Source: Frateuria edaphi (GTDB lineage: Bacteria > Pseudomonadota > Gammaproteobacteria > Xanthomonadales > Rhodanobacteraceae). Taken from it: 64,000 bases of DNA. Shown piece after piece: positions 1 to 64,000 of this stretch. Under the pieces are notes generated by a model. That model was not told the DNA's origin and searched no databases. It saw only the letters and a program-made list of their open reading frames with translations. Positions within the stretch are counted from its first letter, which is position 1, and each line of letters begins with the position of its first letter. Where the stretch lies: the NCBI RefSeq assembly GCF_021117405.1, contig NZ_CP088251.1, forward strand, positions 1,178,001-1,242,000, written 5' to 3'. The position numbers and the translations under genes are program-made.

Positions 1-368
1 GCGACTGGGCCTTCCGCGACATCACCGGGTTGTCCAAATGGAAGAAGAGTGAGGCAAGTGGCGTCCATGCCGAGGTGCTGATTATCCGTGCGTGGATTGC
101 CATGGGGGTGATCAACCAGGGGTTGTCCATCCCGCAGGCGACAGCTGCATTGCAGGGAAGGGCCATTTACGCGTCACAGCCGGCCTGCTGGTGCTGTCAC
201 GCACTGATGGGCCAGTTGGGCATCGTCCGTGGCAATGATGCGCTGGGCAAGAAGCCGCTGAGCGGATGGCGTCATCCACTGGGCGGACGCACCGTCCCCA
301 ATAGCGCGTTGCCCACGCAATCCTCGTCCATCAATGCGACATGGCTCAATGGCTCGATCAACTACTGA
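1..368 (+). CDS. C-terminal part of a deaminase-fold polymorphic toxin (5' end outside window)
   Basis: The frame is open from base 3 to a TGA at 366-368, so about 121 C-terminal residues of a longer protein are visible. They contain a cytidine-deaminase-type zinc signature: H-A-E at visible residues 22-24, and Q-P-A-C-W-C-C-H at 59-66, which satisfies CxxC (C62, C65). In the deaminase superfamily the His and two Cys bind zinc and the Glu is the proton shuttle. Deaminase domains of this kind are common as C-terminal warheads of T6SS, CDI and Rhs-type toxins. Position supports this: the fragment lies just upstream of a PAAR gene and a T6SS operon, and a small disrupted gene overlaps its 3' end as immunity genes often do. 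The substrate (DNA, RNA or nucleotide) cannot be told. The delivery domain is outside the window. I could not assign it to a named deaminase-toxin family. Confidence 0.6.
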   Translation, partial: DWAFRDITGLSKWKKSEASGVHAEVLIIRAWIAMGVINQGLSIPQATAALQGRAIYASQPACWCCHALMGQLGIVRGNDALGKKPLSGWRHPLGGRTVPNSALPTQSSSINATWLNGSINY

Positions 369-617
369 GAGCGGAAACGCGATTGCTGCTCGAGGCGGCC
401 GACCACCTGGCGGCTTGCCTGGCGGTGACGCACGTGAGGGTTGAGGCCGGGAAAACGGGCTGCAGCGAAGGATTGGCGACTTCTATGCGGCTCGGCGGCG
501 GACGCGGTAATCAGGATCGAAAACGAGGGTGCGACACCGGGACAGCCAGGCGCGGCTATGGATGCGTTCCTCGGCCACTGGAAACGGACCCAATACTGGC
601 GTACCGGGAACGATTGA
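341..617 (+). pseudogene. Frame-disrupted small gene in the immunity position downstream of the deaminase toxin
   Basis: An ATG at 341 lies inside the last codons of the toxin gene and opens a protein-like stretch beginning MAQWLDQLLRAETRLLLEAA. The coding look then moves between frames. Around 457-490 frame 1 reads GLQRRIGDFYAA, and from about 498 to the TGA at 615-617 frame 3 reads a convincing C-terminus ending FLGHWKRTQYWRTGND. Joining the three pieces gives a protein of roughly 90 residues. The second shift falls in a CGG-repeat run at 493-500. This is either a decayed immunity gene or an intact one with sequencing or assembly indels. I recognise no family. The immunity role is inferred only from the overlap with the toxin-like gene. 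Confidence 0.4.
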
Positions 618-708
618 ACGGAAGCTTCATCGCGCCAGGCCCGGCGGCCTCGGGGATCGCGGCGCCGCGCAGGATGGGACAGACAAACATCAATTCGGGG
701 GAAACGGT

Positions 709-1722
709 ATGCCGACTGCCAAACTGAGTCGCGAAGAATTCCTGGCGCTGGGCGAGCTCGCCAAGGCACGCCGGCAACTGCTGGTCAACATGTTCGCCGG
801 GACCCAGCTGAAATTCGGCCTGACGAGCCGGCTGTCCACCGCCAAGGAACTTCTCTCCAGCGGCAAGAAGGTCGTGTCCTCGACCCAGAAGCTGGCCAAG
901 GGCGGCAAGACGGTCGGCAAACTGGCCAGCCTGCCGGGCATGAGGGAAGCGGTCAGCGACTTCATCGTCGAGTGCGCCGACGTCGCCGGCATCGAAGACG
1001 TCATCGAGGCGGTGTCCGGCGAGGTCCTGTCAGAGCTGGTGGCCGAGATCACCCCGTACATGGGTGTCGTTACCAGTGGCGTGAAGCTCGTCAAGGCCGG
1101 CAAGGCCGTAGCCCAGGACGGCTACAACCTCTACAAGAGTTCGGACTACAAGCAGGGCTTCCGGCCGGGCGACCCCCTGGCCGCGGCGGAGGCGATCCAG
1201 GCGATCATCAAGCGCGACCTGGCGCGACACTCGGTGAAGCTGGGGCAGCAGAGCGTGGCCACGGGTGCCAAGATCGCCGGCCTGTTCGCCGACTTCGGCA
1301 CCGCCACCACCGCCGGCATCGGCGCGGCCAATGCGCTGGCCAGCCTGGGACTGCAGCTGTTCTCGCTGGGCCTGGACATCAAGGACATGCGTGCGGGCAA
1401 CAAGCGCCTGGCCACGCCGAACACGCTGGACCTGACCGTTTTCAACGAGTGCCCCGTGCTGGGTTGTTACCTGCTGACCTGCGCCGACACCTCGTCGGTG
1501 GCGAACATGTTCGTCGCGGACATCGGCCTGCCGGGCTGGATGGATCGCGTGGAGCAGATGAAGAAAAAACAGATGGACCCGATGCTCAAAATCGCCAGCA
1601 AGGACATCCAGGGATCGCGCCTACAGCTGGAGGGGCTTGCCAGCAACAAGGGCACGCATACCAAGAAGGGCTTCTTCGCCGGGGTCAAGAGCAAGGCGCT
1701 CAAACAAGTCGGGCTGGCCTGA
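709..1722 (+). CDS. Uncharacterised 337-aa protein upstream of PAAR
   Basis: The ATG at 709 follows a purine-rich GGGGGAAACGGT stretch. The frame is open further upstream to 529, but that part is low-quality sequence that overlaps the disrupted gene. The protein opens with a charged helix-rich region (LSREEFLALGELAKARRQLL), has several Lys/Gly-rich amphipathic stretches, and then an Ala/Gly/Leu-rich hydrophobic segment at about residues 195-225 that could be membrane-active. A Cys-containing stretch follows (NECPVLGCYLLTC, about 245-258), and the C-terminus is lysine-rich. No signal peptide and no recognisable enzyme motif were found. It lies between a toxin remnant and the PAAR gene, so a T6SS cargo or accessory role is possible. 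That is only inference from position. Confidence 0.75.
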   Translation: MPTAKLSREEFLALGELAKARRQLLVNMFAGTQLKFGLTSRLSTAKELLSSGKKVVSSTQKLAKGGKTVGKLASLPGMREAVSDFIVECADVAGIEDVIEAVSGEVLSELVAEITPYMGVVTSGVKLVKAGKAVAQDGYNLYKSSDYKQGFRPGDPLAAAEAIQAIIKRDLARHSVKLGQQSVATGAKIAGLFADFGTATTAGIGAANALASLGLQLFSLGLDIKDMRAGNKRLATPNTLDLTVFNECPVLGCYLLTCADTSSVANMFVADIGLPGWMDRVEQMKKKQMDPMLKIASKDIQGSRLQLEGLASNKGTHTKKGFFAGVKSKALKQVGLA

Positions 1723-2023
1723 CTCGCGGTGCCTGCCGACACCCCTGGCGCGTTCAGGCGTTTGGCCCACTTGGCTCCGCAGGCCAGCCCAAGGAGGCGT
1801 GACCGGATTTGCTCGCGTTTTACGAATTCACGTAATAGGCGCCGTTGGCCAGCCCGGCCGGTGGGCCACCGCCAGGGGAGCTACCGGTCGATCGGTAGCT
1901 GAAATCTAGGATGGCTGCCTTTCGCGGTAGAACCGGTGCTGCCGATGGTTGCCATTGGCGGGCCGGATACGGCGATTTCCGCTCGCCTTGCCGGGGCGGG
2001 CAACTTTCCAGTCGAGGAACCGC
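1723..2023. other. Intergenic stretch between the unknown gene and PAAR
   Basis: About 300 bases without a convincing gene. It holds an 8-bp stem hairpin at 1879-1900 and, at its end, the ribosome-binding site of the PAAR gene (CGAGGAAC at 2013-2020). A promoter for the PAAR gene is likely here, but I cannot place it with confidence. Confidence 0.5.
1879..1900. other. Inverted repeat (hairpin) upstream of PAAR
   Basis: AGCTACCG at 1879-1886 and CGGTAGCT at 1893-1900 form a perfect 8-bp stem with a 6-nt loop. No T-run follows, so it is not a canonical intrinsic terminator. It could be an operator or a structured leader for the PAAR transcript. Confidence 0.35.
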
Positions 2024-2311
2024 ATGCAACCTGCCGCCCGCCTCACCGACATGCACGTCTGCCCGATGATCACCGGCGTAGTGCCCCACGTGGGCGGCCC
2101 AATCACGGCGCCGGGCGCCCCGAAGGTGCTGATCGGCGGCCTGCCGGCCGCCCGCCTGGGCGACATGGCGACCTGCGTGGGCCCGCCCGACAGCATCATC
2201 CTGGGATCGCCGAAGGTCCTGATCGGTGGCCAGCCCGCTGCACGCATGGGCGACAGCTGCGCCCATGGCGGCACCATCGTGCTGGGCTGCTTCACGGTGT
2301 TGATCGCTTGA
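2024..2311 (+). CDS. PAAR-domain T6SS spike-tip protein
   Basis: A 95-aa single-domain PAAR protein. PAAR proteins cap the VgrG trimer, sharpen the T6SS spike and often recruit effectors. The protein starts MQPAARLTDMHVCPMI and carries two repeats of the family pattern: a PKVLIGGLPAARLGDMATC repeat and a PKVLIGGQPAARMGD repeat followed by CAHGG. The conserved His and Cys residues expected to bind zinc at the tip are present (H in DMHVCP, C in DMATC, C and H in CAHGG). The ATG at 2024 is chosen because GAGGAAC precedes it; an in-frame start farther upstream at 1949 adds an atypical Arg-rich leader. There is no C-terminal extension, so any effector must bind non-covalently. The next two genes are candidates for the same spike unit. 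Confidence 0.93.
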   Translation: MQPAARLTDMHVCPMITGVVPHVGGPITAPGAPKVLIGGLPAARLGDMATCVGPPDSIILGSPKVLIGGQPAARMGDSCAHGGTIVLGCFTVLIA

Positions 2312-2418
2312 TGCGCGGCGTCGCCAGGCGCGGGCGTCGGAGCTCACTGCGCAGGCTGGCGGCGGTCCTGGTCGCGCTGGCCGTATTTTGATCGTTTGGG
2401 TTGCCTGGGGTGCGCGCC

Positions 2419-2820
2419 ATGGGGTCGTTCGATCGACTGGTCCTGTTTTCCGAAGTGCATGGGACGGTGTTGCGGGACGGCCAACCCGTCGCCGGCGCGG
2501 AGCTCGTCCAGAAGGTGATCTGGTCGGACGACCCGGACGAGATTCCGCCGCAGCGCGCGACCCCCGACGCGACCGGCGCTTTTCGCTTCCCGGCCATCGA
2601 ACGCGGCGCCGGCCTGCGCCGGATGATCCCCGCCCAGCCGATGATGCTGCAGACCATCACCATCCATGTCGAAGGCCAGCATTACCTCGCCTGGCGCTAC
2701 GGAAAGGATTCCTACGACAACCGGTCGGAACTTGGCGGGCGGCCGTTGAACCTGGTGTGCGAATTGACGCGCGCGCCCGAACACGAGGGCAAGCACTACG
2801 GAATCTGCAAGGCCGTGTGA
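2419..2820 (+). CDS. DUF6795-like small protein, T6SS-associated
   Basis: A 133-aa protein with a carboxypeptidase-regulatory-like beta fold signature near its N-terminus: VHGTVLRDGQPVAGAELVQ at about residues 13-31, then TPDATGAFRFPAIER at about 53-67. This pattern resembles the DUF6795 family, which is often found beside VgrG and PAAR genes. The family assignment is from memory of the pattern, not a search. No signal peptide or catalytic motif is visible. The ATG at 2419 has GGGG 8 bases upstream; a TTG at 2401 in the same frame is less likely. It lies 107 bases after PAAR and before the TPR-methyltransferase, on the same strand, so the three may be co-transcribed. A chaperone, adaptor or immunity role is possible but unproven. 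Confidence 0.75.
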   Translation: MGSFDRLVLFSEVHGTVLRDGQPVAGAELVQKVIWSDDPDEIPPQRATPDATGAFRFPAIERGAGLRRMIPAQPMMLQTITIHVEGQHYLAWRYGKDSYDNRSELGGRPLNLVCELTRAPEHEGKHYGICKAV

Positions 2821-2947
2821 CACCCACGCGGCCTGGGCGACATCTTCAAAGGATGACGAGCGGATGGCGACGGAACTCTCACCAGCGCAGGCGGCCGAAA
2901 TCGCCGGCAGCACGTACCTGACGAGCCTGTTAGACGGAGGACGCACC

Positions 2948-4315
2948 GTGAAACGCGAACCTGCACATGCCTACCTTCGCCGGCCCGATCCCGCCGCGGC
3001 GGTGCGCGACCATCGCGGTGTCCTGCGCCAGGCCATGAACGCCCACCAGGCGGACGATCTGGACACGGCCGAGCGGCTCTACCACGAGGTGCTGGAGCTG
3101 CACGCCGCCCAGCCCGACGCGCTGCATTACCTGGGCGTGCTGTGCCACCAGCAGGGGCGCAGCGACGAGGGCGTGGAGCTCATCCGCACTGCGTTGAAGA
3201 TCACCCCGCGCCACCCGGACGCGCACAACAACCTGGGCAACATCCACAAGGAGTGCGGTCGGCCCGCCGAGGCGGAAGCCTGCTACCGGCGCGCGCTCGA
3301 ATGCGCTTCGGAGCATCACAACGCGCAGGGCAACCTGGCGGTGGTGCTGGAGGTGCAGGATCGCCTGGACGAGGCTTTCGAGGCATACGGCACGCTGCTT
3401 CAGCAGGCGCCGGACGACGCGCGCGGCCACTACCTGCTGGGCCTGTTCCTGCGCAACCACGCGCAGAGCATGGAGCACCTGGAACAGTCGGCCGAGTGCT
3501 TCCGCCGCGCGTTCGAGATCGATCCACGCAGCCTGCGCGCGCTGGAGGCGCTGGGCGTCACGCTGTACGCGCTCAAGCGCCACGACGAAGCCCGCCAGGT
3601 CTATCGCGACTGGCTCGCGCGCGAGCCGGACAATCCGGTGCCGCGCCACATGCTGGCCGCTTGCGGTGGCGCCGACGCGCCGCCGCGCGCCGACGATGAT
3701 TACGTGCGCGAGCTGTTCGACGGCTTCGCCGACAGTTTCGACGAGCAACTGCTGAAAAACCTGGATTACCGCGCGCCGCAGGTACTGGCCGCCGCGCTGG
3801 ACGGCGTATTGCCTGCTGCGCACGGAAGCCTGGACGTGCTCGATGCCGGTTGCGGCACGGGACTATGCGCGCCGCTGGTGCGTCCTCACGCGCGGCACCT
3901 GGTCGGCGTGGACCTGTCCGGCGGCATGGTCGAGAAGGCGCGCCTGCGCGGCGGTTACGACGCGCTGGAGGTGGCCGAACTGACCAGCTACCTGCAGGCG
4001 CATCCGGACGCCTATGACCTCGTGCTGTCGGCCGACACGCTGGTGTACTTCGGCCGGCTGGAAGAAGTGCTGGTCGCCGCGTACGCGGCCCTCCGGCCCG
4101 ATGGCTGGCTCGGATTCACCCTCGAGGCCAAGGCCGACGAGTCCGGAGAGCTGGAAATCACGCCGAGCGGGCGTTATCGCCACGGCCGCGGCTACGTCGA
4201 GCGCGTGCTGGCTTCCAGTGGCTTCGGGAACGTGCGCATCCAGGCCGACACGCTGCGCCGCGAAGCCGGCCAGGCGGTCGCCGGCTGGGTCGTGCTGGCA
4301 CAACGCCAGCCCTGA
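2948..4315 (+). CDS. TPR-repeat SAM-dependent methyltransferase
   Basis: About 455 aa. Residues about 20-245 contain tandem tetratricopeptide repeats (for example PDALHYLGVLCHQQGRSDEG and PDAHNNLGNIHKECGRPAEA). Residues about 260-455 are a class I methyltransferase with the SAM-binding motif LDAGCGTG at about 297-304, followed by the acidic strand end GVDLSGGM. The substrate is unknown; TPR-methyltransferases of this type are widespread and poorly defined. I prefer the GTG at 2948 because GGAGG sits 7 bases upstream, and the region between the alternative ATG (2864) and this GTG has a TTA codon that is rare here. It follows PAAR and the DUF6795-like gene closely, so it may modify a T6SS component or cargo, but it could also be independent of the T6SS. 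Confidence 0.85.
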   Translation: MKREPAHAYLRRPDPAAAVRDHRGVLRQAMNAHQADDLDTAERLYHEVLELHAAQPDALHYLGVLCHQQGRSDEGVELIRTALKITPRHPDAHNNLGNIHKECGRPAEAEACYRRALECASEHHNAQGNLAVVLEVQDRLDEAFEAYGTLLQQAPDDARGHYLLGLFLRNHAQSMEHLEQSAECFRRAFEIDPRSLRALEALGVTLYALKRHDEARQVYRDWLAREPDNPVPRHMLAACGGADAPPRADDDYVRELFDGFADSFDEQLLKNLDYRAPQVLAAALDGVLPAAHGSLDVLDAGCGTGLCAPLVRPHARHLVGVDLSGGMVEKARLRGGYDALEVAELTSYLQAHPDAYDLVLSADTLVYFGRLEEVLVAAYAALRPDGWLGFTLEAKADESGELEITPSGRYRHGRGYVERVLASSGFGNVRIQADTLRREAGQAVAGWVVLAQRQP

Positions 4316-4366
4316 GGATTGGCATCATGACGGGCCGGTACTCCGTCGTGCACCAAGCGCCGAGAC

Positions 4367-4861
4367 TCAGCGGCAGGCGCCGCCGTTGAGCGCATTGTCA
4401 GGATCGCAGCGAAGGCTCGTGCCGAGCGTATCCAGCCGTCCGCGGATGGCACCGGCGCACGCGACTTCGTGCCCGTTGCCGTCGGCGGTGGTCACGCGCA
4501 CGCCGGCCGTGCGCTGACCGTCTTCGGTGTAGTCGAACACCGCGTAGTCGACGTCCGCGTGGCTGAAGCCAACCTCGGTGCGTTCGGCCTGGTAGCGGGT
4601 GTAGTGCGCGTAACCCAGCTGGCGCAGGCCGTCGTTGGCGTCCGGCGGAAACGCCAGTTCCACCTTGGGGGCCCTGCCGTAGCGGTACTGCAAGGCGGAT
4701 GGCACGCTGCCGCACAGGCTGAGGGTCTTGCCCGGTGCAGTCCGGCAGCTGAAGTAGGTGGTTTCGCCTGCATGACAAAGATCCTCGGCGAGCGACGTGG
4801 CCGGACTCGTGCAAGAACCGGCCAACAGGCAAGCCAGTACCGTTTCAAGTCGGCGTCTCAT
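4367..4861 (-). CDS. Small secreted Cys-containing protein of unknown function
   Basis: A 164-aa protein with an N-terminal signal peptide (MRRRLETVLACLLAGSC...), probably cleaved near SLA-ED. LAGSC resembles a lipobox but has Ala at -3, so lipidation is uncertain. The mature part contains several cysteines and a pattern, YFSCRTAPGKTLSLCGS followed by LQYRYG and ELAFPPD, that I associate with a widespread family of periplasmic proteins without a known function. It lies downstream of and on the same strand as the LprI-domain protein and the muramidase-like effector. A second immunity or periplasmic accessory role is therefore plausible, but there is a 127-base gap and no direct evidence. Confidence 0.75.
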   Translation of the reverse strand: MRRRLETVLACLLAGSCTSPATSLAEDLCHAGETTYFSCRTAPGKTLSLCGSVPSALQYRYGRAPKVELAFPPDANDGLRQLGYAHYTRYQAERTEVGFSHADVDYAVFDYTEDGQRTAGVRVTTADGNGHEVACAGAIRGRLDTLGTSLRCDPDNALNGGACR

Positions 4862-4988
4862 GGCGAAGGCCTCCCGGCCGGATGATGCGGTCTACGGTGG
4901 TAGACCTGCGCGTGATAGCTCCGGCCGGCTTGATGTCGCCATCGATCTGGCGGTGGCCGTTACAGGCGGAGGTGGTCCACGGCGATCC

Positions 4989-5780
4989 TCATTGCTGCAT
5001 CAACTCGTCGATGCGGTCGCGCATGCTTTCGCCGAGGCAGTGGACATCCGTGCCACAGGCGTCACGCGAGCCGATCCACTGCCGTTGGGATTGGCGCAAG
5101 GTCGTGGCATCGTCGCTCGCCCGCGGCAAGGCGAATCGATAGGCTGCGGCCACGCTGCGGTCGTAGCCGGCGAGCGTCGCCGATGCACAGATGGTTCGTT
5201 CGGCGGCACTGTGCGCCTTCGCGCAGGGGAACGACGCGCGTATCGGTTCCTGGCTCTCCACTTTGCGCAACACCAGCACATAACCGCTGCCGTCGTAGTT
5301 CGTCAGCAGGCGGTCGGCGGAAGGCGTCACCATCCATGCATTGTTCCAGGGCGATCCGTCGGGCGTGCAGCGGACTTCCACAGGCGACACCGCCGCGTCG
5401 GCAAGCTGGATGCCGAAATCCGCAAGGGTCGGTTGCGCGGGCGTGTCGAAGGATTCGGGACGCGCAAAGCGATCGCCGATGAAGTGCTGCAGTTTGTCGA
5501 CCGGCAAAGCGGTGAAGGCAGGGGCGTCGCAGGTGCGCGAACCGTCGTCGAGCCGGATCCCCACATCATCGACGACGAGCTGGCGGCCGAGCAGCCGGGG
5601 GTCGTCAGGAAAGTACTGCCAGTGGGCCTGGTCCCGATGATCGACGGCCACCTGGACGACCTCCCAGCGCCCCTGCACCGTGGTCGGCGCCGTAGCGGCG
5701 ACGGCCTGCATGAGGGCAAAGCAGCCGATGCTCGATGCGAGCAGGCGCAGCGATGGGCGACGACGGTATGGGTGGCGCAT
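4989..5780 (-). CDS. Periplasmic LprI-domain protein, likely immunity protein for the adjacent muramidase
   Basis: A 263-aa protein starting MRHPYRRRPSLRLLASSIGC with a hydrophobic signal segment ending near AVAATA. The C-terminal 90 residues match the lysozyme-inhibitor LprI-like pattern (DUF1311): SFPCAKAHSAAERTICAS, then LRQSQRQWIGSRDACG and a final Cys (HCLGESM). The N-terminal half (about residues 35-165) is a separate domain that I do not recognise. LprI-type domains inhibit lysozymes in other bacteria. Its gene begins 14 bases after the stop of the GH19-fold effector gene, so the pair has the order, spacing and localisation expected of a T6SS effector and its periplasmic immunity protein. 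The start at 5780 gives the signal peptide; the frame is open farther upstream into the effector but without signal-like sequence. Confidence 0.82.
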   Translation of the reverse strand: MRHPYRRRPSLRLLASSIGCFALMQAVAATAPTTVQGRWEVVQVAVDHRDQAHWQYFPDDPRLLGRQLVVDDVGIRLDDGSRTCDAPAFTALPVDKLQHFIGDRFARPESFDTPAQPTLADFGIQLADAAVSPVEVRCTPDGSPWNNAWMVTPSADRLLTNYDGSGYVLVLRKVESQEPIRASFPCAKAHSAAERTICASATLAGYDRSVAAAYRFALPRASDDATTLRQSQRQWIGSRDACGTDVHCLGESMRDRIDELMQQ

Positions 5781-5794
5781 GGATGGGACTCGCC

Positions 5795-6838
5795 TCAGGA
5801 CTTTGCAGCTATCAGGATGGATTCGAACTGCTGCGCGATGCCGGCGATGTCCGCCGCATGGTCGCTGCCGTTGACCATGTGGCGTGCACCGACGTAATCG
5901 GTCTTGGCGCCGTGGAAGTAGGTCGCGAACTTCCTGCCGTTGGCAAAACCCTTGCCCGTCAGCATGCCGTGCGCCATGACCTTGTACGCGATCTGCGGCT
6001 GCAGCACGTCGTCGGGGTTCAGCAGGAGCTGGAGGCCGAGGTTCAACTCGGTGCTGGCCTTGGCGTAGTTCGACCACCAGGTCAGTTGCACGTAGCCGCG
6101 GCCGTAGTAGGCGTACTCGTCACCATCATCGTCTTTGTAAGCCGTAACGGCCTTCTGGGTTGGGGCCGCGCCCTGCTTCGCGCCGTGGGTGATCGCCTTG
6201 TACGTGCCCTCGGCCGTTACCGTGAACTGGTCGCCGTCCTGCTCGGTGACGCGCGCGCCTCCTTTGGGAAGGGATTTCACCTTTACCGGAAGGAAGTAAT
6301 TGCGATGTGCGCCATGGCCGACCTCCTCGACCGGTGACAGCGTGATCGCCCAGCGCTTCCGCGACCGCACCAGCGGCTTGCCGTTTTTGCCGACCACCGG
6401 TTTGTGATGCTTGTCCAGGACCGGCACGGATTCTTTCTTGAGCGACGTGGTTTCCCAGTACGCGGTGGCGAGCATGTAAGCGGTCCAGCGTACGTCGGTG
6501 ATGCGCGTGTCGGCTTCGATGAAGCCGACCAGGAGCTCCATCTGCGGAATCGCGGCTGCATCGTAGTGCGCGGATTTGCCGAACTCGCGAATGAAGCCCT
6601 CACGCAGCTTGATGCGGTCGAATGTCCCCTGCCACGCATAGATCGCGTTGGCGGCGTTGTCGGCCGCCGCTTGCGCTGCCGCCGATTTGCCCGGCGGGCG
6701 CAATCGTGGCTTGGCGCCCATGGCATGCGGAAGATGCGCGACGCTCCCTGCGGGATGGTGGCCCGGCAAGGCCTGCTGCGAGAGGGTGCCGGGGGCCGTT
6801 GGGTGAGCGTTGCGGTGGTGGCGCATGGGAGGTTCCAT
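5795..6838 (-). CDS. GH19-fold peptidoglycan hydrolase, candidate T6SS effector
   Basis: A 347-aa protein. Residues about 80-345 match the bacterial/phage branch of glycoside hydrolase family 19 (chitinase/endolysin fold): YMLATAYWETTSL holds the likely catalytic Glu, and YYGRGYVQLTWWSNY is the family signature. It ends in the usual GARHMVNGSDHAADIAGIAQ stretch. Endolysin-type GH19 enzymes cut the glycan strands of peptidoglycan. There is no signal peptide and no visible holin. With a secreted LprI-domain protein directly downstream and vgrG divergent upstream, T6SS delivery into the target periplasm is the best reading. The N-terminal 60 residues are His/Pro/Ala-rich and probably disordered, perhaps a loading segment. 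Met5 (6826) is an alternative start. Phage origin is the main alternative, but no phage genes surround it. Confidence 0.85.
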   Translation of the reverse strand: MEPPMRHHRNAHPTAPGTLSQQALPGHHPAGSVAHLPHAMGAKPRLRPPGKSAAAQAAADNAANAIYAWQGTFDRIKLREGFIREFGKSAHYDAAAIPQMELLVGFIEADTRITDVRWTAYMLATAYWETTSLKKESVPVLDKHHKPVVGKNGKPLVRSRKRWAITLSPVEEVGHGAHRNYFLPVKVKSLPKGGARVTEQDGDQFTVTAEGTYKAITHGAKQGAAPTQKAVTAYKDDDGDEYAYYGRGYVQLTWWSNYAKASTELNLGLQLLLNPDDVLQPQIAYKVMAHGMLTGKGFANGRKFATYFHGAKTDYVGARHMVNGSDHAADIAGIAQQFESILIAAKS

Positions 6839-7316
6839 CCGGTGGCGGTTCGCACCGATCCGGACCCGGTGGCGCGCGAACCGATTCTAGACGCGTTGCA
6901 CCCCCGCGCGCGTGCCTGCGATCGGCTTGGGGGAGCCAGCGGTCTTTGTCCTGCGGCTTGGCGTGGGAAAAGCCGGTTCATGCCGAACAATGGCTTTTCG
7001 ATCAACCATTTGTCGCTAGCGCTGCCGGCGCTGAATGTGGGTGACCTGAAATGCCCCCGATTTACGCACTAAGAACCATGGGGACTGCCTGCAGGTGCCG
7101 CAGGGCCTCGTAATGTTGTGGGCGCAAACCGCTGGCAACGGGGTTTGCGTGCATCGGTTGGCTTAAGGGGGCTTGGGATGCGTATCGACGGTGCTTGCGG
7201 CGGCGGACACGTCTGCCCGTGGCAGTGGCGCGGTGCTCGGGCACCCGCTTGTGTCCGGCCTGCGCGTCGCGCACGGCTCCATTTGCTCGCGATCGCAGGT
7301 TTTTGAGGGACTGGAC
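6839..7316. other. Divergent intergenic region between the effector and vgrG
   Basis: About 480 bases between divergently transcribed genes with no convincing coding sequence. It should hold promoters for both directions. Visible elements are an AT-richer stretch near 6975-7070, the 10-mer GATTTACGCA at 7059-7068 (also present upstream of tssA), an 8-bp inverted repeat at 7123-7149, and the vgrG ribosome-binding site (TGAGGGA, about 7304-7310). Confidence 0.6.
7123..7149. promoter_or_regulatory. Inverted repeat in the vgrG leader
   Basis: CGCAAACC (7123-7130) and GGTTTGCG (7142-7149) are perfect complements separated by 11 bases. The element is 168 bases before the vgrG start and could be a regulator site or an RNA stem. 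No protein can be assigned to it. Confidence 0.35.
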
Positions 7317-9341
7317 ATGACCTACCGTATGACGATGACGTCGTCTCTCGGCGACAAGCTCACGGCGGCAAGCCTTACGGGCAGCGAACAGTTGGGGCGG
7401 CTCTATTCCTACCATCTGAAGATGTGGAGCGAGGACAACGGCATCGACCTGCTCGCGCTGCTCGGCAGCGCCATCACGGTGACGTACGAGGAAGGGACCT
7501 ACACGCGCCATGTCAACGGCATCGTCGCCGAGGCATCCCAAAGCGGTTTCGAGAGCTTCCAGGGCAAGGAATACGCCGCCTATTCGGTGACGCTCGTTCC
7601 CAAGGCCTGGCTGTTGCTGAACAAGGTGGACTGCCGGATTTACCTGAACCAGTCCGTGCCCGACATCGTCAAGGCGGTACTGGCGGAAATCGGCTACAGC
7701 GACATCAAGCTCGAGCTCACCGCGAGCTACCCGGCGCGCGAATACTGCGTGCAGTACCGCGAGGATTATTTCAACTTCATCAGCCGGTTGATGGAGCAGG
7801 AAGGCATCTACTACTTCTTCCGGCACGCCGACGGCGTGCACACCATGGTGCTGGCCGACTCGCTGGGAGCGCACTCCGCATCCGACGGATTCGCCACGCT
7901 GCCGTATCTGCCGCAGGCCGGAGACAGCGGCGCGTCGCACGAGATCGCGGTCACCGAATTCTCGCCGGCGCGCTCGGTGCAGACGATCAAGTATTCGCTG
8001 ACCGACTACGATCCGCTGAAACCGAAGGCATCGTTGCTGGGCGTCAATTCGGCCAGCAATGCCGACGGCAACCATGCGATGTCCGACCTGGAGTCGTTCG
8101 ACTATCCCGGCGAGCACGACTCTGCCGACGTGGGCAAGCACTACGCGCAGGTTCGCGTCGAAGCGATCAATGCCATGCAGTCGCAGTTCTCCGGTGCGAC
8201 CAATGCCGGCGGCCTGCTTACCGGCGCGCTCTTCAAGCTGGAAGGGTTTCCGCAGGCCAAGCTGAACCAGGAATACCTGGTGGCCGGCTCGACCCTGCAC
8301 ATCGCCAATCCGATGCAGGGTGGGGAGGGCGAGCAGGTCCATTGCAGTTTCACCGCCATCCAGAGCAAGCAGCCGTTCCGCGCCATGCCGATGGCGGTCA
8401 AGCCGATGGTCGTCGGGCTGCAGACGGCGGTCGTCACGGGAAGCGACACGGCCGAAGACATCGCCGTGGACAAGTACGGCCGCATCCAGGTCACGTTCCA
8501 CTGGAACAAGCCCGACAAGAAGAACGCACAAAGTTCGTGCCCCGTGCGGGTGGCGTCGGCCTGGGCCGGCAAGAACTGGGGCGCGGTGAGCATTCCGCGC
8601 ATCGGCCAGGAAGTGGTGGTCAGCTTCCTGGAAGGGGATCCTGACCGCCCGTTGGTGATCGGCAGCGTCTACAACGCCGACAACATGCCGCCCTACACGC
8701 TGCCCGACAACAAGACCCAGAGCGGCATCAAGAGCCGCAGCCTGCTTGGCGGCACCGCCGACTTCAACGAGTTGCGCTTCGAGGACAAGAAGGGCGAAGA
8801 GGACTTCTTCATCCACGCCCAGAAGGACATGCACGAGGAAGTCGAGAACGACCACGTCGTGACCATCGACCACGACGAAACGGTGACGGTCAAGCACGAC
8901 CAGACGCTTACCGTCGAGAACGACCAGACGGAGACGATCAAGCACGACCGCAAGGTCACCGTGCAGAACGACGACAAGCTCGACGTCACCAACAACGGCA
9001 CCACCGGCATCGGCCAGAAGTTCAAGCTGACGGCCGGCACCGAGATCGAGCTGGTGACCGGCGCGTCCAGCATCGTGATGAAGAGCTCGGGCGACATCGA
9101 GATCAAGGGCGTCAACATCAAGATCACCGGCAGCGTGGGGGTGAAGGTCGAGGGCCAGGTCGAAGTTGGCGTCAAGGCCGGCGCCACGATGGACCTGGGC
9201 GCCGGGGCCACGCTCAAGATGCATTCGGACGCCATGCTCGAAGTGGCTGGCGGCGCGATGGCCACCGTCAAGGCACCCATGCTCACGCTCAAGGGCGATG
9301 GCATGAACCAGGTGTCCGGCGGCGTGGTGATGATCGGGTAA
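7317..9341 (+). CDS. vgrG: T6SS spike protein VgrG (TssI)
   Basis: A 674-aa VgrG of the Rhs/Vgr family. The N-terminal gp27-like part includes YCVQYREDYFNFISRLMEQE at about residues 143-162. The gp5-like OB-fold part includes VRVASAWAGKNWG and the conserved EVVVSFLEGDPDRPLVIGS. The C-terminus is the repetitive beta-helix needle, visible as DHDETVTVKHDQTLTVENDQ and later alternating Val/Lys/Gly repeats. It ends VVMIG with no extra effector domain, so cargo must bind through PAAR or adaptors. The ATG at 7317 is chosen over upstream in-frame starts because TGAGGGA precedes it and homologues begin with this type of sequence. It heads the T6SS operon, and its promoter is probably in the preceding divergent region. 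Confidence 0.96.
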   Translation: MTYRMTMTSSLGDKLTAASLTGSEQLGRLYSYHLKMWSEDNGIDLLALLGSAITVTYEEGTYTRHVNGIVAEASQSGFESFQGKEYAAYSVTLVPKAWLLLNKVDCRIYLNQSVPDIVKAVLAEIGYSDIKLELTASYPAREYCVQYREDYFNFISRLMEQEGIYYFFRHADGVHTMVLADSLGAHSASDGFATLPYLPQAGDSGASHEIAVTEFSPARSVQTIKYSLTDYDPLKPKASLLGVNSASNADGNHAMSDLESFDYPGEHDSADVGKHYAQVRVEAINAMQSQFSGATNAGGLLTGALFKLEGFPQAKLNQEYLVAGSTLHIANPMQGGEGEQVHCSFTAIQSKQPFRAMPMAVKPMVVGLQTAVVTGSDTAEDIAVDKYGRIQVTFHWNKPDKKNAQSSCPVRVASAWAGKNWGAVSIPRIGQEVVVSFLEGDPDRPLVIGSVYNADNMPPYTLPDNKTQSGIKSRSLLGGTADFNELRFEDKKGEEDFFIHAQKDMHEEVENDHVVTIDHDETVTVKHDQTLTVENDQTETIKHDRKVTVQNDDKLDVTNNGTTGIGQKFKLTAGTEIELVTGASSIVMKSSGDIEIKGVNIKITGSVGVKVEGQVEVGVKAGATMDLGAGATLKMHSDAMLEVAGGAMATVKAPMLTLKGDGMNQVSGGVVMIG

Positions 9342-9354
9342 GGGGGAGAGCGTC

Positions 9355-9897
9355 ATGTCGATCGTCATGCAAGCTGCCGAGCAAATGGAGCTGGGGGACC
9401 CCGCGCGCGCCCGGCTGGAGCCCGGCATGGGGCCGCGCGAGGCCGTGCAGGCGTTGCTCGAAGGCGGCGAAACGCAGGACGCGCTGAAGTTGCTCGCACG
9501 CCTCCTGCCCAAGCGCTACGCCGTAGCCTGGGCCTGCCAGTGCGCGCGAGACGTGGCGCTGCCGCTGGAGGACAGGGCCGGCTCCGCGCTCGCCGAGCAA
9601 TGGGTACGCGAGCCGGAGGAACCCAATCGGCGCGCTGCGTTCGAGTTCGCCAACGCTGGCGGTTATCGAAGCATCGGCGCCTGGCTGGCGGCCTGTGCGG
9701 GCTGGTCCGGCGGCAGCCTGGCGCCGGCGACCCAGCAAACTCCGGTGCCGCCGGCCGAACACCTGACCGCCTGCGCCGTGGTTGCGGCCATCAACCTCAT
9801 GGCCGGCCTCGATCCGGAACGCTTCGAGCAGCGCCGCGCCGGCTTCATGGCGCGCGCCATGAGCCTGCTCGGCGCCGGCGAAACCCAGACCTGCTGA
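9355..9897 (+). CDS. Small conserved T6SS-operon protein (DUF6931-like)
   Basis: A 180-aa, Ala-rich, helical protein between vgrG and tagH. Features are a tandem helical region (REAVQALLEGGETQDALKLL, YAVAWACQCARDVALPLED, RRAAFEFANAGGYRSIGAWL) and a C-terminal Pro-rich linker with a last helix. This resembles the DUF6931 proteins found in T6SS clusters; the name is from memory of the pattern. No signal peptide or membrane segment is present. It starts 14 bases after vgrG with GGGGGAGAG as ribosome-binding site, and ends 11 bases before tagH. A cytoplasmic adaptor or baseplate-related role is likely from position, but its function is not known to me. Confidence 0.8.
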   Translation: MSIVMQAAEQMELGDPARARLEPGMGPREAVQALLEGGETQDALKLLARLLPKRYAVAWACQCARDVALPLEDRAGSALAEQWVREPEEPNRRAAFEFANAGGYRSIGAWLAACAGWSGGSLAPATQQTPVPPAEHLTACAVVAAINLMAGLDPERFEQRRAGFMARAMSLLGAGETQTC

Positions 9898-9908
9898 AGG
9901 AGCGACGC

Positions 9909-11243
9909 GTGCCTATCCCACAGACACTCGTGCTCGCCGTGCTCGGCCCGCACGCCGCGCAGTTCGGCGCACGCAGCCAGAAGGCCTTCGAGGGCCGCGA
10001 CGGCAGCATCGGCCGCGCGGAGGACTGCGACTGGGTGCTGGCCGCGGCCGGCGTGTCGCGCGTGCACGCCATGGTGCGCTGCCTCAACGGCATGTACTTC
10101 ATCGAGGACCGCAGCACCAACGGAATGCTGCTCAACGGCCGTCCGTTGGTAAAGGGCGACCCGGCCTCGCTGAAGGAGGGCGACCGCCTGCAGATCGACA
10201 CCTTCGAGGTGTCCGTGCGGATGCAGGCCGACAGTGCCACTCTGGTGCAGCCTGGCCCGGCACCCGTCCCGGCACCCGCGATGGCGGCTGCGGCGCCGCT
10301 GCCGGGAGGCGACTTCCTCGACGAGATGCTGGGCGGCCCGTTCGGCGCGCCGCCAGCCCCGGCGCGCGGTATCCCTGACGAGCCGCTGATTCCGGCGCCC
10401 GGCGGTCCGGCCGCCACGCTCGATCCGCTGGCGTTCCTGGACGAGCCCTTCGGTGCGCCGCCGGCGCCCGCGCCTGCACCGGCCGCAAGCTGGAACCATT
10501 CCAGCGGCATGGCCGATCATTTCCATCCCCCGGGCGTTGCCGGCCAGCGCCCGGCGCTGCCGGAGAACTGGGACCTGACCATGGGCGACTTCGCGCCCAA
10601 GTCGGCACCGGTGGCCACGCCGGCACCCCCGCCAGCCCCGGCACCGGCGGCGCCGATCGCGCCGGTGGCGCCGCAGCCGGTCGTGTCGCTGGCGCCCGTC
10701 GCCGGCCCGCACGGCGCTCCGGCCGGTGTCCCGCCCGAGCTGGACACGATCTTCCGCATCGTCGTCGATGGCGTGATGGACGTGCTGCGCGCCCGCGCGG
10801 AGATCAAGAACACCTTCCGCCTGCCGGTCACGCTGATCCAGCGCTCGGAAAACAATCCGCTGAAGTTCGCGCCGACCGCCGACGAAGCGCTGCAGAAGCT
10901 GCTCGCCCCGGCCACCGGTGCCTTCCTCTCCGGCACCGATGCCTTCCAGGACGCCTTCGACGACATCCGTTGCCACCAGATGGCGATGCTGGCGGGCGTG
11001 CGCGCGGGTTTCGAGGCCGTGCTGGCGCACTTCAACCCGGACCGGCTGGAGCAGGAAGTGGACGGCAGCAAGCGCTCGACCTTCGGCGGCAAGGGCCGCT
11101 ACTGGGAGCGCTATCGCGAGAACTTCGAGGGGCTGGCCAAGGACCCGGACGAATGCTTCCGCCGCTTGTTCGGGGACGAGTTCGCACGCGCCTACGAAGA
11201 GCAGCTGGCGCGCCTGAAGTCGGCACGGGTGCGGCAGCGGTAA
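9909..11243 (+). CDS. tagH: T6SS FHA-domain protein TagH
   Basis: A 444-aa cytoplasmic protein. Residues about 1-95 form an FHA phosphothreonine-binding domain: GRAEDCDWVL, then SRVHAMV, then the STNGMLLNG signature. A long Pro/Ala linker follows (about 105-270). Residues about 275-444 form the TagH C-terminal domain (for example EALQKLLAPATGAFLSGTDA and FGGKGRYWERYREN). In the T6SS of Pseudomonas and Agrobacterium, Fha proteins read threonine phosphorylation by PpkA and trigger assembly. The start is the GTG at 9909, with GAAGGAG 8 bases upstream. A SATLVQP motif at residues 109-115 follows the FHA domain and matches motifs in TssL and both kinases, so TagH may itself be phosphorylated. Confidence 0.93.
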   Translation: MPIPQTLVLAVLGPHAAQFGARSQKAFEGRDGSIGRAEDCDWVLAAAGVSRVHAMVRCLNGMYFIEDRSTNGMLLNGRPLVKGDPASLKEGDRLQIDTFEVSVRMQADSATLVQPGPAPVPAPAMAAAAPLPGGDFLDEMLGGPFGAPPAPARGIPDEPLIPAPGGPAATLDPLAFLDEPFGAPPAPAPAPAASWNHSSGMADHFHPPGVAGQRPALPENWDLTMGDFAPKSAPVATPAPPPAPAPAAPIAPVAPQPVVSLAPVAGPHGAPAGVPPELDTIFRIVVDGVMDVLRARAEIKNTFRLPVTLIQRSENNPLKFAPTADEALQKLLAPATGAFLSGTDAFQDAFDDIRCHQMAMLAGVRAGFEAVLAHFNPDRLEQEVDGSKRSTFGGKGRYWERYRENFEGLAKDPDECFRRLFGDEFARAYEEQLARLKSARVRQR

Positions 11244-11309
11244 GAGCGCATGGCGCTTTTCACCTGAAAAACACGCACTAGAAGAAGGGCCTCCCACGCC
11301 AGGGCATCC

Positions 11310-11373
11310 CCTGTAGGAGCGCCTTGGGCGCGACCGCGGAACCTGGGGTCGCGTCCAAGGGCACTCCTACAGG
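11310..11373. repeat. REP-like palindromic element (family 1)
   Basis: The left arm CCTGTAGGAGCGCC-TTGGGC starts at 11310, and the right arm ends at 11373 with CACTCCTACAGG. The arms pair over about 26 bases with one bulge and two mismatches. This is the TGTAGGAG...CGCGACC type of repetitive extragenic palindrome seen in Xanthomonadales and Pseudomonas. It lies between tagH and tssK and may affect transcript stability or partly terminate the transcript inside the operon. Confidence 0.75.
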
Positions 11374-11446
11374 CAGCTCGCGGGCCGTGGGGCGCGTCCA
11401 GGGATGCAGGGCGCCCAGGAAGCAACCACCAGCAGACAGGTCGGTC

Positions 11447-12784
11447 ATGACGCAAAACAACAAAGTGGTATGGAGCGAGGGCCTGTTCCTGCGCCCGCAG
11501 CACCTGCAGCAGCAGGAGCGCTACTTCGAGCGCTTCGTCGAGCTGCGCGCCGGCGCACTGCGGCCCTACGCCTGGGGCTTCCAGGAGCTGGAGCTGGAAC
11601 CTGACCTGCTGGCGATCGGCAAGCTCGGTATCCGCCGCGCGAGCGGCATTTTTCCCGATGGCACGCCGTTCTCCATGCCCGGCGACGACCCGCTGCCACC
11701 GGCGCTGGAGGTCGATGCCAACTGGCGCGACCAGACCGTCTACCTGACCCTGCCGTTGCGCACGCCCACGCAGCCCGAAAGCGGGCGCCCGGAAGCCCCG
11801 GCCGAGCGGCTGTTCCGCTACCGCGTGCGCGAGACCGAGGTGCGCGACAGCTCCGGCAGCGTCGAGGGGCTCACGCCGCTGGAAGTCGGCGGTATGAGCA
11901 CGCGCCTGCTGCCGCAGTCGCAACCGATGGAAGGGCTGGCGCAAATCCCGGTCGCGCGCATCGTCGAGTGCCGCGCCGACCGTCGCGTGATGCTGGACGA
12001 CGCCTTCATGCCCACCGGGTTGAGCTGCCAGGCGGTGCCGCGGCTGGTGACCTTCCTCACCGAGCTGCTCGGCCTGCTGCACCAGCGTGGCGAGGCGCTG
12101 GCCAGCCGCGTGGCGTTGACCGATCGTGGCGGCGCGGCGGAGATCGCCGACTTCCTGATGCTGCAGGTGGTCAACCGCTACCAGCCGCTCATCGCGCACC
12201 TGGCAGAGGCGCCGCTGGAACACCCGGAAGCCTTCTACCGCACGCTGGTCGCGATGGCTGGCGAGCTCAACACCTTCACCGCGCCGGGCAAGCGTCCGCC
12301 GATGTTCCCGCCGTACCGCCACGAGCTGCTGCGCGAAAGCTTCGAACCGGTGATCGTCTCGCTGCGCAACGCACTCAGCGCGGTGATGGAGCAGACCGCC
12401 ATGCCGATCCCGCTGCAGCAGCGCAAGTACGGCGTGTGGGTGGCGGTGGTGCCCGACCTGACCCTGATCGACACCGCGGCCTTCGTGCTTTCGGCCAAGG
12501 CCGACATGAAGTCCGAGGACCTGCGCCGGCAACTGCCCGCGCACGCCAAGATCGGCCCGACCGAGAAGATCCGCGACCTGGTCAACCTGCAGTTGCCCGG
12601 CATCGCCGTGCAGCCGATGCCGGTGGCGCCGCGGCAGATTCCCTACAACGCGGGCTACCTCTACTTCGAATTCGACAAGCACTCGCCGATGTGGCGCGAG
12701 CTGAAGACCTCCGGCGGCATCGCGTTCCATTTCGGCAGCGAGTTCGCCGGGCTCGACCTGCAACTTTGGGCCATCCGGAGCTGA
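11447..12784 (+). CDS. tssK: T6SS baseplate subunit TssK
   Basis: A 445-aa protein with typical TssK length and opening: MTQNNKVVWSEGLFLRPQHL and QQERYFERFVELR. The start of TssK (VWSEGLFLRPQHLQQQ) is one of the most conserved T6SS signatures. TssK is the baseplate adaptor that links the TssFG wedges to the TssLM membrane complex. The C-terminal part, which contacts TssL, includes the conserved IPYNAGYLYFEFDK and ends near LDLQLWAIRS. The ATG at 11447 has ACAGG just upstream. It is separated from tagH by 203 bases that hold a REP element, and from tssL by 4 bases. Confidence 0.96.
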   Translation: MTQNNKVVWSEGLFLRPQHLQQQERYFERFVELRAGALRPYAWGFQELELEPDLLAIGKLGIRRASGIFPDGTPFSMPGDDPLPPALEVDANWRDQTVYLTLPLRTPTQPESGRPEAPAERLFRYRVRETEVRDSSGSVEGLTPLEVGGMSTRLLPQSQPMEGLAQIPVARIVECRADRRVMLDDAFMPTGLSCQAVPRLVTFLTELLGLLHQRGEALASRVALTDRGGAAEIADFLMLQVVNRYQPLIAHLAEAPLEHPEAFYRTLVAMAGELNTFTAPGKRPPMFPPYRHELLRESFEPVIVSLRNALSAVMEQTAMPIPLQQRKYGVWVAVVPDLTLIDTAAFVLSAKADMKSEDLRRQLPAHAKIGPTEKIRDLVNLQLPGIAVQPMPVAPRQIPYNAGYLYFEFDKHSPMWRELKTSGGIAFHFGSEFAGLDLQLWAIRS

Positions 12785-12788
12785 TGCC

Positions 12789-14120
12789 ATGAGCGGTCCC
12801 TTCGACGAGGACATGCGCGACGCCACCGTGGTGCGCCCGCGCGGCGCACCGGCCCCGGCCGCGGCCGTTGCCCCCCCGCCGGCCGCCCATGTGCCACCGC
12901 CGGCCGCCTACGCTGCCGCGGCCCAGCCGGCGCGCGAGGAGGACATCAGCGGTTTCCTCGGCGGCGGCATGAACCCGCTGGTGCAGGCGGCCAGCCCGCT
13001 GCTGCTGCTGGCGGTGCAGTTGCGCCACAGCGCCACCGCGCCGGACGCCGCGCGCCTGCGCGAGCAGGCCACCACGCAGGTACGCCGTTTCGAAAGTCGC
13101 GCGCAGGCGTCCAACCTGCCGCAGCAGACCGTACTGGCGGCGCGTTACGTGCTGTGCACCATGCTCGACGAGTCGGTGCTCAACGCGCCCTGGGGCGAGC
13201 ACAGCGGCTGGGCGCAGCAGACCCTGCTGGTGGCGTTCCACAGCGAGTCCTACGGCGGCGCCAAGTTCTTCCAGATCCTCGAGCGGCTGTGCGCGGATTT
13301 CTCCAAGCACATCGACCTGATCGAGCTGATGTACATCTGCCTGGCGCTGGGCTTCGGCGGGCGCTACCAGATCGAGGCGGGCGGGCGCGCCAAGCTGGCG
13401 GACATCCAGGAAGACCTGTACCGGCGCCTCAAGGAACAGCGGGCGCCGGCCGCGCAGGAGCTGGCGCCGCACTGGCGCGGCGTGGAAGACCGGCGCAACC
13501 CGCTGGTGCGCTACGTGCCGCTGTGGGTGATCGCCACCGCTGCCGCCTGTGTGCTGCTGGCGGCCTTCCTGTTCTTCTACACCCGGCTCAACGATGCCGC
13601 GTCACCGGTCAACGCGCAGCTCGCGCGGATCGGGTTGGAAGGCGCGACGCCGCCGGACACCGCGCACCGTCCCGCGCCCGAGCGCAAGCGCCTGAAACAG
13701 CTCCTCGCACCGGAAGAACAGGCCGGGCTGCTGAGCATCGACGAACAGCCGGACGGGCAGGCGATGCTGCGTCTCTCCGGCAATGCGATGTTCGCCTCCG
13801 GCGGCGTCGACGTGAACGATCGCCAGTTGCCGCTGCTGCACAAGATCACCGCCGCGCTCAACCAGGTGTCCGGCCGGGTGATCGTCATCGGCCACACGGA
13901 CGACCAGCCGATCCACTCGCTGAAGTTCAAGGACAACTTCGCGTTGTCGGCGGCTCGCGCGCAGTCGGTCAGGCAGATCCTGACGCAGGGGCTGGACAAC
14001 CCGGGCCGCATCGAATCGACCGGCGCCGGCGCCTCGCAGCCGATCGCGCTGCCGCCGGACCTGCCGGACAACCGCACGCGCAACCGCCGCGTCGAAATCA
14101 AGTTCATCCCGGAGGCCTGA
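12789..14120 (+). CDS. tssL: T6SS inner-membrane protein TssL with C-terminal OmpA-like domain
   Basis: A 443-aa evolved TssL. The order is a disordered Pro/Ala N-terminus (1-50), a DotU/IcmH cytoplasmic helical domain (about 55-230; DESVLNAPWGEHSGWAQQTL and LELMYICLALGF-type motifs), one transmembrane helix (about 244-266), and a periplasmic OmpA/MotB peptidoglycan-binding domain (about 320-443; VIGHTDDQPIHS and NRTRNRRVEIKF). Such domains anchor the membrane complex to the cell wall. The N-terminus holds DATVVRP with Thr13. In Agrobacterium, TssL is phosphorylated by PpkA at an N-terminal threonine (Thr14) and is then bound by Fha, so Thr13 is a strong candidate phosphosite. It is the second gene of the tssKLM set, with no gap for a separate promoter. 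Confidence 0.96.
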   Translation: MSGPFDEDMRDATVVRPRGAPAPAAAVAPPPAAHVPPPAAYAAAAQPAREEDISGFLGGGMNPLVQAASPLLLLAVQLRHSATAPDAARLREQATTQVRRFESRAQASNLPQQTVLAARYVLCTMLDESVLNAPWGEHSGWAQQTLLVAFHSESYGGAKFFQILERLCADFSKHIDLIELMYICLALGFGGRYQIEAGGRAKLADIQEDLYRRLKEQRAPAAQELAPHWRGVEDRRNPLVRYVPLWVIATAAACVLLAAFLFFYTRLNDAASPVNAQLARIGLEGATPPDTAHRPAPERKRLKQLLAPEEQAGLLSIDEQPDGQAMLRLSGNAMFASGGVDVNDRQLPLLHKITAALNQVSGRVIVIGHTDDQPIHSLKFKDNFALSAARAQSVRQILTQGLDNPGRIESTGAGASQPIALPPDLPDNRTRNRRVEIKFIPEA

Positions 14121-14124
14121 CGCC

Positions 14125-17100
14125 GTGGCGAAGTTGCTGAGCCTTTTGAAGTCCGCCTGGTTCGTCACGCTGATCGGCGTGCTGCTGCTCTCGGTGCTGG
14201 TGTGGCTGGGCGGTCCGTACCTCGGAATCGGCGATTCGCAGCCGCTGGCCAGCCCGGTCGCGCGGCTGCTGCTGATCATGGTGATCGTGCTTGCCTGGGG
14301 TGCCTGGCTGCAGGTGCAGGCGCTGCGCGCGCGCGGCAAGGCCAACAAGATGTCCGGCGAGCTGGCCGGGCAGGGCGGCCCGACGCCTGCTGGTGGCGGC
14401 GACAACCGCGGCGCGGGTGAAGGCGCGCAGCTGCAGGGCCGTTTCCAGGAAGCGGTGGAAATGCTGCGCAAGCGCCGTCGCGGCAACCTGTATGCGCTGC
14501 CCTGGTATGTGGTGATCGGCCCGCCGGGCTCGGGCAAGAGCACGTTGCTGCAGAACTCCGGGCTCAATTTCCCGCTGTCCGAACGCTTCGGCAAGGAAGC
14601 GCTGCGTGGCGTCGGCGGCACCCGCAACTGCGACTGGTGGTTCACCGACGAGGCGGTCTTCCTGGACACCGCCGGCCGCTACACCACGCAGGATTCGGAC
14701 CGCTCGGCCGACGCCAGCGCCTGGGGCGAATTCCTCAAGCTGCTGCGTCGCTACCGCAAGCGCCGACCGATCAACGGCGTGATCGTGGCGATGAGCCTGT
14801 CCGACCTGATGGTGCTGGATGACGCCGGACGACAGGAACACGCGGGCGCGATCCGCCGCCGCCTGGATGAACTCTCCGAGCACCTGAGGATCGGCGTGCC
14901 GGTCTACCTGGTGCTGACCAAGTGCGACCTGGTGGCCGGCTTCGGTGAATTCTTCGACGACATGAACCCGGAGCTGCGCAGCCAGGTCTGGGGGGTGTCC
15001 TTCCCCTTGGGCAAGACCATGGAGGGAAGTGCCGCCAAGGCCTTCGCCGACGAATACCGGCTGCTGCTGGACCGGCTCAACACGCGCACGCTGGATCGCC
15101 TGCACGCCGAGCGCGACCGCGGTCGGCGTGCAGCGGTGCTGTCGTTCCCGCAGCAGCTGGCAGCGCTGGGCGAGACCGCGCGGCAGTTCGTCGAGGGTGT
15201 GTTCGCCGGCCATGCCTATGGCACGCCGCCGCTGCTGCGTGGCGTCTACCTCACCTCCGGTACGCAGGAAGGCACGCCGATCGACCGCATGATGGGCGCG
15301 GTCGCGCGCACTTTCGGGCTGGACGCCGCACGGGTGAACCCGCAGGGCGCGCAGCGGCGTACGTTCTTCGTCGAGCGGCTGCTCAAGGAAGTGCTGTTCC
15401 GCGAATCCGGTCTGGCCGGCACCAACCCCGCCATCGAGCGGCGCAAGGTCGCCGTGCAACTGGCGTCCTACGCCGGCATGGCGCTGCTGACGGTGCTGTT
15501 GTGCTTCGGCTTCGCCACCAGCTATGCGCGCAACCGCGCCTATCTGGGGCAGGTGCAGGATGTGTTGAAGGATTACCCCGCTGGCGTGGACCTGCCGGCC
15601 AGCGCCACGCCGAAGGAATACTTCGCCAAGGTGCTCGACCGGCTGGAGGCGTTGTCGGCCGTGCAGCAGACGGCTACCCCGGAAGGCGGCGTGCCGATGT
15701 CGATGCGGCTGGGCCTGTACCAGGGCAAGGCGGTCGGCGAGGACCTGCACGCGGCCTACCTGCGCGAGCTCAATGCACTGTTGCTCCCCGGCGTGGGCGC
15801 GCAGTTCCGCGGCGGCCTGGCCGCCAGCGCGTCCGATCCCCAGGCGCTGTACTACTACCTCAAGGGCTACCTGATGCTGGGCGAGCCCAAGCATCTGGAT
15901 GCCGACGAACTGGTAGCCCTGGCCAACCTGGAATGGCGCAAGGTGTTCCCCGACGAACCCGTGCTGCAGCAAGCGCTGGCCAAGCACTTCCAGGCGCTGG
16001 TCGAGGAACCCGGCCAGTTGCGCGCCCTGCCGCTGGACGCGGCGCTGGTGGAGCAGGCGCGCACGACGCTGCGCACGGCGGACCTGTCGACGCTGGTCTA
16101 CGGCAGCATGAAGCTGTCGGCCGAAAGCGCCGGCAAGCCGCTGCAACTGGACAAGGAACTGGGCCTGCTGGGCAACGTGTTCCGCCGCCAGAGCGGCAAG
16201 CCGCTGTCCGATCCGCTACCCGCGCTCTACACGCAACCGGTGTTCGCCATCGAGGCAGACAAGGGCGTGGAGGAGGCGGTCAAGCAGTTCGCCTCGGATG
16301 ACTGGGTGTTCGGCGCCGAACCGATCGATGCGCTGGCGCAGGCACGCCTTTCGCGCCAGGTGCTGGCGCTCTACGAGGCCGACTACATCAAGGCCTGGGA
16401 TGCCCTGCTGGCCGACCTGCAGCTGCAACCGGCGGCCAGCATCCAGGATGCCAGCACCATCGCCGCCAAGCTGTCGGGCCCGAGCTCGCCGCTCAAGTCG
16501 CTGCTCAAGCTGGTGCGCGACAACACCAGCGACATGCTGCGCGCGCCGGCGCCCGACGCCGGCGACAAGGCGCTGGATGCAGCCAAGGATGCGGCCGCCA
16601 AGAAGGCCACGCAGAACGCGCTCGGCCGGGCGTTGGCGAAGGTCGGCGGTGGTGCCGGGAGCGCGGAGGACGCGCCGCCCGGCAGCGCCATCAGCGCGCA
16701 CTTCGACACGCTCAACAAGCTGAGCGAGGGCGCGCCCGGCGCCGCGCCGATCGACCAGACGCTGGCCGCGCTCGACCAGCTGAGCAAGACGCTGCTCACC
16801 ATGACCGACTTCAGCGACGCGGCCGGTCAACCCAACCCGCAGCTGCTGATGGCGCAGCAGGCGGCCGCGCAGCTGCCGCCGCCGGTATCGGGCTGGGTCG
16901 CCTCGCTCACCGGCAAGAGCCAGGCGCTGGTCGCCAGCGGTACCAAGGGCGCGCTCGACGAGCAGTTCCAGCAGGCCGCGGCACAGGATTGCGCGGCCTT
17001 CACCCAGGGCCGCTACCCGTTCTCCCCGAGCAGCCGCAACGACATCCCGGTGCAGAACTTCGGCGAGATGTTTGGCTACGGCGGGCGCTACGACGGCTTC

Positions 17101-17637
17101 TTCAAGCAGACCCTGGCCAAGCTGGTCGACACCAGTGGCCGCAACTGGCAGTGGAAGAGCGGGCCGGGCGCGGTCAGCGGCTCGGCATCGATGCTGGCGC
17201 AGATGCAACTGGCCGACAGCATCAAGCAGATGTACTTCCGCAACGGCAGCCCCACGCCCGAAGTCGGTTTCACCCTGCTCGCGCCCGTGCTGGCGCCGGG
17301 CATCGGCCACTTCGCCATCGCCATCGACGGGCAGACCTTCGACTACAAGCCCGGCGGCACCACCAGCATGGCGATGAAGTGGCCCGGACCGACCCCGGGG
17401 CAGGTCAAGGTCTCCGCGTGGGACACCGCCGGCAACCTGCTCAGCAGCTACGACTACCAGGGCGACTGGGCGTTCTTCCATGCGTTGCAGGCGGCGCAGC
17501 TCTCGCGCCAGTCGGATTTGCGCTACCAGGCGCACTTCGACTTCGGCGGCCAGGCCGTGCAGCTGGTGGTGCAGGCCAGCAACCTGAAGAACCCGTTCCT
17601 CAACACGCAGGTGCAACGCTTCCGGTGCGGGGGCTAG
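14125..17637 (+). CDS. tssM: T6SS membrane-complex protein TssM (IcmF family)
   Basis: A 1,170-aa IcmF-family protein of normal length. Two N-terminal transmembrane helices (about 11-31 and 46-66) precede a cytoplasmic NTPase domain with an intact Walker A (GPPGSGKST, 132-140) and a Walker-B-like FLDTAGRYTT at about 178-187. A third membrane helix lies at about 445-465, followed by the large periplasmic part with the IcmF-related region and the C-terminal TssJ/peptidoglycan-facing domain (VSGWVASL onward). The start is a GTG at 14125, 4 bases after tssL, with GGAGG in the end of tssL. The intact Walker A suggests nucleotide binding. With TssL it forms the trans-envelope channel. A canonical TssJ partner is not present in this window. 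Confidence 0.96.
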   Translation: MAKLLSLLKSAWFVTLIGVLLLSVLVWLGGPYLGIGDSQPLASPVARLLLIMVIVLAWGAWLQVQALRARGKANKMSGELAGQGGPTPAGGGDNRGAGEGAQLQGRFQEAVEMLRKRRRGNLYALPWYVVIGPPGSGKSTLLQNSGLNFPLSERFGKEALRGVGGTRNCDWWFTDEAVFLDTAGRYTTQDSDRSADASAWGEFLKLLRRYRKRRPINGVIVAMSLSDLMVLDDAGRQEHAGAIRRRLDELSEHLRIGVPVYLVLTKCDLVAGFGEFFDDMNPELRSQVWGVSFPLGKTMEGSAAKAFADEYRLLLDRLNTRTLDRLHAERDRGRRAAVLSFPQQLAALGETARQFVEGVFAGHAYGTPPLLRGVYLTSGTQEGTPIDRMMGAVARTFGLDAARVNPQGAQRRTFFVERLLKEVLFRESGLAGTNPAIERRKVAVQLASYAGMALLTVLLCFGFATSYARNRAYLGQVQDVLKDYPAGVDLPASATPKEYFAKVLDRLEALSAVQQTATPEGGVPMSMRLGLYQGKAVGEDLHAAYLRELNALLLPGVGAQFRGGLAASASDPQALYYYLKGYLMLGEPKHLDADELVALANLEWRKVFPDEPVLQQALAKHFQALVEEPGQLRALPLDAALVEQARTTLRTADLSTLVYGSMKLSAESAGKPLQLDKELGLLGNVFRRQSGKPLSDPLPALYTQPVFAIEADKGVEEAVKQFASDDWVFGAEPIDALAQARLSRQVLALYEADYIKAWDALLADLQLQPAASIQDASTIAAKLSGPSSPLKSLLKLVRDNTSDMLRAPAPDAGDKALDAAKDAAAKKATQNALGRALAKVGGGAGSAEDAPPGSAISAHFDTLNKLSEGAPGAAPIDQTLAALDQLSKTLLTMTDFSDAAGQPNPQLLMAQQAAAQLPPPVSGWVASLTGKSQALVASGTKGALDEQFQQAAAQDCAAFTQGRYPFSPSSRNDIPVQNFGEMFGYGGRYDGFFKQTLAKLVDTSGRNWQWKSGPGAVSGSASMLAQMQLADSIKQMYFRNGSPTPEVGFTLLAPVLAPGIGHFAIAIDGQTFDYKPGGTTSMAMKWPGPTPGQVKVSAWDTAGNLLSSYDYQGDWAFFHALQAAQLSRQSDLRYQAHFDFGGQAVQLVVQASNLKNPFLNTQVQRFRCGG

Positions 17638-17639
17638 CC

Positions 17640-19193
17640 ATGTCCGGGCCGACAGGGGGCGGGACGGCAAGCGTGGGTTTCTTCGGCAAGTTGCCGGGGG
17701 CGGGGGACTTCGTGCAGCGGCGGCTGCCGTTGGCATTCGTCGAACGCTGGGATCACCACTTCGAACAGGCCGTCTTCGCCAGCCGCGAAGCACTCGGCCA
17801 GGATTGGACGGCGGCCTATCGCGCCAGTCCGACCTGGCGATTCGTGCTGTCGCCGCAGGCATGCGGCGAAGGTGCGTGGGCCGGCGTGTTCGGCCCCGCC
17901 GACGACCGCGTCGGCCGCAGCTTTCCGATGGTGCTGGCCGCGCCGGTCGCGCCCGCGCAGATCGAGCCGCTGCTGCGCGACGGTACCGGCTGGTTCGATG
18001 CGCTGGCGCGCGTCCATGCGCAGGGCCAGCGCGGCGCGCCGGTGGATGCCGAAGGCTTCGACGCCCTGGTGGCGGCGCTGCCCGGCCCCTCGGCCGACGC
18101 GCCCGTGCCGGCCGACCCGTCCGAAGGGGTCGACTTCAGCCGCGCGACGCACTGGCGCCTGCCGTTGCCGGAACGTGCCGTCGATACCGATGCGTTGGTC
18201 GCGCTGTGGCGACGACTGGTGGGCCACGGTGGTCCCTGGTGCCTGTGGTGGACCGAGGGCGCAGGCCGCGTCCCGGCCGGAGTCCTGGCCACCCGGGGCC
18301 TGCCGGCGGCCGACGCCTATGCAGGCTTCCTCGATGCGGCCCGCGCCGGTGTGTGGCAGGCCCCCATGGGCGGCCCCGCGCCGCATGCCGTGCCGGTGGC
18401 CTCCGCTATCGCCGAGCCGCCGCCTGCTCCGGCTCCGGTGGTGCGCGATGCCGATGACGACGTGACCGTGCCCGGTTTCGTGCGCCAGGCAGGCGCAACG
18501 GCGACGCCGGTGGCAGCACCGGCATTCAACACCGAACTCTCGGTGCAGACCGCGCCCGGCGCGGCCGTCGTGCGCCATCCGGCCTGCGCGCTCACCCTGG
18601 TGGCGGCCGATGTGGGCCAGGCCGATCCGCGCCGTCGCGCCGCATCCGCGGTCGCCAGCGTCGGCGCCGAAATGAGTGCCTCGGACGAGGCCGCGCCGGG
18701 CACGCATGCGTTGCGTGCCCGCCTGATGGCGCTGCATCCGCTGCTGCGCCATGGCCGCGTCAGCGAAGACGGCGCGGTGGTGGCCGCGCGTGTCGCCGGG
18801 CCGCAGGCCGGGCTGCTGCGGGTGGGCGCCGCGGGAGCGTGGCACTGGCGTGGAGGCCGCGTGCGTCCGCTGTTCGCCACCACGCTGGCGCAGCCATCGC
18901 TGCCCGGTGGCGGCGAGCTGGACGACCTTCTGTTCGGAGGCAATGACGCGCCGACCGTGCCCGGCCTGGGTGCCGAAGGCATGCCTGGCTGCGAGCAGAT
19001 CGCCTGCGAACTGATGCCCGGCGACCGCCTGGTGCTGCTGGCCGGCGTGGCGCATACGCAGCTCTCGCAGGCCACGCTGGCGCAGGCGCTTGCCGCCGCC
19101 ACGCCGCAGGACGCGCAAACGCGCCTGGCCCAGGCGTTGGGCCCGACTCATTCGCGGCCCTGGCCGCTGGCCGTGATCGAGGTGCAGCCATGA
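17640..19193 (+). CDS. tagF: TagF fused to a degenerate PP2C-like domain
   Basis: A 517-aa protein. Residues 1 to about 240 are TagF: VGFFGKLPGAGDFVQRRLP, then WDHHFEQAVFASREAL and DRVGRSFPMVLAAPV. TagF represses T6SS assembly, in some species by binding Fha. After a Pro/Ala linker, residues about 295-517 align with PppA, the next gene, but the PP2C metal ligands are lost: ADG becomes ADVG, GDSRAY becomes GAAGAWHW, CSDG becomes LAGV, and the terminal DN becomes RP. This therefore looks like a pseudophosphatase domain. TagF-PppA fusions with an active phosphatase are known in Agrobacterium; here the fused copy is dead and an active copy follows. The ATG at 17640 is 2 bases after tssM, and the end overlaps pppA by 4 bases. 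Confidence 0.9.
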   Translation: MSGPTGGGTASVGFFGKLPGAGDFVQRRLPLAFVERWDHHFEQAVFASREALGQDWTAAYRASPTWRFVLSPQACGEGAWAGVFGPADDRVGRSFPMVLAAPVAPAQIEPLLRDGTGWFDALARVHAQGQRGAPVDAEGFDALVAALPGPSADAPVPADPSEGVDFSRATHWRLPLPERAVDTDALVALWRRLVGHGGPWCLWWTEGAGRVPAGVLATRGLPAADAYAGFLDAARAGVWQAPMGGPAPHAVPVASAIAEPPPAPAPVVRDADDDVTVPGFVRQAGATATPVAAPAFNTELSVQTAPGAAVVRHPACALTLVAADVGQADPRRRAASAVASVGAEMSASDEAAPGTHALRARLMALHPLLRHGRVSEDGAVVAARVAGPQAGLLRVGAAGAWHWRGGRVRPLFATTLAQPSLPGGGELDDLLFGGNDAPTVPGLGAEGMPGCEQIACELMPGDRLVLLAGVAHTQLSQATLAQALAAATPQDAQTRLAQALGPTHSRPWPLAVIEVQP

Positions 19194-19915
19194 CCGTGCG
19201 TTACCTGTCCGCGGGGCATACCGACACCGGCAAGGTCCGCAAACACAACGAAGACGCGATCCTGGTGCGCGAGGACGTCGGCCTGTGGGTGGTCGCCGAC
19301 GGCCTGGGCGGCCATTCGGCCGGCGACTACGCCAGCGGGTTGATCGTCGAGCGACTCGGTGCGCTCCCGCGCAACGGCGACGTGTTCGACTTCGTCGAGT
19401 CGATCGAAGACACGCTGGCGCAGGTCAACAGCGAACTGCGCCAGGTCGCCGCGACGCGTGGCGTCGACCTGATTGGCTCGACTGTGGTGGTGCTGGTCTA
19501 CGATCCCGACTTCATGCTGTGCGGCTGGGTCGGCGACAGCCGCGCCTATTGTTTCGAGGATGGGCGTCTGCGGCAGATTACCCGCGACCACGTGCACGGG
19601 CTCAAGGAGGAAGTGACCCAGTTCGCCGGTGGGCCCGTGCCCGCGAGGCCGCAACCGGGCGCCGGCGTGCTGACCCGTGCGATCGGCGCCGAGGACCGGC
19701 TGTTCGTCGACTGGGTGGTGGCCGGCAACCGCTCGGGCATGCAGTTCGTGCTGTGTTCCGATGGCATCAACAAGGAAATGTCCGACGAGGAGATCGACGC
19801 GCAGTGCGCGCGCCCGCAGCCTCCCGGCGATTTGCTGCAGGGGTTGTTCGCCCTGGCCATGGGCCGTGCCGCGCGCGACAACGTATCGGCCGTGGTCGTG
19901 CGGTTGCAGGGCTGA
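19190..19915 (+). CDS. pppA: T6SS PP2C-type protein phosphatase PppA
   Basis: A 241-aa PP2C-family Ser/Thr phosphatase. All expected motifs are present: RKHNEDAILV, VVADGLGGHSAGDYAS, WVGDSRAY, LCSDG and DNVSAVVV. The Asp residues that bind the Mn/Mg pair are intact. PppA reverses PpkA phosphorylation and turns the T6SS off. Its ATG overlaps the tagF stop (ATGA), indicating translational coupling and matched dosage with TagF. Ten bases separate it from the first kinase gene, so kinase and phosphatase are made from one transcript. Confidence 0.95.
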   Translation: MTVRYLSAGHTDTGKVRKHNEDAILVREDVGLWVVADGLGGHSAGDYASGLIVERLGALPRNGDVFDFVESIEDTLAQVNSELRQVAATRGVDLIGSTVVVLVYDPDFMLCGWVGDSRAYCFEDGRLRQITRDHVHGLKEEVTQFAGGPVPARPQPGAGVLTRAIGAEDRLFVDWVVAGNRSGMQFVLCSDGINKEMSDEEIDAQCARPQPPGDLLQGLFALAMGRAARDNVSAVVVRLQG

Positions 19916-19925
19916 CGCGACGATC

Positions 19926-21995
19926 ATGGCCACGCCCTCGCTAAGCACGCTCATCGATGCCTACCAGTCGGGTGAGCTGTCGTTGCCGGCGTTGCTGGTC
20001 GACGCATTGGCCGAGCGCGGCGCGGTCCCCGCGGACCAGCACGCGGACGAGCTGCGCTGGCTCGCTCGCATGCGCGAGGAGGGCAGCCTCGGTGCGGGCG
20101 TGGTGCAACGGGTGAGCGAGCGCCTGGAGGCGTTGCAGCGTGCCGGCGACGAAGTCGCGTCGGTCCTGGCCATGGCCGATGCCGACGAGCCGACCTGCGT
20201 CATGCCGTCGACCCGTCCGACATCGACCGGCGCGGCTGCCGACCAGGCGACCGTGGTCAAGCCGGCTACCCGGCCAGAATCCACCCGCACCGGTGCTACC
20301 GGCTCGCGCACTGCCGGCGGTACCGGCAGCGTCGACGCTGCCGGCTGGCAGCAGCTGGCCGGTGTGGCCGATGGCGAGCAGGCGACGATCGGCATGTTGC
20401 TCAAGGGCCGATTCCTGATCGAGCGGGAGATCGGCCGCGGCGGCATGGGCGTGGTGTTCCTGGCGCGCGACGAGCGCAAGGTGGAGGCCCGCGACCGCGA
20501 TCCCTACGTCGCGGTGAAAGTGCTGAACGACGAGTTCCGCCGTCATCCCGATTCGCTGATCGCGCTTCAGCGCGAATCGCGCCGCTCGCAGCAACTGGCG
20601 CACGACAACATCGTGCGCGTCTACGACTTCGACAAGGACGGCACCATCGTCTTCATGACGATGGAGTACGTCGATGGCTCGGACCTCAAGACGCTGATCC
20701 GCGAGAGCGCTTTCCGCGGCTTGCCGCTGGCCAGGGCAAGACCGTTCATCGAGGGCATGGCGCGGGCGCTCAAGCGCGCGCACGACGCCGGCGTGGTGCA
20801 CTCGGACTTCAAGCCGGGCAACGTGATGGTCACGCGCGAGGGCATGCCGAAGGTGTTCGACTTCGGCATCGCGCGCGCCGGCAAGCAGCCGGGCGAGGTC
20901 GCCGAGGACCAGACGGTGTTCGACGCCGGCCGGCTCGGCGCGCTCACGCCGGCCTATGCCAGCCTGGAAATGATCCAGGGCCGGCCGCCGCAGCCCACCG
21001 ACGACATCTACGCGCTGGGTTGCGTCGCCTTCGAACTGCTCACCGGCAAGCATCCGTTCGACAAGATGAGCGCCGAGGTGGCGATGCGCGAAGGGCGCAA
21101 ACCGCCGGTGGTGCCCGGGCTGACCCGTCGCCAGTACAAGGCGTTGTGCGACGCCGTGGCCTTCACTGCCGACAAGCGCCTCAAAAGCGCCGATCTGCTC
21201 GTCGAGGGCTTGCGCGACATCGGCCTGGGCGAGCGTCTGGGACGGCCGCTGGCGTGGACGGCGGTCGGTGTCCTGCTGCTGGCGGTCGGTGGCTGGGTCG
21301 CGATCGGCCAGTGGCGCGCGCGCCAGGTCGCCGAGATTGCGGCGCGATTCCAGCCGGCCGACCCGCAACACTTCAGCGACGAAGCCGAGGCCGCCGCCGC
21401 CCTCGATCAATTGGGCGAGGACGGACGCAAACGACTGATGCTCGACCAGGGCGACCAGGTCCAGCAATTCCTGCTCGGACGCGTCGATGCCTACTGGAAC
21501 CCCGCGCAGGGGCGACGCGATTACGCGGCGGCCGAGCGGGTTTTCGCAGTGCCCGCGCGGCTGCACCTGTTCCTGCCGCGGCTGGATCTCAGGCGCGCCG
21601 CCGTGGAGAAAGAGAAGCAGGAGCTGGACCGGCCTGCCGCGGTGAAGGCCGCGCCAGCGCCGCCGCCGCAGGAGCGCACGCCGCCGTCGCCGGTCCCGCA
21701 GCCGGAAGCCAGGCCGCCGGTGACCGCGCAGGCCTCGATCCCAGCGAAGACGACGCCCACCGAAAAGCCGCCGGTCTCTGCGCAGCCTCCCGTCGCTTCC
21801 ACGCGCATGCAGGAAGTCGCCGCGGGCCTGCTGCGCGAGGGCGAGCGCAACTTCTCGCAGCAGAACTACTCCGCCGCCATCGCCAACGCCAAGGCCGCGC
21901 TGCAGGTGAATCCAGGCGATGCGGACGCCAGACGCCTGTTGCGCCGCGCCCAGCAGGCGCAGCAGAAGGCCATGAACAGCATCTCGATCAACTGA
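19926..21995 (+). CDS. ppkA: T6SS Ser/Thr protein kinase PpkA, copy 1
   Basis: A 689-aa Hanks-type kinase. A helical N-terminal module (1-80) and a Thr-rich linker precede the kinase domain (about 160-420): glycine loop GRGGMG at about 170, VAVK lysine at about 198, catalytic HSDFKPGN at 292-299 (Asp294), and DFGIA at 312-316. HRD is replaced by HSD, so it is a non-RD kinase, but the catalytic Asp, Lys and DFG are all kept. One transmembrane helix lies at about 442-462, followed by a periplasmic part with a Pro-rich segment and a short TPR-like C-terminus (ERNFSQQNYSAAIANAKAAL). The linker holds PTCVMP (Thr90) and ATVVKP (Thr109). The kinase domain is nearly the same as in the second kinase three genes later. 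Confidence 0.93.
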   Translation: MATPSLSTLIDAYQSGELSLPALLVDALAERGAVPADQHADELRWLARMREEGSLGAGVVQRVSERLEALQRAGDEVASVLAMADADEPTCVMPSTRPTSTGAAADQATVVKPATRPESTRTGATGSRTAGGTGSVDAAGWQQLAGVADGEQATIGMLLKGRFLIEREIGRGGMGVVFLARDERKVEARDRDPYVAVKVLNDEFRRHPDSLIALQRESRRSQQLAHDNIVRVYDFDKDGTIVFMTMEYVDGSDLKTLIRESAFRGLPLARARPFIEGMARALKRAHDAGVVHSDFKPGNVMVTREGMPKVFDFGIARAGKQPGEVAEDQTVFDAGRLGALTPAYASLEMIQGRPPQPTDDIYALGCVAFELLTGKHPFDKMSAEVAMREGRKPPVVPGLTRRQYKALCDAVAFTADKRLKSADLLVEGLRDIGLGERLGRPLAWTAVGVLLLAVGGWVAIGQWRARQVAEIAARFQPADPQHFSDEAEAAAALDQLGEDGRKRLMLDQGDQVQQFLLGRVDAYWNPAQGRRDYAAAERVFAVPARLHLFLPRLDLRRAAVEKEKQELDRPAAVKAAPAPPPQERTPPSPVPQPEARPPVTAQASIPAKTTPTEKPPVSAQPPVASTRMQEVAAGLLREGERNFSQQNYSAAIANAKAALQVNPGDADARRLLRRAQQAQQKAMNSISIN

Positions 21996-22008
21996 GGAGG
22001 GACTCGCC

Positions 22009-22695
22009 ATGCATGACGGAATCCGCGGTATCAGCCTTCTGGGTGCAGCTTGCGTGCTCGCCCTGGTGAGCGGTTGCGCGCAGATGGGTGGGTTGGGGAT
22101 GCCCGCCGCCGACACCGCCCGCACGAACGCCAGCGAACCGGTGTCGCCCGAATGCAACCCGGCGGTGGGCGGTGCCATCGGCGCGCTGGCCGGCTCGATG
22201 TTCGGCAAGGGCAAGGGCCACCTGGCCGGCGCCGCGATCGGCGCCGGCATTGGCGCGTTCGCCTGCGTCGCCTACAACTACCACGCACGCAAGGTCAGGG
22301 ACGCGAGTTCGGTCGAAGACCAGTACCGCCACGACCGCGGCGCCCTGCCGGCCAGCAATACCATCAGCGCCTACCAGACCGCGCTGCTGCCTGGCGAGAC
22401 GGTCCGCTCCGGCAGCAAGGCGGCGATGCAGTCGCGCGTCACGCTGGTGCGCGGCACGCATGACGTGGCGCCGCAACTGAAGGAACAGTTGACCCTGTTC
22501 GCGCCCGACGGCCGCCAGCTGACCACCGTGACCAAGGACGCTACCGCCATCGACGGCACCGGCGAGTACGAGACCAATTTCGATTTCAACCTGCCCAAGG
22601 GCATCCAGGACGGTCGCTACACGATGCGTTCGGCGCTCTACATGGATGGCCAGCAGGTGCGCACCAACGAAGTCCCCATGCTGGTGGTCAGCTGA
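22009..22695 (+). CDS. Glycine-zipper lipoprotein between the two kinases
   Basis: A 228-aa protein with a clear lipoprotein signal (CVLALVSGC, lipobox at the C). A glycine-zipper segment follows (AVGGAIGALAGSMFGKGKGH and AAIGAGIGAFACVA), then a polar region and a beta-rich C-terminal domain (about 140-228; YETNFDFNLPKGIQDGRYTM). It starts 13 bases after kinase 1, with GAGGAGGGA as ribosome-binding site. In Pseudomonas, lipoproteins and periplasmic sensors (TagQ, TagR) activate PpkA, so an envelope-sensing role for this protein is a reasonable inference. It does not look like TssJ, which lacks a glycine zipper, though the C-terminal beta domain could fill a similar place. No firm family assignment. 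Confidence 0.85.
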   Translation: MHDGIRGISLLGAACVLALVSGCAQMGGLGMPAADTARTNASEPVSPECNPAVGGAIGALAGSMFGKGKGHLAGAAIGAGIGAFACVAYNYHARKVRDASSVEDQYRHDRGALPASNTISAYQTALLPGETVRSGSKAAMQSRVTLVRGTHDVAPQLKEQLTLFAPDGRQLTTVTKDATAIDGTGEYETNFDFNLPKGIQDGRYTMRSALYMDGQQVRTNEVPMLVVS

Positions 22696-22755
22696 CCGGA
22701 TCACCCGCGCACGCCGCCGTAACCGCGCGCCTGTCGCACCGACGAAGAGCTTTGC

Positions 22756-25700
22756 ATGAACACGCTTGCCGAACTGATCGCCGCCTTCCGCAACGGCCAC
22801 CTGCCGCTCCCCGTGCTGCTCGATGCACTGGGCCGCCGCGGCTCGGTGCCGGAGGATCGCCACCACGACGAACTCGCGCTGGTGCGCCGCCTGCACGACG
22901 AGGGCGAACTGGATGCGGAGATCGGCCGCGTGTTGCTGGACCGGCTGATGGCGGCGCAGGTCGTGGCCGAGGACATCCCGGTGACCGACGATGCCACGGT
23001 GGTGGCACCGGCCGGGGCGGTCATGGAGGGCGATGCCACGATGGTGGTCCCGGCCCCCGTCGCCCGCGTTGCGTCCGAAGCGATCGGCGACGCGACTGTG
23101 GTGATGCCAGCCTCGCGTCCCCCCGCGCCGCCGCCGTCAGTCGACGAAGCGACCGTGGTGATGCCCGCCTCGCGCGGCCAGGCGATCGAGGACGCGCAGT
23201 CCACAGGCACCCAGTCCACAGGCACCCATTCCGGCACGCACTCGGGCAACAGCGCCAGCTGGGAGCGCCTGGCCGGTGCCGAGGGCGGCGACCACGCGCA
23301 CGTCGGCATGCTGCTCAAGGGCCGCTTCCTGCTCGAGCGCGAGATTGGCCGCGGTGGCATGGGCGTGGTGTTCCTCGCCCGCGACGAGCGCAAGGTCGAG
23401 GCGCGCGACCGCGATCCCTACGTCGCGGTGAAAGTGCTGAACGACGAATTCCGCCGCCATCCCGATTCGCTGATCGCGCTGCAGCGCGAATCCCGACGCT
23501 CGCAGTCGCTGGCGCACGACAACATCGTGCGCGTCTACGACTTCGACAAGGACGGAACCATCGTCTTCATGACGATGGAATACGTCGACGGTTCGGACAT
23601 GAAGGCGCTGATCCGCGAGCGTGCCTACAACGGCATGCCGCTGGCCAAGGCCCGTCCGCTGATCGAGGGCATGGCCTGGGCGCTCAAGCGGGCGCACGCC
23701 GCCGGCGTGGTGCACTCGGACTTCAAGCCCGGCAACGTGATGGTCACGCGCGACGGCGTGCCGAAGGTCTTCGACTTCGGCATCGCGCGCGCCGGCAAGC
23801 ATATGGGCGAGGCGGTCGGCGAACAGACCGTGTTCGACGCCGGCACGCTGGGCGCGCTCACGCCCGCCTATGCCAGCCTTGAGATGATCCAGGGCGACGA
23901 GCCGACGCCGAGCGACGACCTGTACGCGCTGGGTTGCGTGGCGTTCGAGCTGCTCACCGGCAAGCACCCGTTCGACAAGGTGAGTGCCGAGGTGGCGATG
24001 CGCGAAGGACGCAAGCCGCCGCTCGTACCGGGGCTCACCCGTCGCCAGTACAAGGCGCTGTGCGATGCGGTGGCGTTCCGCGGGCAGGATCGGCTGCGCA
24101 CGGCGCAGGACTTCGTCGAAGGCCTGCGCGAGGTCGGCCTGCGCGAGCGCATCGGCCCGTACCTGGCCTGGGGCGCCGGCGCGCTGGTGGTGCTGGTCGC
24201 CGGCGGCTGGGGCGGAACGCAGTACCTGCACCAGCGCAAGGTGGCGCAGGTGATCGCCCGTTTCGCACCGGGCGACGCACACCGCTACGCCGACGAAGCC
24301 CAGGCCGTGGCCGCGCTGGACACCCTCGGCGAGGAGGAGCGCAAGCGCCTCGTGCTCGACCAGAGCGATCTCATCCAGCGCTTCCTGCTGACCCGCCTGG
24401 ATGCCTACTGGAATCCCGCGCAGGGCCGTTACGACTACACCCACGCGCAGCAGCTGTTCGCACTGCGCGACCAGCTCAAGCTGTACTCGCCCGAGCTGGA
24501 CATCCGCCGCAGCGCGATGGACCAGCAGAAGAACGAGCTGCTCAACAGCCTCGACACCCAGCTCGCCCAGCGCATCGAGGCAGGCGCGATCTTCGCCGAC
24601 CAGCCGGACAACGCCATCGAGACGCTGGAAAAGATCCGCGCCATCGACCCGACCAGCAGCCTGCTCAAGAACGCCGAGCTGGAACTCAAGTACGACATCG
24701 CCATCGGCGATGCGATGGCGCAGCACCACGGCGATCGAGCCGCCGCGCACCTGAAGCAGGCGCTGGCGCTGTTCCCCGACTCCGCCCGCCTGCAGCGCCG
24801 GAAGGCCCAGCTCGATGCGATGGGCACGGGCGCTGCCGTGGCGACCACTCCGACGGCCGCCGCGGCGACCAGCCTGCCCGAGGCGCGCACCGCCCTGGCC
24901 GCGCTGATCGCCCACCCGGAAGCGAGCGCCGACTGGCAGCGCCAGGTCGCCACCGCGGTTGCGCCGCTCAAGGGCGATGCTTCGCCGCAGACCCGTGCGC
25001 TGGTCGACCAGCTGGCCACCGCCATCGCCCAGGTTGCCGACCAGCAGACCGATGCACTGCACCTGCCGCAGGACCAGGCGCTGGTCGATTTCGGCCTCAC
25101 CGTGGCGCCGCAGTCGACCGCGCTCAAGAGCGAGCACGATCGCCTGGCCGCGCTGGACAAGCAACAGCAGGACCGCCTGGCGCAGGAAAGCGCGGCAGCC
25201 GAGGTCACCGCACGCATCGAGTCGGTCAAGCGGGCCGCCGCGGCGGGCGATACCGGCAAGGCGCAGGAATCGCTGGCGCGCATCCGCACGCTGGCGCCAC
25301 AGCATCCGTTCCTCGCCAGCGAAGGCCCGCAGCTGCTGGCCGACGCCTACCTCGGCCAGGCCCGCGAGGCCTTCCGCAAGGGTCGCTACCAGTCCGCCGC
25401 CGATGTGCTTACGCGCGCCACCGGCCTGCTCGGCCAGCGCGCCGATCTCGCCAAGGCCAGCGCCCGCTATGGTCTGGCGGCCGATCTGGTGAAGGCGCGT
25501 GGCCAGGCCGTTGCCTCGACCGATCTCGATCGCATGCGCAGGCAGTTGGCGCAGGTGAAGCATGCCGATGCCGACGCGCTTGCCGCGCTCGAGGCGGACA
25601 TGAAGCTGCGCGGCCAGTTGGGTGAAGGTTCGCTGGCGGCCCTGCTGGATTCGCTCAAGCCCGCCACGGGTCCGTCCGCCACCCCGGTCCTGCCGACCGC

Positions 25701-26460
25701 CGCACCGACGCCGGCCAGCGGCAACACCGCGACACCGGCCACGGACCACGCGCCGGCGGCTGGCCAGCCTATGGCCGCGGCGGGGAAGGGCAGTCCCGCG
25801 GTCATCCGTCCGGCCCCGGCGACCGCCACCGCCGGACCCTCATCCGATCCGTGCGCCGCTCCCGACCTGGTCGGCGCGGGCCGCGCCTGTTTCGACACCA
25901 TCGACGGCAAGCGTGGCCCCGCGCTGGTGGTGGTGCGCGCCGGCGGCAGGACGCTGGCCATGACCCGTTCGGAAATCACCATCAACGAGTACAACCGCTA
26001 TTGCGCGGCCACCGGCAAGTGCAGCGCCATCACGCTGGAAGACCGCTCCGCGGGCAGCCTGCCGGTCAGCAACATCAGCGTGGCCCAGGCGCGCGCCTAC
26101 GCGGCGTGGCTGGGGAGCGCCAGCGGCCACGTCTACCGGCTGCCGACCGATGCCGAATGGCTGGCCGCTGCGCGCGCCGGCGGCGGCTGGAAGCAGGCCA
26201 CGGACAGCAACTGCATCCCGCCTACCGCTGGCGCCGACGACGGTAGCGGGGCACCGATCGCCGCGCGCGGCCGCAGTCCCAACCCGTGGGGCCTGATCAA
26301 CCTGACCGGCAACGTCTGGGAATGGGTGGATGGGGGCGCTGCGGTGCGTGGCGGTAGTTACACAAGCTACTGGTCCGACTGCACCGTCGACAGCCGTCGC
26401 GCCGACGGCGGCGGCGCGCAGAAGGACGTGGGCCTGCGCCTGGTAAGGGAGGTGCCATGA
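22756..26460 (+). CDS. Ser/Thr kinase with periplasmic FGE/SUMF1-like domain (PpkA copy 2)
   Basis: A 1,234-aa protein. An N-terminal module similar to that of kinase 1 is followed by a linker with four (A)T-x-V-x-P motifs (Thr81, 95, 114, 133). The kinase domain (about 188-450) has GRGGMG at 198, VAVK at 226, HSDFKPGN at 320-327 and DFG at 340-342. A transmembrane helix lies at about 469-490. A long helical, Gln/Ala-rich periplasmic stretch (about 490-1000, possibly TPR-like or coiled-coil) leads to a C-terminal formylglycine-generating-enzyme-like domain (about 1043-1234; SNISVAQARAYAAWLGS, YRLPTDAEWLAAAR, GNVWEWVDGG, VRGGSYTSYW). In Pseudomonas the separate FGE-fold protein TagR activates PpkA; here that fold is fused to the kinase. 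It ends overlapping the next gene by 4 bases. Confidence 0.93.
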   Translation: MNTLAELIAAFRNGHLPLPVLLDALGRRGSVPEDRHHDELALVRRLHDEGELDAEIGRVLLDRLMAAQVVAEDIPVTDDATVVAPAGAVMEGDATMVVPAPVARVASEAIGDATVVMPASRPPAPPPSVDEATVVMPASRGQAIEDAQSTGTQSTGTHSGTHSGNSASWERLAGAEGGDHAHVGMLLKGRFLLEREIGRGGMGVVFLARDERKVEARDRDPYVAVKVLNDEFRRHPDSLIALQRESRRSQSLAHDNIVRVYDFDKDGTIVFMTMEYVDGSDMKALIRERAYNGMPLAKARPLIEGMAWALKRAHAAGVVHSDFKPGNVMVTRDGVPKVFDFGIARAGKHMGEAVGEQTVFDAGTLGALTPAYASLEMIQGDEPTPSDDLYALGCVAFELLTGKHPFDKVSAEVAMREGRKPPLVPGLTRRQYKALCDAVAFRGQDRLRTAQDFVEGLREVGLRERIGPYLAWGAGALVVLVAGGWGGTQYLHQRKVAQVIARFAPGDAHRYADEAQAVAALDTLGEEERKRLVLDQSDLIQRFLLTRLDAYWNPAQGRYDYTHAQQLFALRDQLKLYSPELDIRRSAMDQQKNELLNSLDTQLAQRIEAGAIFADQPDNAIETLEKIRAIDPTSSLLKNAELELKYDIAIGDAMAQHHGDRAAAHLKQALALFPDSARLQRRKAQLDAMGTGAAVATTPTAAAATSLPEARTALAALIAHPEASADWQRQVATAVAPLKGDASPQTRALVDQLATAIAQVADQQTDALHLPQDQALVDFGLTVAPQSTALKSEHDRLAALDKQQQDRLAQESAAAEVTARIESVKRAAAAGDTGKAQESLARIRTLAPQHPFLASEGPQLLADAYLGQAREAFRKGRYQSAADVLTRATGLLGQRADLAKASARYGLAADLVKARGQAVASTDLDRMRRQLAQVKHADADALAALEADMKLRGQLGEGSLAALLDSLKPATGPSATPVLPTAAPTPASGNTATPATDHAPAAGQPMAAAGKGSPAVIRPAPATATAGPSSDPCAAPDLVGAGRACFDTIDGKRGPALVVVRAGGRTLAMTRSEITINEYNRYCAATGKCSAITLEDRSAGSLPVSNISVAQARAYAAWLGSASGHVYRLPTDAEWLAAARAGGGWKQATDSNCIPPTAGADDGSGAPIAARGRSPNPWGLINLTGNVWEWVDGGAAVRGGSYTSYWSDCTVDSRRADGGGAQKDVGLRLVREVP

Positions 26461-26771
26461 ACGAGCGCGAGCAGATCGTCAATCGGGACCTGAGCCTGCT
26501 CGACGAGGCCCACTACGGCGGCCGCATCGCGCGCGCCGAGTACCGGGCGCGCCGGCGCAATGTGCTGGCCGCCCTGCGCGACAGCCACGGCATCACTGCC
26601 CGGAAAGCCTTGGTGCAGCCGCCGCGCCCCGCGGACGCTCGACTCGAGGAGGACATGTTGCCGGTGCTGCTGGGCGGCGGAGCACGCTCGAGCCGGATGC
26701 TGCTGGCCGTGTTTGCCGCCGGTGCTCTGGTGTGCGCCCTGCTGCTCGGCCTGCTCTTTTTTGCTGCCTGA
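26457..26771 (+). CDS. Small tail-anchored membrane protein ending the T6SS operon
   Basis: A 104-aa protein whose ATG overlaps the kinase 2 stop (ATGA). Residues 1-75 are charged and helical (LDEAHYGGRIARAEYRARRR), and residues about 80-103 form a single C-terminal transmembrane helix (MLLAVFAAGALVCALLLGLL). That topology suggests a cytoplasmic domain tethered to the inner membrane. No family recognised. The tight coupling to the FGE-kinase suggests a joint function such as a kinase partner or substrate, but this is inference. Confidence 0.8.
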   Translation: MNEREQIVNRDLSLLDEAHYGGRIARAEYRARRRNVLAALRDSHGITARKALVQPPRPADARLEEDMLPVLLGGGARSSRMLLAVFAAGALVCALLLGLLFFAA

Positions 26772-26878
26772 AATGTGAATGCCTGATGAGCAAATCGTGA
26801 ACGAAATCGGCCTCTGATGGGCGGTTTTGTTGACGCAGTTCGCACTACTGGGTGAGGGCTCGTGTTTGCACGCGGCCC

Positions 26879-26911
26879 GCCAACGGCCGGGCCTGAAACC
26901 CGGCCGTTGGC
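26879..26911. terminator. Strong 13-bp hairpin between the T6SS operon and tpsB
   Basis: GCCAACGGCCGGG (26879-26891) and CCCGGCCGTTGGC (26899-26911) form a perfect 13-bp stem with a 7-nt loop. No T-run follows (GCTGATGCGG), so it is not a textbook intrinsic terminator. It could end the T6SS transcript in a Rho-assisted way, protect a 3' end, or attenuate tpsB, whose GTG lies 63 bases downstream. Confidence 0.5.
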
Positions 26912-26974
26912 GCTGATGCGGTCCGCCGGCAACCGGCACCGCGCCAAGGAACCGGTCATCAAGAGGGGAATGTC

Positions 26975-28984
26975 GTGCGGATTGCTTGCCTCGCAGCAGC
27001 GGTGGCCCTTGCCTTGGCGGGCGGGGATGCCTGGGCCCAGGCCTCGCCACCCCCGGCACCGGTCCCCGCGCCGGCGCAGGACATCCTCGTCAGCGGCGTG
27101 CCGACCGAGGGGCCGCAGGCGACCCAGGTACAGGCGCTGATCCAGTCCGAATACCAGCAGGCGTTGGCGACCGCAGGTGCTTCCTCGCTCGACGCGGGCC
27201 AGCTGCAGGCGGCCGCCGTGCTGATCACCACCCGGCTGCACGCAGCCGGCTATCCCGAGGCCCACGCCTACCTGCCGGGACAGGTCCTCGCGGTGCACCT
27301 GGGTGCCGGTGCGACGCCCGCCGCGACCGTGGCGCAAGCCCTGGCAACGCCCACGGCGCCTGCGCCCGAGGCCGCCGCCCCTGCCGCGGCGGTACCGCCG
27401 TTGCGCGAGCGCGAAGCGGCCGGGGCACAGGAGCAGACCCTCATCGTGCACGGCTTCCGCGTGCAGGGCGTGGGTGACCATCCGGAGGACGGCATCACCC
27501 CGACGACCGTGCAGGCGATGGCCGATGAACAATTCGCCACGCTCACCGGAGGTTCCGGCAAGCCGGTCCAGGCCAACTTCAGCCAGTTGCAGCAGGTGGC
27601 CGACCGCATCACCGATCGCTATCGCAAGGCGGGCTACATCGTGGCCACCGCGTTCGTGCCCGCGCAGGACGTAGGCAACGACGGCATCGTGAAGTTGGGC
27701 GTACTGGAAGGCACGATCGGCAAGGTCGTGGTCAAGGGCACCTCGCGCTACCGGCCGGGCGTGATCGCCGCGCCGGCCGAGAAGCTCAAGGGCCAGCCGC
27801 TGCGCAAGCAGGACATCGACTCGGCGCTTCTCTACGCGCGCGACCTGCCCGGCGTGACGGTGTCCTCCACCTTCCAGCCAGGCGCGAAGACCGGCCAGAC
27901 CGACCTGGTGATGGTCGCGCACGAGGCCAAGCGCCCGTTCACCTTCACGCTCGGCGGCAACAACTACGGCACGGAACTCACCGGCCGCTATCGCGCGCAG
28001 GCTGGCGCGGCGTGGAACAGCCCGCTGGGCATCGGCGACCAGCTCACCGCCAACGTCGACTACGCACTGGACCCGCACAGCAACGTCTACTACGCGCTGG
28101 GCTACCGCGCGCCCACCGTGGTGGTGCCCGGCCTGAGCGGCGTGATCGGCGCGACCCGCAGCGAACTGCAGATCAACAGCGGCGCCTTCGCCGACCTCAA
28201 GGTCCGCGGACCGACGTCCTCGACGTACGCCGGCGCGGACTGGAAATTCGTCAACACGGACGACGTCGCGGTGCAGACCTCGTTGCGCTACATCCGCGAG
28301 AAGTCGCAGCTCGGCGCGCTCGGCGTGAAGCTCTCGGACGAGCGCTTCGACGTGGCCGAACTGGGCTTCGGCCTGCAGCGTACCGACCAGCGCCTGCGTG
28401 GCCTGGACGTGGTGCAGGGCAGCCTGCGCAAGTCGGTGCGCGACGATTCGGTCGCGCCGGACCTGGTCAGCCCCGACCACGACAGCAACTTCCTGCTGGC
28501 GCGGCTCTCATACACCCGCCTGCAGTTCCTGACCCGCTCGCAGCGGCTCTACTTCAAGCTGGGCGGCCAGTACACGCGCGACGCATTGCCGCCGCTGGAG
28601 CAGTTCGTGATCGGCGGCCCGGACAGCGTGCGCGCCTATCCGATCGCCGACGCGCTCACCGACCGCGGCTGGTACGGCTCGCTGGAATACCACATCGACG
28701 CGCCCGGCCTGGGCGATCGCGTCTCGCCGTTCTACGACCGGCCCTGGCGCGAGTTGCTGGAAGTGGAAGTGTTCTATGACTTCGGCCGCGGCTACGCCTC
28801 GAACCACCGCGACGGCAACAACCCGGTCGAACGGCTCGAGGGCATCGGCGCAGGGCTGATCTTCCGCATCCCGCGCTTCCACCATTTCGAGTTCCGCCTG
28901 GACGCCTCGGTACCCACCGGCAGCCGCGACGCCTCGGACAAGAGCGGCTACCACGTGTATTCGCGCTTCGGCTTCACCTTCTGA
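26975..28984 (+). CDS. TpsB-family outer-membrane transporter (two-partner secretion)
   Basis: A 669-aa FhaC/ShlB-type protein that exports the adjacent exoprotein. The signal peptide (MRIACLAAAVALALAGGDAWA) starts at a GTG at 26975 with AAGAGGGGAA upstream. Two POTRA-like regions follow: a first, poorly conserved one (about 35-105) and a second starting VHGFRVQGVGDHPEDGI (about 155-250) with the YRKAGYIVATAFVPAQDV core. A long Ala/Pro linker separates them. The C-terminal part is a 16-strand beta barrel with the family motif FVIGGPDSVRAYP (about 541-553) and a terminal Phe for BAM-dependent insertion. The gene is 12 bases before tpsA. The first POTRA-like part is longer than in ShlB. Confidence 0.93.
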   Translation: MRIACLAAAVALALAGGDAWAQASPPPAPVPAPAQDILVSGVPTEGPQATQVQALIQSEYQQALATAGASSLDAGQLQAAAVLITTRLHAAGYPEAHAYLPGQVLAVHLGAGATPAATVAQALATPTAPAPEAAAPAAAVPPLREREAAGAQEQTLIVHGFRVQGVGDHPEDGITPTTVQAMADEQFATLTGGSGKPVQANFSQLQQVADRITDRYRKAGYIVATAFVPAQDVGNDGIVKLGVLEGTIGKVVVKGTSRYRPGVIAAPAEKLKGQPLRKQDIDSALLYARDLPGVTVSSTFQPGAKTGQTDLVMVAHEAKRPFTFTLGGNNYGTELTGRYRAQAGAAWNSPLGIGDQLTANVDYALDPHSNVYYALGYRAPTVVVPGLSGVIGATRSELQINSGAFADLKVRGPTSSTYAGADWKFVNTDDVAVQTSLRYIREKSQLGALGVKLSDERFDVAELGFGLQRTDQRLRGLDVVQGSLRKSVRDDSVAPDLVSPDHDSNFLLARLSYTRLQFLTRSQRLYFKLGGQYTRDALPPLEQFVIGGPDSVRAYPIADALTDRGWYGSLEYHIDAPGLGDRVSPFYDRPWRELLEVEVFYDFGRGYASNHRDGNNPVERLEGIGAGLIFRIPRFHHFEFRLDASVPTGSRDASDKSGYHVYSRFGFTF

Positions 28985-28996
28985 CGGGCCATACCC

Positions 28997-31900
28997 ATGC
29001 ACACCACCCGCGCGACTTCCCGCAAGGACTCCCTCGCCAGCCTGCGCCGCAAGGCATTGCCGCTGAGCCTGTCGCTGCTGTTGTGCGGCGCGCTCGCCAG
29101 CACACCGGCCCAGGCCGGCGGCGGTGTGGGCCGGACCACGACGCCCACCGGGGGCGTCGTCATCGGCGGCAGCGGCAGCATCCTGCAGGATGGCGCCAAC
29201 GTGGTGATCAACCAGGCCAGCGACAAGCTGGTGCTGAATTGGCAGAGCTTCAACCTGGGCCAGGACGCGCTGGTGCGCTTCAACCAGCCGGGCACGTCGG
29301 CGGTCGCGCTCAACCGCATCCTGGACCAGAACGCGAGCCAGATCTTCGGCCAGATCAGCTCCAACGGCCAGGTGTTCCTCATCAACACCCACGGCATCAT
29401 CTTCGGCTCGACCGCGCAGGTGAACGTGGGCGGGCTGGTGGCCAGCACGCTTGACCTGACGCCCACCGATTTCCTGTCCAACCACTTCAACCTCAACGCC
29501 GTCGGCGGCGGCGCGGGCATCGTCAACCATGGCACGCTCGCCGCGGCGAGTGGCGGCTCGATCAGCCTCATCGGCGGCAGCGTCGCGAACGAGGGCGTGA
29601 TCCTGGCCAACTATGGCCGGATCAACCTCGACGGTGCCGAGCATGCGGTGCTGGATTTCGACGGCAACGGCTTGATCAACGTCCAGATCACCGGCGAGCT
29701 CAAGCAGCGCCTCGATGCCAAGGCCGCGGTAAGCAACGCTGGCACGCTGCAGGCCGACGGCGGCACCGTGGTGCTCGAGGCGGCCGCGGCGCGCGACCTG
29801 TTCACCAACCTGGTCAACAACTCCGGCGTGATCGATGCCGGCGCGATCAGCCATGACGGCGGCGTGGTGCGCCTGGTCGCCCGCGGCGGCGACACCGTCA
29901 ACAGCGGCCGCATCGACGCGACCGGAGCGCAGGGCGGCAGCATCCAGTTGCTGTCGGATCGCAACGTGGGCGTGACCGGCGGCAGCATCGATGCGTCCGG
30001 CACCTACGGCGGTGGCGACATCCGCGTGGGCGGCGGTTGGCAGGGCGGCGAAGGGCTGCAGACGGCCGATGCCGTCTACGTGGCCGACGACACCACGCTC
30101 AAGGCCGACGCCACGCGCACCGGCGACGGCGGCTCGGTGGTGGTGTGGGGCAACCACGTCAACAACTTCTACGGCAGCATCAGCGCGCGCGGCGGCGCCA
30201 ACGGCAGCGACGGCGGCCGGGTGGAAACCTCCTCCCACGACGGACTGAACGCGCAGGGCCACGTCGACGCCTCGGCGGCGCACGGCAAGATGGGCAGCTG
30301 GCTGCTCGATCCCTACAGCGTCACCATCAGCAGCGCCGCGGACAGCAAGACGTCGTCCGGGCCGATCTACACCCCGAACGGCAACAACTCGGTGGTCAAC
30401 GCCGGTGGGATCGGCACCGCGCTGACCGGCGGCACCAGCGTCTATGTCTTCACCAACACCGCGGGCGGATCGCAGAACGGCGACATCACCGTCGACGCGC
30501 CGATCACCGCGAGCGGGGCGGGCCAGCTCTACCTGCAGGCCTACGGCAGCATCTACGTCAACGACAACATCACCGCCGCGGCCGGCCAGTCGCTGGATGT
30601 CCACCTGTGGGCGAACTACGCAGGAACGGGGGGTGCCAATACCTACACCAAGGGTTCGTGCACCACCGCCTGCGTGGTGACCATCGGCGACACCGCCGCC
30701 GCCACGATCGACACGCATGGCGGGCTTGTCGACATCCTGACCTCCGGCGCGGTGAGGATCGGCAACAGCACCAACACCGCGACCATCAAGGCCACGACGC
30801 TCACCATCGGCAGCGCCACGAACAAGGTCGGTTCGATCAGGGAAGGCACCAACGGCAGCATCGCCGCCACCACGGTCAACGCGCGTTCCAACAGCAGTAT
30901 CACGCTGGCCAACGGCGGCAACGCGATCGGTACGGCCAACCTCTACGGCGGCACCACGCAGATCACCGACTCCACCGACCTGGTACTGGGCACGGTGGCG
31001 ACCGGCAATCTCACCGCCACCACCACGGGCACGCTGGCCTTCGGTGGCGGCACCATCAACGGCAACCTCACGGCGACCAGCAGTGGCGACATCAGCCAGA
31101 GCGGCGCGCTCACGGTCACCGGCACGTCGAACTTCAGCGCCGGCACGGGCCTGATCACGCTCACCCAGGCCAACAACGATTTCCAGGACGCGGTGAGCCT
31201 CAGCGGCGGCGCCGCCCAGATCACCGACAAGAACGCCCTGGTGCTGGATGCGGTGAGCACCGATGGCCTTGCCGCCACCAGCACCGGCGCGCTGACCCTG
31301 GGCACCGGCACGGTTTCCGGCAACCTGGCCGCCACGAGCAACGACGGTGCAATCACCCAGGCCAGCGGCGGCCTGGCCGTCACGGGTACCAGCACGATCG
31401 ATGCCGGCACCGGCGACGTCACGCTCACCGATGCGGGCAACGACTTCAGTGGCATCGTCACGCTCACCGGTGGCACCACGCAGATCGCCAGCAACGGGGC
31501 GCTGTCCCTCGGCGCGCTCGACACCGGCGACCTCACGGTCGACAGCGGCGACGTGCTGGTCTTCGCCGGCGGCAACGTCGATGGCAACCTCGACGCCGCC
31601 GCCGCGGGCAACATCAGCCAGAGCGGTGCGCTCGGCGTCACCGGCACCTCCCGGTTCGCTTCCGGCAGCGGCACCATCACGCTGACCCAGTCCGCCAACG
31701 CGTTCGGCGGTGCGGTGAGCCTGACCGGTGGCGCGGCACAGATCACCAGCGGCGGCGCGCTGACGCTCGGTACGCTCGCGACCACTGACCTCACCGCCAC
31801 CAGCACCGGGGCGCTCGACCTGGGCCAGGGCACGGTGGATGGTGCGCTTGCGGCCACCAGCAACGGTGGTGCGATCACCCAGGACGGTGCGCTCGCCGTC

Positions 31901-34900
31901 ACCGGCACCAGCACGCTGGATGCCGGCACCGGCGCGATCGCGCTGGCCGAGGGCGGCAACATCTTCACCGGCGCGGTGAGCGCCACCGGCAGCGACGTAT
32001 CGCTGCAGTCGTCCGGCGACCTCACCGTGGCCGCGTTGACCAGCGGCACGGACGGATCGGTGAGCCTGGTCGCGGGTGGCTCGCTGTTCCTGCCGACGAT
32101 GGCCATCGATACCGGGCTCGGCGATCTCACGCTCGCCGCCAACGGTGGCAGTCTGGGCATCAACGGCAACCTGAGCGGCGCCAACGTGTCGCTGGCCAGC
32201 AGCTCCGGTCTGACACTCGCCTACGACGTCACCGCCACTGGCGCACTCAGCCTGGCCAGTAGTGCCGGGGCGATCTCCCAGACCGCCGGCACGCTTGACG
32301 TCGGCGGCACCAGTGCGATCGACGCGGCCGGCGACATCACGCTGACCGGCAGTGCCAATGACTTCCAGGATGCGGTGAGCCTCAGCGGCGGCAGCGTACA
32401 GATCAACGACGCCGGGGCGCTGGCGCTTGGGACGCTTGCCACCGGCGACCTGACGGTCACCAGCACGGGCGCCCTGACCCTGGGCACCGGCACGGTCGGC
32501 GGCAACCTCGTCGCCACCAGCGGCGGTGCCATCGACCAGGCCAGCGGCGGCCTCGCCGTCAGTGGAACCAGCAGCATCGATGCCGGTACCCACGCCATCA
32601 CGCTCACCGACACCGGCAACGATTTCGGTGGCGCCGTGAGCCTCACCGGCGCCGCCGTCGCCATCACCGACAGCAACGCGCTGGCGCTGGGCACGCTCGC
32701 CACCGGCGCGTTGACCGTGACCAGCACCGGCGCGCTCGACCTCGGCCAGGGCTCGATCGGCGGCGGTCTCTCGGCCACCAGCAACGATGGCGCGATCAGC
32801 CAGAGCGGTGGCCTCACCGTCAGCGGTTCGAGCGACATCGACGCGGGCGCGGGCGCCATCACGCTCGACAACGCCAGCAACAGCTTCGCCGGAACGGTCA
32901 GCCTGACCGGTGGCGCCACCCGCCTCACCAGCAGCGGCAATCTCGCCCTCGGCACGCTCGCCACCGGCGACCTCACGGTGGTCAGCGCGGGCACGCTGGG
33001 TTTTGCCGGCGGCAGCGTCGGCGGCAACCTCGACGCGACCAGCACGGGCGCCATCAGCCAGACCGGTGCGCTGGATGTGTCCGGCACTTCGAGCTTCGAC
33101 GCAGGCACGGGCGCCATCACGCTCACCCAGGCCAACAACGATTTCGGCGGCGCAGTCAGCCTGACCGGCGGGACCACCCAGATCGTGGACCGCAATGCGC
33201 TGGTGCTGGGCACGCTGGCCACCGGCGACCTGACCGCGACCAGTCACGGCACCCTCAATCTCGGCAAGGGCAGCATCGGCGGCAACCTCGTCGCCGCCAG
33301 CAACGGGGGCGCGATCACCCAGGCCACTGGCGGTCTCGCCGTCGGCGGCAGCACGGCAATCAACGCCGGCAGCGGCGCGATCACATTGGACGACGCGGCC
33401 AACGACTTCGTCGGCAGCGTGAACCTGACAGGCGGCGCCACGCGGATCACCGACGCGAATGCCCTGAGCCTGGGCACGCTGTCGACCGCGAACCTGACCG
33501 CCATCAGCCATGGCGCGCTGAACCTGGGTAGCGGCACCGTCGGCGGCAACCTGACCGCTACCAGCAATGATGGCGCGATCAGCCAGGCGGGCGGCTTGAC
33601 CGTCAACGGCACAAGCGCGATCAGCGCGGGCAACGCCGCGATCGCGCTCACCGCTCCGGGCAACGACTTCATCGGGGCGGTAAGCCTGTCCAACAGCGGC
33701 GCCAACAACGTCGCGCTGGACAACGGTACGAACGCGCTGGTGCTGGGCACCTCGAACGTCGGCAGCGGCACGCTGTCGCTGGCGGGCGGTGGCATCAGCC
33801 AGGTCGGAGGCATCAGCCAGGCCGTGGGCGCTGGCGCGGTGACCCTTACGGCCGGCGGCGGAGCGCTGGTTCTGGGCGACGCCGGCAACGACTTCACCGG
33901 GACGGTCGATGCACAGGGCACGTCCGTCTCGCTGCGCACCCTCGGCGACCTGCACATCGTCGGCATGGATGTCGCTACCAACGGTTCGCTGAGCCTGGTC
34001 GCTGGCGGCGCGCTGGACCTGGCCTCGTTCGGCGCCATCAATACCGGCACCGGCGACCTTACGCTGAGTGCGGGCGCCGGCCTGGCCACGAGCGCCGATC
34101 TGAGCGGCCACAACGTGTCGCTGACCGGCGGCACGGGCCTGACTCTCAGCGGCAACGTCAACGCCAGCGGCACTCTCTACCTGGGCAGCACCAACGCGGC
34201 GATCAGCCAGACCGCCGGCGTGCTCTTCGTCGCAGGCGCGACCACCGTCGATGCGGGCAGCGGTACCGTCACGCTGGCCAGCGTTGGCAACGATTTCCAG
34301 GGTGCGGTCAGCCTGACCGGCGGTGCCACGCAGATCGTCGATGCCAACGCGCTGACGCTGGGCACCTTGGCCACCGGCAACCTCACCGCCACCAGCACCG
34401 GCAACCTCAGCCTGGGCAAAGGTACGGTGGCCGGCACGCTGCAGGCGACCAGCAACGGTGGCGCGATCAGCCAGGCCAGCGGCGGCCTGACCGTCACCGG
34501 CGCCAGCACGCTCGATGCCGGCAGCGGCGCGATCAGCCTGGCCGACGGCAACAACAATTTCGTTGGCACGGTGAGCCTCACCGGGGGCACTGCCCAGATC
34601 ACCGACAGGAACGCGCTGTCCCTGGGTACGCTCGCCACTGCCGGGTTGACCGCCACCAGTACCGGCGCACTGGATCTCGGTGCCGGCACCATCAACGGCA
34701 ACCTGGTCGCGTCGAGCAATGGCGGTGCGGTGACGCAGACCGGGGCGCTCACGATCGGCGGCACCAGCGACATCGATGCCGGCAACGGCGCGATCACGCT
34801 CGCCAACGTGGCCAACGATTTCGGCGGCGCGGTCAGCCTGGCTGGTGGTGTCACCCAGCTCGTCGATGCCAATGCGCTGACCTTGGGTACGCTGGACACC

Positions 34901-37900
34901 GCAGCCCTGACCGTCGCCAGCACCGGTGCGCTGAACCTGGGCAACGGCACCGTCGCCGGCAACCTCTCCGCCACCAGCAACGGCGGCGCGATCAGCCAGT
35001 CCGGCGCGCTGACCGTCACCGGCGCCAGCACGCTCGATGCCGGTGCCGGCGCCATCACCCTGACCAAGGTTTCCAACAACTTCGTGGGTGCGGTGACCCT
35101 GATTGGCGGCACCACGCAGATCGTGGATGAGAACGCGTTGACACTGGCCGCATTCGCTACCGGCAACCTGTCTGCCAGTAGCACCGGTACTCTGAATCTC
35201 GGCAGCAGTTCTATTGGCGGCAATTTGTCGGCCAGCAGCAACGGTGGCGCGATCATCCAGAGTGGCGCGTTAAGCGTGGCCGGCACGAGTGCAATCGATG
35301 CCGGCAGCGGCTCGATCACGCTGACCAACGCCACGAACGATTTCGCCGGCGCCGTAAGCCTTGCAGGCGGCGCGACGCAAATCGTGGATGCCAACGCGCT
35401 GACGCTGGGCGCACTCGCGACCGGCACCCTCGCCGTCAGCAACACCGGCGCCCTCAATCTGGGCAGCGGGTTCGTTGGCGCCAATCTATCGGCCAATAGC
35501 CATGGAGGTGCGATCAGCCAGGGCGGCGCGTTGGCCGTGACCGGCACCAGTACGATCGATGCCGGCAGCGGCACCATCATCCTGACAAACGCGTCGAACG
35601 ATTTCACTGGCGCCGTCAGCCTCATAGGCGGCACCAGCGGGATTTACGACCGCAACGCACTGACCTTGGGGACGCTCTCGACCGGTGCACTCAGCGCCAC
35701 CAGCACCGGCGCGCTCAACCTCGGCGGTGGATCTGTCGGCGGCAGTCTGGTGGCAAGCAGCAATGGTGGTGCGATCAGCCAGAGCGGCGCGTTGGCCGTG
35801 ACTGGTGTCAGTGCGATCAATGCCGGCAGCGGCGCGATCACGTTGACCAACGCGACGAACGATTTCACCGCTGCCCTCAGCCTTACGGGCGGCACGACGC
35901 GTGTCACCGACGCCAATGCGCTGACGCTGGGCACGCTCGCGACCGGCACGCTCACCGCGAGCAACACCGGCGCCCTCAACCTGGGCAGCGGATCCATCGG
36001 CGGCAACCTGTCTGCTACCAGCAACGGTGGCGCGATCAGCCAGACGGGTGCACTGGCCGTGACGGGCACCAGCGCGATCGATGCCGGCAGCAGCGCCGTC
36101 ACCTTGACCAATGCCTCCAACAACTTCGTGGGTGCGGTGAGTCTGGTTGGCGGTGCCGCGCAGATTGTGGATCTCAACGCCCTGACGCTGGGCACCTTGG
36201 CTACCGGCAACCTCGACGTCACCAGCACCGGCAACCTTGGCCTCGGCAAGGGAACGGTAGCTGGCACGCTGCGGGCGACCAGCAACGGTGGTGCGATCAG
36301 CCAGGCCAGCGGCGGCCTGACCGTTACCGGCGCCAGCACGCTCGATGCCGGCAGCGGTGCGATCACCCTGGCCGACAGCAACAACGAGTTCGGCGCGGTG
36401 GTGAACCTGGGCGGCAACAACGTCCAGATCACCGACAGAAACGACCTGTCCCTGGGCACGCTCGCTACCCGTTCGTTGACTGCCACCAGCACCGGCGCAC
36501 TGAATCTCGGCGCCGGCAGCATCGGGGGCAACCTCGTTGCGGTGAGCAACGGCGGTGCGATCACGCAAAGTGGGGCACTTACCGTCAGCGGCACGAGCAA
36601 CATCGATGCCGGCAACGGCGCGATCACGCTCACCAAGGCGGCCAATGACTTCAGCGATGCGGTCAGCCTGGCCGGCGGAATCACCCAGCTCGTCGACGCC
36701 AACGCGCTGATTTTGGGCACGTTGAACACCGGCACTCTGACCATCGCCAGCACCGGTGCGCTGAATCTGGGCAACGGCACGGTTGGCGGCAACCTGTCGG
36801 CGACCAGCAACGGTGGTGCGATCGGTCAGTCCGGCGCGCTGATCGTCACCGGAGGCAGCACGCTCGATGCCGGTACTGGTTCGATCACGCTGGCGAACGC
36901 GGGCAACGATTTCCAGGGCACCGTGGGTCTCACCGGTGCCGGTTTGTCCGTGCGCGACGCCAACGATCTGACCATCGGACCGCTGGCCGCCGCCGCCAAC
37001 GACGACATCCGCCTCGTCGCGGGTGGCTCGCTGGTCCTGCCAGTATCGGCGATCGACACTGGTACCGGGGACCTGGTGCTCGCCGCCAACGGCGGCACGC
37101 TGGGCACGAAGGGCACGTTGAGTGGTGCCAACGTCTCGCTCAGCGGGCGTGACGGTTTGACTCTCGCGCACGACGTTACCGCCACCGTCAGGCTGACGCT
37201 CAACAGCGCAGCCGGCGCCGTCACGCAGACCGCCGGGGTGGTCACCGCCGCCACGCTCACCGGTAGCGCGTTCGGCAACGCAACGCTCGGTCGGGCCAAC
37301 GCAATCTCCGCGCTGAGTAGCTTCAGCGCCAACGGCTTACTGCTGCGCACCAAGGGCGGCCTGACGATCAACGGCGCGGTGGTCGGCGGTGGCGGTGGCT
37401 TGGATATCGGCAGCGGCGGCCTGTTGAAGGTCGCGGCCGGCATCAGCGGCGACGACATCACCCTGCAGGGCGCAGGCATCAGCCAGAGCGCTGGCAGCAT
37501 CGACGCCGGCACCGGCCAGCTCGAACTTACCTCCAGCGCGGGTATCGCCCAGACCGGAGGTTCGATCACGGCCGGCACGCTGATCGGCGACGCTACCGGC
37601 GGTGTCAGCCTTGCAGGCGCCAACCGCCTCGACCACCTGGGCAGTTTCGACGCGGCGAACCTGTCGCTCACCAATGCGGAAGATCTGGTGCTGGTGGGAC
37701 CCGTCACGACCAGCGGCGCCGCGTCGCTGACGATCGGCGGCGACCTGGCCATCAACGGCACGCTCGCCGCCGCCAGCACCTCGCTGGACGTGGACGGTGC
37801 GATCAGCGAAGGGACCAGTGGCAATATCGTCACAGGCACCTTGAGCGGCCAGGCAGGTGGCAATGTCAGCCTGGTCCGCAATAACCACGTCGGCGCCCTG

Positions 37901-40387
37901 GGCAACTTCGCGGCCGCCAATTTCGCGCTGACCAACGCCCAGGCGCTTGCGGTGAACGGCAGCCTGGACGTGGGAGCGGGCAGCATCACGCTGACCACCA
38001 TCACCAGTGCCCTCAGCGTGAACTCCGCCCTCAACGGCGGCAGCATTGCGCTCGATTCTGCGGGCAACCTCGTGTTGGGCAAGGCCATCAAGGCAAACAC
38101 GTTGAGCCTGAAGTCCGCTGGCTCGATCAGCCAAACCGCCAGCGGCTTGATCACCGCGGGCACGCTCAGCGGCCAGTCCGCTGGCGCCACCACGCTGAAC
38201 CAGGCCAACGCGATCTCGACGCTGGGCAACTTCAGCGCCAATGTCTTCAGCCTCACCAGCACCAAGGCGCTGACGGTTGCCGGCAACGTCGACGGTGGCG
38301 CCAGCACTGCGCTCGCCTCGGGTGGCAACCTGCGCATCAACGGCATCGTGAAGGGAGGCGCCACGGACATCTCCGGCACCGGCACGATCAGCGAAGGCAC
38401 GAGCGGCAACATCGTGGCCAATACGCTGACCGGAAAGGCTACGGGTGCTGTCACACTGAATGGCCTCAACCACATCGGCACGCTGGGCAACTTCCAGGCC
38501 GCCGGTTTCAGCCTGTACGACGCGCAGAACCTACGCGTGTCGGGGACCGTCGACGGCGGCGCCAGCACCATGCTGGATATTGCCGGCAATCTGGTGATCG
38601 GCGGTGCCATCGAGGGCACCAGCACCCGGCTTAACGTGGCCGGAGCGCTCAGCGAAAACGGCGGTGGCCGCATCGTCGCCGACGCTCTGGTCGGGCACAT
38701 TACCGGCAGCGCCAGCCTTACGGGCAACAACGCGGTAGGCAGCCTGGGCAACCTCGTTGCGGCTGGACTCAGTTTCACCAACACCAAGGCGCTCACCATC
38801 GCCGGCACCGTCGATGGCGGCGCGAGCACGACGCTGACCACCAAGGCCGGCGGCCTCACCATCGATGGCGCTCTTGCCGGAAGTGCGACTACGCTCCACA
38901 TCGCCGGGTCGATAGATCAATCAGGCCAGAGCCGCATCACGGCGGGTACACTGACTGGCGAGGCCGGCAGCGACGTGGCGCTGGACGGCGATAACCGCGT
39001 CGACAAGCTGGGCGGTTTCAGCGCCAACGAATTCCGGTTCTCCAATGGCAAGGCTCTTGAGGTGGCCGGAGCGCTGACCGCCAACGGCGGGGCGATCGAG
39101 CTTTCCACTGGTGCTGGCGAGCTGACCGTGAACGCTTCAGTGACCGGCGATACCATCGCGCTCGGTTCGGCCGGCGACCTGGCATTGGCCCAGGGCATTC
39201 ACGGCGACCGGGTGACCCTCGCATCCGGCGGCACGATCAGCCAGAGCGCCGGCGGCATCATCACCGCCGACAGCCTGAGCGGCCATTCGGCAGGCAGCAC
39301 CACGCTGGACCAGACCAACGCGATCGGAGCGCTCGACGGCTTCAGCGCGAGCGGCCTGACGATCACCACCAAGCGCGCGCTGACAGTGACCGGCACGGTC
39401 GATGGCGGTGGCAGCACCACGCTGACCACCGGTGGCAACCTGGCCATCAACGGTTCGCTGACCGGCGACACCACCACGCTGGCGGTCACCGGCAACATCA
39501 GCGAAGGCAGTTCGGGCAGCATCACCGCGCACACGCTGACCGGCCAGGCCAGCGGCGCCGTCGCGCTCACCGGCGCCAATCGCCTCGACACGCTGGGCGA
39601 GTTCAGCGCCGACGGCTTCACGCTGAGCAATGGTCCGTCGCTCACCGTGACCGGGCCGGTCGACGGCGGCGCAAGCGTGAACCTGACCACCACCCGCGGC
39701 GACCTGCTGATCAACGGCAAGGTCAGCGGCAGGGCGACCCGGTTGGTATCCGCGGGCGCGATCACCGAGGGGCAGGGCGGCAGCATCGTGGCCGACACGC
39801 TCTCCGGGCAGGCGGGCGGCTACACCCAGCTCGGCACGGCGAGCAGCCCGCTCGCCAACTACATCGGCACCCTGGGCGGCTTCTCCTCGACGGCGGGCTT
39901 CAGCCTCACCAACGCACAGACATTGACCCTGGCGTCGGTCGGCGGCAGCACCTACACCGTCGATGCGGGCACCTCCTCGCTGTACCTGGGCGTGACCGGC
40001 GGCGACCTGCTGCAGATCGGTACCACGTGGCTGTACGACGGCGAGGGCACGTTCGCCTCGACCGGCCGCATCGGTACCTCTGACGCGCCCATCTACGTCA
40101 CCGGCACCGGCCCGCAGGCGGTTGCGTTCGTCGGCCTGCCGCCGGCGTACTTCTACGCGGTCAACTCTGCCGGCAACCTGCTGCCGCTGACTGGCGGCGA
40201 CAGCGTCAACGTGCCGACCTCGCTGTTCACCAGCCGCGCGCAGAATGCAAACAACCACACGGACGTCTATATCGATCCGAGCGTGATCTCGGCCAACTAC
40301 CGTTCGTTCGGCATCGTGCCCTCCGGCATCCTGCTGCCTGCCGACCAGCAGGCCTGCGACCCGGAAATGGAGGAATGCGATGAATGA
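28997..40387 (+). CDS. Giant filamentous-haemagglutinin-like TpsA exoprotein
   Basis: A 3,796-aa secreted beta-helix protein. The signal peptide is extended (ending TPAQA, near residue 40). The TPS secretion domain covers about 41-310 (LNWQSFNLGQDALVRFNQPG, then VFLINTHGIIFGSTAQVNVG, where NTHG stands in place of the usual NPNG). Residues about 310-640 are non-repetitive beta-helix. Residues about 648-2646 hold roughly 22 repeats of about 87 residues, each with cores such as LTGGTTQI, LGTLATG, STGALNLG and GGAISQSG. Residues about 2750-3630 hold a second, different repeat. The unique C-terminus ends CDPEMEECDE, with a Cys pair that could form an anchoring loop as in HMW1. No toxin domain is seen, so an adhesin or biofilm role is more likely than a CDI toxin. 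Confidence 0.93.
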   Translation: MHTTRATSRKDSLASLRRKALPLSLSLLLCGALASTPAQAGGGVGRTTTPTGGVVIGGSGSILQDGANVVINQASDKLVLNWQSFNLGQDALVRFNQPGTSAVALNRILDQNASQIFGQISSNGQVFLINTHGIIFGSTAQVNVGGLVASTLDLTPTDFLSNHFNLNAVGGGAGIVNHGTLAAASGGSISLIGGSVANEGVILANYGRINLDGAEHAVLDFDGNGLINVQITGELKQRLDAKAAVSNAGTLQADGGTVVLEAAAARDLFTNLVNNSGVIDAGAISHDGGVVRLVARGGDTVNSGRIDATGAQGGSIQLLSDRNVGVTGGSIDASGTYGGGDIRVGGGWQGGEGLQTADAVYVADDTTLKADATRTGDGGSVVVWGNHVNNFYGSISARGGANGSDGGRVETSSHDGLNAQGHVDASAAHGKMGSWLLDPYSVTISSAADSKTSSGPIYTPNGNNSVVNAGGIGTALTGGTSVYVFTNTAGGSQNGDITVDAPITASGAGQLYLQAYGSIYVNDNITAAAGQSLDVHLWANYAGTGGANTYTKGSCTTACVVTIGDTAAATIDTHGGLVDILTSGAVRIGNSTNTATIKATTLTIGSATNKVGSIREGTNGSIAATTVNARSNSSITLANGGNAIGTANLYGGTTQITDSTDLVLGTVATGNLTATTTGTLAFGGGTINGNLTATSSGDISQSGALTVTGTSNFSAGTGLITLTQANNDFQDAVSLSGGAAQITDKNALVLDAVSTDGLAATSTGALTLGTGTVSGNLAATSNDGAITQASGGLAVTGTSTIDAGTGDVTLTDAGNDFSGIVTLTGGTTQIASNGALSLGALDTGDLTVDSGDVLVFAGGNVDGNLDAAAAGNISQSGALGVTGTSRFASGSGTITLTQSANAFGGAVSLTGGAAQITSGGALTLGTLATTDLTATSTGALDLGQGTVDGALAATSNGGAITQDGALAVTGTSTLDAGTGAIALAEGGNIFTGAVSATGSDVSLQSSGDLTVAALTSGTDGSVSLVAGGSLFLPTMAIDTGLGDLTLAANGGSLGINGNLSGANVSLASSSGLTLAYDVTATGALSLASSAGAISQTAGTLDVGGTSAIDAAGDITLTGSANDFQDAVSLSGGSVQINDAGALALGTLATGDLTVTSTGALTLGTGTVGGNLVATSGGAIDQASGGLAVSGTSSIDAGTHAITLTDTGNDFGGAVSLTGAAVAITDSNALALGTLATGALTVTSTGALDLGQGSIGGGLSATSNDGAISQSGGLTVSGSSDIDAGAGAITLDNASNSFAGTVSLTGGATRLTSSGNLALGTLATGDLTVVSAGTLGFAGGSVGGNLDATSTGAISQTGALDVSGTSSFDAGTGAITLTQANNDFGGAVSLTGGTTQIVDRNALVLGTLATGDLTATSHGTLNLGKGSIGGNLVAASNGGAITQATGGLAVGGSTAINAGSGAITLDDAANDFVGSVNLTGGATRITDANALSLGTLSTANLTAISHGALNLGSGTVGGNLTATSNDGAISQAGGLTVNGTSAISAGNAAIALTAPGNDFIGAVSLSNSGANNVALDNGTNALVLGTSNVGSGTLSLAGGGISQVGGISQAVGAGAVTLTAGGGALVLGDAGNDFTGTVDAQGTSVSLRTLGDLHIVGMDVATNGSLSLVAGGALDLASFGAINTGTGDLTLSAGAGLATSADLSGHNVSLTGGTGLTLSGNVNASGTLYLGSTNAAISQTAGVLFVAGATTVDAGSGTVTLASVGNDFQGAVSLTGGATQIVDANALTLGTLATGNLTATSTGNLSLGKGTVAGTLQATSNGGAISQASGGLTVTGASTLDAGSGAISLADGNNNFVGTVSLTGGTAQITDRNALSLGTLATAGLTATSTGALDLGAGTINGNLVASSNGGAVTQTGALTIGGTSDIDAGNGAITLANVANDFGGAVSLAGGVTQLVDANALTLGTLDTAALTVASTGALNLGNGTVAGNLSATSNGGAISQSGALTVTGASTLDAGAGAITLTKVSNNFVGAVTLIGGTTQIVDENALTLAAFATGNLSASSTGTLNLGSSSIGGNLSASSNGGAIIQSGALSVAGTSAIDAGSGSITLTNATNDFAGAVSLAGGATQIVDANALTLGALATGTLAVSNTGALNLGSGFVGANLSANSHGGAISQGGALAVTGTSTIDAGSGTIILTNASNDFTGAVSLIGGTSGIYDRNALTLGTLSTGALSATSTGALNLGGGSVGGSLVASSNGGAISQSGALAVTGVSAINAGSGAITLTNATNDFTAALSLTGGTTRVTDANALTLGTLATGTLTASNTGALNLGSGSIGGNLSATSNGGAISQTGALAVTGTSAIDAGSSAVTLTNASNNFVGAVSLVGGAAQIVDLNALTLGTLATGNLDVTSTGNLGLGKGTVAGTLRATSNGGAISQASGGLTVTGASTLDAGSGAITLADSNNEFGAVVNLGGNNVQITDRNDLSLGTLATRSLTATSTGALNLGAGSIGGNLVAVSNGGAITQSGALTVSGTSNIDAGNGAITLTKAANDFSDAVSLAGGITQLVDANALILGTLNTGTLTIASTGALNLGNGTVGGNLSATSNGGAIGQSGALIVTGGSTLDAGTGSITLANAGNDFQGTVGLTGAGLSVRDANDLTIGPLAAAANDDIRLVAGGSLVLPVSAIDTGTGDLVLAANGGTLGTKGTLSGANVSLSGRDGLTLAHDVTATVRLTLNSAAGAVTQTAGVVTAATLTGSAFGNATLGRANAISALSSFSANGLLLRTKGGLTINGAVVGGGGGLDIGSGGLLKVAAGISGDDITLQGAGISQSAGSIDAGTGQLELTSSAGIAQTGGSITAGTLIGDATGGVSLAGANRLDHLGSFDAANLSLTNAEDLVLVGPVTTSGAASLTIGGDLAINGTLAAASTSLDVDGAISEGTSGNIVTGTLSGQAGGNVSLVRNNHVGALGNFAAANFALTNAQALAVNGSLDVGAGSITLTTITSALSVNSALNGGSIALDSAGNLVLGKAIKANTLSLKSAGSISQTASGLITAGTLSGQSAGATTLNQANAISTLGNFSANVFSLTSTKALTVAGNVDGGASTALASGGNLRINGIVKGGATDISGTGTISEGTSGNIVANTLTGKATGAVTLNGLNHIGTLGNFQAAGFSLYDAQNLRVSGTVDGGASTMLDIAGNLVIGGAIEGTSTRLNVAGALSENGGGRIVADALVGHITGSASLTGNNAVGSLGNLVAAGLSFTNTKALTIAGTVDGGASTTLTTKAGGLTIDGALAGSATTLHIAGSIDQSGQSRITAGTLTGEAGSDVALDGDNRVDKLGGFSANEFRFSNGKALEVAGALTANGGAIELSTGAGELTVNASVTGDTIALGSAGDLALAQGIHGDRVTLASGGTISQSAGGIITADSLSGHSAGSTTLDQTNAIGALDGFSASGLTITTKRALTVTGTVDGGGSTTLTTGGNLAINGSLTGDTTTLAVTGNISEGSSGSITAHTLTGQASGAVALTGANRLDTLGEFSADGFTLSNGPSLTVTGPVDGGASVNLTTTRGDLLINGKVSGRATRLVSAGAITEGQGGSIVADTLSGQAGGYTQLGTASSPLANYIGTLGGFSSTAGFSLTNAQTLTLASVGGSTYTVDAGTSSLYLGVTGGDLLQIGTTWLYDGEGTFASTGRIGTSDAPIYVTGTGPQAVAFVGLPPAYFYAVNSAGNLLPLTGGDSVNVPTSLFTSRAQNANNHTDVYIDPSVISANYRSFGIVPSGILLPADQQACDPEMEECDE
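30940..36935 (+). repeat. Tandem repeat array inside tpsA, period about 261 bp
   Basis: The codons for N-D/N-F (AACGATTTC or variants) recur at about 31165, 31434, 31690, 31952, 32350, 32612, 32873, 33130, 33396, 33655, 33880, 34284, 34546, 34807, 35071, 35330, 35594, 35855, 36117, 36380, 36642 and 36900. The spacing is mostly 257-270 bases, i.e. about 87 codons; breaks at 31952-32350 and 33880-34284 hold an inserted variant unit (SLVAGGSLFLP type). The reading frame is kept throughout. DNA similarity between units is high enough for recombination to change copy number. Confidence 0.85.
37250..39880 (+). repeat. Second tandem repeat array in tpsA, period about 265-320 bp
   Basis: About ten units, each opening with a TLSGQ/TLTG-type stretch followed by an Asn-rich turn and a strand such as LGNFSA. 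Starts are near 37250, 37582, 37843, 38161, 38427, 38688, 38952, 39267, 39533 and 39797. Recurring elements include TVDGGASTTL and LAINGSL. This unit is different from the 87-residue repeat and is nearer the C-terminus, so the rod has two structural zones. Confidence 0.75.
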
Positions 40388-41477
40388 GGCGAGGCATCGC
40401 CTTCGCCAGCTGGCCGGATTCGCCCTGCTGCTGGCACTGGCAGCACCGGCGTCGGCGCAGTTGCCGCCGCGGCTGACGGCAGGCAGTGTCGCCGACCAGC
40501 TCGATGCCGCGCGGCAGCGGCTGGCCGGCCAGCCCGCGGCGGCGGCGACCGCGCAACAGTTGCAGGCGCTCGCGCAAAACCTGCGGGGCGCGCTGGCCAA
40601 CCAGCTCGCGCAGCCGCTCACCGCGCTGGACGATCGCACTCGTGGACTGGTCCTACGCGCACACGCGGCCGCGCAGCTGGCCGCCGACTTCGCCGACAGC
40701 ACGGGAGGTTGTCGCGAGGGCGAGGCCGCATCCATGGCGAAGGCACTCGCGCTGTCGGTCCGCCAGCTGGCGCAGGCGCCCGCCGAAGGCAAGCCGATGC
40801 AGGCCACCATCGATCGGGTCGAAACCGCGGACCACGCGGCGCTGTTCGCCCTGCGTACGAAGGACAAACCCGTCGCGCTGGCGCTGGTCGGCAGCGAACT
40901 CCACGATCCGCAATGTCCCGATCCGCAGCTGACTGCCACCGACGCCAACGGCACGCCGCTGTCCGTGCAGCCGCACATCACCAACGTGCTACCCACGCGG
41001 ATCGAGTTCGAGTGGCCCGGAACCGCCGCGCTGGCAGCCGGGAGCTACTTGCTGCACGCGCGGCCGCAGCACAAGGCGTTCCTGGTCGGGTGCAGCGCTC
41101 AGCCGGAGGCCACCGTCGCGGTGCAGGTCGTGCCCGCGCCGAAGTTCACCGTCGGCTATGCGCTGGATGCGGTGTGTGGTCGCGCCGCGCCGCGCACGGT
41201 GCCGCTGGGCAAGGGCACCTTGCCGCCACTGGACGGCTACGGCGCCACCGTGACCCAGGCCATCGACACATCGGGCTGCGCCGATCCGGTCGCCTACCGT
41301 ATCTCCGCGACGATCACCTATGCCGACGGCGCCAGCGCCAAGGCGGGGCCGTTCGAGCAGAGCGCGGACGCCAATGCGACCGTCGGTCTTCCCGGCGGGC
41401 TTTCGTTGAGCTGGGATCCTGCGGTACGCCAGCTGTTCGTGCGCTCAGGCGCGCCGATGTGCAAGGGCGTGCGCTGA
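40380..41477 (+). CDS. Secreted third protein of the two-partner secretion locus
   Basis: A 365-aa protein with a signal peptide (QLAGFALLLALAAPASA, cleavage near ASA-Q). Residues about 30-135 are Ala/Gln-rich helices. Residues about 150-365 are beta-rich with paired cysteines (CPDPQLTATDANGTPL; FEWPGTAALAAGSYLLHARP), resembling bacterial immunoglobulin-like or pre-peptidase C-terminal folds. The ATG lies inside the last codons of tpsA (8-base overlap), so it is translationally coupled. I recognise no family. Likely roles are a periplasmic chaperone, a surface cofactor or an anchor for TpsA; these are inferred only from position and export. Confidence 0.85.
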   Translation: MNEARHRLRQLAGFALLLALAAPASAQLPPRLTAGSVADQLDAARQRLAGQPAAAATAQQLQALAQNLRGALANQLAQPLTALDDRTRGLVLRAHAAAQLAADFADSTGGCREGEAASMAKALALSVRQLAQAPAEGKPMQATIDRVETADHAALFALRTKDKPVALALVGSELHDPQCPDPQLTATDANGTPLSVQPHITNVLPTRIEFEWPGTAALAAGSYLLHARPQHKAFLVGCSAQPEATVAVQVVPAPKFTVGYALDAVCGRAAPRTVPLGKGTLPPLDGYGATVTQAIDTSGCADPVAYRISATITYADGASAKAGPFEQSADANATVGLPGGLSLSWDPAVRQLFVRSGAPMCKGVR

Positions 41478-41493
41478 GCCTTTGGCTTTCACT

Positions 41494-41514
41494 CCCCCAC
41501 GCGGTGAGCGGGGG
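41494..41514. terminator. Hairpin after the two-partner secretion operon
   Basis: CCCCC (41494-41498) pairs with GGGGG (41510-41514) around an 11-nt loop that can add two more G-C pairs. It lies 17 bases after the stop of the third gene. There is no clear T-run. Confidence 0.35.
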
Positions 41515-41745
41515 ACGGTGTTGCAAGATGGCGACATTGTCTGTCGTTCCTGCGCGCCTTCCGCGAGCTGGGCCGGCCCAAAAAAAAGGCCAGAGAAGCG
41601 GCCTGCGAAGCTCGATGACGGGTACGAGCCAGGTGCCAACTCACGTTGCCTGGTCGGCCTCGCGCTCTTAAAGGTGCTGTCGCCGCTTTAGCGCGGACGC
41701 TCGGGAGCTGAGCTGGGGAAAGCGGCACTCGCCCTGCGTGACGCT

Positions 41746-41775
41746 TGCTCCCCCTCCCCGCAGGGAGAAGGAGCA
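41746..41775. terminator. Hairpin downstream of tssA
   Basis: TGCTCCCCCTCCC (from 41746) and GGGAGAAGGAGCA (to 41775) form an 11-pair interrupted stem with a 4-nt CGCA loop. It is 20 bases past the tssA stop on the minus strand. It is a likely transcription end without a strong U-tract. Confidence 0.45.
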
Positions 41776-41794
41776 GCGAGGCATCCTGACGGGA

Positions 41795-42826
41795 TTATTC
41801 CTCGTTCGGACCGGAGATCACTTCCATTTCGCTCACGCCGCCGGGTGCCAGGTCCTTGAGCAGGTCGAGGAAGTTCTTGCCGACCAGGCGTTGGGCGCGG
41901 CGCAGCAGCAGCGGGACCGGGCTGGAGGGTTCGCAGCGGGCGTAGTAGTCGCAGATCTCGTCGATCCGGCGCTGCACGTCCTGCGGCGTCTCGATGCGGC
42001 CCGGAACGCTGCTGCGGGTGCCGGTGGGGGAGGGCTCGCCGCCCTCCGCCTCGCCTTCGCCGTCACCGGCCATGGCGGGGTTGCGACGGGCTGCCTGCGA
42101 TTCGACGAATTTCTTCAGTTCATAGCTGTCGGTCAGCAGCGGCTTGAGGTCCGGGCCGGCCGTGCCGATGCGCTCGTTGAAGATGCGGTCGATCGCTTTG
42201 GCTTCATCGAGGATGCGCGTCAACGCGTCCAACGTTCCGGCCAGGTCCTCTTCCGGACAATCCAGGCAACAGGCTTCGATTTCCGCCATGCTCGGCAGAG
42301 CTTCGCCGCCGGCGTCGATTTTCATCGAGCCATTGGCAATGCGCAGGTCGCGCAACGAAAAACGACCGAGCCGTGCCGACTGGACGAATGGCGTATTGCG
42401 GAAATAGGTGAGTAATCCCAGCGGATTGGCGATGGCCGATACCGCGTTGACGCGCGCGGTCGGATCGTCGTCGTCCTCGGCGTCCAGTTGCGGATGCACG
42501 CCATCCCAATGGTCTTCGAGCAGGCCGCGGATCAATGCCAAGCCGGCGGCCCAACCGGTCATGCCGCCAGTGCGCATCCAGGCAGTCGCCAAATGCGTGG
42601 CCACGCGCAGGTCGCGCGAGCGCTGGAGCAGGCCGGTGGCCAGTGAATCGACCTCGTCCCAGTCCGGTTCCTCGGCCGCCTTGACGCTATCGCCCATGGC
42701 GCGTTCCGCGCGCGGCGCGGCAGCGCGTTCGAGTGCCATGAAATCGGGATCGTATTCGAGGTCGCTGCCGGTGGGAGAGTCGCCATCCAGCGGTTCGAGA
42801 AAAGCTGCCGGGTCGTAACGCGTCAT
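41795..42826 (-). CDS. tssA: T6SS protein TssA (ImpA N-terminal domain)
   Basis: A 343-aa TssA. The N-terminal ImpA domain (about 8-125) has the typical opening FLEPLDGDSPTGSDLEYDPD and then VATHLATAWMRTGGMTGWAAG and LLEDHWDGVHPQLD. The C-terminal part (about 240-335) includes RRIDEICDYYARCEPSSPVP and LLLRRAQRLVGKNF, the conserved end of short TssA proteins. TssA nucleates and caps the growing sheath. It is on the minus strand, separated from the main T6SS operon by the 14.5-kb two-partner locus; whether other T6SS genes follow its control is not visible here. Its leader holds tandem palindromes (42913-42964) that may be regulator sites. Confidence 0.95.
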   Translation of the reverse strand: MTRYDPAAFLEPLDGDSPTGSDLEYDPDFMALERAAAPRAERAMGDSVKAAEEPDWDEVDSLATGLLQRSRDLRVATHLATAWMRTGGMTGWAAGLALIRGLLEDHWDGVHPQLDAEDDDDPTARVNAVSAIANPLGLLTYFRNTPFVQSARLGRFSLRDLRIANGSMKIDAGGEALPSMAEIEACCLDCPEEDLAGTLDALTRILDEAKAIDRIFNERIGTAGPDLKPLLTDSYELKKFVESQAARRNPAMAGDGEGEAEGGEPSPTGTRSSVPGRIETPQDVQRRIDEICDYYARCEPSSPVPLLLRRAQRLVGKNFLDLLKDLAPGGVSEMEVISGPNEE

Positions 42827-42912
42827 CGGTCGTAAATCCCCTGTGATACAACGGGATAATTACAACACGGCCGATGCCCGATAGCGACGGGGAGTCGCCA
42901 AAAAAAGGGTGG

Positions 42913-42964
42913 GTAAATCAGGCGCGGATTTACGCAATACGCCCGCTCGTAAATCGCGATTTAC
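42913..42964 (-). promoter_or_regulatory. Tandem GTAAATC palindromes upstream of tssA
   Basis: A perfect 16-bp palindrome, GTAAATCGCGATTTAC, occupies 42949-42964. A second pair of the same half-sites, GTAAATC (42913-42919) and GATTTAC (42927-42933), lies with its centre about 33 bases away, close to three helical turns. A lone GTAAATC half-site is at 42832-42838, beside the tssA start. The arrangement suggests cooperative binding by a dimeric repressor or activator. The regulator cannot be named. Confidence 0.55.
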
Positions 42965-42972
42965 AGATGGCC

Positions 42973-45069
42973 TCAAGGATGCACGTGGCGCCCCGCCGAC
43001 TGCGCGGCCGGTTCCTGCGGACAGCGGCCGACCACGTGGGCCAGCGTGTTGACGTTGTCGACGAGACGATCGGTGAGGCGGGCGACCTGCTCGGCGCTGG
43101 CCTGGTCCTCGGACATGGCCAGCAGCGTCGCCAGGCTGCGCTGGAGCAGCCGTAGGTCGGGCAATTCCAATACGGCGCGTTGTTCGCGCAAGGCCCCGGC
43201 GATGACGTGGAGCGCGGTGGCGGCGTGGTCGACGAAGGCGCTCACCTCGGCCTGCTCCGGCAGGCTCGTGCGGTGTTGCAGGAGCGCTTCCAGCGTCATC
43301 GCCGTACGCGCCAGGCGGTTGCCGTTGGCGAAGAGCGCTTGCGCCAGATCGACCAGCGCGGCGGGCGTGGCCGGCTCGGCACGCATGCGTTCGAGCGAGG
43401 CCAGCGCGTTGGTGCGCGCGGTGCGGGCGGCGGTGCGCGTTTCGCGATGCGTGCCCCGCCGTTGCGGACGGCCCAGGGCGCGCAGGTAGTCGGCATAGGC
43501 GTCGAGCATGTCGGCCAGTGCGGCGCGGGCGCGTCCGTGTTCCCAGGTCGGCCACAGCACGTAGGCCAGCAACGCCATGCCGCTTGCCAGCGCGGTGTTG
43601 ATCACGCGATCGGTCACCGCGACGCCGGGGTCGACGCCCTCGAAGGAGAGCAGGACCACCACGGTGCCGGTCAGCGCGGCCACTGCGATGCCGTAGTGCG
43701 CGGTGGCCAGGTAGCGGAAGGCCATGCACAGCGCTCCCATCAGTGCCAGGTGCGCCCAGGGCTCGTCGGGGATGACGTGCAGCAGAGCGGTGGTCAGCAG
43801 CAGGCCGAGCACGGTGCCGACAACACGCAGCAGGCCGAAGTTGAAGGTGGCGGCGAAATCCGGGCGCAGCACGATGGCCACGGTCATCGGCAGCCAATAA
43901 CCGTGCGGAAGTTCCAGCCCGCGCGATAGCGCCAACGCCAGGCTCAACGCCACCGCCGAGCGCACCGCGTGGCGGAACGCCACCGAATGCGGCGTGAGGT
44001 TGGCCAGAAGCATGGCGCGGGCCGAGCTCTGCCGCAGCGAGGCGGGCAGGCGCAGGTCCGCGGCTTCGGCGCGTTGTTCGCCGCGGCTGCCGGCCCAATT
44101 CGCGTTGCGCACGGCAGCGGCGAGCTGGCCGGCCAGCGCGTGGACGTGCAGCGCCCGTTGCGGATTGGTCTCGGCGGCATGGCGCTCGATCGTGCGCAGC
44201 GCCCGCAAGGCGCGCTCGGCCGCGACCGGCGAGACGCCTTCCTCCAGCGCCTCGGCGATGTGGTCGAGAACCCGGGCGACGCGGGCGCGGAAGCGCAGCG
44301 GTACGGCGTTGGCTGGTGAACCGTCGGACAACGCGGTGAGTTCGAGGCGGATCCGCTCGGCCAGCTCCAGCATCACGCCGAAGGCCTCCATCGCACGGCC
44401 GCGGGCGTGGTAACGGCCCAGCAGGGTCTGCTGCAGGGTTGTCATCGCGCCACTGAGTGCCGGCTCGTCCTCATCGTCCTGCGCGCGCTGGCGTGCGACG
44501 GCGGCCAGTCCGCGATAGACCACGGCCAGCGCCTGCCGCTCGGGCCGGTAGCGTTGCAGCGGCCAGGCGGCGATGGAGAACAGCATCATCAGCAGTCCGC
44601 CGGCGAAAATCAGCGCGGCGCCCGCGGCCGCGTGCCCGGGCGAGGTGGGATAGGCGGCGGTGACCACCAGCAGGATCATGCTGGTCATGCCCACGCGCGC
44701 CAGGTCGGTGCCGAACACCACCAGCATGCCGCCGCCGAAGCCAACCAGTGCGGTGGCCAGCAGCATCGAGGGCAGGTGCCCGCCGATCAGGAAGCCGGCG
44801 AACGCGGCCAGGCCGGCGGCAAGCGAGGCCAGCAGGAGCTGGCGCACGCGCTGCCGATACGGTCCGGGCTGGTCGGAAAACATCGTGTCCAGCGCGCCGG
44901 CGGCGATGCCCAGGCCCACCGCGGTGTAGCCGGTCGCCATGCCGATCGCCAGCGGGAGCACCACGGCAAGCGTGTTGCGCACGACCACCCACAGCGGGAC
45001 GTCCGGGCGCTTGGTCCGCGTCAGGCTTTCCAGCACGTTGGCGCGGAGCGAGTAGACGCTGGCGGTCAT
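42973..45069 (-). CDS. FUSC-family inner-membrane protein
   Basis: A 698-aa protein of the fusaric-acid-resistance/YccS-like type. There are two blocks of membrane helices: residues about 25-170 (for example LAVVLPLAIGMATGYTAVGL and MLLATALVGFGGGMLVVFGT) and about 365-510 (SVAFRHAVRSAVALSLALAL, then HGYWLPMTVAIVLRPDFAAT, the family signature). Each block is followed by a cytoplasmic helical domain. The family includes AaeB-type efflux components, but the substrate here cannot be told. It has no fused partner genes (MFP or OMF) nearby. tssA follows downstream on the same strand after 146 bases with its own leader. Confidence 0.9.
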   Translation of the reverse strand: MTASVYSLRANVLESLTRTKRPDVPLWVVVRNTLAVVLPLAIGMATGYTAVGLGIAAGALDTMFSDQPGPYRQRVRQLLLASLAAGLAAFAGFLIGGHLPSMLLATALVGFGGGMLVVFGTDLARVGMTSMILLVVTAAYPTSPGHAAAGAALIFAGGLLMMLFSIAAWPLQRYRPERQALAVVYRGLAAVARQRAQDDEDEPALSGAMTTLQQTLLGRYHARGRAMEAFGVMLELAERIRLELTALSDGSPANAVPLRFRARVARVLDHIAEALEEGVSPVAAERALRALRTIERHAAETNPQRALHVHALAGQLAAAVRNANWAGSRGEQRAEAADLRLPASLRQSSARAMLLANLTPHSVAFRHAVRSAVALSLALALSRGLELPHGYWLPMTVAIVLRPDFAATFNFGLLRVVGTVLGLLLTTALLHVIPDEPWAHLALMGALCMAFRYLATAHYGIAVAALTGTVVVLLSFEGVDPGVAVTDRVINTALASGMALLAYVLWPTWEHGRARAALADMLDAYADYLRALGRPQRRGTHRETRTAARTARTNALASLERMRAEPATPAALVDLAQALFANGNRLARTAMTLEALLQHRTSLPEQAEVSAFVDHAATALHVIAGALREQRAVLELPDLRLLQRSLATLLAMSEDQASAEQVARLTDRLVDNVNTLAHVVGRCPQEPAAQSAGRHVHP

Positions 45070-45229
45070 GGCCGAATCGCTGGGTGGGAACGGCGATTCT
45101 GCACGAGACGAGTTGAACGGAGCGCGACAGACGAGTTGTGCGATGGCTTCCGGTGCCGGAAATCCACGTCGCGTTGACCGCGCGTCCGTGCGCTACGACC
45201 GGCCCCCCGTGGAGGCCGGTCGCCAGGGT

Positions 45230-45793
45230 TCAAGCGCGGCCGGCGAACTCGCCCGTCAGCGTATTGACCCACACCTTCTCGTCGTTGGTGATGTACTCGG
45301 GGACCTGGATTTCGACGCCGGTGTTGAGCTTGGCCGGCTTGGTGCGCTTGGTCGCGCTGGCACCCTTGAGTTCCGGCGCCGTGTCGACCACGGTCAGCAC
45401 CACGCTGGTGGGCACCTGCAGGCCGACGGGTGCGTCGTCGATCAACTGCACGTAGTAGCCCTCGGTGTCCTCGACGATGTAGCCGGCGTTGTCGCCGACC
45501 AGCTCCGGGCCGAGCAGGTACTGGGTGTAGTCCTCGGCGTCCATGAACACGAAAACCTCCCCGTCCATGTAGGAGAAGTTGGCCGCGCGGCGCACCAGGT
45601 CCATTTCCTTCAGGTCGTCGTCGGCGCGCAGGCTCAGGTCGAACTTGCGGCCGCCCGGGATCGAATACATGGTGAAGCGGAAGGTGACGTTGCCGCCGCG
45701 CGCGGTGGGCGAGCTGCGCTCGATGTCGCGCACCTGGTAGACGGTGCCGTCGTGTTCGACCACGTTGCCTTTCTTGACGTCGGAAGCTTTCAT
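45230..45793 (-). CDS. efpL: Elongation factor P-like protein EfpL (YeiP)
   Basis: A 187-aa, three-domain EF-P paralogue. The opening [20 protein letters not shown] and the loop QSPTARG-type sequence (here [11 protein letters not shown], about residues 26-36) mark it as YeiP/EfpL rather than EF-P: the tip residue is Arg in place of the modified Lys or Arg of classical EF-P, and the loop is one residue longer. The end [18 protein letters not shown]-type and [15 protein letters not shown] segments match the family. EF-P proteins help ribosomes past polyproline stretches; EfpL has an overlapping but distinct motif range. Many T6SS proteins in this window have Pro/Ala-rich linkers. It appears to be a single-gene unit with a palindrome upstream at 45855-45888. 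Confidence 0.93.
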
Positions 45794-45854
45794 GGGGTGC
45801 CGGTCAGGTGGGTAATCGGAAATGACGAGGGTGCCGCGATGACACGTCGTGCCT

Positions 45855-45888
45855 GGACGTCATTCCCGCTTTGGCGGGAATGACGTCC
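45855..45888. repeat. Perfect palindrome between efpL and the dehydrogenase gene
   Basis: GGACGTCATTCCCGC (45855-45869) pairs with GCGGGAATGACGTCC (45874-45888) around a 4-nt loop, a perfect 15-bp stem. The TCATTCCCGC...GCGGGAATGA core is a common dispersed palindrome in proteobacteria. It lies 14 bases after the stop of the dehydrogenase gene and may act as its terminator. Confidence 0.6.
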
Positions 45889-45902
45889 GGAAACGTTTAC
45901 GT

Positions 45903-46670
45903 TTACTTGGGCTGCAGCCGCACCGCGCCGTCCAGGCGGATCGTCTCGCCGTTGATGTAGCGGTTGCCGAGGATGAACGCGACCGTCTGCGCGAACTCCT
46001 CCGGCTTCCCCAGGCGCGAGGGGAACGGGATCGAGGCGGAGAGCGACTGCTGCACGGCTTCGGGCATGCCATCGACCATCGGGGTCCAGAAGATGCCCGG
46101 GGCAATGGTCGCCACGCGGATCCCGAAGCGCGCCAGCTCGCGCGCCATCGGCAGCGTCATGCCGACGACGCCACCCTTGGAGGCGGAGTAGGCGGCCTGG
46201 CCGATCTGGCCTTCGTAGGCGGCGACCGAGGCGGTGTTGATGATGACGCCACGCTCGCCGTCTTCGCCTGCTTCGTTGGACTGCATCAGCGCCGCGCCGG
46301 CCTTGGCCACGTTGAAGCTGCCGACCAGGTTGACCATCACGGTGGCCTGGAACTGCGACAGCGCCATCGGGCCTTCCTTGCCCAGCACGCGGCCTGCGCC
46401 CAGGATGCCCGCGCAGTTCATCACCACGTTGAGCCCGCCCATCGCCTCGCGAGCGGCAGCCACATTGGCGGTCACGCCGTCTTCGGAGGTGACGTCGGTG
46501 CGGTAGAAGCGGGCCGCTTCGCCGAGCGCCCGCGCGGCCTCCTGGCCTTTCTCCTCGTTGACGTCGAACAGCGCCACTTTGGCGCCGTGCGCGGCGAGAT
46601 GCTGTGCCACGGCATGGCCGAGTCCGGAGGCGCCGCCTGTGATGACGGCCTTGACCTGATCGAGCTGCAT
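45903..46670 (-). CDS. Short-chain dehydrogenase (3-hydroxyacyl-CoA dehydrogenase type)
   Basis: A 255-aa classical SDR. The NAD-binding glycine motif TGGASGLG is at residues 11-18, NCAG at about 85-88, the catalytic Ser in NTASVAAYEG at about 145-154, and YSASKGG (Tyr and Lys) near 161-167. The overall sequence, including IAPGIFWTPMVDGMP and ETIRLDGAVRL, is like type II 3-hydroxyacyl-CoA dehydrogenases (HSD17B10/FadB2-like), which act in fatty acid or branched-chain degradation with NAD. The start at 46670 is preceded by GAGGGACG. Substrate specificity is inferred from likeness only. Confidence 0.9.
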   Translation of the reverse strand: MQLDQVKAVITGGASGLGHAVAQHLAAHGAKVALFDVNEEKGQEAARALGEAARFYRTDVTSEDGVTANVAAAREAMGGLNVVMNCAGILGAGRVLGKEGPMALSQFQATVMVNLVGSFNVAKAGAALMQSNEAGEDGERGVIINTASVAAYEGQIGQAAYSASKGGVVGMTLPMARELARFGIRVATIAPGIFWTPMVDGMPEAVQQSLSASIPFPSRLGKPEEFAQTVAFILGNRYINGETIRLDGAVRLQPK

Positions 46671-46722
46671 ATTCGTCCCTCGAGTGCGAAGCGAAACGGC
46701 AATGGTAGCCGAGGCGCGGGCG

Positions 46723-47949
46723 TCAGGGCGCGGGTGCCGGACAGGCGACGGGCCCGCCGGGCGAGGGCCGCGGCGGCTCCAGGTTGCGGTGCAGCGACTG
46801 TGCCGGCGTCATCCAGAGTCGCTCCTGCGCGGCGCAGGCGGCGGCGTAGTCGAACAGCGCGCGCAGGTGCCGCGGACGAAAATCGATGAAGCTGCCGAAG
46901 GGGTAGTCGCCGGGAATTTCGCTTATCCGCAGCTGCATGCCGTAGCGGTCGGCGAAGCCCAGCGTGAGCACCAGCGTTTCCCGCGTCTTGTAGGTGGTTT
47001 GCGCGGAGAAGCTGCGTTCGAGGATCGCCGGCGTACTCAGGCGCGTGGAGGCGGGCGCCGCGACCAACTGGCCGTTGACGATGACGTACAGGTGCGCGCC
47101 GTTGAGCAGGCCCAGGTCGGCAGGCAGGATCTGTGCGATCAACGGCGCGGCGAACAGCGACGTGGTGACGCCGCCGTCCACGTGCATTTCCTCGTACTGG
47201 CGCCCGCCTTCGTGTACCCGGATCAGGACCGGCGGGAATACGCCCGGCACGCTGGCCGAGGCAACCAGCACGTCACGGAACAGCTCGCGTGCCGCTTTGC
47301 CGCCTTGTGTGGCGATCGCGCCCATGTCCCACAGCACGGTCTCCTGCTTGTCCAGGTCGGTCGTGGCCACGATCAACCGCCGGCCCTTCGCATGCTCGCG
47401 CGCCACGGCGGCGATCATCGTGTCGGTCACGTATTGGTCGACCAGGGCGGTCAACGGATCGTGCCGCCCGAAACCCTGCGGGAACAGCAGGCGGCTGGCC
47501 ACGCTCATCAGGGGGGAGCGTTGCAGGCTGGCGCTGGCCTGACCGGTGAAAGCAGAGGTCAGTTGCGGATCCCAGTCGGAACCGAGGAACGCGAATGGCG
47601 CGATCAGAGCGCCCGCGCTGACGCCAGTGACGAGCTCGAAGGTGGGGCGTGCGTGGGCGCGGCTCAGGCCTACCAGTGCGCCGGCGCCGAAGGCGCCTCC
47701 CGATCCGCCGCCCGACAGCGCCAGGATGTCCAGGCTGCCATCCGCGGCGCGCCGAATGTTCCTGAGCAGGAGGGGCGATTGCTGCAGGAAATGTCGGCGG
47801 TCGATGCTGAGCAGGCGCACGTTGGTGGACAGGCCGTCCGGCACCGCCGCATCGATCAGCGTGGGCGGCGCCGGCCGGCGCGGCGTGGTGACGCAACCGG
47901 CGAGGAGGGCGAATGCGAGCCCGAGCGGGAGCGATCGGCGAATGCGCAT
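46723..47949 (-). CDS. Patatin-like phospholipase lipoprotein
   Basis: A 408-aa protein with a lipoprotein signal (LGLAFALLAGC, lipobox LAGC) and a patatin domain: oxyanion-hole motif ALSGGGSGGAFGAG at about 77-90, nucleophile motif GVSAG at about 109-113, and catalytic Asp in HVDGGVTTS at about 258. Patatins hydrolyse acyl esters of lipids. All catalytic residues are intact, so it should be an active, membrane-attached lipase. The ATG at 47949 has a strong AGGAGG 8 bases upstream. The C-terminal 60 residues are an extension ending in a Pro-rich tail. Physiological substrate unknown; no link to the T6SS is evident. Confidence 0.92.
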   Translation of the reverse strand: MRIRRSLPLGLAFALLAGCVTTPRRPAPPTLIDAAVPDGLSTNVRLLSIDRRHFLQQSPLLLRNIRRAADGSLDILALSGGGSGGAFGAGALVGLSRAHARPTFELVTGVSAGALIAPFAFLGSDWDPQLTSAFTGQASASLQRSPLMSVASRLLFPQGFGRHDPLTALVDQYVTDTMIAAVAREHAKGRRLIVATTDLDKQETVLWDMGAIATQGGKAARELFRDVLVASASVPGVFPPVLIRVHEGGRQYEEMHVDGGVTTSLFAAPLIAQILPADLGLLNGAHLYVIVNGQLVAAPASTRLSTPAILERSFSAQTTYKTRETLVLTLGFADRYGMQLRISEIPGDYPFGSFIDFRPRHLRALFDYAAACAAQERLWMTPAQSLHRNLEPPRPSPGGPVACPAPAP

Positions 47950-48047
47950 GGAGGATTCCTCCTGGCGACAGCAGTCCGGCCAGACAGCGTTGCACGGTCG
48001 ACGCGTGGCCGGCGCGTCCTGTCACCGCGTCGCACGCGGCGCGTCGT

Positions 48048-48773
48048 CTAGAGCGAAAGGCCCTGCAGTTCGCTCCCGTCGCGCGCCACGCGCAGCACCG
48101 AACCCTGTTCGTACCAGTCGCCCAGCACGATGCGCTGCGCGTTCTGGCCATCAAGGGAAAACTCGTGGATCGCCGGCCGGTGGGTGTGACCGTGGATCAG
48201 GTGGGTGACGCCGGCGCCCCGCATGGCCTGGGCGACCGCGTCGGCATTGACGTCCATGATCGATTCCATCGTGGCGCCGGTATGCGCGCGGCTGTCGGCG
48301 CGCGCCTTGGCGGCGAAGGCGCGGCGGGCCTCCAGCGGCATGGCCAGGATGTTGGCTTTCCACTCGGGCGTGCGCACCTGGCGGCGCACCGCCTGGTAGG
48401 CGACGTCGTCGGTGCACAGCGTGTCGCCGTGCATCAGCAGGGTGGGGCGACCGTAGAGGTCGTGTACCACGCCGTCCTCCAGCAGGGTCAGCCCGGCGCG
48501 GTCGGCGTAATCCTGGCCGAGCAGGAAGTCGCGGTTGCCGGGCATGAAGTACACCGGCTTCCCCGAATCGCGCACGGCACACGTGGCGCGGGCAATGCGG
48601 GCAGGCAGCTCGGCATCGTCGTCGTCGCCGATCCAGGCCTCGACCAGGTCGCCGAGGATGTACAAGGCGTCGGCCTGGCGGAGCTCGTCCCCGGCGAGGT
48701 AGCGCTCGAACAGGTCGGTGATGTGTGGGCGGCTGTCGTCCAGGTGCAGGTCGGCGATGAACAGACTGGACAT
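48048..48773 (-). CDS. lpxH: UDP-2,3-diacylglucosamine diphosphatase LpxH
   Basis: A 241-aa calcineurin-like phosphoesterase that makes lipid X in the fourth step of lipid A synthesis. All metal-binding motifs are present: ADLHLDDSRP (7-16), GDLVEAWIG (about 41), GNRDFLLG (about 79), HGDTLCTDD (about 114) and HGHTHRP (about 194). The ATG overlaps the stop of the upstream cyclophilin gene by one base (TGATG), so the two genes are translationally coupled; a cyclophilin-lpxH pair is a common arrangement in gammaproteobacteria. Confidence 0.96.
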   Translation of the reverse strand: MSSLFIADLHLDDSRPHITDLFERYLAGDELRQADALYILGDLVEAWIGDDDDAELPARIARATCAVRDSGKPVYFMPGNRDFLLGQDYADRAGLTLLEDGVVHDLYGRPTLLMHGDTLCTDDVAYQAVRRQVRTPEWKANILAMPLEARRAFAAKARADSRAHTGATMESIMDVNADAVAQAMRGAGVTHLIHGHTHRPAIHEFSLDGQNAQRIVLGDWYEQGSVLRVARDGSELQGLSL

Positions 48774-49465
48774 CAGCCCGCTTTCCTGGCGGCCGGCTTG
48801 GCGGCACTCGTGGCCTTGGCCGGCGCCTTGGCGCTGGCGGCGGAAGCCGGCGCTTCCTCGCCGACCACGCGCACGCTCTGGATGACGGGCAGCGGGTACG
48901 GTACGTCGGCCGCGAATGCGCCCTGGCCGCGCGTGGGCAGGCCGGCGATCTTGTCGACCACGTTCATGCCCTCGACCACCCGGCCGAACACGGCGTAACC
49001 CCAGGTCAGCCCGCTCTGGTTGCCGGCAAAGTCCAGGCGGCGGTTGTCGACCAGGTTGATGAAGAATTGCGCGGTGCCCGAATTCGGATCCGCGCCGCGC
49101 GCCACCGCGACGGTGCCGCGCAGGTTGGACAAGCCGTTGTCCGCCTCGCTGGCGATCGCCGGATGGGTGCGCTTCGGTTGCAGGTCGCGCGTGTACAGCC
49201 CCCCCTGCACCAGGTAGCCGTTGATCGCGCGGTGGAACACGGTGCCGTCGTAGAAACCCTCGCGCACGTATTGCAGGAAATTGGCCACGCTCTTGGGTGC
49301 CTTGTCCGGGAACAGCTCCAGCGTGATGTCGCCGACGCTGGTGTGCAGCAGCACCTTCGGCCCCGGCGCGGGCGGCGTGGGGCTGGTGCTTGCCGACGGC
49401 GGCGCGGTCTGGGCGAGCACGCCCAGGGGCAGGAACATCAGGAGGGCCAGCAGGAGTCGGGGCAT
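48773..49465 (-). CDS. Periplasmic cyclophilin-type peptidyl-prolyl isomerase
   Basis: About 230 aa. The start chosen (MPRLLLALLMFLPLGVLAQ) gives a clean signal peptide; in-frame Met codons 15 and 10 residues upstream are possible but add a charged leader. The cyclophilin core has VLLHTSVGDITLELFPDKAP, FYDGTVFHRAINGYLVQGG (active-site Arg in FHR) and AQFFINLVDN. This is a PpiA-like proline isomerase acting on periplasmic proteins. A Lys/Ala-rich tail (KAPAKATSAAKPAARK) follows the domain; such tails are usual in this lineage. It is coupled to lpxH. Confidence 0.92.
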   Translation of the reverse strand: MPRLLLALLMFLPLGVLAQTAPPSASTSPTPPAPGPKVLLHTSVGDITLELFPDKAPKSVANFLQYVREGFYDGTVFHRAINGYLVQGGLYTRDLQPKRTHPAIASEADNGLSNLRGTVAVARGADPNSGTAQFFINLVDNRRLDFAGNQSGLTWGYAVFGRVVEGMNVVDKIAGLPTRGQGAFAADVPYPLPVIQSVRVVGEEAPASAASAKAPAKATSAAKPAARKAG

Positions 49466-49599
49466 GGGCGGAACCTGTGTGGATTGCCTCCGCATGATAC
49501 GCGTAGGCATCGCGTGGGCTGAAGCGCGCTCGTCCCCGAAGCTGCGAGCGCGATCCTTCCCCTGCAGCGAGGGTGAGGGATGGGCCCGTGGGAGATAGC

Positions 49600-51114
49600 T
49601 CAGGTCCGCTGGATTTCGAGCGTCAACCCCAACTCCGCCATCGGCCCCTGCTCCTGCTCCAGGTCCGCCTCGGTCAACGGATGCTGGTCCAGCCAGCTGG
49701 CAGGAACGGCCAGGCGCAGCCGGTGGCTCGTGGCGCTGAGTTTCAGGGGCGGCAGCGATTCGGGCCGGCGTCCGCGACGGAACAGCACGGCCAGCCGCAG
49801 CAGCGCGGTGATGTGCCGGGCCAGCGCGCGATAACGCTGCGGCAGCACCGAGATCAGCGCCTTGGCCGGCTTGCGCCGGTGCGCCTCGATGACTGCCGCG
49901 AGCATTTGCTGCTCCTGCCGCGAGAAGCCCGCCAGGTCAGCGTGGCGGAGGATGTAGGCGCCGTGGTGGTGATGCTGGCTATGCGCGATGGCCAGGCCGA
50001 TTTCGTGCACGCGGCCGGCCCAGGAGAGCCACTCGCGCGCCTCGGCGTCCAGCTTCCAGGGACGCGCGACCTGGTCGAACAGTCCCAGCGCCGTCTGCTC
50101 GACGCGCCGCGCCTGCGCGCGGTCGACGCCGTAGCGGGTGGCCAGCGCATCGATGCTGTCGGTGCGCGGATCGCGGCCGCCGGCGCGGCCGAGCAGGTCC
50201 CACAGCAGGCCTTCGCGCATGGAGCTTTCGCACACGCGCATGTGCTCGATGCCCAGCGCCTCGAACGCGGCCTCCAGGATCACCACCGCGCCGGCGAACA
50301 CCGGCGCGCGTTCCTCGGTGAGGCCGGGGAGGCGCAACAGATCCATCTGGCCCTGCTCGAGGATCGCCTCGCGCAGCTCGGCGAGGGCGTCCAGGGTGAC
50401 GCCGTCGTCCGTCAGGCCCATGGCCTGGACCACCGCGTCTACCGCTTTGGCGCTGCCGGAGGACCCATAGGCCTCCTGCCAGCCGGCTTCGCGGAAATCC
50501 TCCGCGAACTGCTGCAGCAGCACGCCGACTTCGCTGCGCGCGCGCTGCCAGCGCTTGGGCGTCAGCCGTCCGCCGGGGAAGAAGCGAAGGGTGGAGGCGA
50601 TGCAGCCGGCCTGCACGCTCTCGGTGTGCAACGGGGCAAGCCCGCGACCGATGATGAATTCCGTGCTGCCGCCACCCACGTCGATGACCAGCCGCGGTTC
50701 GCGCGAGGCCGGCAGGTCATGCGCTACGCCCAGGAAGATGAGCCGACCTTCCTCGCGGCCGGAGACGATCTCGACGGGGTGGCCCAGCGCGTCCTCGGCC
50801 GCGCCCAGGAAGTTGTGCGGCGACGCCAGCCGCCGCACGGTATTGGTGGCCACCGCGCGCACATTGGCCGAGGGCAGGCTTTCGATGCGCTGGCCGAAGC
50901 GCGCCAGGCACGCCAGCGCGCGAGCGCGGTGAGCGGCGTCCAGCGTGCCGTCCGAGCGCAGGCCGGCGGCCAGGCGCACGCTGTCGCGCAGCCGGTCGAT
51001 CACGCGTGGCTCGCCGTGCTCCATGCGCGCCACCACCATGTGGAAGCTGTTCGAACCCAGGTCGACGGCCGCGATCAGCTCGCCATCCTTGATGGGTACG
51101 GGCTCGGTGGTCAC
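49600..51114 (-). CDS. ppx: Exopolyphosphatase Ppx/GppA
   Basis: A 504-aa sugar-kinase/Hsp70-fold phosphatase. The phosphate-1 motif is AAVDLGSNSFHMVVAR near residue 15, and the phosphate-2 motif is VIDVGGGSTEFIIG near 143. The C-terminal HD-like part contains GRVHEIGLAIAHSQHHHH and a helical end. It releases phosphate from polyphosphate or acts on pppGpp. The start is the GTG at 51114; the frame is open upstream but there it is the low-complexity antisense side of the ppk end. It lies 91 bases after ppk on the same strand, the usual ppk-ppx order, next to phoBR. Confidence 0.92.
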   Translation of the reverse strand: MTTEPVPIKDGELIAAVDLGSNSFHMVVARMEHGEPRVIDRLRDSVRLAAGLRSDGTLDAAHRARALACLARFGQRIESLPSANVRAVATNTVRRLASPHNFLGAAEDALGHPVEIVSGREEGRLIFLGVAHDLPASREPRLVIDVGGGSTEFIIGRGLAPLHTESVQAGCIASTLRFFPGGRLTPKRWQRARSEVGVLLQQFAEDFREAGWQEAYGSSGSAKAVDAVVQAMGLTDDGVTLDALAELREAILEQGQMDLLRLPGLTEERAPVFAGAVVILEAAFEALGIEHMRVCESSMREGLLWDLLGRAGGRDPRTDSIDALATRYGVDRAQARRVEQTALGLFDQVARPWKLDAEAREWLSWAGRVHEIGLAIAHSQHHHHGAYILRHADLAGFSRQEQQMLAAVIEAHRRKPAKALISVLPQRYRALARHITALLRLAVLFRRGRRPESLPPLKLSATSHRLRLAVPASWLDQHPLTEADLEQEQGPMAELGLTLEIQRT

Positions 51115-51205
51115 GCGCGGGTTCCAGGCAGGCGAAACGGGGATTCTGCCACGCCGGACCGGGCGCGCGCGGGCGCGCTTCTGCGGGAGGGCTGCGCTCG
51201 CAGGG

Positions 51206-53302
51206 TCATTTGCAGATCTTGTCCAGCAAGGTCTGCTGCGCGCAATGCGGCGGCTGGTCGCCGGGCGTGGCGCGCGTGTAGCGGCCATCGCCATCCAGTA
51301 GCCAGGCCTGGGTGTTGTCCGCCAGGCCGTTGGCCAGCGTCTCGTCGAACACGCGCGCGGCCAGGGCCGGGTCCAGGATAGGGAAGGCCACTTCGATGCG
51401 GCGCATCAGGTTGCGCTCCATCCAGTCGGCGCTGGCGCAATAGATCTCCGGCTGGCCGTCGTTGGCGAACCAGTACACGCGGCTGTGTTCGAGGAACCTT
51501 CCCACGATCGAGCGCACGCGGATGCGCTCGGAGATCCCCGGCAACCCGGGCCGGAGCGTGCAGGCTCCGCGCACGATCAGGTCGATCTCCACGCCCGCCT
51601 GCGAGGCGCGGTAGAGCGCCTCGATCACGTGCGATTCGTTCAGCGCGTTGAGCTTGGCCACGATGCGCGATGGCTTGCCCGCCCGCGCGTTGGCGGTTTC
51701 GCGCTCGATCTTGGCGACCACGCTCTTGTACAGGGTGAAGGGCGAATGCAGCAGGCGCTTCAGGCTGATCACCGAGCCGAGGCCCGACAGCTGCTGGAAT
51801 ACCTTGTGCAGGTCTTCGCCGATCTCCGGATGGGAGGTCATCAGGCCGATGTCGGTGTACATCCGGCTGTTGGCCTGGTGGTAGTTGCCGGTCGACAGGT
51901 GCACGTAGCGGCGGAGCATGTCCGTCTCGCGTCGCACGATCAGCATCATCTTGGCATGGGTCTTGTAGCCCACCACGCCATAGACCACCTGCACGCCGGC
52001 TTCCTGCAGGCGCGTGGCCAGCCGGATGTTCGCCTCCTCGTCGAAGCGCGCGCGCAACTCGATCACCACGGTGACGTCCTTGCCGTTGCGCGCCGCTTCC
52101 ACCAGCAGGTCGACCAGCGGAGTGTCCTCGCCGGCGCGGTAGAGCGTCTGCTTGATCGCCAGCACGGCGGGATCGGCCGCGGCTTGGCGCAGCAGGTCGA
52201 CCACCGCGGCGAAACTCTCGTACGGATGGTGCAGCAGCACGTCGCGCTGGCCGATCAGCTCGAACAGGTTGGCGCCCGGTTCGATCGCCGCCGGCAGGCA
52301 GGGCACGAAGCGCGGGAACTTGAGTTCGGGCCGGTCGACGTGGTCGTAGATGCCGCCGGCGCGGATGATGTTGACCGGGCCGTCGCAGCGATAGACGTCC
52401 GATTCCTCCAGCTCGAAGTTGGCCACCAGCATGGCGGTGATCGCCTTCGGGCAGTCGTTGGCGATCTCCAGCCGCACGGGCCGCGCGTAACCGCGGCCCA
52501 GCAACTCTTCGCTGAGCGCGCGGGCGAGGTTTTCAACCTCCGCCTCTTCGACGATCAGCTCGCTGTTGCGGGTGACGCGGAACTGGTAGGAGCCGACCAC
52601 CTTGAAGCCGGCGAACATCAGGTCGACGAAAGCCTGCAGCAGTTCGGCCAGGAACACGAAGTTGTCGCCACCGCCGCCCACTTCGGCCGGCAGCTTGACG
52701 ATGCGCGGCAGCGAGCGCGGCGCGCGCACCAGGGCCATGTGGCCCTCGTGGCCGAACGCATCGCGGCCCTGCAGCACCACCGCGATATTGAGTGTCTTGT
52801 TGAGGATGCGGGGGAACGGGTGCGCCGGGTCCAGCCCCAGCGGCGACAGCACCGGCAGCACCTCGTGCTCGAAATAGCCCTGCAACCAGCGCCGCTGCAC
52901 GGGGTTCCACTGGTGGCGGGTGAGGAAGCGGATGCCCTCGGCGTCCAGCTGTGGCTTGAGCTGCTCCTGCCACGTGGCGTACTGCTCGGTGACCAGGTCC
53001 AGCGCGCGTGCGCGGATGCGCGTCAGCAGCTCGCTGGAGGAAAGGCCGTCCGGTCCGGGCGCGGCCGAGCCGTAAGCGTGGTGGTGCTTGAGCATCGCCA
53101 CGCGCACCTCGAAGAATTCGTCGAGGTTGTTCGCCACGATGCTCAGGTAGCGCAGCCGTTCCAGCAGCGGCACGCGCGCATCGCGCGCCATGGCCAGTAC
53201 GCGGAAGTTGAATTCCAGCGCGGCCAGTTCCCGGCTCAGGTACAGCTCCGGCGCGGACAGGTCGGCGATCTCGGTGGCGGTTTGCGGCAGTTTGCGGGCC
53301 AT
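51206..53302 (-). CDS. ppk: Polyphosphate kinase 1
   Basis: A 698-aa PPK1, close to the family length. N domain: SAPELYLSRELAALEFNFRV. Conserved core: AIKQTLYRAG, then VVIELRARFDEEANI, and YKTHAKMMLIVRRE with the histidine that is autophosphorylated (E. coli His435 equivalent), followed by YVHLSTGNYHQANSRMYTD. C-terminal: MERNLMRRIEVAFPILD. It makes polyphosphate from ATP. The start is Met at 53302; an upstream in-frame Met at 53353 adds a leader that overlaps a REP-like palindrome and is unlikely. It lies downstream of phoB-phoR, in keeping with phosphate regulation. Confidence 0.96.
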   Translation of the reverse strand: MARKLPQTATEIADLSAPELYLSRELAALEFNFRVLAMARDARVPLLERLRYLSIVANNLDEFFEVRVAMLKHHHAYGSAAPGPDGLSSSELLTRIRARALDLVTEQYATWQEQLKPQLDAEGIRFLTRHQWNPVQRRWLQGYFEHEVLPVLSPLGLDPAHPFPRILNKTLNIAVVLQGRDAFGHEGHMALVRAPRSLPRIVKLPAEVGGGGDNFVFLAELLQAFVDLMFAGFKVVGSYQFRVTRNSELIVEEAEVENLARALSEELLGRGYARPVRLEIANDCPKAITAMLVANFELEESDVYRCDGPVNIIRAGGIYDHVDRPELKFPRFVPCLPAAIEPGANLFELIGQRDVLLHHPYESFAAVVDLLRQAAADPAVLAIKQTLYRAGEDTPLVDLLVEAARNGKDVTVVIELRARFDEEANIRLATRLQEAGVQVVYGVVGYKTHAKMMLIVRRETDMLRRYVHLSTGNYHQANSRMYTDIGLMTSHPEIGEDLHKVFQQLSGLGSVISLKRLLHSPFTLYKSVVAKIERETANARAGKPSRIVAKLNALNESHVIEALYRASQAGVEIDLIVRGACTLRPGLPGISERIRVRSIVGRFLEHSRVYWFANDGQPEIYCASADWMERNLMRRIEVAFPILDPALAARVFDETLANGLADNTQAWLLDGDGRYTRATPGDQPPHCAQQTLLDKICK

Positions 53303-53356
53303 GGGAACCCATTCTGGCCGATGCCGGGCGCAAGTACACCCGGTGTCGATCACACG

Positions 53357-53408
53357 GTAGGGTGGGCTTCAGCCCCCACCCCGTGGCGGCGTGGCGGCTC
53401 GAGCCTAC
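53357..53408. repeat. REP-like palindromic element (family 2)
   Basis: GTAGGGTGGGCTTCAGCC starts at 53357 and a partly complementary arm ending GAGCCTAC is at 53401-53408. The GGTGGGCTTCAGCCC core matches the element at 57781-57833. It fills the gap between phoR and ppk on the minus strand. Confidence 0.55.
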
Positions 53409-53409
53409 G

Positions 53410-54459
53410 CTACTGAGTTTCGGGCGGGAGCAGACGTTCCGGCCCGAAATGGAAGGCGAAGGTCGAACCCTTGCCGGGCGTGCTTTCCACGGTCAGGCGC
53501 GCCTGGTGCAGGTTGAGCACGTGCTTGACGATGGACAACCCCAGTCCGGTGCCGCCGGTTTCGCGCGAGCGACTGGACGACACGCGGTAAAAGCGTTCGG
53601 TCAGCCGGGCCAGGTGGCTGGCCGGGATGCCGTAGCCCGTATCGGCCACGGCGTAGGTCGCGCCCGCGGCCGTGCGCTGCCAGCGGATCGTGATGCTGCC
53701 GCCGTTGGGGGTGTAGCGCACGGCGTTGCTGACCAGGTTGGACAGCGCGCTGTGCAGGTCCCGGGGCGAGCCGAGCAGGTCGCAGTCGGTTTCCAACTCC
53801 AGCGCAATTTGGTGTCGACCCTGGCTCAACGCCTCGGCCTCCTTGCGCAGGGTGGCGAGCAACGCGGCCATCGGCACGCGCTCGTCGATGACATGTTCCT
53901 GGGTTTCCAGGCGAGAAAGGGTCAGCAGGTCTTCCACGATCTGGCCCATGCGCTTGGACTGCGCGCGCATCTCGCCAAGGACCGGGGCGAGTGCGGGCAC
54001 GTCCTCCGGATCGAGCAGCTCCAGGTAGCCGTGGATCACGGTGAGCGGCGTGCGCAACTCGTGCGAGACGTTGGCCACGAAGTCGCGGCGGATCTGTTCG
54101 AGCCTCGTCAGCGGACTGATGTCGCGTGCCATCAGCATCCGCTGGCGGCGGCCGAACGGCTGCACCGAGACGTCCAGGTGACCCTCGGCGCGGCCGGGCG
54201 CCGGCACGTCGTGCAGCGGCATCCGGGCCCCGGACCGCAGCCAGGCGGCCAGGTCGGTGCCCTGCAGGCGCTCGGACAGCAGCACGCCGCGGTCTCTGCC
54301 GCGGCGCAGGCCCAGCAGCGTTTCGGAGGCGCGATTGAACCAGCGCACACGCCAGGCTTCGTCCAGCAGCACGATCGCATCGGGCAGGCTGTCGGCCGCG
54401 TCGCGCAGGTCGTGCAGGGTGATGGCGAGGCGGCGGGCGCGGTGTTTCATCGGTGGCAT
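53410..54459 (-). CDS. phoR: Phosphate sensor kinase PhoR without visible membrane anchor
   Basis: A 349-aa histidine kinase. A PAS-like domain (about 15-110; SLPDAIVLLDEAWRVRWFN) precedes the dimerisation/H-box (VSHELRTPLTVIHGYLE, His near 131) and the HATPase domain (LVSNAVRYTP, DTGYGIP, GTGLGLSIVKH). Sequence and its place after phoB identify PhoR. Unusually, the roughly 90-residue membrane segment that precedes the PAS domain in E. coli PhoR is missing: phoB ends 76 bases upstream and no reading frame in that gap encodes a hydrophobic helix. The protein therefore looks cytosolic, or is anchored by partners such as PhoU/PstB. Met4 is an alternative start. Confidence 0.9.
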   Translation of the reverse strand: MPPMKHRARRLAITLHDLRDAADSLPDAIVLLDEAWRVRWFNRASETLLGLRRGRDRGVLLSERLQGTDLAAWLRSGARMPLHDVPAPGRAEGHLDVSVQPFGRRQRMLMARDISPLTRLEQIRRDFVANVSHELRTPLTVIHGYLELLDPEDVPALAPVLGEMRAQSKRMGQIVEDLLTLSRLETQEHVIDERVPMAALLATLRKEAEALSQGRHQIALELETDCDLLGSPRDLHSALSNLVSNAVRYTPNGGSITIRWQRTAAGATYAVADTGYGIPASHLARLTERFYRVSSSRSRETGGTGLGLSIVKHVLNLHQARLTVESTPGKGSTFAFHFGPERLLPPETQ

Positions 54460-54535
54460 CCCGAAAGGCTTTCCCCGCTTGCCCGGCGGCGCCGCTGGAG
54501 AGGGAACAGAAGGCCGCCCATGGGGAAGCGCATGG

Positions 54536-55225
54536 TCAGACGCTGGCCGAGAAGCGGTAGCCCGCGCCGCGCACGGTCTGCACCATCGCGTCGAGCTGCC
54601 AGGGCTCCAGCGTCTTGCGCAGGCGGCGGATGTGCACGTCCACCGTGCGCTCCTCCACGTAGACGCTGCCGCCCCATACGTGGTCGAGCAACTGGGCGCG
54701 GGTGTAGACGCGCTCGGGATGGGTCATGAAGAAGTACAGCAGGCGGTACTCGGTGGGGCCGATCGGCACGGGCTCCTCGCCGGCGAAGACGCGGTGCGCC
54801 GGCCCATCGATGCGCAGGCCGCCCAGTTCGACCATGCCAGTGCCGTCGTCGCCCTGGCTGCGGCGCAGGACGGCCTTGATGCGGGCGATCAGTTCGCGCG
54901 TGGAGAAGGGCTTGACGACGTAATCGTCGACGCCTGCCTCCAGGCCGTTGACCCGGTCCATCTCCTCGCCGCGCGCGGTGAGCATGATGATCGGGATTTC
55001 GCGGCTGAGTTCTTCCTTGCGCAGCCGCCGCGCCAGTTCCAGCCCGCTGGTGCCTGGCAGCATCCAGTCCAGCAGGATCAGGTCCGGCACCTGCTCGGCG
55101 ATGGCGATCTGCGCGGCACGGGCGTCTGCCGCCTGCATGGCCTCCATGCCGGCCTTGTGCAGCGCGAAGGTGACCATGTCGCGGATGGAGGCTTCGTCTT
55201 CGACGATGAGGATGCGCTTGTGCAC
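54536..55225 (-). CDS. phoB: Phosphate response regulator PhoB
   Basis: A 229-aa OmpR/PhoB-family regulator. The receiver domain has the phospho-acceptor in [10 protein letters not shown] (Asp near 53), the conserved LTARGEEMD and the Lys in [10 protein letters not shown]. The C-terminal winged helix (about 130-229) has [20 protein letters not shown] and [17 protein letters not shown], ending [12 protein letters not shown]. It activates the Pho regulon when phosphate is scarce. It is the first gene of the phoB-phoR-(ppk-ppx) series on the minus strand. The 150-base upstream region may hold its own Pho box, but I do not see a clear CTGTCAT-type repeat. Confidence 0.96.
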
Positions 55226-55375
55226 GCGGGTTTCGCCTGGCCTGTGACGAGCGTATTGCAGTGGGGGAATGTTACGTGGGGATGACAGGGGCGGGGAACG
55301 AGGAACATCGGCCTTTCGGTTTGCGGCTCGTCGGCCGCACTGGCTTGTATCACCTCGACCAGCGTCATTCCCGCT

Positions 55376-56992
55376 CTACTGGCTTCGCCCGTCCGGATTG
55401 TCCTCGGTCTGCACCTTGCGCTTGCGCAGTTCCAGCACCAGCGGCGTCAGATCGGCGATGCGCGCCTGGATGCGCGCACGGGCGTAGTAGTCCAGGTCGT
55501 CGCGCTTGAGCAGGCGCTTCAACTGTTCCATGGCGTCGAACGGGCGACCGGAGAGGTAGCTGGCGTCCGAGTAGGCCTCGCCGGCGCGCACGCTGTCGCC
55601 GGCCTTGTCGCTGGCGCGGGCGTAGCTGCGGTAGACGTCCGGTTCGTCGGCGTTGTCCAACAGCGGGCGAAGCAGCGACGCGGCGAGCGTGGCTTCGGCA
55701 GTGTCGCCGCCAGCGGTCAGCGCCTTGGCGTAGGCCAGCGCCACCGCACGGTTGCGCGGCGAGCGGGCGTTGAGGCGGGCATAGCGGGCCAGCGCGTCGG
55801 CGCGCTGACCGTCCTGCAGCTGTGCGTCAGCCATCGCCAGGTCGAGGATCAGGTTGCCCGGATGCGCCGCCAGCAGCGGCTTGAGCTGCGCGATCGCCTG
55901 CGCGCCGGCGCCGCTGCGGGTCAGCGCCAGCGCATAGCCGTAGCGGTTGGCCGGGCTGTCGAAGCCGGCCGTGCCGAAACTCGCATTGTAGTAGTGGACC
56001 AGCCTGGAAGCGTCGCCGGCCAGTACGCGCGCGCGTTCGCGCATCAGCGCGTAGGTGTCCAGACCGTCCTTGGGTGCGGTGGCGGCGAGCAGCGCGGTCG
56101 GGTCCTTCACGTAGGCGATCGGCGCGGTGGTCTTTTCCCACTCGCTGCGCACCAGCGTAGTGCCGCTCGGGCGCAGCTTCTGCGCGGCCAGCAGCGCGCC
56201 CGCGCGCGACTTGGCGTCACTGATGCGCGCGAGCGTGACCGGGTGGGTCTGCAGGAGCGCGGGCACGTCGGTGCCGCCGGAGCCGGCGCGCAGCGTGTCC
56301 TGCATGCGCTCGAAGAAGCTGGCCATGCCGCGCGGATCGAAACCGGCGTTGGCGAGTGTCTGGATGCCCACGCGATCGGCCTCGACCTCGTCCTTGCGGG
56401 TGAAGTTGATCGAGCGCTGCGCGATCAGGCCTTGTCCGGCGGCCAGCACCGCCATCGGCGAATCGCCACTGTGCGAGCTGGCGCCGGCGGCGACCGCGCC
56501 CAGCAGCACCAGCGCCATCAGCGGCGCATCCTTCTTCGAATCCTCGAACGCGCGCTGGAGGTGGTTCTGAGTGATGTGGCCGATCTCGTGGGCGATCACG
56601 CCGGCCAGTTCGCTTTCGCTGCGGGTGATGGCGATCAGGCCGGAGTTGACGGCGATGTAGCCGCCGGGAGCGGCGAAGGCGTTGATCTCCTCGTCCTTGA
56701 CCACGAAAAAGGTGAAATGGTCCTTCGGACGGTCGCTGCCAGCCACCAGACGGTAGCCCAGGTCATTGAGGTAGTCGTCCAGCAGCGGGTCTTCCACCAC
56801 CATGTCCAGCGAGCGCATCTCGCGCAGCATGGCGGCGCCGTAGTCCTGGGCGTCCTGCGGGGAAATCAGCGCGTCCGCCGAACTGCCCAGGTCCGGCAGG
56901 CGGATGTCCTCCTGCGCGCCCGCGCCGAAGGCAAGGCAGGCGGTGAGCAGCGCGGTCAGCAGGCGGGGGGCGGGTCGTGGTGCCATGGCCAT
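55376..56992 (-). CDS. Periplasmic M48 metalloprotease with TPR domain (BepA-like)
   Basis: About 538 aa. Signal peptide: RLLTALLTACLAFGAGA. The M48 domain has the zinc motif HEIGHITQNH near residue 130 and the downstream Glu in RKDEVEADRVG. The C-terminal half (about 300-520) is made of TPR-like helical repeats (AIAQLKPLLAAHPGNLILDL). This organisation matches BepA/YfgC, which degrades or helps assemble outer-membrane proteins such as LptD. Three in-frame Met codons lie close together (57010, 56992, 56986); 56992 or 56986 gives the best signal peptide. Divergent from grxC. Confidence 0.92.
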   Translation of the reverse strand: MAMAPRPAPRLLTALLTACLAFGAGAQEDIRLPDLGSSADALISPQDAQDYGAAMLREMRSLDMVVEDPLLDDYLNDLGYRLVAGSDRPKDHFTFFVVKDEEINAFAAPGGYIAVNSGLIAITRSESELAGVIAHEIGHITQNHLQRAFEDSKKDAPLMALVLLGAVAAGASSHSGDSPMAVLAAGQGLIAQRSINFTRKDEVEADRVGIQTLANAGFDPRGMASFFERMQDTLRAGSGGTDVPALLQTHPVTLARISDAKSRAGALLAAQKLRPSGTTLVRSEWEKTTAPIAYVKDPTALLAATAPKDGLDTYALMRERARVLAGDASRLVHYYNASFGTAGFDSPANRYGYALALTRSGAGAQAIAQLKPLLAAHPGNLILDLAMADAQLQDGQRADALARYARLNARSPRNRAVALAYAKALTAGGDTAEATLAASLLRPLLDNADEPDVYRSYARASDKAGDSVRAGEAYSDASYLSGRPFDAMEQLKRLLKRDDLDYYARARIQARIADLTPLVLELRKRKVQTEDNPDGRSQ

Positions 56993-57119
56993 AGGTGGGC
57001 GACAATACATCAGTACAAGACCGCCGGTCGGGGCGTCGGTTCATCGTTCGTTGCTTGCAAACAGGCGTCGGGCGCCCCATCTGGTGGTCAGCTTTGAAAA
57101 GTCGCCCGGAGTGCCAGTC

Positions 57120-57383
57120 ATGCCCAAGATCGAGGTCTATTCCACCGCCGTTTGTCCCTACTGCGTGGCCGCCAAGAACCTGCTCAAGTCCAAGGGGCTG
57201 GAGTGGAACGAGGTGCGCGTGGATGCCGACCCGGCCCAGCGCGACCTGATGCTCCAGCGCAGCGGCGGTCGCCGCACGGTGCCGCAGATCTTCATCAACG
57301 ACCAGCACGTGGGCGGTTACGACGATCTGGTCGCCGCCGACCGCAGCGGCAAGCTCAAGCAACTGCTCGGCGAGGCCGCATGA
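57120..57383 (+). CDS. grxC: Glutaredoxin 3
   Basis: An 87-aa GrxC with the dithiol active site CPYC at residues 12-15 (VYSTAVCPYCVAAKNLL), the cis-Pro loop TVPQIFIND and the glutathione-binding GGYDDL. It reduces disulfides and glutathionylated proteins with glutathione. The ATG at 57120 follows CCGGAGTG. The end overlaps the next gene by 4 bases (ATGA), so the two proteins are likely made together. Confidence 0.96.
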   Translation: MPKIEVYSTAVCPYCVAAKNLLKSKGLEWNEVRVDADPAQRDLMLQRSGGRRTVPQIFINDQHVGGYDDLVAADRSGKLKQLLGEAA

Positions 57384-57775
57384 GCGACGCCGACAAGAGC
57401 AAGGACCGCCTGGCGGAATTCACCGCGTTCCGCCAGCGCATGAACGAGCGCATCCTGTCCGAGGACAACCAGGTCGTGCGGCGCTTCTTCGCGCTCGACA
57501 CGCAGACCTACAAGCCCGGCGCGCTCGACGTGAAGACCAAGGAGCTGCTCGGCCTGGTCGCCTCGATGGTGCTGCGTTGCGACGACTGCATCAGCTACCA
57601 CGTGGCGCAATGCAAGGAAGCTGGCGTCACCCGCGAGGAGTTCTTCGAGACCTTCAGCGTGGGTCTGGTGGTCGGCGGATCTATCGTCATCCCGCACCTG
57701 CGCCGGGCCGTGGATTTTCTCGACCAGCTGGAAGGTGGCCAGACCGAAGGCGCCGCCTGCGCCGACCACGCATGA
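57380..57775 (+). CDS. Carboxymuconolactone decarboxylase/AhpD-family protein
   Basis: A 131-aa small helical protein of the CMD/AhpD superfamily. It has the redox-type motif CDDCISYH (two Cys and a His near residues 63-70) within the usual helix, followed by EEFFETFSVGLVVGGSIVIP. Proteins with this motif often act as thiol peroxidases or reductases, not as true decarboxylases. Its coupling to grxC (ATGA overlap) suggests that glutaredoxin may supply electrons, which is inference. No signal peptide. Confidence 0.9.
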   Translation: MSDADKSKDRLAEFTAFRQRMNERILSEDNQVVRRFFALDTQTYKPGALDVKTKELLGLVASMVLRCDDCISYHVAQCKEAGVTREEFFETFSVGLVVGGSIVIPHLRRAVDFLDQLEGGQTEGAACADHA

Positions 57776-57780
57776 ACCCC

Positions 57781-57833
57781 TAGGGCGGGCTTCAACCCAC
57801 CGCCCCGGCAGGTTGCGGTGGCTGAAGCCCGTA
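57781..57833. repeat. REP-like palindromic element (family 2)
   Basis: GGGCGGGCTTCAACCCACCG (from 57783) pairs imperfectly with GGTTGCGGTGGCTGAAGCCC (57811-57830). It has the same GGGCTTCA(A/G)CCCACC core as the element at 53357-53408. It lies just after the CMD gene and may end or stabilise that transcript. Confidence 0.65.
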
Positions 57834-57999
57834 CTGGCGGCAGCATGCGGTGCGATGAACCGCAACGCTCCATGCGAGGATTTGCAACGCCCTGGCGCAC
57901 CCCGCCCGCTGCCGGCACGGCGCGCTTGGGCGATAATGGGCCTCTTTGCCGTGCGCATCTCCCGCCGCACGAGCGCGATCAGTCCCCAAGGAGTCTCCC

Positions 58000-59013
58000 A
58001 TGAGCAAAACCATCGCCGTGATCCCGGGCGACGGCATCGGTCCGGAAATCATGACCGCCACGCTGCGCGTGCTCGACGCGCTCGATTGCGGCCTGAGCTA
58101 CGACGTCGTCGACGCCGGCATGGTGGCATTGGAGAAGCACGGAGACCTGCTGCCCAAGCCGACCCTGGACAAGATCGCCGAACACCGCGTCGCGTTGAAG
58201 GGCCCGCTCACCACCCCGATCGGCGGTGGCTTCACCTCGATCAACGTGACCTTGCGCCGGCATTTCGACCTCTACGCCAACGTCCGCCCCGCCACGAGCT
58301 TCCCGGGCACCCGCGCGCGCTACGAGAACATCGACATCATCACGGTGCGCGAGAACACCGAGGGCGCCTACCTCGCCGAGGGCCAGACGCTCTCCGAGGA
58401 CGGCGAGGTCGCGACCTCGATGATCCGCGTGACCCGCAAGGGCTGCGCGCGGATCGTGCGCTATGCCTTCGAGATGGCGGTGAAGAAAGGCCGCAAGAAG
58501 GTCACCGCGGTGCACAAGGCCAACATCATCAAGACCGCCTCGGGCCTGTTCCTCAACGTGGCGCGCGAGATCGCCAAGGAATACCCGCAGATCGAATTCA
58601 ACGAGATGATCGTGGACAACACCTGCATGCAGCTGGTGATGCGCCCCGAGCAGTTCGACGTGATCGTGACCACCAACCTGTTCGGCGACATCCTCTCGGA
58701 CCTGTGCGCCGGCCTGGTCGGCGGCCTGGGCCTGGCGCCGGGCGACAACATCGGCGAGCACGCAGCCATTTTCGAAGCGGTCCATGGTTCCGCCCCGGAC
58801 ATCGCCGGCAAGGGCATCGCCAACCCCTGCGCGCTGCTGCTGGCCGCGGCCGACATGCTCGACCACCTGGGCATGGTCGACAAGGGCACCCGCCTGCGCA
58901 ACGCCATCCGCGAGACCATGGCCAACGACCATGAGCACGTTACGCCGGACCTTGGCGGCAAGGGCAACACGCAGAGCTTCGGCGAGGCAATCGCCAGGCG
59001 CGTGAAGGCCTGA
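58000..59013 (+). CDS. NAD-type isocitrate dehydrogenase
   Basis: A 337-aa member of the isocitrate/isopropylmalate dehydrogenase family. The opening IAVIPGDGIGPEIM, the substrate motif SINVTLRRHFDLYANVRP (Ser, Asn and three Arg) and the metal-binding TTNLFGDILSDLCAGLVGG are typical. The cofactor loop GSAPDIAGKGIANP points to NAD rather than NADP. It oxidises isocitrate to 2-oxoglutarate in the TCA cycle. Homoisocitrate or isopropylmalate dehydrogenase is less likely because of the substrate motif and the lack of leu genes. The ATG follows AAGGAGTCTCCC, and a clear intrinsic terminator follows the gene. Confidence 0.9.
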   Translation: MSKTIAVIPGDGIGPEIMTATLRVLDALDCGLSYDVVDAGMVALEKHGDLLPKPTLDKIAEHRVALKGPLTTPIGGGFTSINVTLRRHFDLYANVRPATSFPGTRARYENIDIITVRENTEGAYLAEGQTLSEDGEVATSMIRVTRKGCARIVRYAFEMAVKKGRKKVTAVHKANIIKTASGLFLNVAREIAKEYPQIEFNEMIVDNTCMQLVMRPEQFDVIVTTNLFGDILSDLCAGLVGGLGLAPGDNIGEHAAIFEAVHGSAPDIAGKGIANPCALLLAAADMLDHLGMVDKGTRLRNAIRETMANDHEHVTPDLGGKGNTQSFGEAIARRVKA

Positions 59014-59034
59014 GTTTCAGGCGGGAACGTCATC

Positions 59035-59067
59035 AAGGCCGCGGCATTCGTCCGCGGCCTTTTTTTT
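59035..59067 (+). terminator. Intrinsic terminator of the isocitrate dehydrogenase gene
   Basis: AAGGCCGCGG (59035-59044) and CCGCGGCCTT (59052-59061) form a perfect 10-bp stem with a 7-nt loop, followed by an unbroken T-run to 59067. It lies 22 bases after the stop codon. Confidence 0.93.
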
Positions 59068-59089
59068 CAGCTTGAGACTCCGGGCGTGC

Positions 59090-59551
59090 TCAGCCGTGCT
59101 GGCCGGGCTTGTAGCTCCCGCCGATCGTACGCGCGGCGATGTTGATGCGGTTCCAGCTGTTGATCGTCACCACGAGCAGCGTGAGGTCGACCAGCGCGTC
59201 TTCGTCGAAGAGCTGGCGGGCCTGCTCGTAGAGGGCGTCGGAGACCGCGTCGTGCGAGGCCAGTTCGGTCAGTTCCTCGGCCCAGGCCAGGGCGATGCGC
59301 TCGCGTTCGCTGAACAGGGTGGTTTCGCGCCAGGCCGGCAGGACGTACAGGCGTTGCTCGGTTTCGCCGGCCGCCCGGGCGTCCTTGCTGTGCATGTCCA
59401 GGCAGTAGGCGCAGCCGTTGATCTGCGACACACGCATGAGCACCAGATCGATCAGGCGCGGCTCCAGGCGGCCGGCGTCATGGATCTGCTTGCCGAGCTG
59501 GACCAGCGGCATCATGGATTTGTAGTGACGTTGGATGGCGAAACGGGACAT
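59090..59551 (-). CDS. CMD/AhpD-family protein paired with an ECF41 sigma factor
   Basis: A 153-aa alkylhydroperoxidase-like protein with the motif NGCAYCLDMH (CxxC and His) near residues 46-55, then ETEQRLYVLPAWRET and INSWNRINIA, which mark the subgroup usually found next to ECF41 sigma factors. It is probably a small redox protein. It starts 42 bases after the sigma factor gene on the same strand. In the ECF41 group this gene is the usual target of the sigma factor; here the two appear to be one operon, since no separate promoter is seen between them. Confidence 0.9.
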   Translation of the reverse strand: MSRFAIQRHYKSMMPLVQLGKQIHDAGRLEPRLIDLVLMRVSQINGCAYCLDMHSKDARAAGETEQRLYVLPAWRETTLFSERERIALAWAEELTELASHDAVSDALYEQARQLFDEDALVDLTLLVVTINSWNRINIAARTIGGSYKPGQHG

Positions 59552-59593
59552 GGTGGGACTCCTTGGCTTGGAAGGCGGCCCGGGATGGGCCGT

Positions 59594-60496
59594 TCAATGC
59601 AAGGACGCCAGAGGCCTGCTTTTCGTGACCGCCGCCAGGCGCGCCAACTTGTCGGGATGACGAAGGGCGAGGGTGGCGGTGATTTGGTCGCCCTCGCATT
59701 CGACCCATGTGGCGCTGACCAGCGTGTCCCCGGCCCAGGCCAGCAGCACGGGTTCGCCATTGAGCGTGGTCGTGGTGAAGTGCACGTCCGGACGTGAATA
59801 GAAGCGGATGCCGATCTGCATGTAGAGGCGGGCAAGGCGGTCGGCCCCCTGCAGAGGACGCAGGACGGCTCGCACGACGCCGCCGCCATCGGCGATCGCA
59901 ATGGCGTCTTCCGCGAACAGCGCGCGCAGCGATTCGAGGTCGGGCTGCTTTACCGCCTCGATGAAGCGCTGGAGCATGCGCCGCCGGGTCGGCGTATCCA
60001 CGCTGAAGCGCGGCCGCCCCTCGCGCAGGCGCGTCTTGGCGCGGTGCACGCGCTGCCGGCAGGCATCCTCGGCGATGCCGAGGATCGCCGCGGCCTCCCC
60101 ATGGCTGTAATCGAAGACTTCGTGGAGCAGGAACGCGGCCCGCTCTTCCGGACTCAGCCGTTCGAGCAGCAGCAGGAAAGACAGGGTGAGGGTCTCGCCG
60201 CGCTCCAGCTCGGCTTCCGGGCGCTCCGCATCCGGCACCAGCGGCTCGGGCAGCCAGGGACCGGTGTAGTGCTCGCGCTCGGTCTTGGCGCGGCGCAGGC
60301 GGTCGAGCGCCAGGCGGGTGGTGACCGTGACCAGCCAGGCTTCCGGGTCGTCCAGGGCGCTGGTGTCCTGCGCGTGCCAGCGCAGCCAGGCGTCGTGCAG
60401 CACGTCCTCGGCGTCGGTGGGCGTGCCGAGCATGCGGTAGGCCAACCCGAACAGGCGGGGGCGGTGCTGCTGGAACAGGGCGGTCTGGGTATCCAT
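59594..60496 (-). CDS. ECF41-type sigma factor with C-terminal SnoaL-like domain
   Basis: A 300-aa sigma factor. Region 2 spans about 10-75 (RLFGLAYRMLGTPTDAEDVL) and region 4 about 110-160 (RLSPEERAAFLLHEVFDYSH). After about residue 175 a SnoaL-like (NTF2-fold) domain carries the DGGG motif (ADGGGVVRAV) that is conserved in ECF41 proteins. In that group the C-terminal domain acts in place of an anti-sigma factor to tune activity. The ATG at 60496 has AACGGAGA upstream. A possible self-regulated promoter lies at 60523-60549. The signal sensed is not known. Confidence 0.93.
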   Translation of the reverse strand: MDTQTALFQQHRPRLFGLAYRMLGTPTDAEDVLHDAWLRWHAQDTSALDDPEAWLVTVTTRLALDRLRRAKTEREHYTGPWLPEPLVPDAERPEAELERGETLTLSFLLLLERLSPEERAAFLLHEVFDYSHGEAAAILGIAEDACRQRVHRAKTRLREGRPRFSVDTPTRRRMLQRFIEAVKQPDLESLRALFAEDAIAIADGGGVVRAVLRPLQGADRLARLYMQIGIRFYSRPDVHFTTTTLNGEPVLLAWAGDTLVSATWVECEGDQITATLALRHPDKLARLAAVTKSRPLASLH

Positions 60497-60522
60497 GGAA
60501 ATCTCCGTTGGGATACGGCCAG

Positions 60523-60549
60523 GACGCGCGATGCGCGCGGAACGTGACC
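60523..60549 (-). promoter_or_regulatory. Possible ECF41-type promoter of the sigma factor operon
   Basis: On the minus strand, GGTCACG (60549-60543) is followed after about 16 bases by CGTC (60526-60523). The ECF41 consensus is close to TGTCACA, spacer, CGTC. The first box differs at two of seven positions. It lies 27 bases before the sigma factor start, so it would give a short leader with the AACGGAGA ribosome-binding site. Confidence 0.4.
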
Positions 60550-60553
60550 GGTC

Positions 60554-61498
60554 TCAGCGCACCAGCGGCCAGGGCGCCAGGAACACCAGCCAGATCAGCA
60601 GCACGATGCCGGCGTACTTGAGCCCGCGGAACAGTTTCGGATGCCGGCGCTTGAACGCCTTGCTGCGCTCGCGACTGCGCTGGTTGAGAGCGAACATGCG
60701 GTTGACGAAACCCACCTTCTCGTTGCCGTTGTCCGCGTTCGGCGAGGCAGTGATCTTGCCCATGAACGCGCCGACCCGCTGGTTGACCGCGCCCATCCAG
60801 CGCGTGCGCAGCGGTCGCTCGACATCGGCGAAAAGGATCACGCGGGTCTGGTCGGTCTTGTTTTCCACCCAGTGCACGTAGGTCTCGTCGAACACCACGT
60901 CCTTGCCGTCGCCCCAGGCGTGTTCCTCACCGTCGACGAAGATGCGGCAGTCGCGCGAGTTGGGGGTGATCAGGCCCAGGTGGTAGCGCAGGGAGCCGGC
61001 GAACGGATCGCGGTGGGGATTGAGCTTGCTGTGCGGCGCCAGCGTGGCGAACATCGCCGCCTTGATGCTGGGGATGGCGTTGAGCAGCTCGACCGTCTTG
61101 GGACACAACGCCTCGGCCGAGGCCAGCGGCTCGCCGTACCACTTGAGGTAGAAGCGCTTCCAGCCCTGCTTGAAGAAGCTGTTGAAGCTGGCGTCGTTGT
61201 GCTTTTCGGCGGCGCGGATGTGGCCTTCGTCGAAGAGGCGCAGCGCCTCCTCGCGAATGGTCTGCCAGTTGGCCTGCAACAGGTCCAGCTGCGGGAAGCC
61301 GCGGCGGTCGAGGATCGGCCGCGCCGGTACTGCCGAGAAGGCGTACATCAGCAGGTTGTACGGGGCGAAGATGGCCGAATGGTCCACGAGCTGGCGGTCG
61401 AAGCGCAGCCGCGCCCGCCCGCGCAGATGCACCAGCAGCACGCAGCCGGCGAACAGCAGGAGCAGCAGCAGGACGATCAGGCGGGGGGTGAAGATCAT
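60554..61498 (-). CDS. lpxO: LpxO-like lipid A hydroxylase (Asp/Asn beta-hydroxylase family)
   Basis: A 314-aa protein with an N-terminal membrane helix (LIVLLLLLLFAGCVLLVHL), a central 2-oxoglutarate/Fe(II) dioxygenase domain and a C-terminal hydrophobic helix (GIVLLIWLVFLAPWPLV). The iron ligands are seen in LNPHRDPFAGSLRYHLGL (HxD) and the distal His in DETYVHWVEN. The length and the two end helices match LpxO, which adds a 2-hydroxyl to a secondary acyl chain of lipid A. It fits with lpxH elsewhere in the window, though they are not linked. Another substrate is possible. Confidence 0.9.
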   Translation of the reverse strand: MIFTPRLIVLLLLLLFAGCVLLVHLRGRARLRFDRQLVDHSAIFAPYNLLMYAFSAVPARPILDRRGFPQLDLLQANWQTIREEALRLFDEGHIRAAEKHNDASFNSFFKQGWKRFYLKWYGEPLASAEALCPKTVELLNAIPSIKAAMFATLAPHSKLNPHRDPFAGSLRYHLGLITPNSRDCRIFVDGEEHAWGDGKDVVFDETYVHWVENKTDQTRVILFADVERPLRTRWMGAVNQRVGAFMGKITASPNADNGNEKVGFVNRMFALNQRSRERSKAFKRRHPKLFRGLKYAGIVLLIWLVFLAPWPLVR

Positions 61499-61608
61499 GG
61501 GGCTGGGTCGAGAGTGGGGCGGTTCATTCTACGCTGCCGCGAACAGGTGGGCAGAGCCCACGTCCGCCCCCGCTCCCCGTGGGAAAGGAAGCGAGCGCAC
61601 GCAGTCCG

Positions 61609-62517
61609 TCAGTCCGTCACATCCGGCTCGAAGAAGCTCCAGCGGATGTCCGGGAACTGCGCTTTCATATCCCGTTCGACGACGTTGATCGCGTCGATCA
61701 GCGCACGATCGCTGGCGCACGGCTGCATCTTCGCCTTGACCGAGACCATCACGTCCGCTCCCATCTGCAGCGTGATCAGGTTCAGCACCTTGGCCACCTC
61801 CGGGCGGTTCTCCAGGAAGGCCAACAGTTCGCCGCGACGGCGCGGCTCCACGCCCTGGCCGATCAGCAACGCCTTGACCTCCACCGCCAGCGCCACGGCC
61901 ACCACCACCAGCAGCACGCCGATCGCGACGGTGCCCATGGCATCGAACAACAGGTTGCCGGTCAGCATGGTGGCGCCCACCGCCAGCGCGGCCAGGCACA
62001 GGCCGATCAGCGCGGCCAGGTCCTCGCCGAAGATCACCAGCAGCTCGCTGGAGCGGGTCTCGCGGAACCAGGTCCACAGGTTCTGCTCGCCGCGTGCCTT
62101 GTTGACCTCCTGCATGCAGCCGCGCATGGAAATGCCTTCGGCGATCACGCCGAATACCAGCACGCCAAGTGCCAGCCAGGGCCACTTCAGCGGCTCGGGA
62201 TGGCTGAGCTTGTGCACGCCCTCGTAGACCGAGAACACGCCGCCGACGCTGAACAGCAGGATCGCCACCAGGAACGACCAGAAATACAGCGCGCGCCCCC
62301 AACCCAGCGGGTACTCGTCCGACGGCGGCCGCTTGGCCTGGCGCATGCCCAGCAGCAAAAGGCCCTGGTTGCCGCAATCGGCCAGCGAATGCACCGCCTC
62401 GGCGAGCATCGCGCCCGAACCGGTCAGGAAGGCGGCGACGAGCTTGGCAATGAAGATGGCGAAGTTGGCGCCGAGCGCGAGGAAGATCGCCTTGAGCGAG
62501 TTGGCGTGGCCGGACAT
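61609..62517 (-). CDS. Cation diffusion facilitator family transporter
   Basis: A 302-aa CDF protein with six predicted membrane helices: FLALGANFAIFIAKLVAAFL, LAEAVHSLADCGNQGLLLLG, FLVAILLFSVGGVFSVYEG and others. The transport-site pattern is HSLAD (HxxxD) in helix 2 and GEDLAALIG (ExxxxLIG-type) in helix 5. The C-terminal cytosolic domain (about 215-302) is of the dimerising type. It probably exports Zn or a similar divalent cation by proton exchange; the subgroup resembles SLC30A9-like proteins, so the substrate is open. No metal regulator is adjacent. Confidence 0.88.
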   Translation of the reverse strand: MSGHANSLKAIFLALGANFAIFIAKLVAAFLTGSGAMLAEAVHSLADCGNQGLLLLGMRQAKRPPSDEYPLGWGRALYFWSFLVAILLFSVGGVFSVYEGVHKLSHPEPLKWPWLALGVLVFGVIAEGISMRGCMQEVNKARGEQNLWTWFRETRSSELLVIFGEDLAALIGLCLAALAVGATMLTGNLLFDAMGTVAIGVLLVVVAVALAVEVKALLIGQGVEPRRRGELLAFLENRPEVAKVLNLITLQMGADVMVSVKAKMQPCASDRALIDAINVVERDMKAQFPDIRWSFFEPDVTD

Positions 62518-62593
62518 GAAACCGTTTCCGTGGCAGATGAGCCGGCTAGTCTAGGGCAGCGCATGAAATTGCGCCGCGCGTTGACTGCTTTTC

Positions 62594-62666
62594 GCAGGAG
62601 CCCACTGTTGGGACGCTGCACTTGGGGCCCGGCGGAAAAAGCATCGCCCACGGGCGGGCTCCTGCA
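62594..62666. repeat. REP-like palindromic element (family 1)
   Basis: GCAGGAGCCCACTGTTGGG (from 62594) pairs with CCCACGGGCGGGCTCCTGC (to 62665) across a spacer. The GCAGGAGCCC...GGGCTCCTGC arms are the same class as the GTAGGAG element at 11310-11373. It lies between slp and the cation transporter gene. Confidence 0.7.
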
Positions 62667-62680
62667 AGACGTGCCCGCAT

Positions 62681-63196
62681 TCAGCGGATGCCGACGCCGA
62701 CACCCACGCCGAAGTGCACGTTGTTCTTGCCCTTGTTCATCTCGTCCGCGGTCCACACGTGCGACTGGTTCACCTGCACCAGCGGAAACACGTAGTCAGC
62801 CTGGCCGACCTTGCCGGCGCGGCTGCCGTTGAGCTGGCCGTTGACCGTGATCAGGCCGCCGGCCGGGTAATCGAGCGATTCCACGTAACCGGGCATCACC
62901 GCGATGAACCGGCCGCTGCCGCTGTCGTTGGCCTGCGGCCGCTGCGACTTGTCCAGCGGGTAGGCGAGGACTTCCACCTCGCTGTGATCGGCCAGATTGG
63001 TGACGCCGACGATGCGCCCGCCCCAGATCACCTGTTGGCTGGCGAACTGCTCGGGCGATTGGGCGACCTGGAACGGCGCGGCGCTCACCGCGTTTGGCGA
63101 GGGTTTGTAGATCGGCGCGGGAGCGCAGGCGGCGAGCACCAGCAGCGTGGCGGGCACGAGCGAGCGGAACATGATCGAAGCGAGGCGGATGCGCAT
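62681..63196 (-). CDS. Slp-family outer-membrane lipoprotein
   Basis: A 171-aa lipoprotein (LVPATLLVLAAC, lipobox LAAC) with the Slp domain: WGGRIVGVTNLADHSEVEVL, AYPLDKSQRPQ and GRFIAVMPGYVESLDYPAG. The C-terminus is Gly/Val-rich (HFGVGVGVGIR). Slp proteins are starvation or stationary-phase induced outer-membrane lipoproteins with an unclear role. The ATG at 63196 has AGGAG about 9 bases upstream; Met9 (63172) is the alternative and gives a shorter signal. Confidence 0.9.
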   Translation of the reverse strand: MRIRLASIMFRSLVPATLLVLAACAPAPIYKPSPNAVSAAPFQVAQSPEQFASQQVIWGGRIVGVTNLADHSEVEVLAYPLDKSQRPQANDSGSGRFIAVMPGYVESLDYPAGGLITVNGQLNGSRAGKVGQADYVFPLVQVNQSHVWTADEMNKGKNNVHFGVGVGVGIR

Positions 63197-63259
63197 GGCG
63201 GGCTCCTGACCTTGACGAGGAAAGGCGCGGCGGGGATGCCGCCGCGATCCGGAGCGAGC

Positions 63260-64000
63260 TTAGCGGCGACCGTGTGAACGCGGTAGCGGCGACGGTTGCG
63301 GCGCGGCGCCTTCTTCGAGCAGCCAGTCCAGGCGCCATTCGGCCGGGCGTTCCTGCGCCAGCAGCCGGGACAGCGCGCGCATCGGCTCGCGCAATGTGTC
63401 GTCCAGCTTCCACGGCGCGTTGAGGATCGCCATGCCCGAACCATTCAGCCGCAGCGGCGAGTCGTCCGGATGCACCAGGAGTTCGGCGCGAAGCACGCGG
63501 CGGGCGCCGCAATGGCCGAGCCAGCGCAGGAACGGTTGCACCTGGCTGCGCTGCTTGATCGGATACCACACGGCATAGATGCCGGTGGGCCAGCGCACCA
63601 GGGCGCCTTTGAGCGCCTGCTCGATCAACCGGTACTCGGCCTCCTGCGCCTCGTAGGGCGGGTCGATCAGCACCAGCCCGCGCTTTTCCTTTGGCGGAAG
63701 CAGCGCCTTGAGCGCCTCGTAACCGTCGCGCTGGTGCACGTGCATGCGCTTGTCGTGATGGAACAGCTCGCGCAGGCGCGAGGCTTCCTCCGGCTGCAGC
63801 TCGCACAACTGGGCGCTGTCGCTCTCGCGCATGGCCATGGCCGCCTGCAGCGGCGACCCGGGATAAAGCTTCAGGCCGTGCTCGTTGCCGGGCATCGCCA
63901 GCAGGCCGTCCAGCCAGTGCCGCAGCAGCGGCGGCAGCGTGCCGCCCGAGCTGGCATGGGGGCCCACGTCGGGAAACAGCAGCCGCCCCACGCCTTCGCG
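63260..64000 (-). CDS. rlmJ: 23S rRNA A2030 N6-methyltransferase RlmJ (5' end outside window)
   Basis: The frame is open to the right edge, so the N-terminal 35 or so residues are missing. The visible part matches RlmJ: YPGSPLQAAMAMRESDSAQL, the methyltransferase motif IV LVLIDPPYEA (DPPY), the conserved TGIYAVWYPIK and SGMAILNAPWKLD. RlmJ methylates A2030 of 23S rRNA. The C-terminal 60 residues extend beyond the E. coli protein with a variable, charged end. Since the frame stays open to the edge, the GTG at 63991 is not the true start. Confidence 0.92.
   Translation of the reverse strand, partial: REGVGRLLFPDVGPHASSGGTLPPLLRHWLDGLLAMPGNEHGLKLYPGSPLQAAMAMRESDSAQLCELQPEEASRLRELFHHDKRMHVHQRDGYEALKALLPPKEKRGLVLIDPPYEAQEAEYRLIEQALKGALVRWPTGIYAVWYPIKQRSQVQPFLRWLGHCGARRVLRAELLVHPDDSPLRLNGSGMAILNAPWKLDDTLREPMRALSRLLAQERPAEWRLDWLLEEGAAPQPSPLPRSHGRR

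Follow-up and report, generated by a model that had tools for sequence, protein, structure and literature searches.

A threonine motif repeated across a Frateuria edaphi T6SS operon resembles a phosphate-dependent tag read by the system's own FHA protein

Why should one short threonine motif recur in four proteins of a single T6SS operon? The operon lies in a window of 64,000 nucleotides from Frateuria edaphi (contig NZ_CP088251.1), this being the whole stretch of DNA analysed, and contains genes of the known T6SS threonine-phosphorylation pathway: an FHA protein, Hanks-type Ser/Thr kinases, a PP2C phosphatase and TagF (Table 1). Pfam domains bear out the FHA reader and the PP2C eraser proposed in an earlier note on this DNA. 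The motif looks like a phosphate-dependent tag, read by the T6SS's own FHA protein to turn firing on; the best explanation as a whole, which we regard as probable, is that the operon's PpkA-type kinases phosphorylate it and the FHA domain of TagH binds it. Residues G35, R36, S50 and H53 of this domain, which we take from established knowledge to be those binding phosphothreonine, are invariant in 30 aligned sequences; similarly, kinase residues D322, K324, N327 and the D340 F341 G342 triplet are invariant in 24 kinases. Both kinases carry HSD in place of HRD in the catalytic loop, a point against the best explanation.

Table 1. Features of the T6SS operon bearing on the repeated threonine motif (positions in the window)
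Feature	Position	Strand	Evidence
TagH/Fha, FHA domain (reader) and T6SS FHA C-terminal domain	9909..11243	+	Pfam FHA, T6SS_FHA_C
TagH motif ATLVQP, Thr111	10236..10253	+	pattern match; kept by few orthologues
TagH TLIQR, Thr308, candidate phosphosite, C-terminal domain	10830..10844	+	invariant in 30 sequences; absent from the earlier note
TssL, DotU and OmpA domains	12789..14120	+	domain search
TssL motif ATVVRP, Thr13	12822..12839	+	pattern and strict-form match; family conservation
TagF repressor	17634..19193	+	Pfam TagF_N
PP2C phosphatase (eraser)	19190..19915	+	Pfam PP2C_2, PP2C
Kinase 1	19926..21995	+	Pfam Pkinase
Kinase 1 motif PTCVMP, Thr90	20190..20207	+	pattern match
Kinase 1 motif ATVVKP, Thr109	20247..20264	+	pattern match
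Kinase 2, kinase domain and C-terminal FGE-sulfatase domain	22756..26460	+	domain search, Pkinase
Kinase 2 disordered linker, residues 74-162	22975..23241	+	pLDDT <50
Kinase 2 motif ATVVAP, Thr81	22993..23010	+	pattern and strict-form match; T81 nearly invariant in 24 kinases
Kinase 2 motif ATMVVP, Thr95	23035..23052	+	pattern and strict-form match
Kinase 2 motif ATVVMP, Thr114	23092..23109	+	pattern and strict-form match
Kinase 2 motif ATVVMP, Thr133	23149..23166	+	pattern and strict-form match
Kinase 2 Thr358, activation loop EQTVF, related to the motif	23827..23829	+	T358 invariant in 24 kinases

Searching for [AP]T.V.P returned eight matches in TagH, TssL, kinase 1 and kinase 2, all at the residues named in the earlier note, whose placement of the kinase 2 threonines in a disordered region agrees with the low predicted pLDDT of that linker, which is flanked by well-modelled domains. 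Two more matches, absent from that note, are found in the C-terminal half of kinase 2 (Thr733, ATAVAP, and Thr976, ATPVLP); neither is directly preceded by Asp or Glu, and they may be chance occurrences.

The repeats themselves could be artefactual, produced by linker composition (Ala/Pro/Thr-rich) or by a recent duplication: Ala and Pro do abound in the linkers, and A-T-x-V-x-P by itself matches often across the genome. However, in 20,000 shuffles of the linkers (TssL 1-60, TagH 97-278, kinase 1 76-163, kinase 2 71-190) the observed eight were never reached, 18,444 shuffles containing no motif, 1,499 one, 54 two and 3 three. Protein by protein, the TssL copy was matched in a fraction of 0.006 and the kinase 1 and kinase 2 counts in none of the 20,000, the TagH copy, reached in 0.034, being borderline by itself. 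No tandem DNA array covers the kinase 2 motifs, the only two found there being short and lying behind them (23197-23248); identical motif residues are encoded by differing codons among the copies, and the motif is conserved across genera. Taken as a whole, this explanation is hardly credible: it is strongly disfavoured for TssL and the kinases, while for TagH Thr111 alone it is possible.

Specificity within the genome varies with the form searched. In six frames of the whole genome, codon-restricted A-T-x-V-x-P gave 53 matches vs 21 in the control, and [DE]xT[VIM][VILM]xP gave 26 vs 18: because of these figures the loose forms lack genome specificity, and they were rejected as a signature, being common genome-wide. 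The strict form, [DE]AT[VIM]VxP, is specific, its five matches in 3.77 Mb (vs two in the control) all falling inside the T6SS operon, one in TssL and four in kinase 2. Over 41 family genomes, the same form gave 70 matches vs 58 in the control, 25 of them at the fetched T6SS clusters and 45 elsewhere.

Retention of the motif among orthologues had been set beforehand as a refutation test: it is kept in TssL and in the kinases, where most of the linker changes, while few orthologues keep it at TagH Thr111. Identity among 42 family TssL sequences is 100% at D11, T13, V15 and R16, 95% at A12, 92% at P17 and 71% at V14. The core is present in the N-terminal linkers of 45 out of 50 family kinases, with one to four copies each (94 copies in all; shuffled linkers averaged 1.3 and never exceeded 6), and of 24 out of 38 kinases in the named set; just 1 of 14 such linkers in the phylum set contains it, which speaks against the best explanation. 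TagH Thr111, which outside its genus is kept at only a few loci, was rejected as a general site.

A close parallel to the TssL copy is found in Agrobacterium tumefaciens, which has like PpkA, PP2C, TagF and Fha functions: Thr13 here (ATVVRP) and Thr14 there (PTVVEI) both lie in A/P-T-V-V, with T-V-V near the N-terminus. According to the accessible text of Lin et al. 2014 (PMC3953482), phosphorylation of Thr14 within DLPpTVVEI depends on PpkA, and the phosphopeptide binds Fha in vitro with a Kd of 1.58 mM (8-mer) or 0.54 mM (20-mer), binding of the unphosphorylated peptide not being detected; the earlier statement that PpkA phosphorylates, and Fha binds, an N-terminal threonine of this TssL agrees with it. 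The two systems also differ. The portion of the paper available describes a single TssL site, unlike the candidate sites in several proteins found here; it reports that the Pseudomonas-type Fha threonine could not be located in Agrobacterium, makes no mention of copies in the PpkA linker, and describes the Thr14 site as not conserved in distant TssLs, whereas a recognisable form is present in many of ours. Published mapping of an Fha-bound T6SS phosphopeptide was found for Agrobacterium only, in sources accessible in part.

By analogy with other species, the kinases, once activated, would phosphorylate Thr13 in the cytoplasmic N-terminus of TssL, together with threonines of their own disordered N-terminal linkers; the FHA domain of TagH would bind these phosphothreonines, recruiting TagH to the membrane complex of TssL and TssM. 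There TagH would overcome TagF repression, so that assembly begins, and the PP2C phosphatase would reset the marks. Through avidity, the four copies in kinase 2 and the two in kinase 1 would keep multiple TagH molecules close to the membrane, and for TagH itself Thr308 is the probable phosphosite, in place of or besides Thr111. It is possible that kinase 2 serves as a multivalent Fha dock, a role compatible with the copy number (one to four) and with the weak single-site affinity in Agrobacterium.

Thr308 might instead be the key phosphosite, as in Pseudomonas, with the linker motifs secondary. Its column is Thr in pathway rows (44/44 in the family set, 66/66 in the named set and 32/35 in the phylum set); of the FHA-only rows, 20 in the family and phylum sets together, 9 have Arg or Lys. 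The P. aeruginosa H1-T6SS (PpkA-Fha1-PppA) has the same gene set and, unlike the present system, a known phosphosite located in Fha1, given as Thr362 in the accessible parts of PMC3953482 and PMC2699552. Thr308 aligns with Thr364 of 499 in a Pseudomonas-type Fha relative (L248), whose C-terminal domain carries it within QQTLVRP as the sole threonine between 276 and 467; from its position, this residue is probably the Fha1 Thr362 site. An attempt to reach the C-terminal-domain threonine from Serratia Fha Thr438 through the enterobacterial-looking loci L200, L209 and L210 failed, their threonine lying at 227-239. On the alignment, Thr308 is predicted to be a likelier TagH target than Thr111; as the key site it is distinctly unlikely, given that a conserved threonine of a folded domain may be structural, that Thr persists in FHA-only rows (8/17 phylum, 6/6 named), and that retention of the linker motif would be left unexplained.

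The kinase-linker motifs could also be autophosphorylation sites tuning the kinase, only the TssL copy being an FHA ligand. Kinase activation loops do contain a related site, DQTVF or GEQTVF, and in Pseudomonas-type clusters DRTQF is common to TssL and the loop; the kinases may therefore simply favour D-x-T-V-hydrophobic sequences. A general mirroring of the activation loop in TssL (81 distinct loops; summed identity 117, vs a mean of 100.6 and a maximum of 114 in 500 permutations) was kept as a lead only, because much of the signal stems from one Pseudomonas-type lineage. Against autophosphorylation, the linker copies, up to four, are shaped like the TssL copy (V at +2, P at +4), and eight named loci (six Xanthomonas, two Stenotrophomonas), all of which encode an FHA protein, a kinase and a phosphatase, keep the kinase copy while lacking the TssL site. 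We hold this reading to be unlikely, though the same eight loci also count against the best explanation. Very unlikely is a motif that serves, independently of phosphorylation, to dock the kinase domain or some other T6SS component: any linear motif could show conservation as strong as that of the D, V, R and P residues flanking the TssL threonine, but Thr13 is replaced in 0 of 42 family TssLs and, in the available text of PMC3953482, the Agrobacterium peptide needs its phosphate to bind Fha. Partly accessible sources describe Fha Thr438 as the sole PpkA target in S. marcescens, and TssL phosphorylation is therefore not universal; the pT+3 rule, cited in similar sources for FHA ligand recognition, is not evident here, since residue +3 of the motif threonine is variable.

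Across the phylum set, the narrow core occurs in TssL of 4/39 pathway loci vs 4/37 others; with a distribution unrelated to the pathway, it was rejected as a universal code. A wide TssL form, defined after data inspection, is found in 30/39 loci with FHA and a kinase or phosphatase, 5/17 with FHA only and 2/20 with none, a modest association when counted per genus (13/20 vs 6/23, p=0.015). In the named set, where some of the contigs with neither gene seen are short, the core is present in 42/64 loci with the pathway, 4/7 with FHA only and 6/6 with neither gene seen, and no motif form tracks the pathway. Judged from these alignments, the exact motif is one dialect of several across the phylum. 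Pseudomonas-type loci carry [DE]AT[VL]VRP right behind the kinase domain (five loci) and DRTQFMP in TssL, features for which no published description was found. A broader, tentative idea, which we would not yet favour, is that of a portable phosphothreonine tag which the T6SS kinase writes and Fha reads. It would be located in TssL, in Fha or, as one to four copies, in the disordered linker of the kinase, shifting among these partners as lineages diverge, a multi-copy kinase being a scaffold that gathers Fha, and thus a structural seed as well as an enzyme.

A model for how the kinase 2 dock would work is offered by Mycobacterium tuberculosis Rv1747, where, in the accessible text of PMC9312465, FHA domains and a disordered linker undergo clustering driven by the kinase PknF and reversed by the phosphatase PstP; Rv1747 is, however, an unrelated ABC transporter, with FHA domains and linker within one protein. 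In Acidovorax citrulli (TssW-PpkA-Fha), a like partnership is seen, PpkA binding and phosphorylating Fha and both forming condensates that recruit T6SS parts, although the main text of PMC12607579 never uses the word motif, and its available part names no phosphothreonine motif or multivalent linker. For Xanthomonadales T6SSs, a 2019 review, in the part accessible, states that function of the cascade in that order awaits experimental determination. For many T6SSs, the conserved motif points to candidate threonines in TssL, the kinases and Fha, and short peptides make the question directly testable. If kinase linkers do dock Fha, kinase and scaffold would be one molecule, and such docking could supply the molecular basis of the PpkA/Fha condensates described for Acidovorax in the available text of PMC12607579.

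The operon's gene content and surroundings are listed in the table. The closest named relatives of its TssL are from Rhodanobacter and Dyella, the own genome being possibly absent from this search. Both kinase domains, K1 and K2, read HSDFKPGN, with HSD in the catalytic loop where HRD is usual: they are therefore non-RD kinases, and their activation-loop control may differ from that of PknB-type kinases. The lipoprotein-like gene is also present in several relatives, and its product could be a kinase regulator. Among the neighbours, the GH19-like and LprI ORFs adjoin VgrG and could form a T6SS cell-wall effector/immunity pair; immediately behind the operon lies a two-partner secretion pair, whose open frame looks, by eye, like a filamentous haemagglutinin.

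Genes of the T6SS operon and neighbouring features (positions in the window)
Feature	Coordinates	Strand	Remarks
GH19-like and LprI ORFs	5795-6838; 4989-6077	-	chitinase/GH19-like match just below Pfam cut-off, beside LprI lysozyme-inhibitor-domain ORF
VgrG	7173-9341		
TagH	9909-11243	+	FHA and T6SS_FHA_C domains
TssK	11324-12784		
TssL	12789-14120	+	DotU and OmpA domains
TssM	14125-17637		named from gene order and sequence, without domain scan
TagF	17634-19193	+	
PP2C	19190-19915	+	
Kinase K1	19926-21995	+	
Lipoprotein-like protein	22009-22695	+	small; sub-cut-off glycine-zipper match; between K1 and K2 genes
Kinase K2	22756-26460	+	C-terminal FGE-sulfatase domain
Two-partner secretion genes	26975-40387	+	ShlB/FhaC-type transporter, then repetitive 3,796-residue open frame
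ImpA_N protein	41795-42826	-	TssA-type T6SS domain; behind two-partner secretion genes

All eight copies of the threonine motif reported in the earlier note are present, at TagH Thr111, TssL Thr13, K1 Thr90 and Thr109, and K2 Thr81, Thr95, Thr114 and Thr133; 20,000 shuffles of the four linkers yielded at most 3 strict motifs, against the 8 observed. Within the whole genome (3,769,403 bases, both strands) the looser patterns are not specific, codon-restricted A-T-x-V-x-P giving 53 matches against 21 for the control and [DE]xT[VIM][VILM]xP 26 against 18, while [DE]AT[VIM]VxP gives 5 (one in TssL, four in K2) against 2. Across 41 family genomes, the own included, the latter pattern has 70 matches, against 58 control matches: 25, counted by place, lie at fetched T6SS clusters of eight genomes (5 in the own genome, G000; 4 each in G031 and G029; 3 each in G003 and G009; 2 each in G005, G010 and G022), and the 45 outside them are not above control. 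A domain scan of the own genome returned three FHA and seven Pkinase matches; a second FHA domain adjoins another Ser/Thr kinase (G000:C1:562441-563549), and [DE]AT[VIM]VxP is absent at this pair.

TssL was matched in 169 of 197 family genomes, many weakly, via its C-terminal part, and 56 loci were fetched from the best matches. We aligned 42 N-termini, the window's included, from loci with an FHA gene found and at least 30 N-terminal residues, leaving out L076-L086 (TssL less than 40 percent identical). D11, T13, V15 and R16 never vary among the 42; A12, P17 and V14 are 95, 92 and 71 percent identical, and the remaining columns, first Met excepted, lie between 19 and 88 percent. The core T[VILMC][VIL].P is found in TssL of 38 of the 45 family pathway loci, i.e. 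those with an FHA gene plus a kinase or phosphatase; since the other seven carry variants (DDATVVRA, DDATVVRS, EDATVMRV or NNRTFVMP), tallied in these rows alone, a related site is present in 45 of 45. Among the other family rows the core occurs in 0/4 with FHA only, 0/3 with none and 2/3 in which a kinase or phosphatase, but not FHA, was seen.

Two further sets were examined: a named one, of 80 loci picked by TssL similarity, which overlaps the family set (at least L087, L088, L089, L091, L092, L095, L114, L115 and L120 are repeats), and a phylum one, of the 80 loci with the highest-scoring DotU matches (L177 recurs as named L110). DotU matches occur in 88 of 398 genomes, and some genomes contribute several loci. 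As the TssL start we took, by guess, the first Met in the 110 residues preceding the DotU domain; rows with fewer than 10 N-terminal residues were dropped (1/56 family, 3/80 named, 1/80 phylum). Kinases were counted only inside each fetched stretch, farther ones being missed, and the association tests exclude those rows that have a kinase or phosphatase and lack FHA (3 family, 3 phylum).

At FHA-plus-kinase loci, the core is found in 37/44 family, 30/46 named and 4/38 phylum TssL N-termini, against shuffle means of 0.3, 0.4 and 0.3 (maximum 3 in the phylum set). By class (pathway, FHA-only, neither gene seen), its counts are 42/64, 4/7 and 6/6 in the named set, and 4/39, 3/17 and 1/20 in the phylum set, with no association in the latter. 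T[VI][VIL] is associated with the pathway in the phylum set (22/39, 4/17, 1/20; p=0.0001), also with one vote per genus (10/20, 3/11, 1/12; p=0.048); named counts are 43/64, 3/7 and 3/6 (p=0.21). For the wide form, [DE].{0,3}T[VILQ][VILMF], counts are 30/39, 5/17 and 2/20 in the phylum set, 13/20, 4/11 and 2/12 per genus (p=0.015) and 45/64, 4/7 and 4/6 in the named set (p=0.53), these p values being flattering because the form was devised with the sequences already in view. Reversed forms give 0 or 1 match in either phylum class. The TssL site has several dialects: many gammaproteobacterial loci have DRTVIRPxPGGR, genomes of Pseudomonas size have DRTQFMPxPGGR and D[DE]KTV[IL]L, and Agrobacterium-like loci have NLPT[VI]VEL.

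Kinase N-linkers of at least 90 residues contain the core in 45 of 50 family cases, with 94 copies against a shuffle mean of 1.3 (maximum 6), and in 24/38 named and 1/14 phylum ones; T[VILMRQC][VIF].P with a stricter kinase cut-off gives 52/56, 30/46 and 3/38. Of 42 phylum kinases, 6 carry a copy in the 60 residues that follow the kinase domain, barely over the shuffle maximum of five copies; five of the six read [DE]AT[VL]VRP, in Pseudomonas-type loci. Residues 74-162 of K2, which separate its helical N-terminal domain from the kinase domain, are predicted to be disordered. The TssL core is missing from nine named loci that have a kinase copy: L096, which carries the variant DATVMRP, and eight where TssL shows no site of this kind (six from Xanthomonas, two from Stenotrophomonas). 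Kinase and TssL copies are therefore kept partly independently. In Xanthomonas L102, L103, L104, L106, L107 and L109, where TssL lacks the threonine motif and FHA, kinase and phosphatase are present, the kinase linker still has DDDATVVMPR. In L170, L171, L174, L178, L179 and L180, DRTQF stands both in the TssL N-terminus and in the activation loop of the same cluster's kinase, whose own loop the substrate site would mirror.

The TagH Thr111 site, six residues past the FHA domain, is found in the own genus in the window, L031, L033 and L034, being absent from L032, and beyond it in L037, L042, L043, L047 and L062; L036 has a TIF variant. The T6SS_FHA_C domain of the window's TagH contains VTLIQRSENNPLKF, whose threonine is Thr308. 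In an alignment without weak or short matches, such as the Agrobacterium-like L225 and L228, this column is Thr in pathway rows of the family (44/44), named (66/66) and phylum (32/35) sets; FHA-only rows have Arg in 3/3 family loci and Thr in 6/6 named ones, and the 17 phylum ones divide into 8 with Thr, 6 with Arg or Lys and 3 with other residues. Two Pseudomonas-type proteins read QQTLVRPVENNPLKF there. In one protein, L248, this threonine is Thr364 of 499, counted from the chosen Met, and the sole one between 276 and 467; Fha1 is presumably about 497 residues long.

The proposal that the motif is the kinase site and FHA ligand finds sequence-level support in the TssL and kinase data, and is weak for TagH Thr111. 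None of the literature matches listed describes, in title or abstract opening, such a motif across TssL, kinases and Fha, which is weak evidence of absence, subscription journals being mostly outside the scope. The peptide word TVVEI occurs in PMC3953482 and PMC5995506; the other motif words retrieved no T6SS paper by title in a search covering few subscription journals. In Agrobacterium, phosphorylation of TssL Thr14 is reported to depend on PpkA, Fha to bind the TssL phosphopeptide weakly in vitro, and secretion to require both steps (PMC3953482). Other reports describe Acidovorax Fha as bound and phosphorylated by PpkA, both forming condensates (PMC12607579), and propose for Serratia that Fha, once phosphorylated, relieves the repression by TagF. 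In the window organism, the same sites would be phosphorylated by the kinase and bound by Fha, and the kinase linkers would dock Fha through avidity; Rv1747 clustering, as outlined in PMC9312465, is a mechanistic cousin of such docking. The phosphosite given for Fha1 in PMC3953482 and PMC2699552 is Thr362, and we infer that L248 Thr364 is the same site; if so, T-L-V-R-P would occur in a second mapped substrate.
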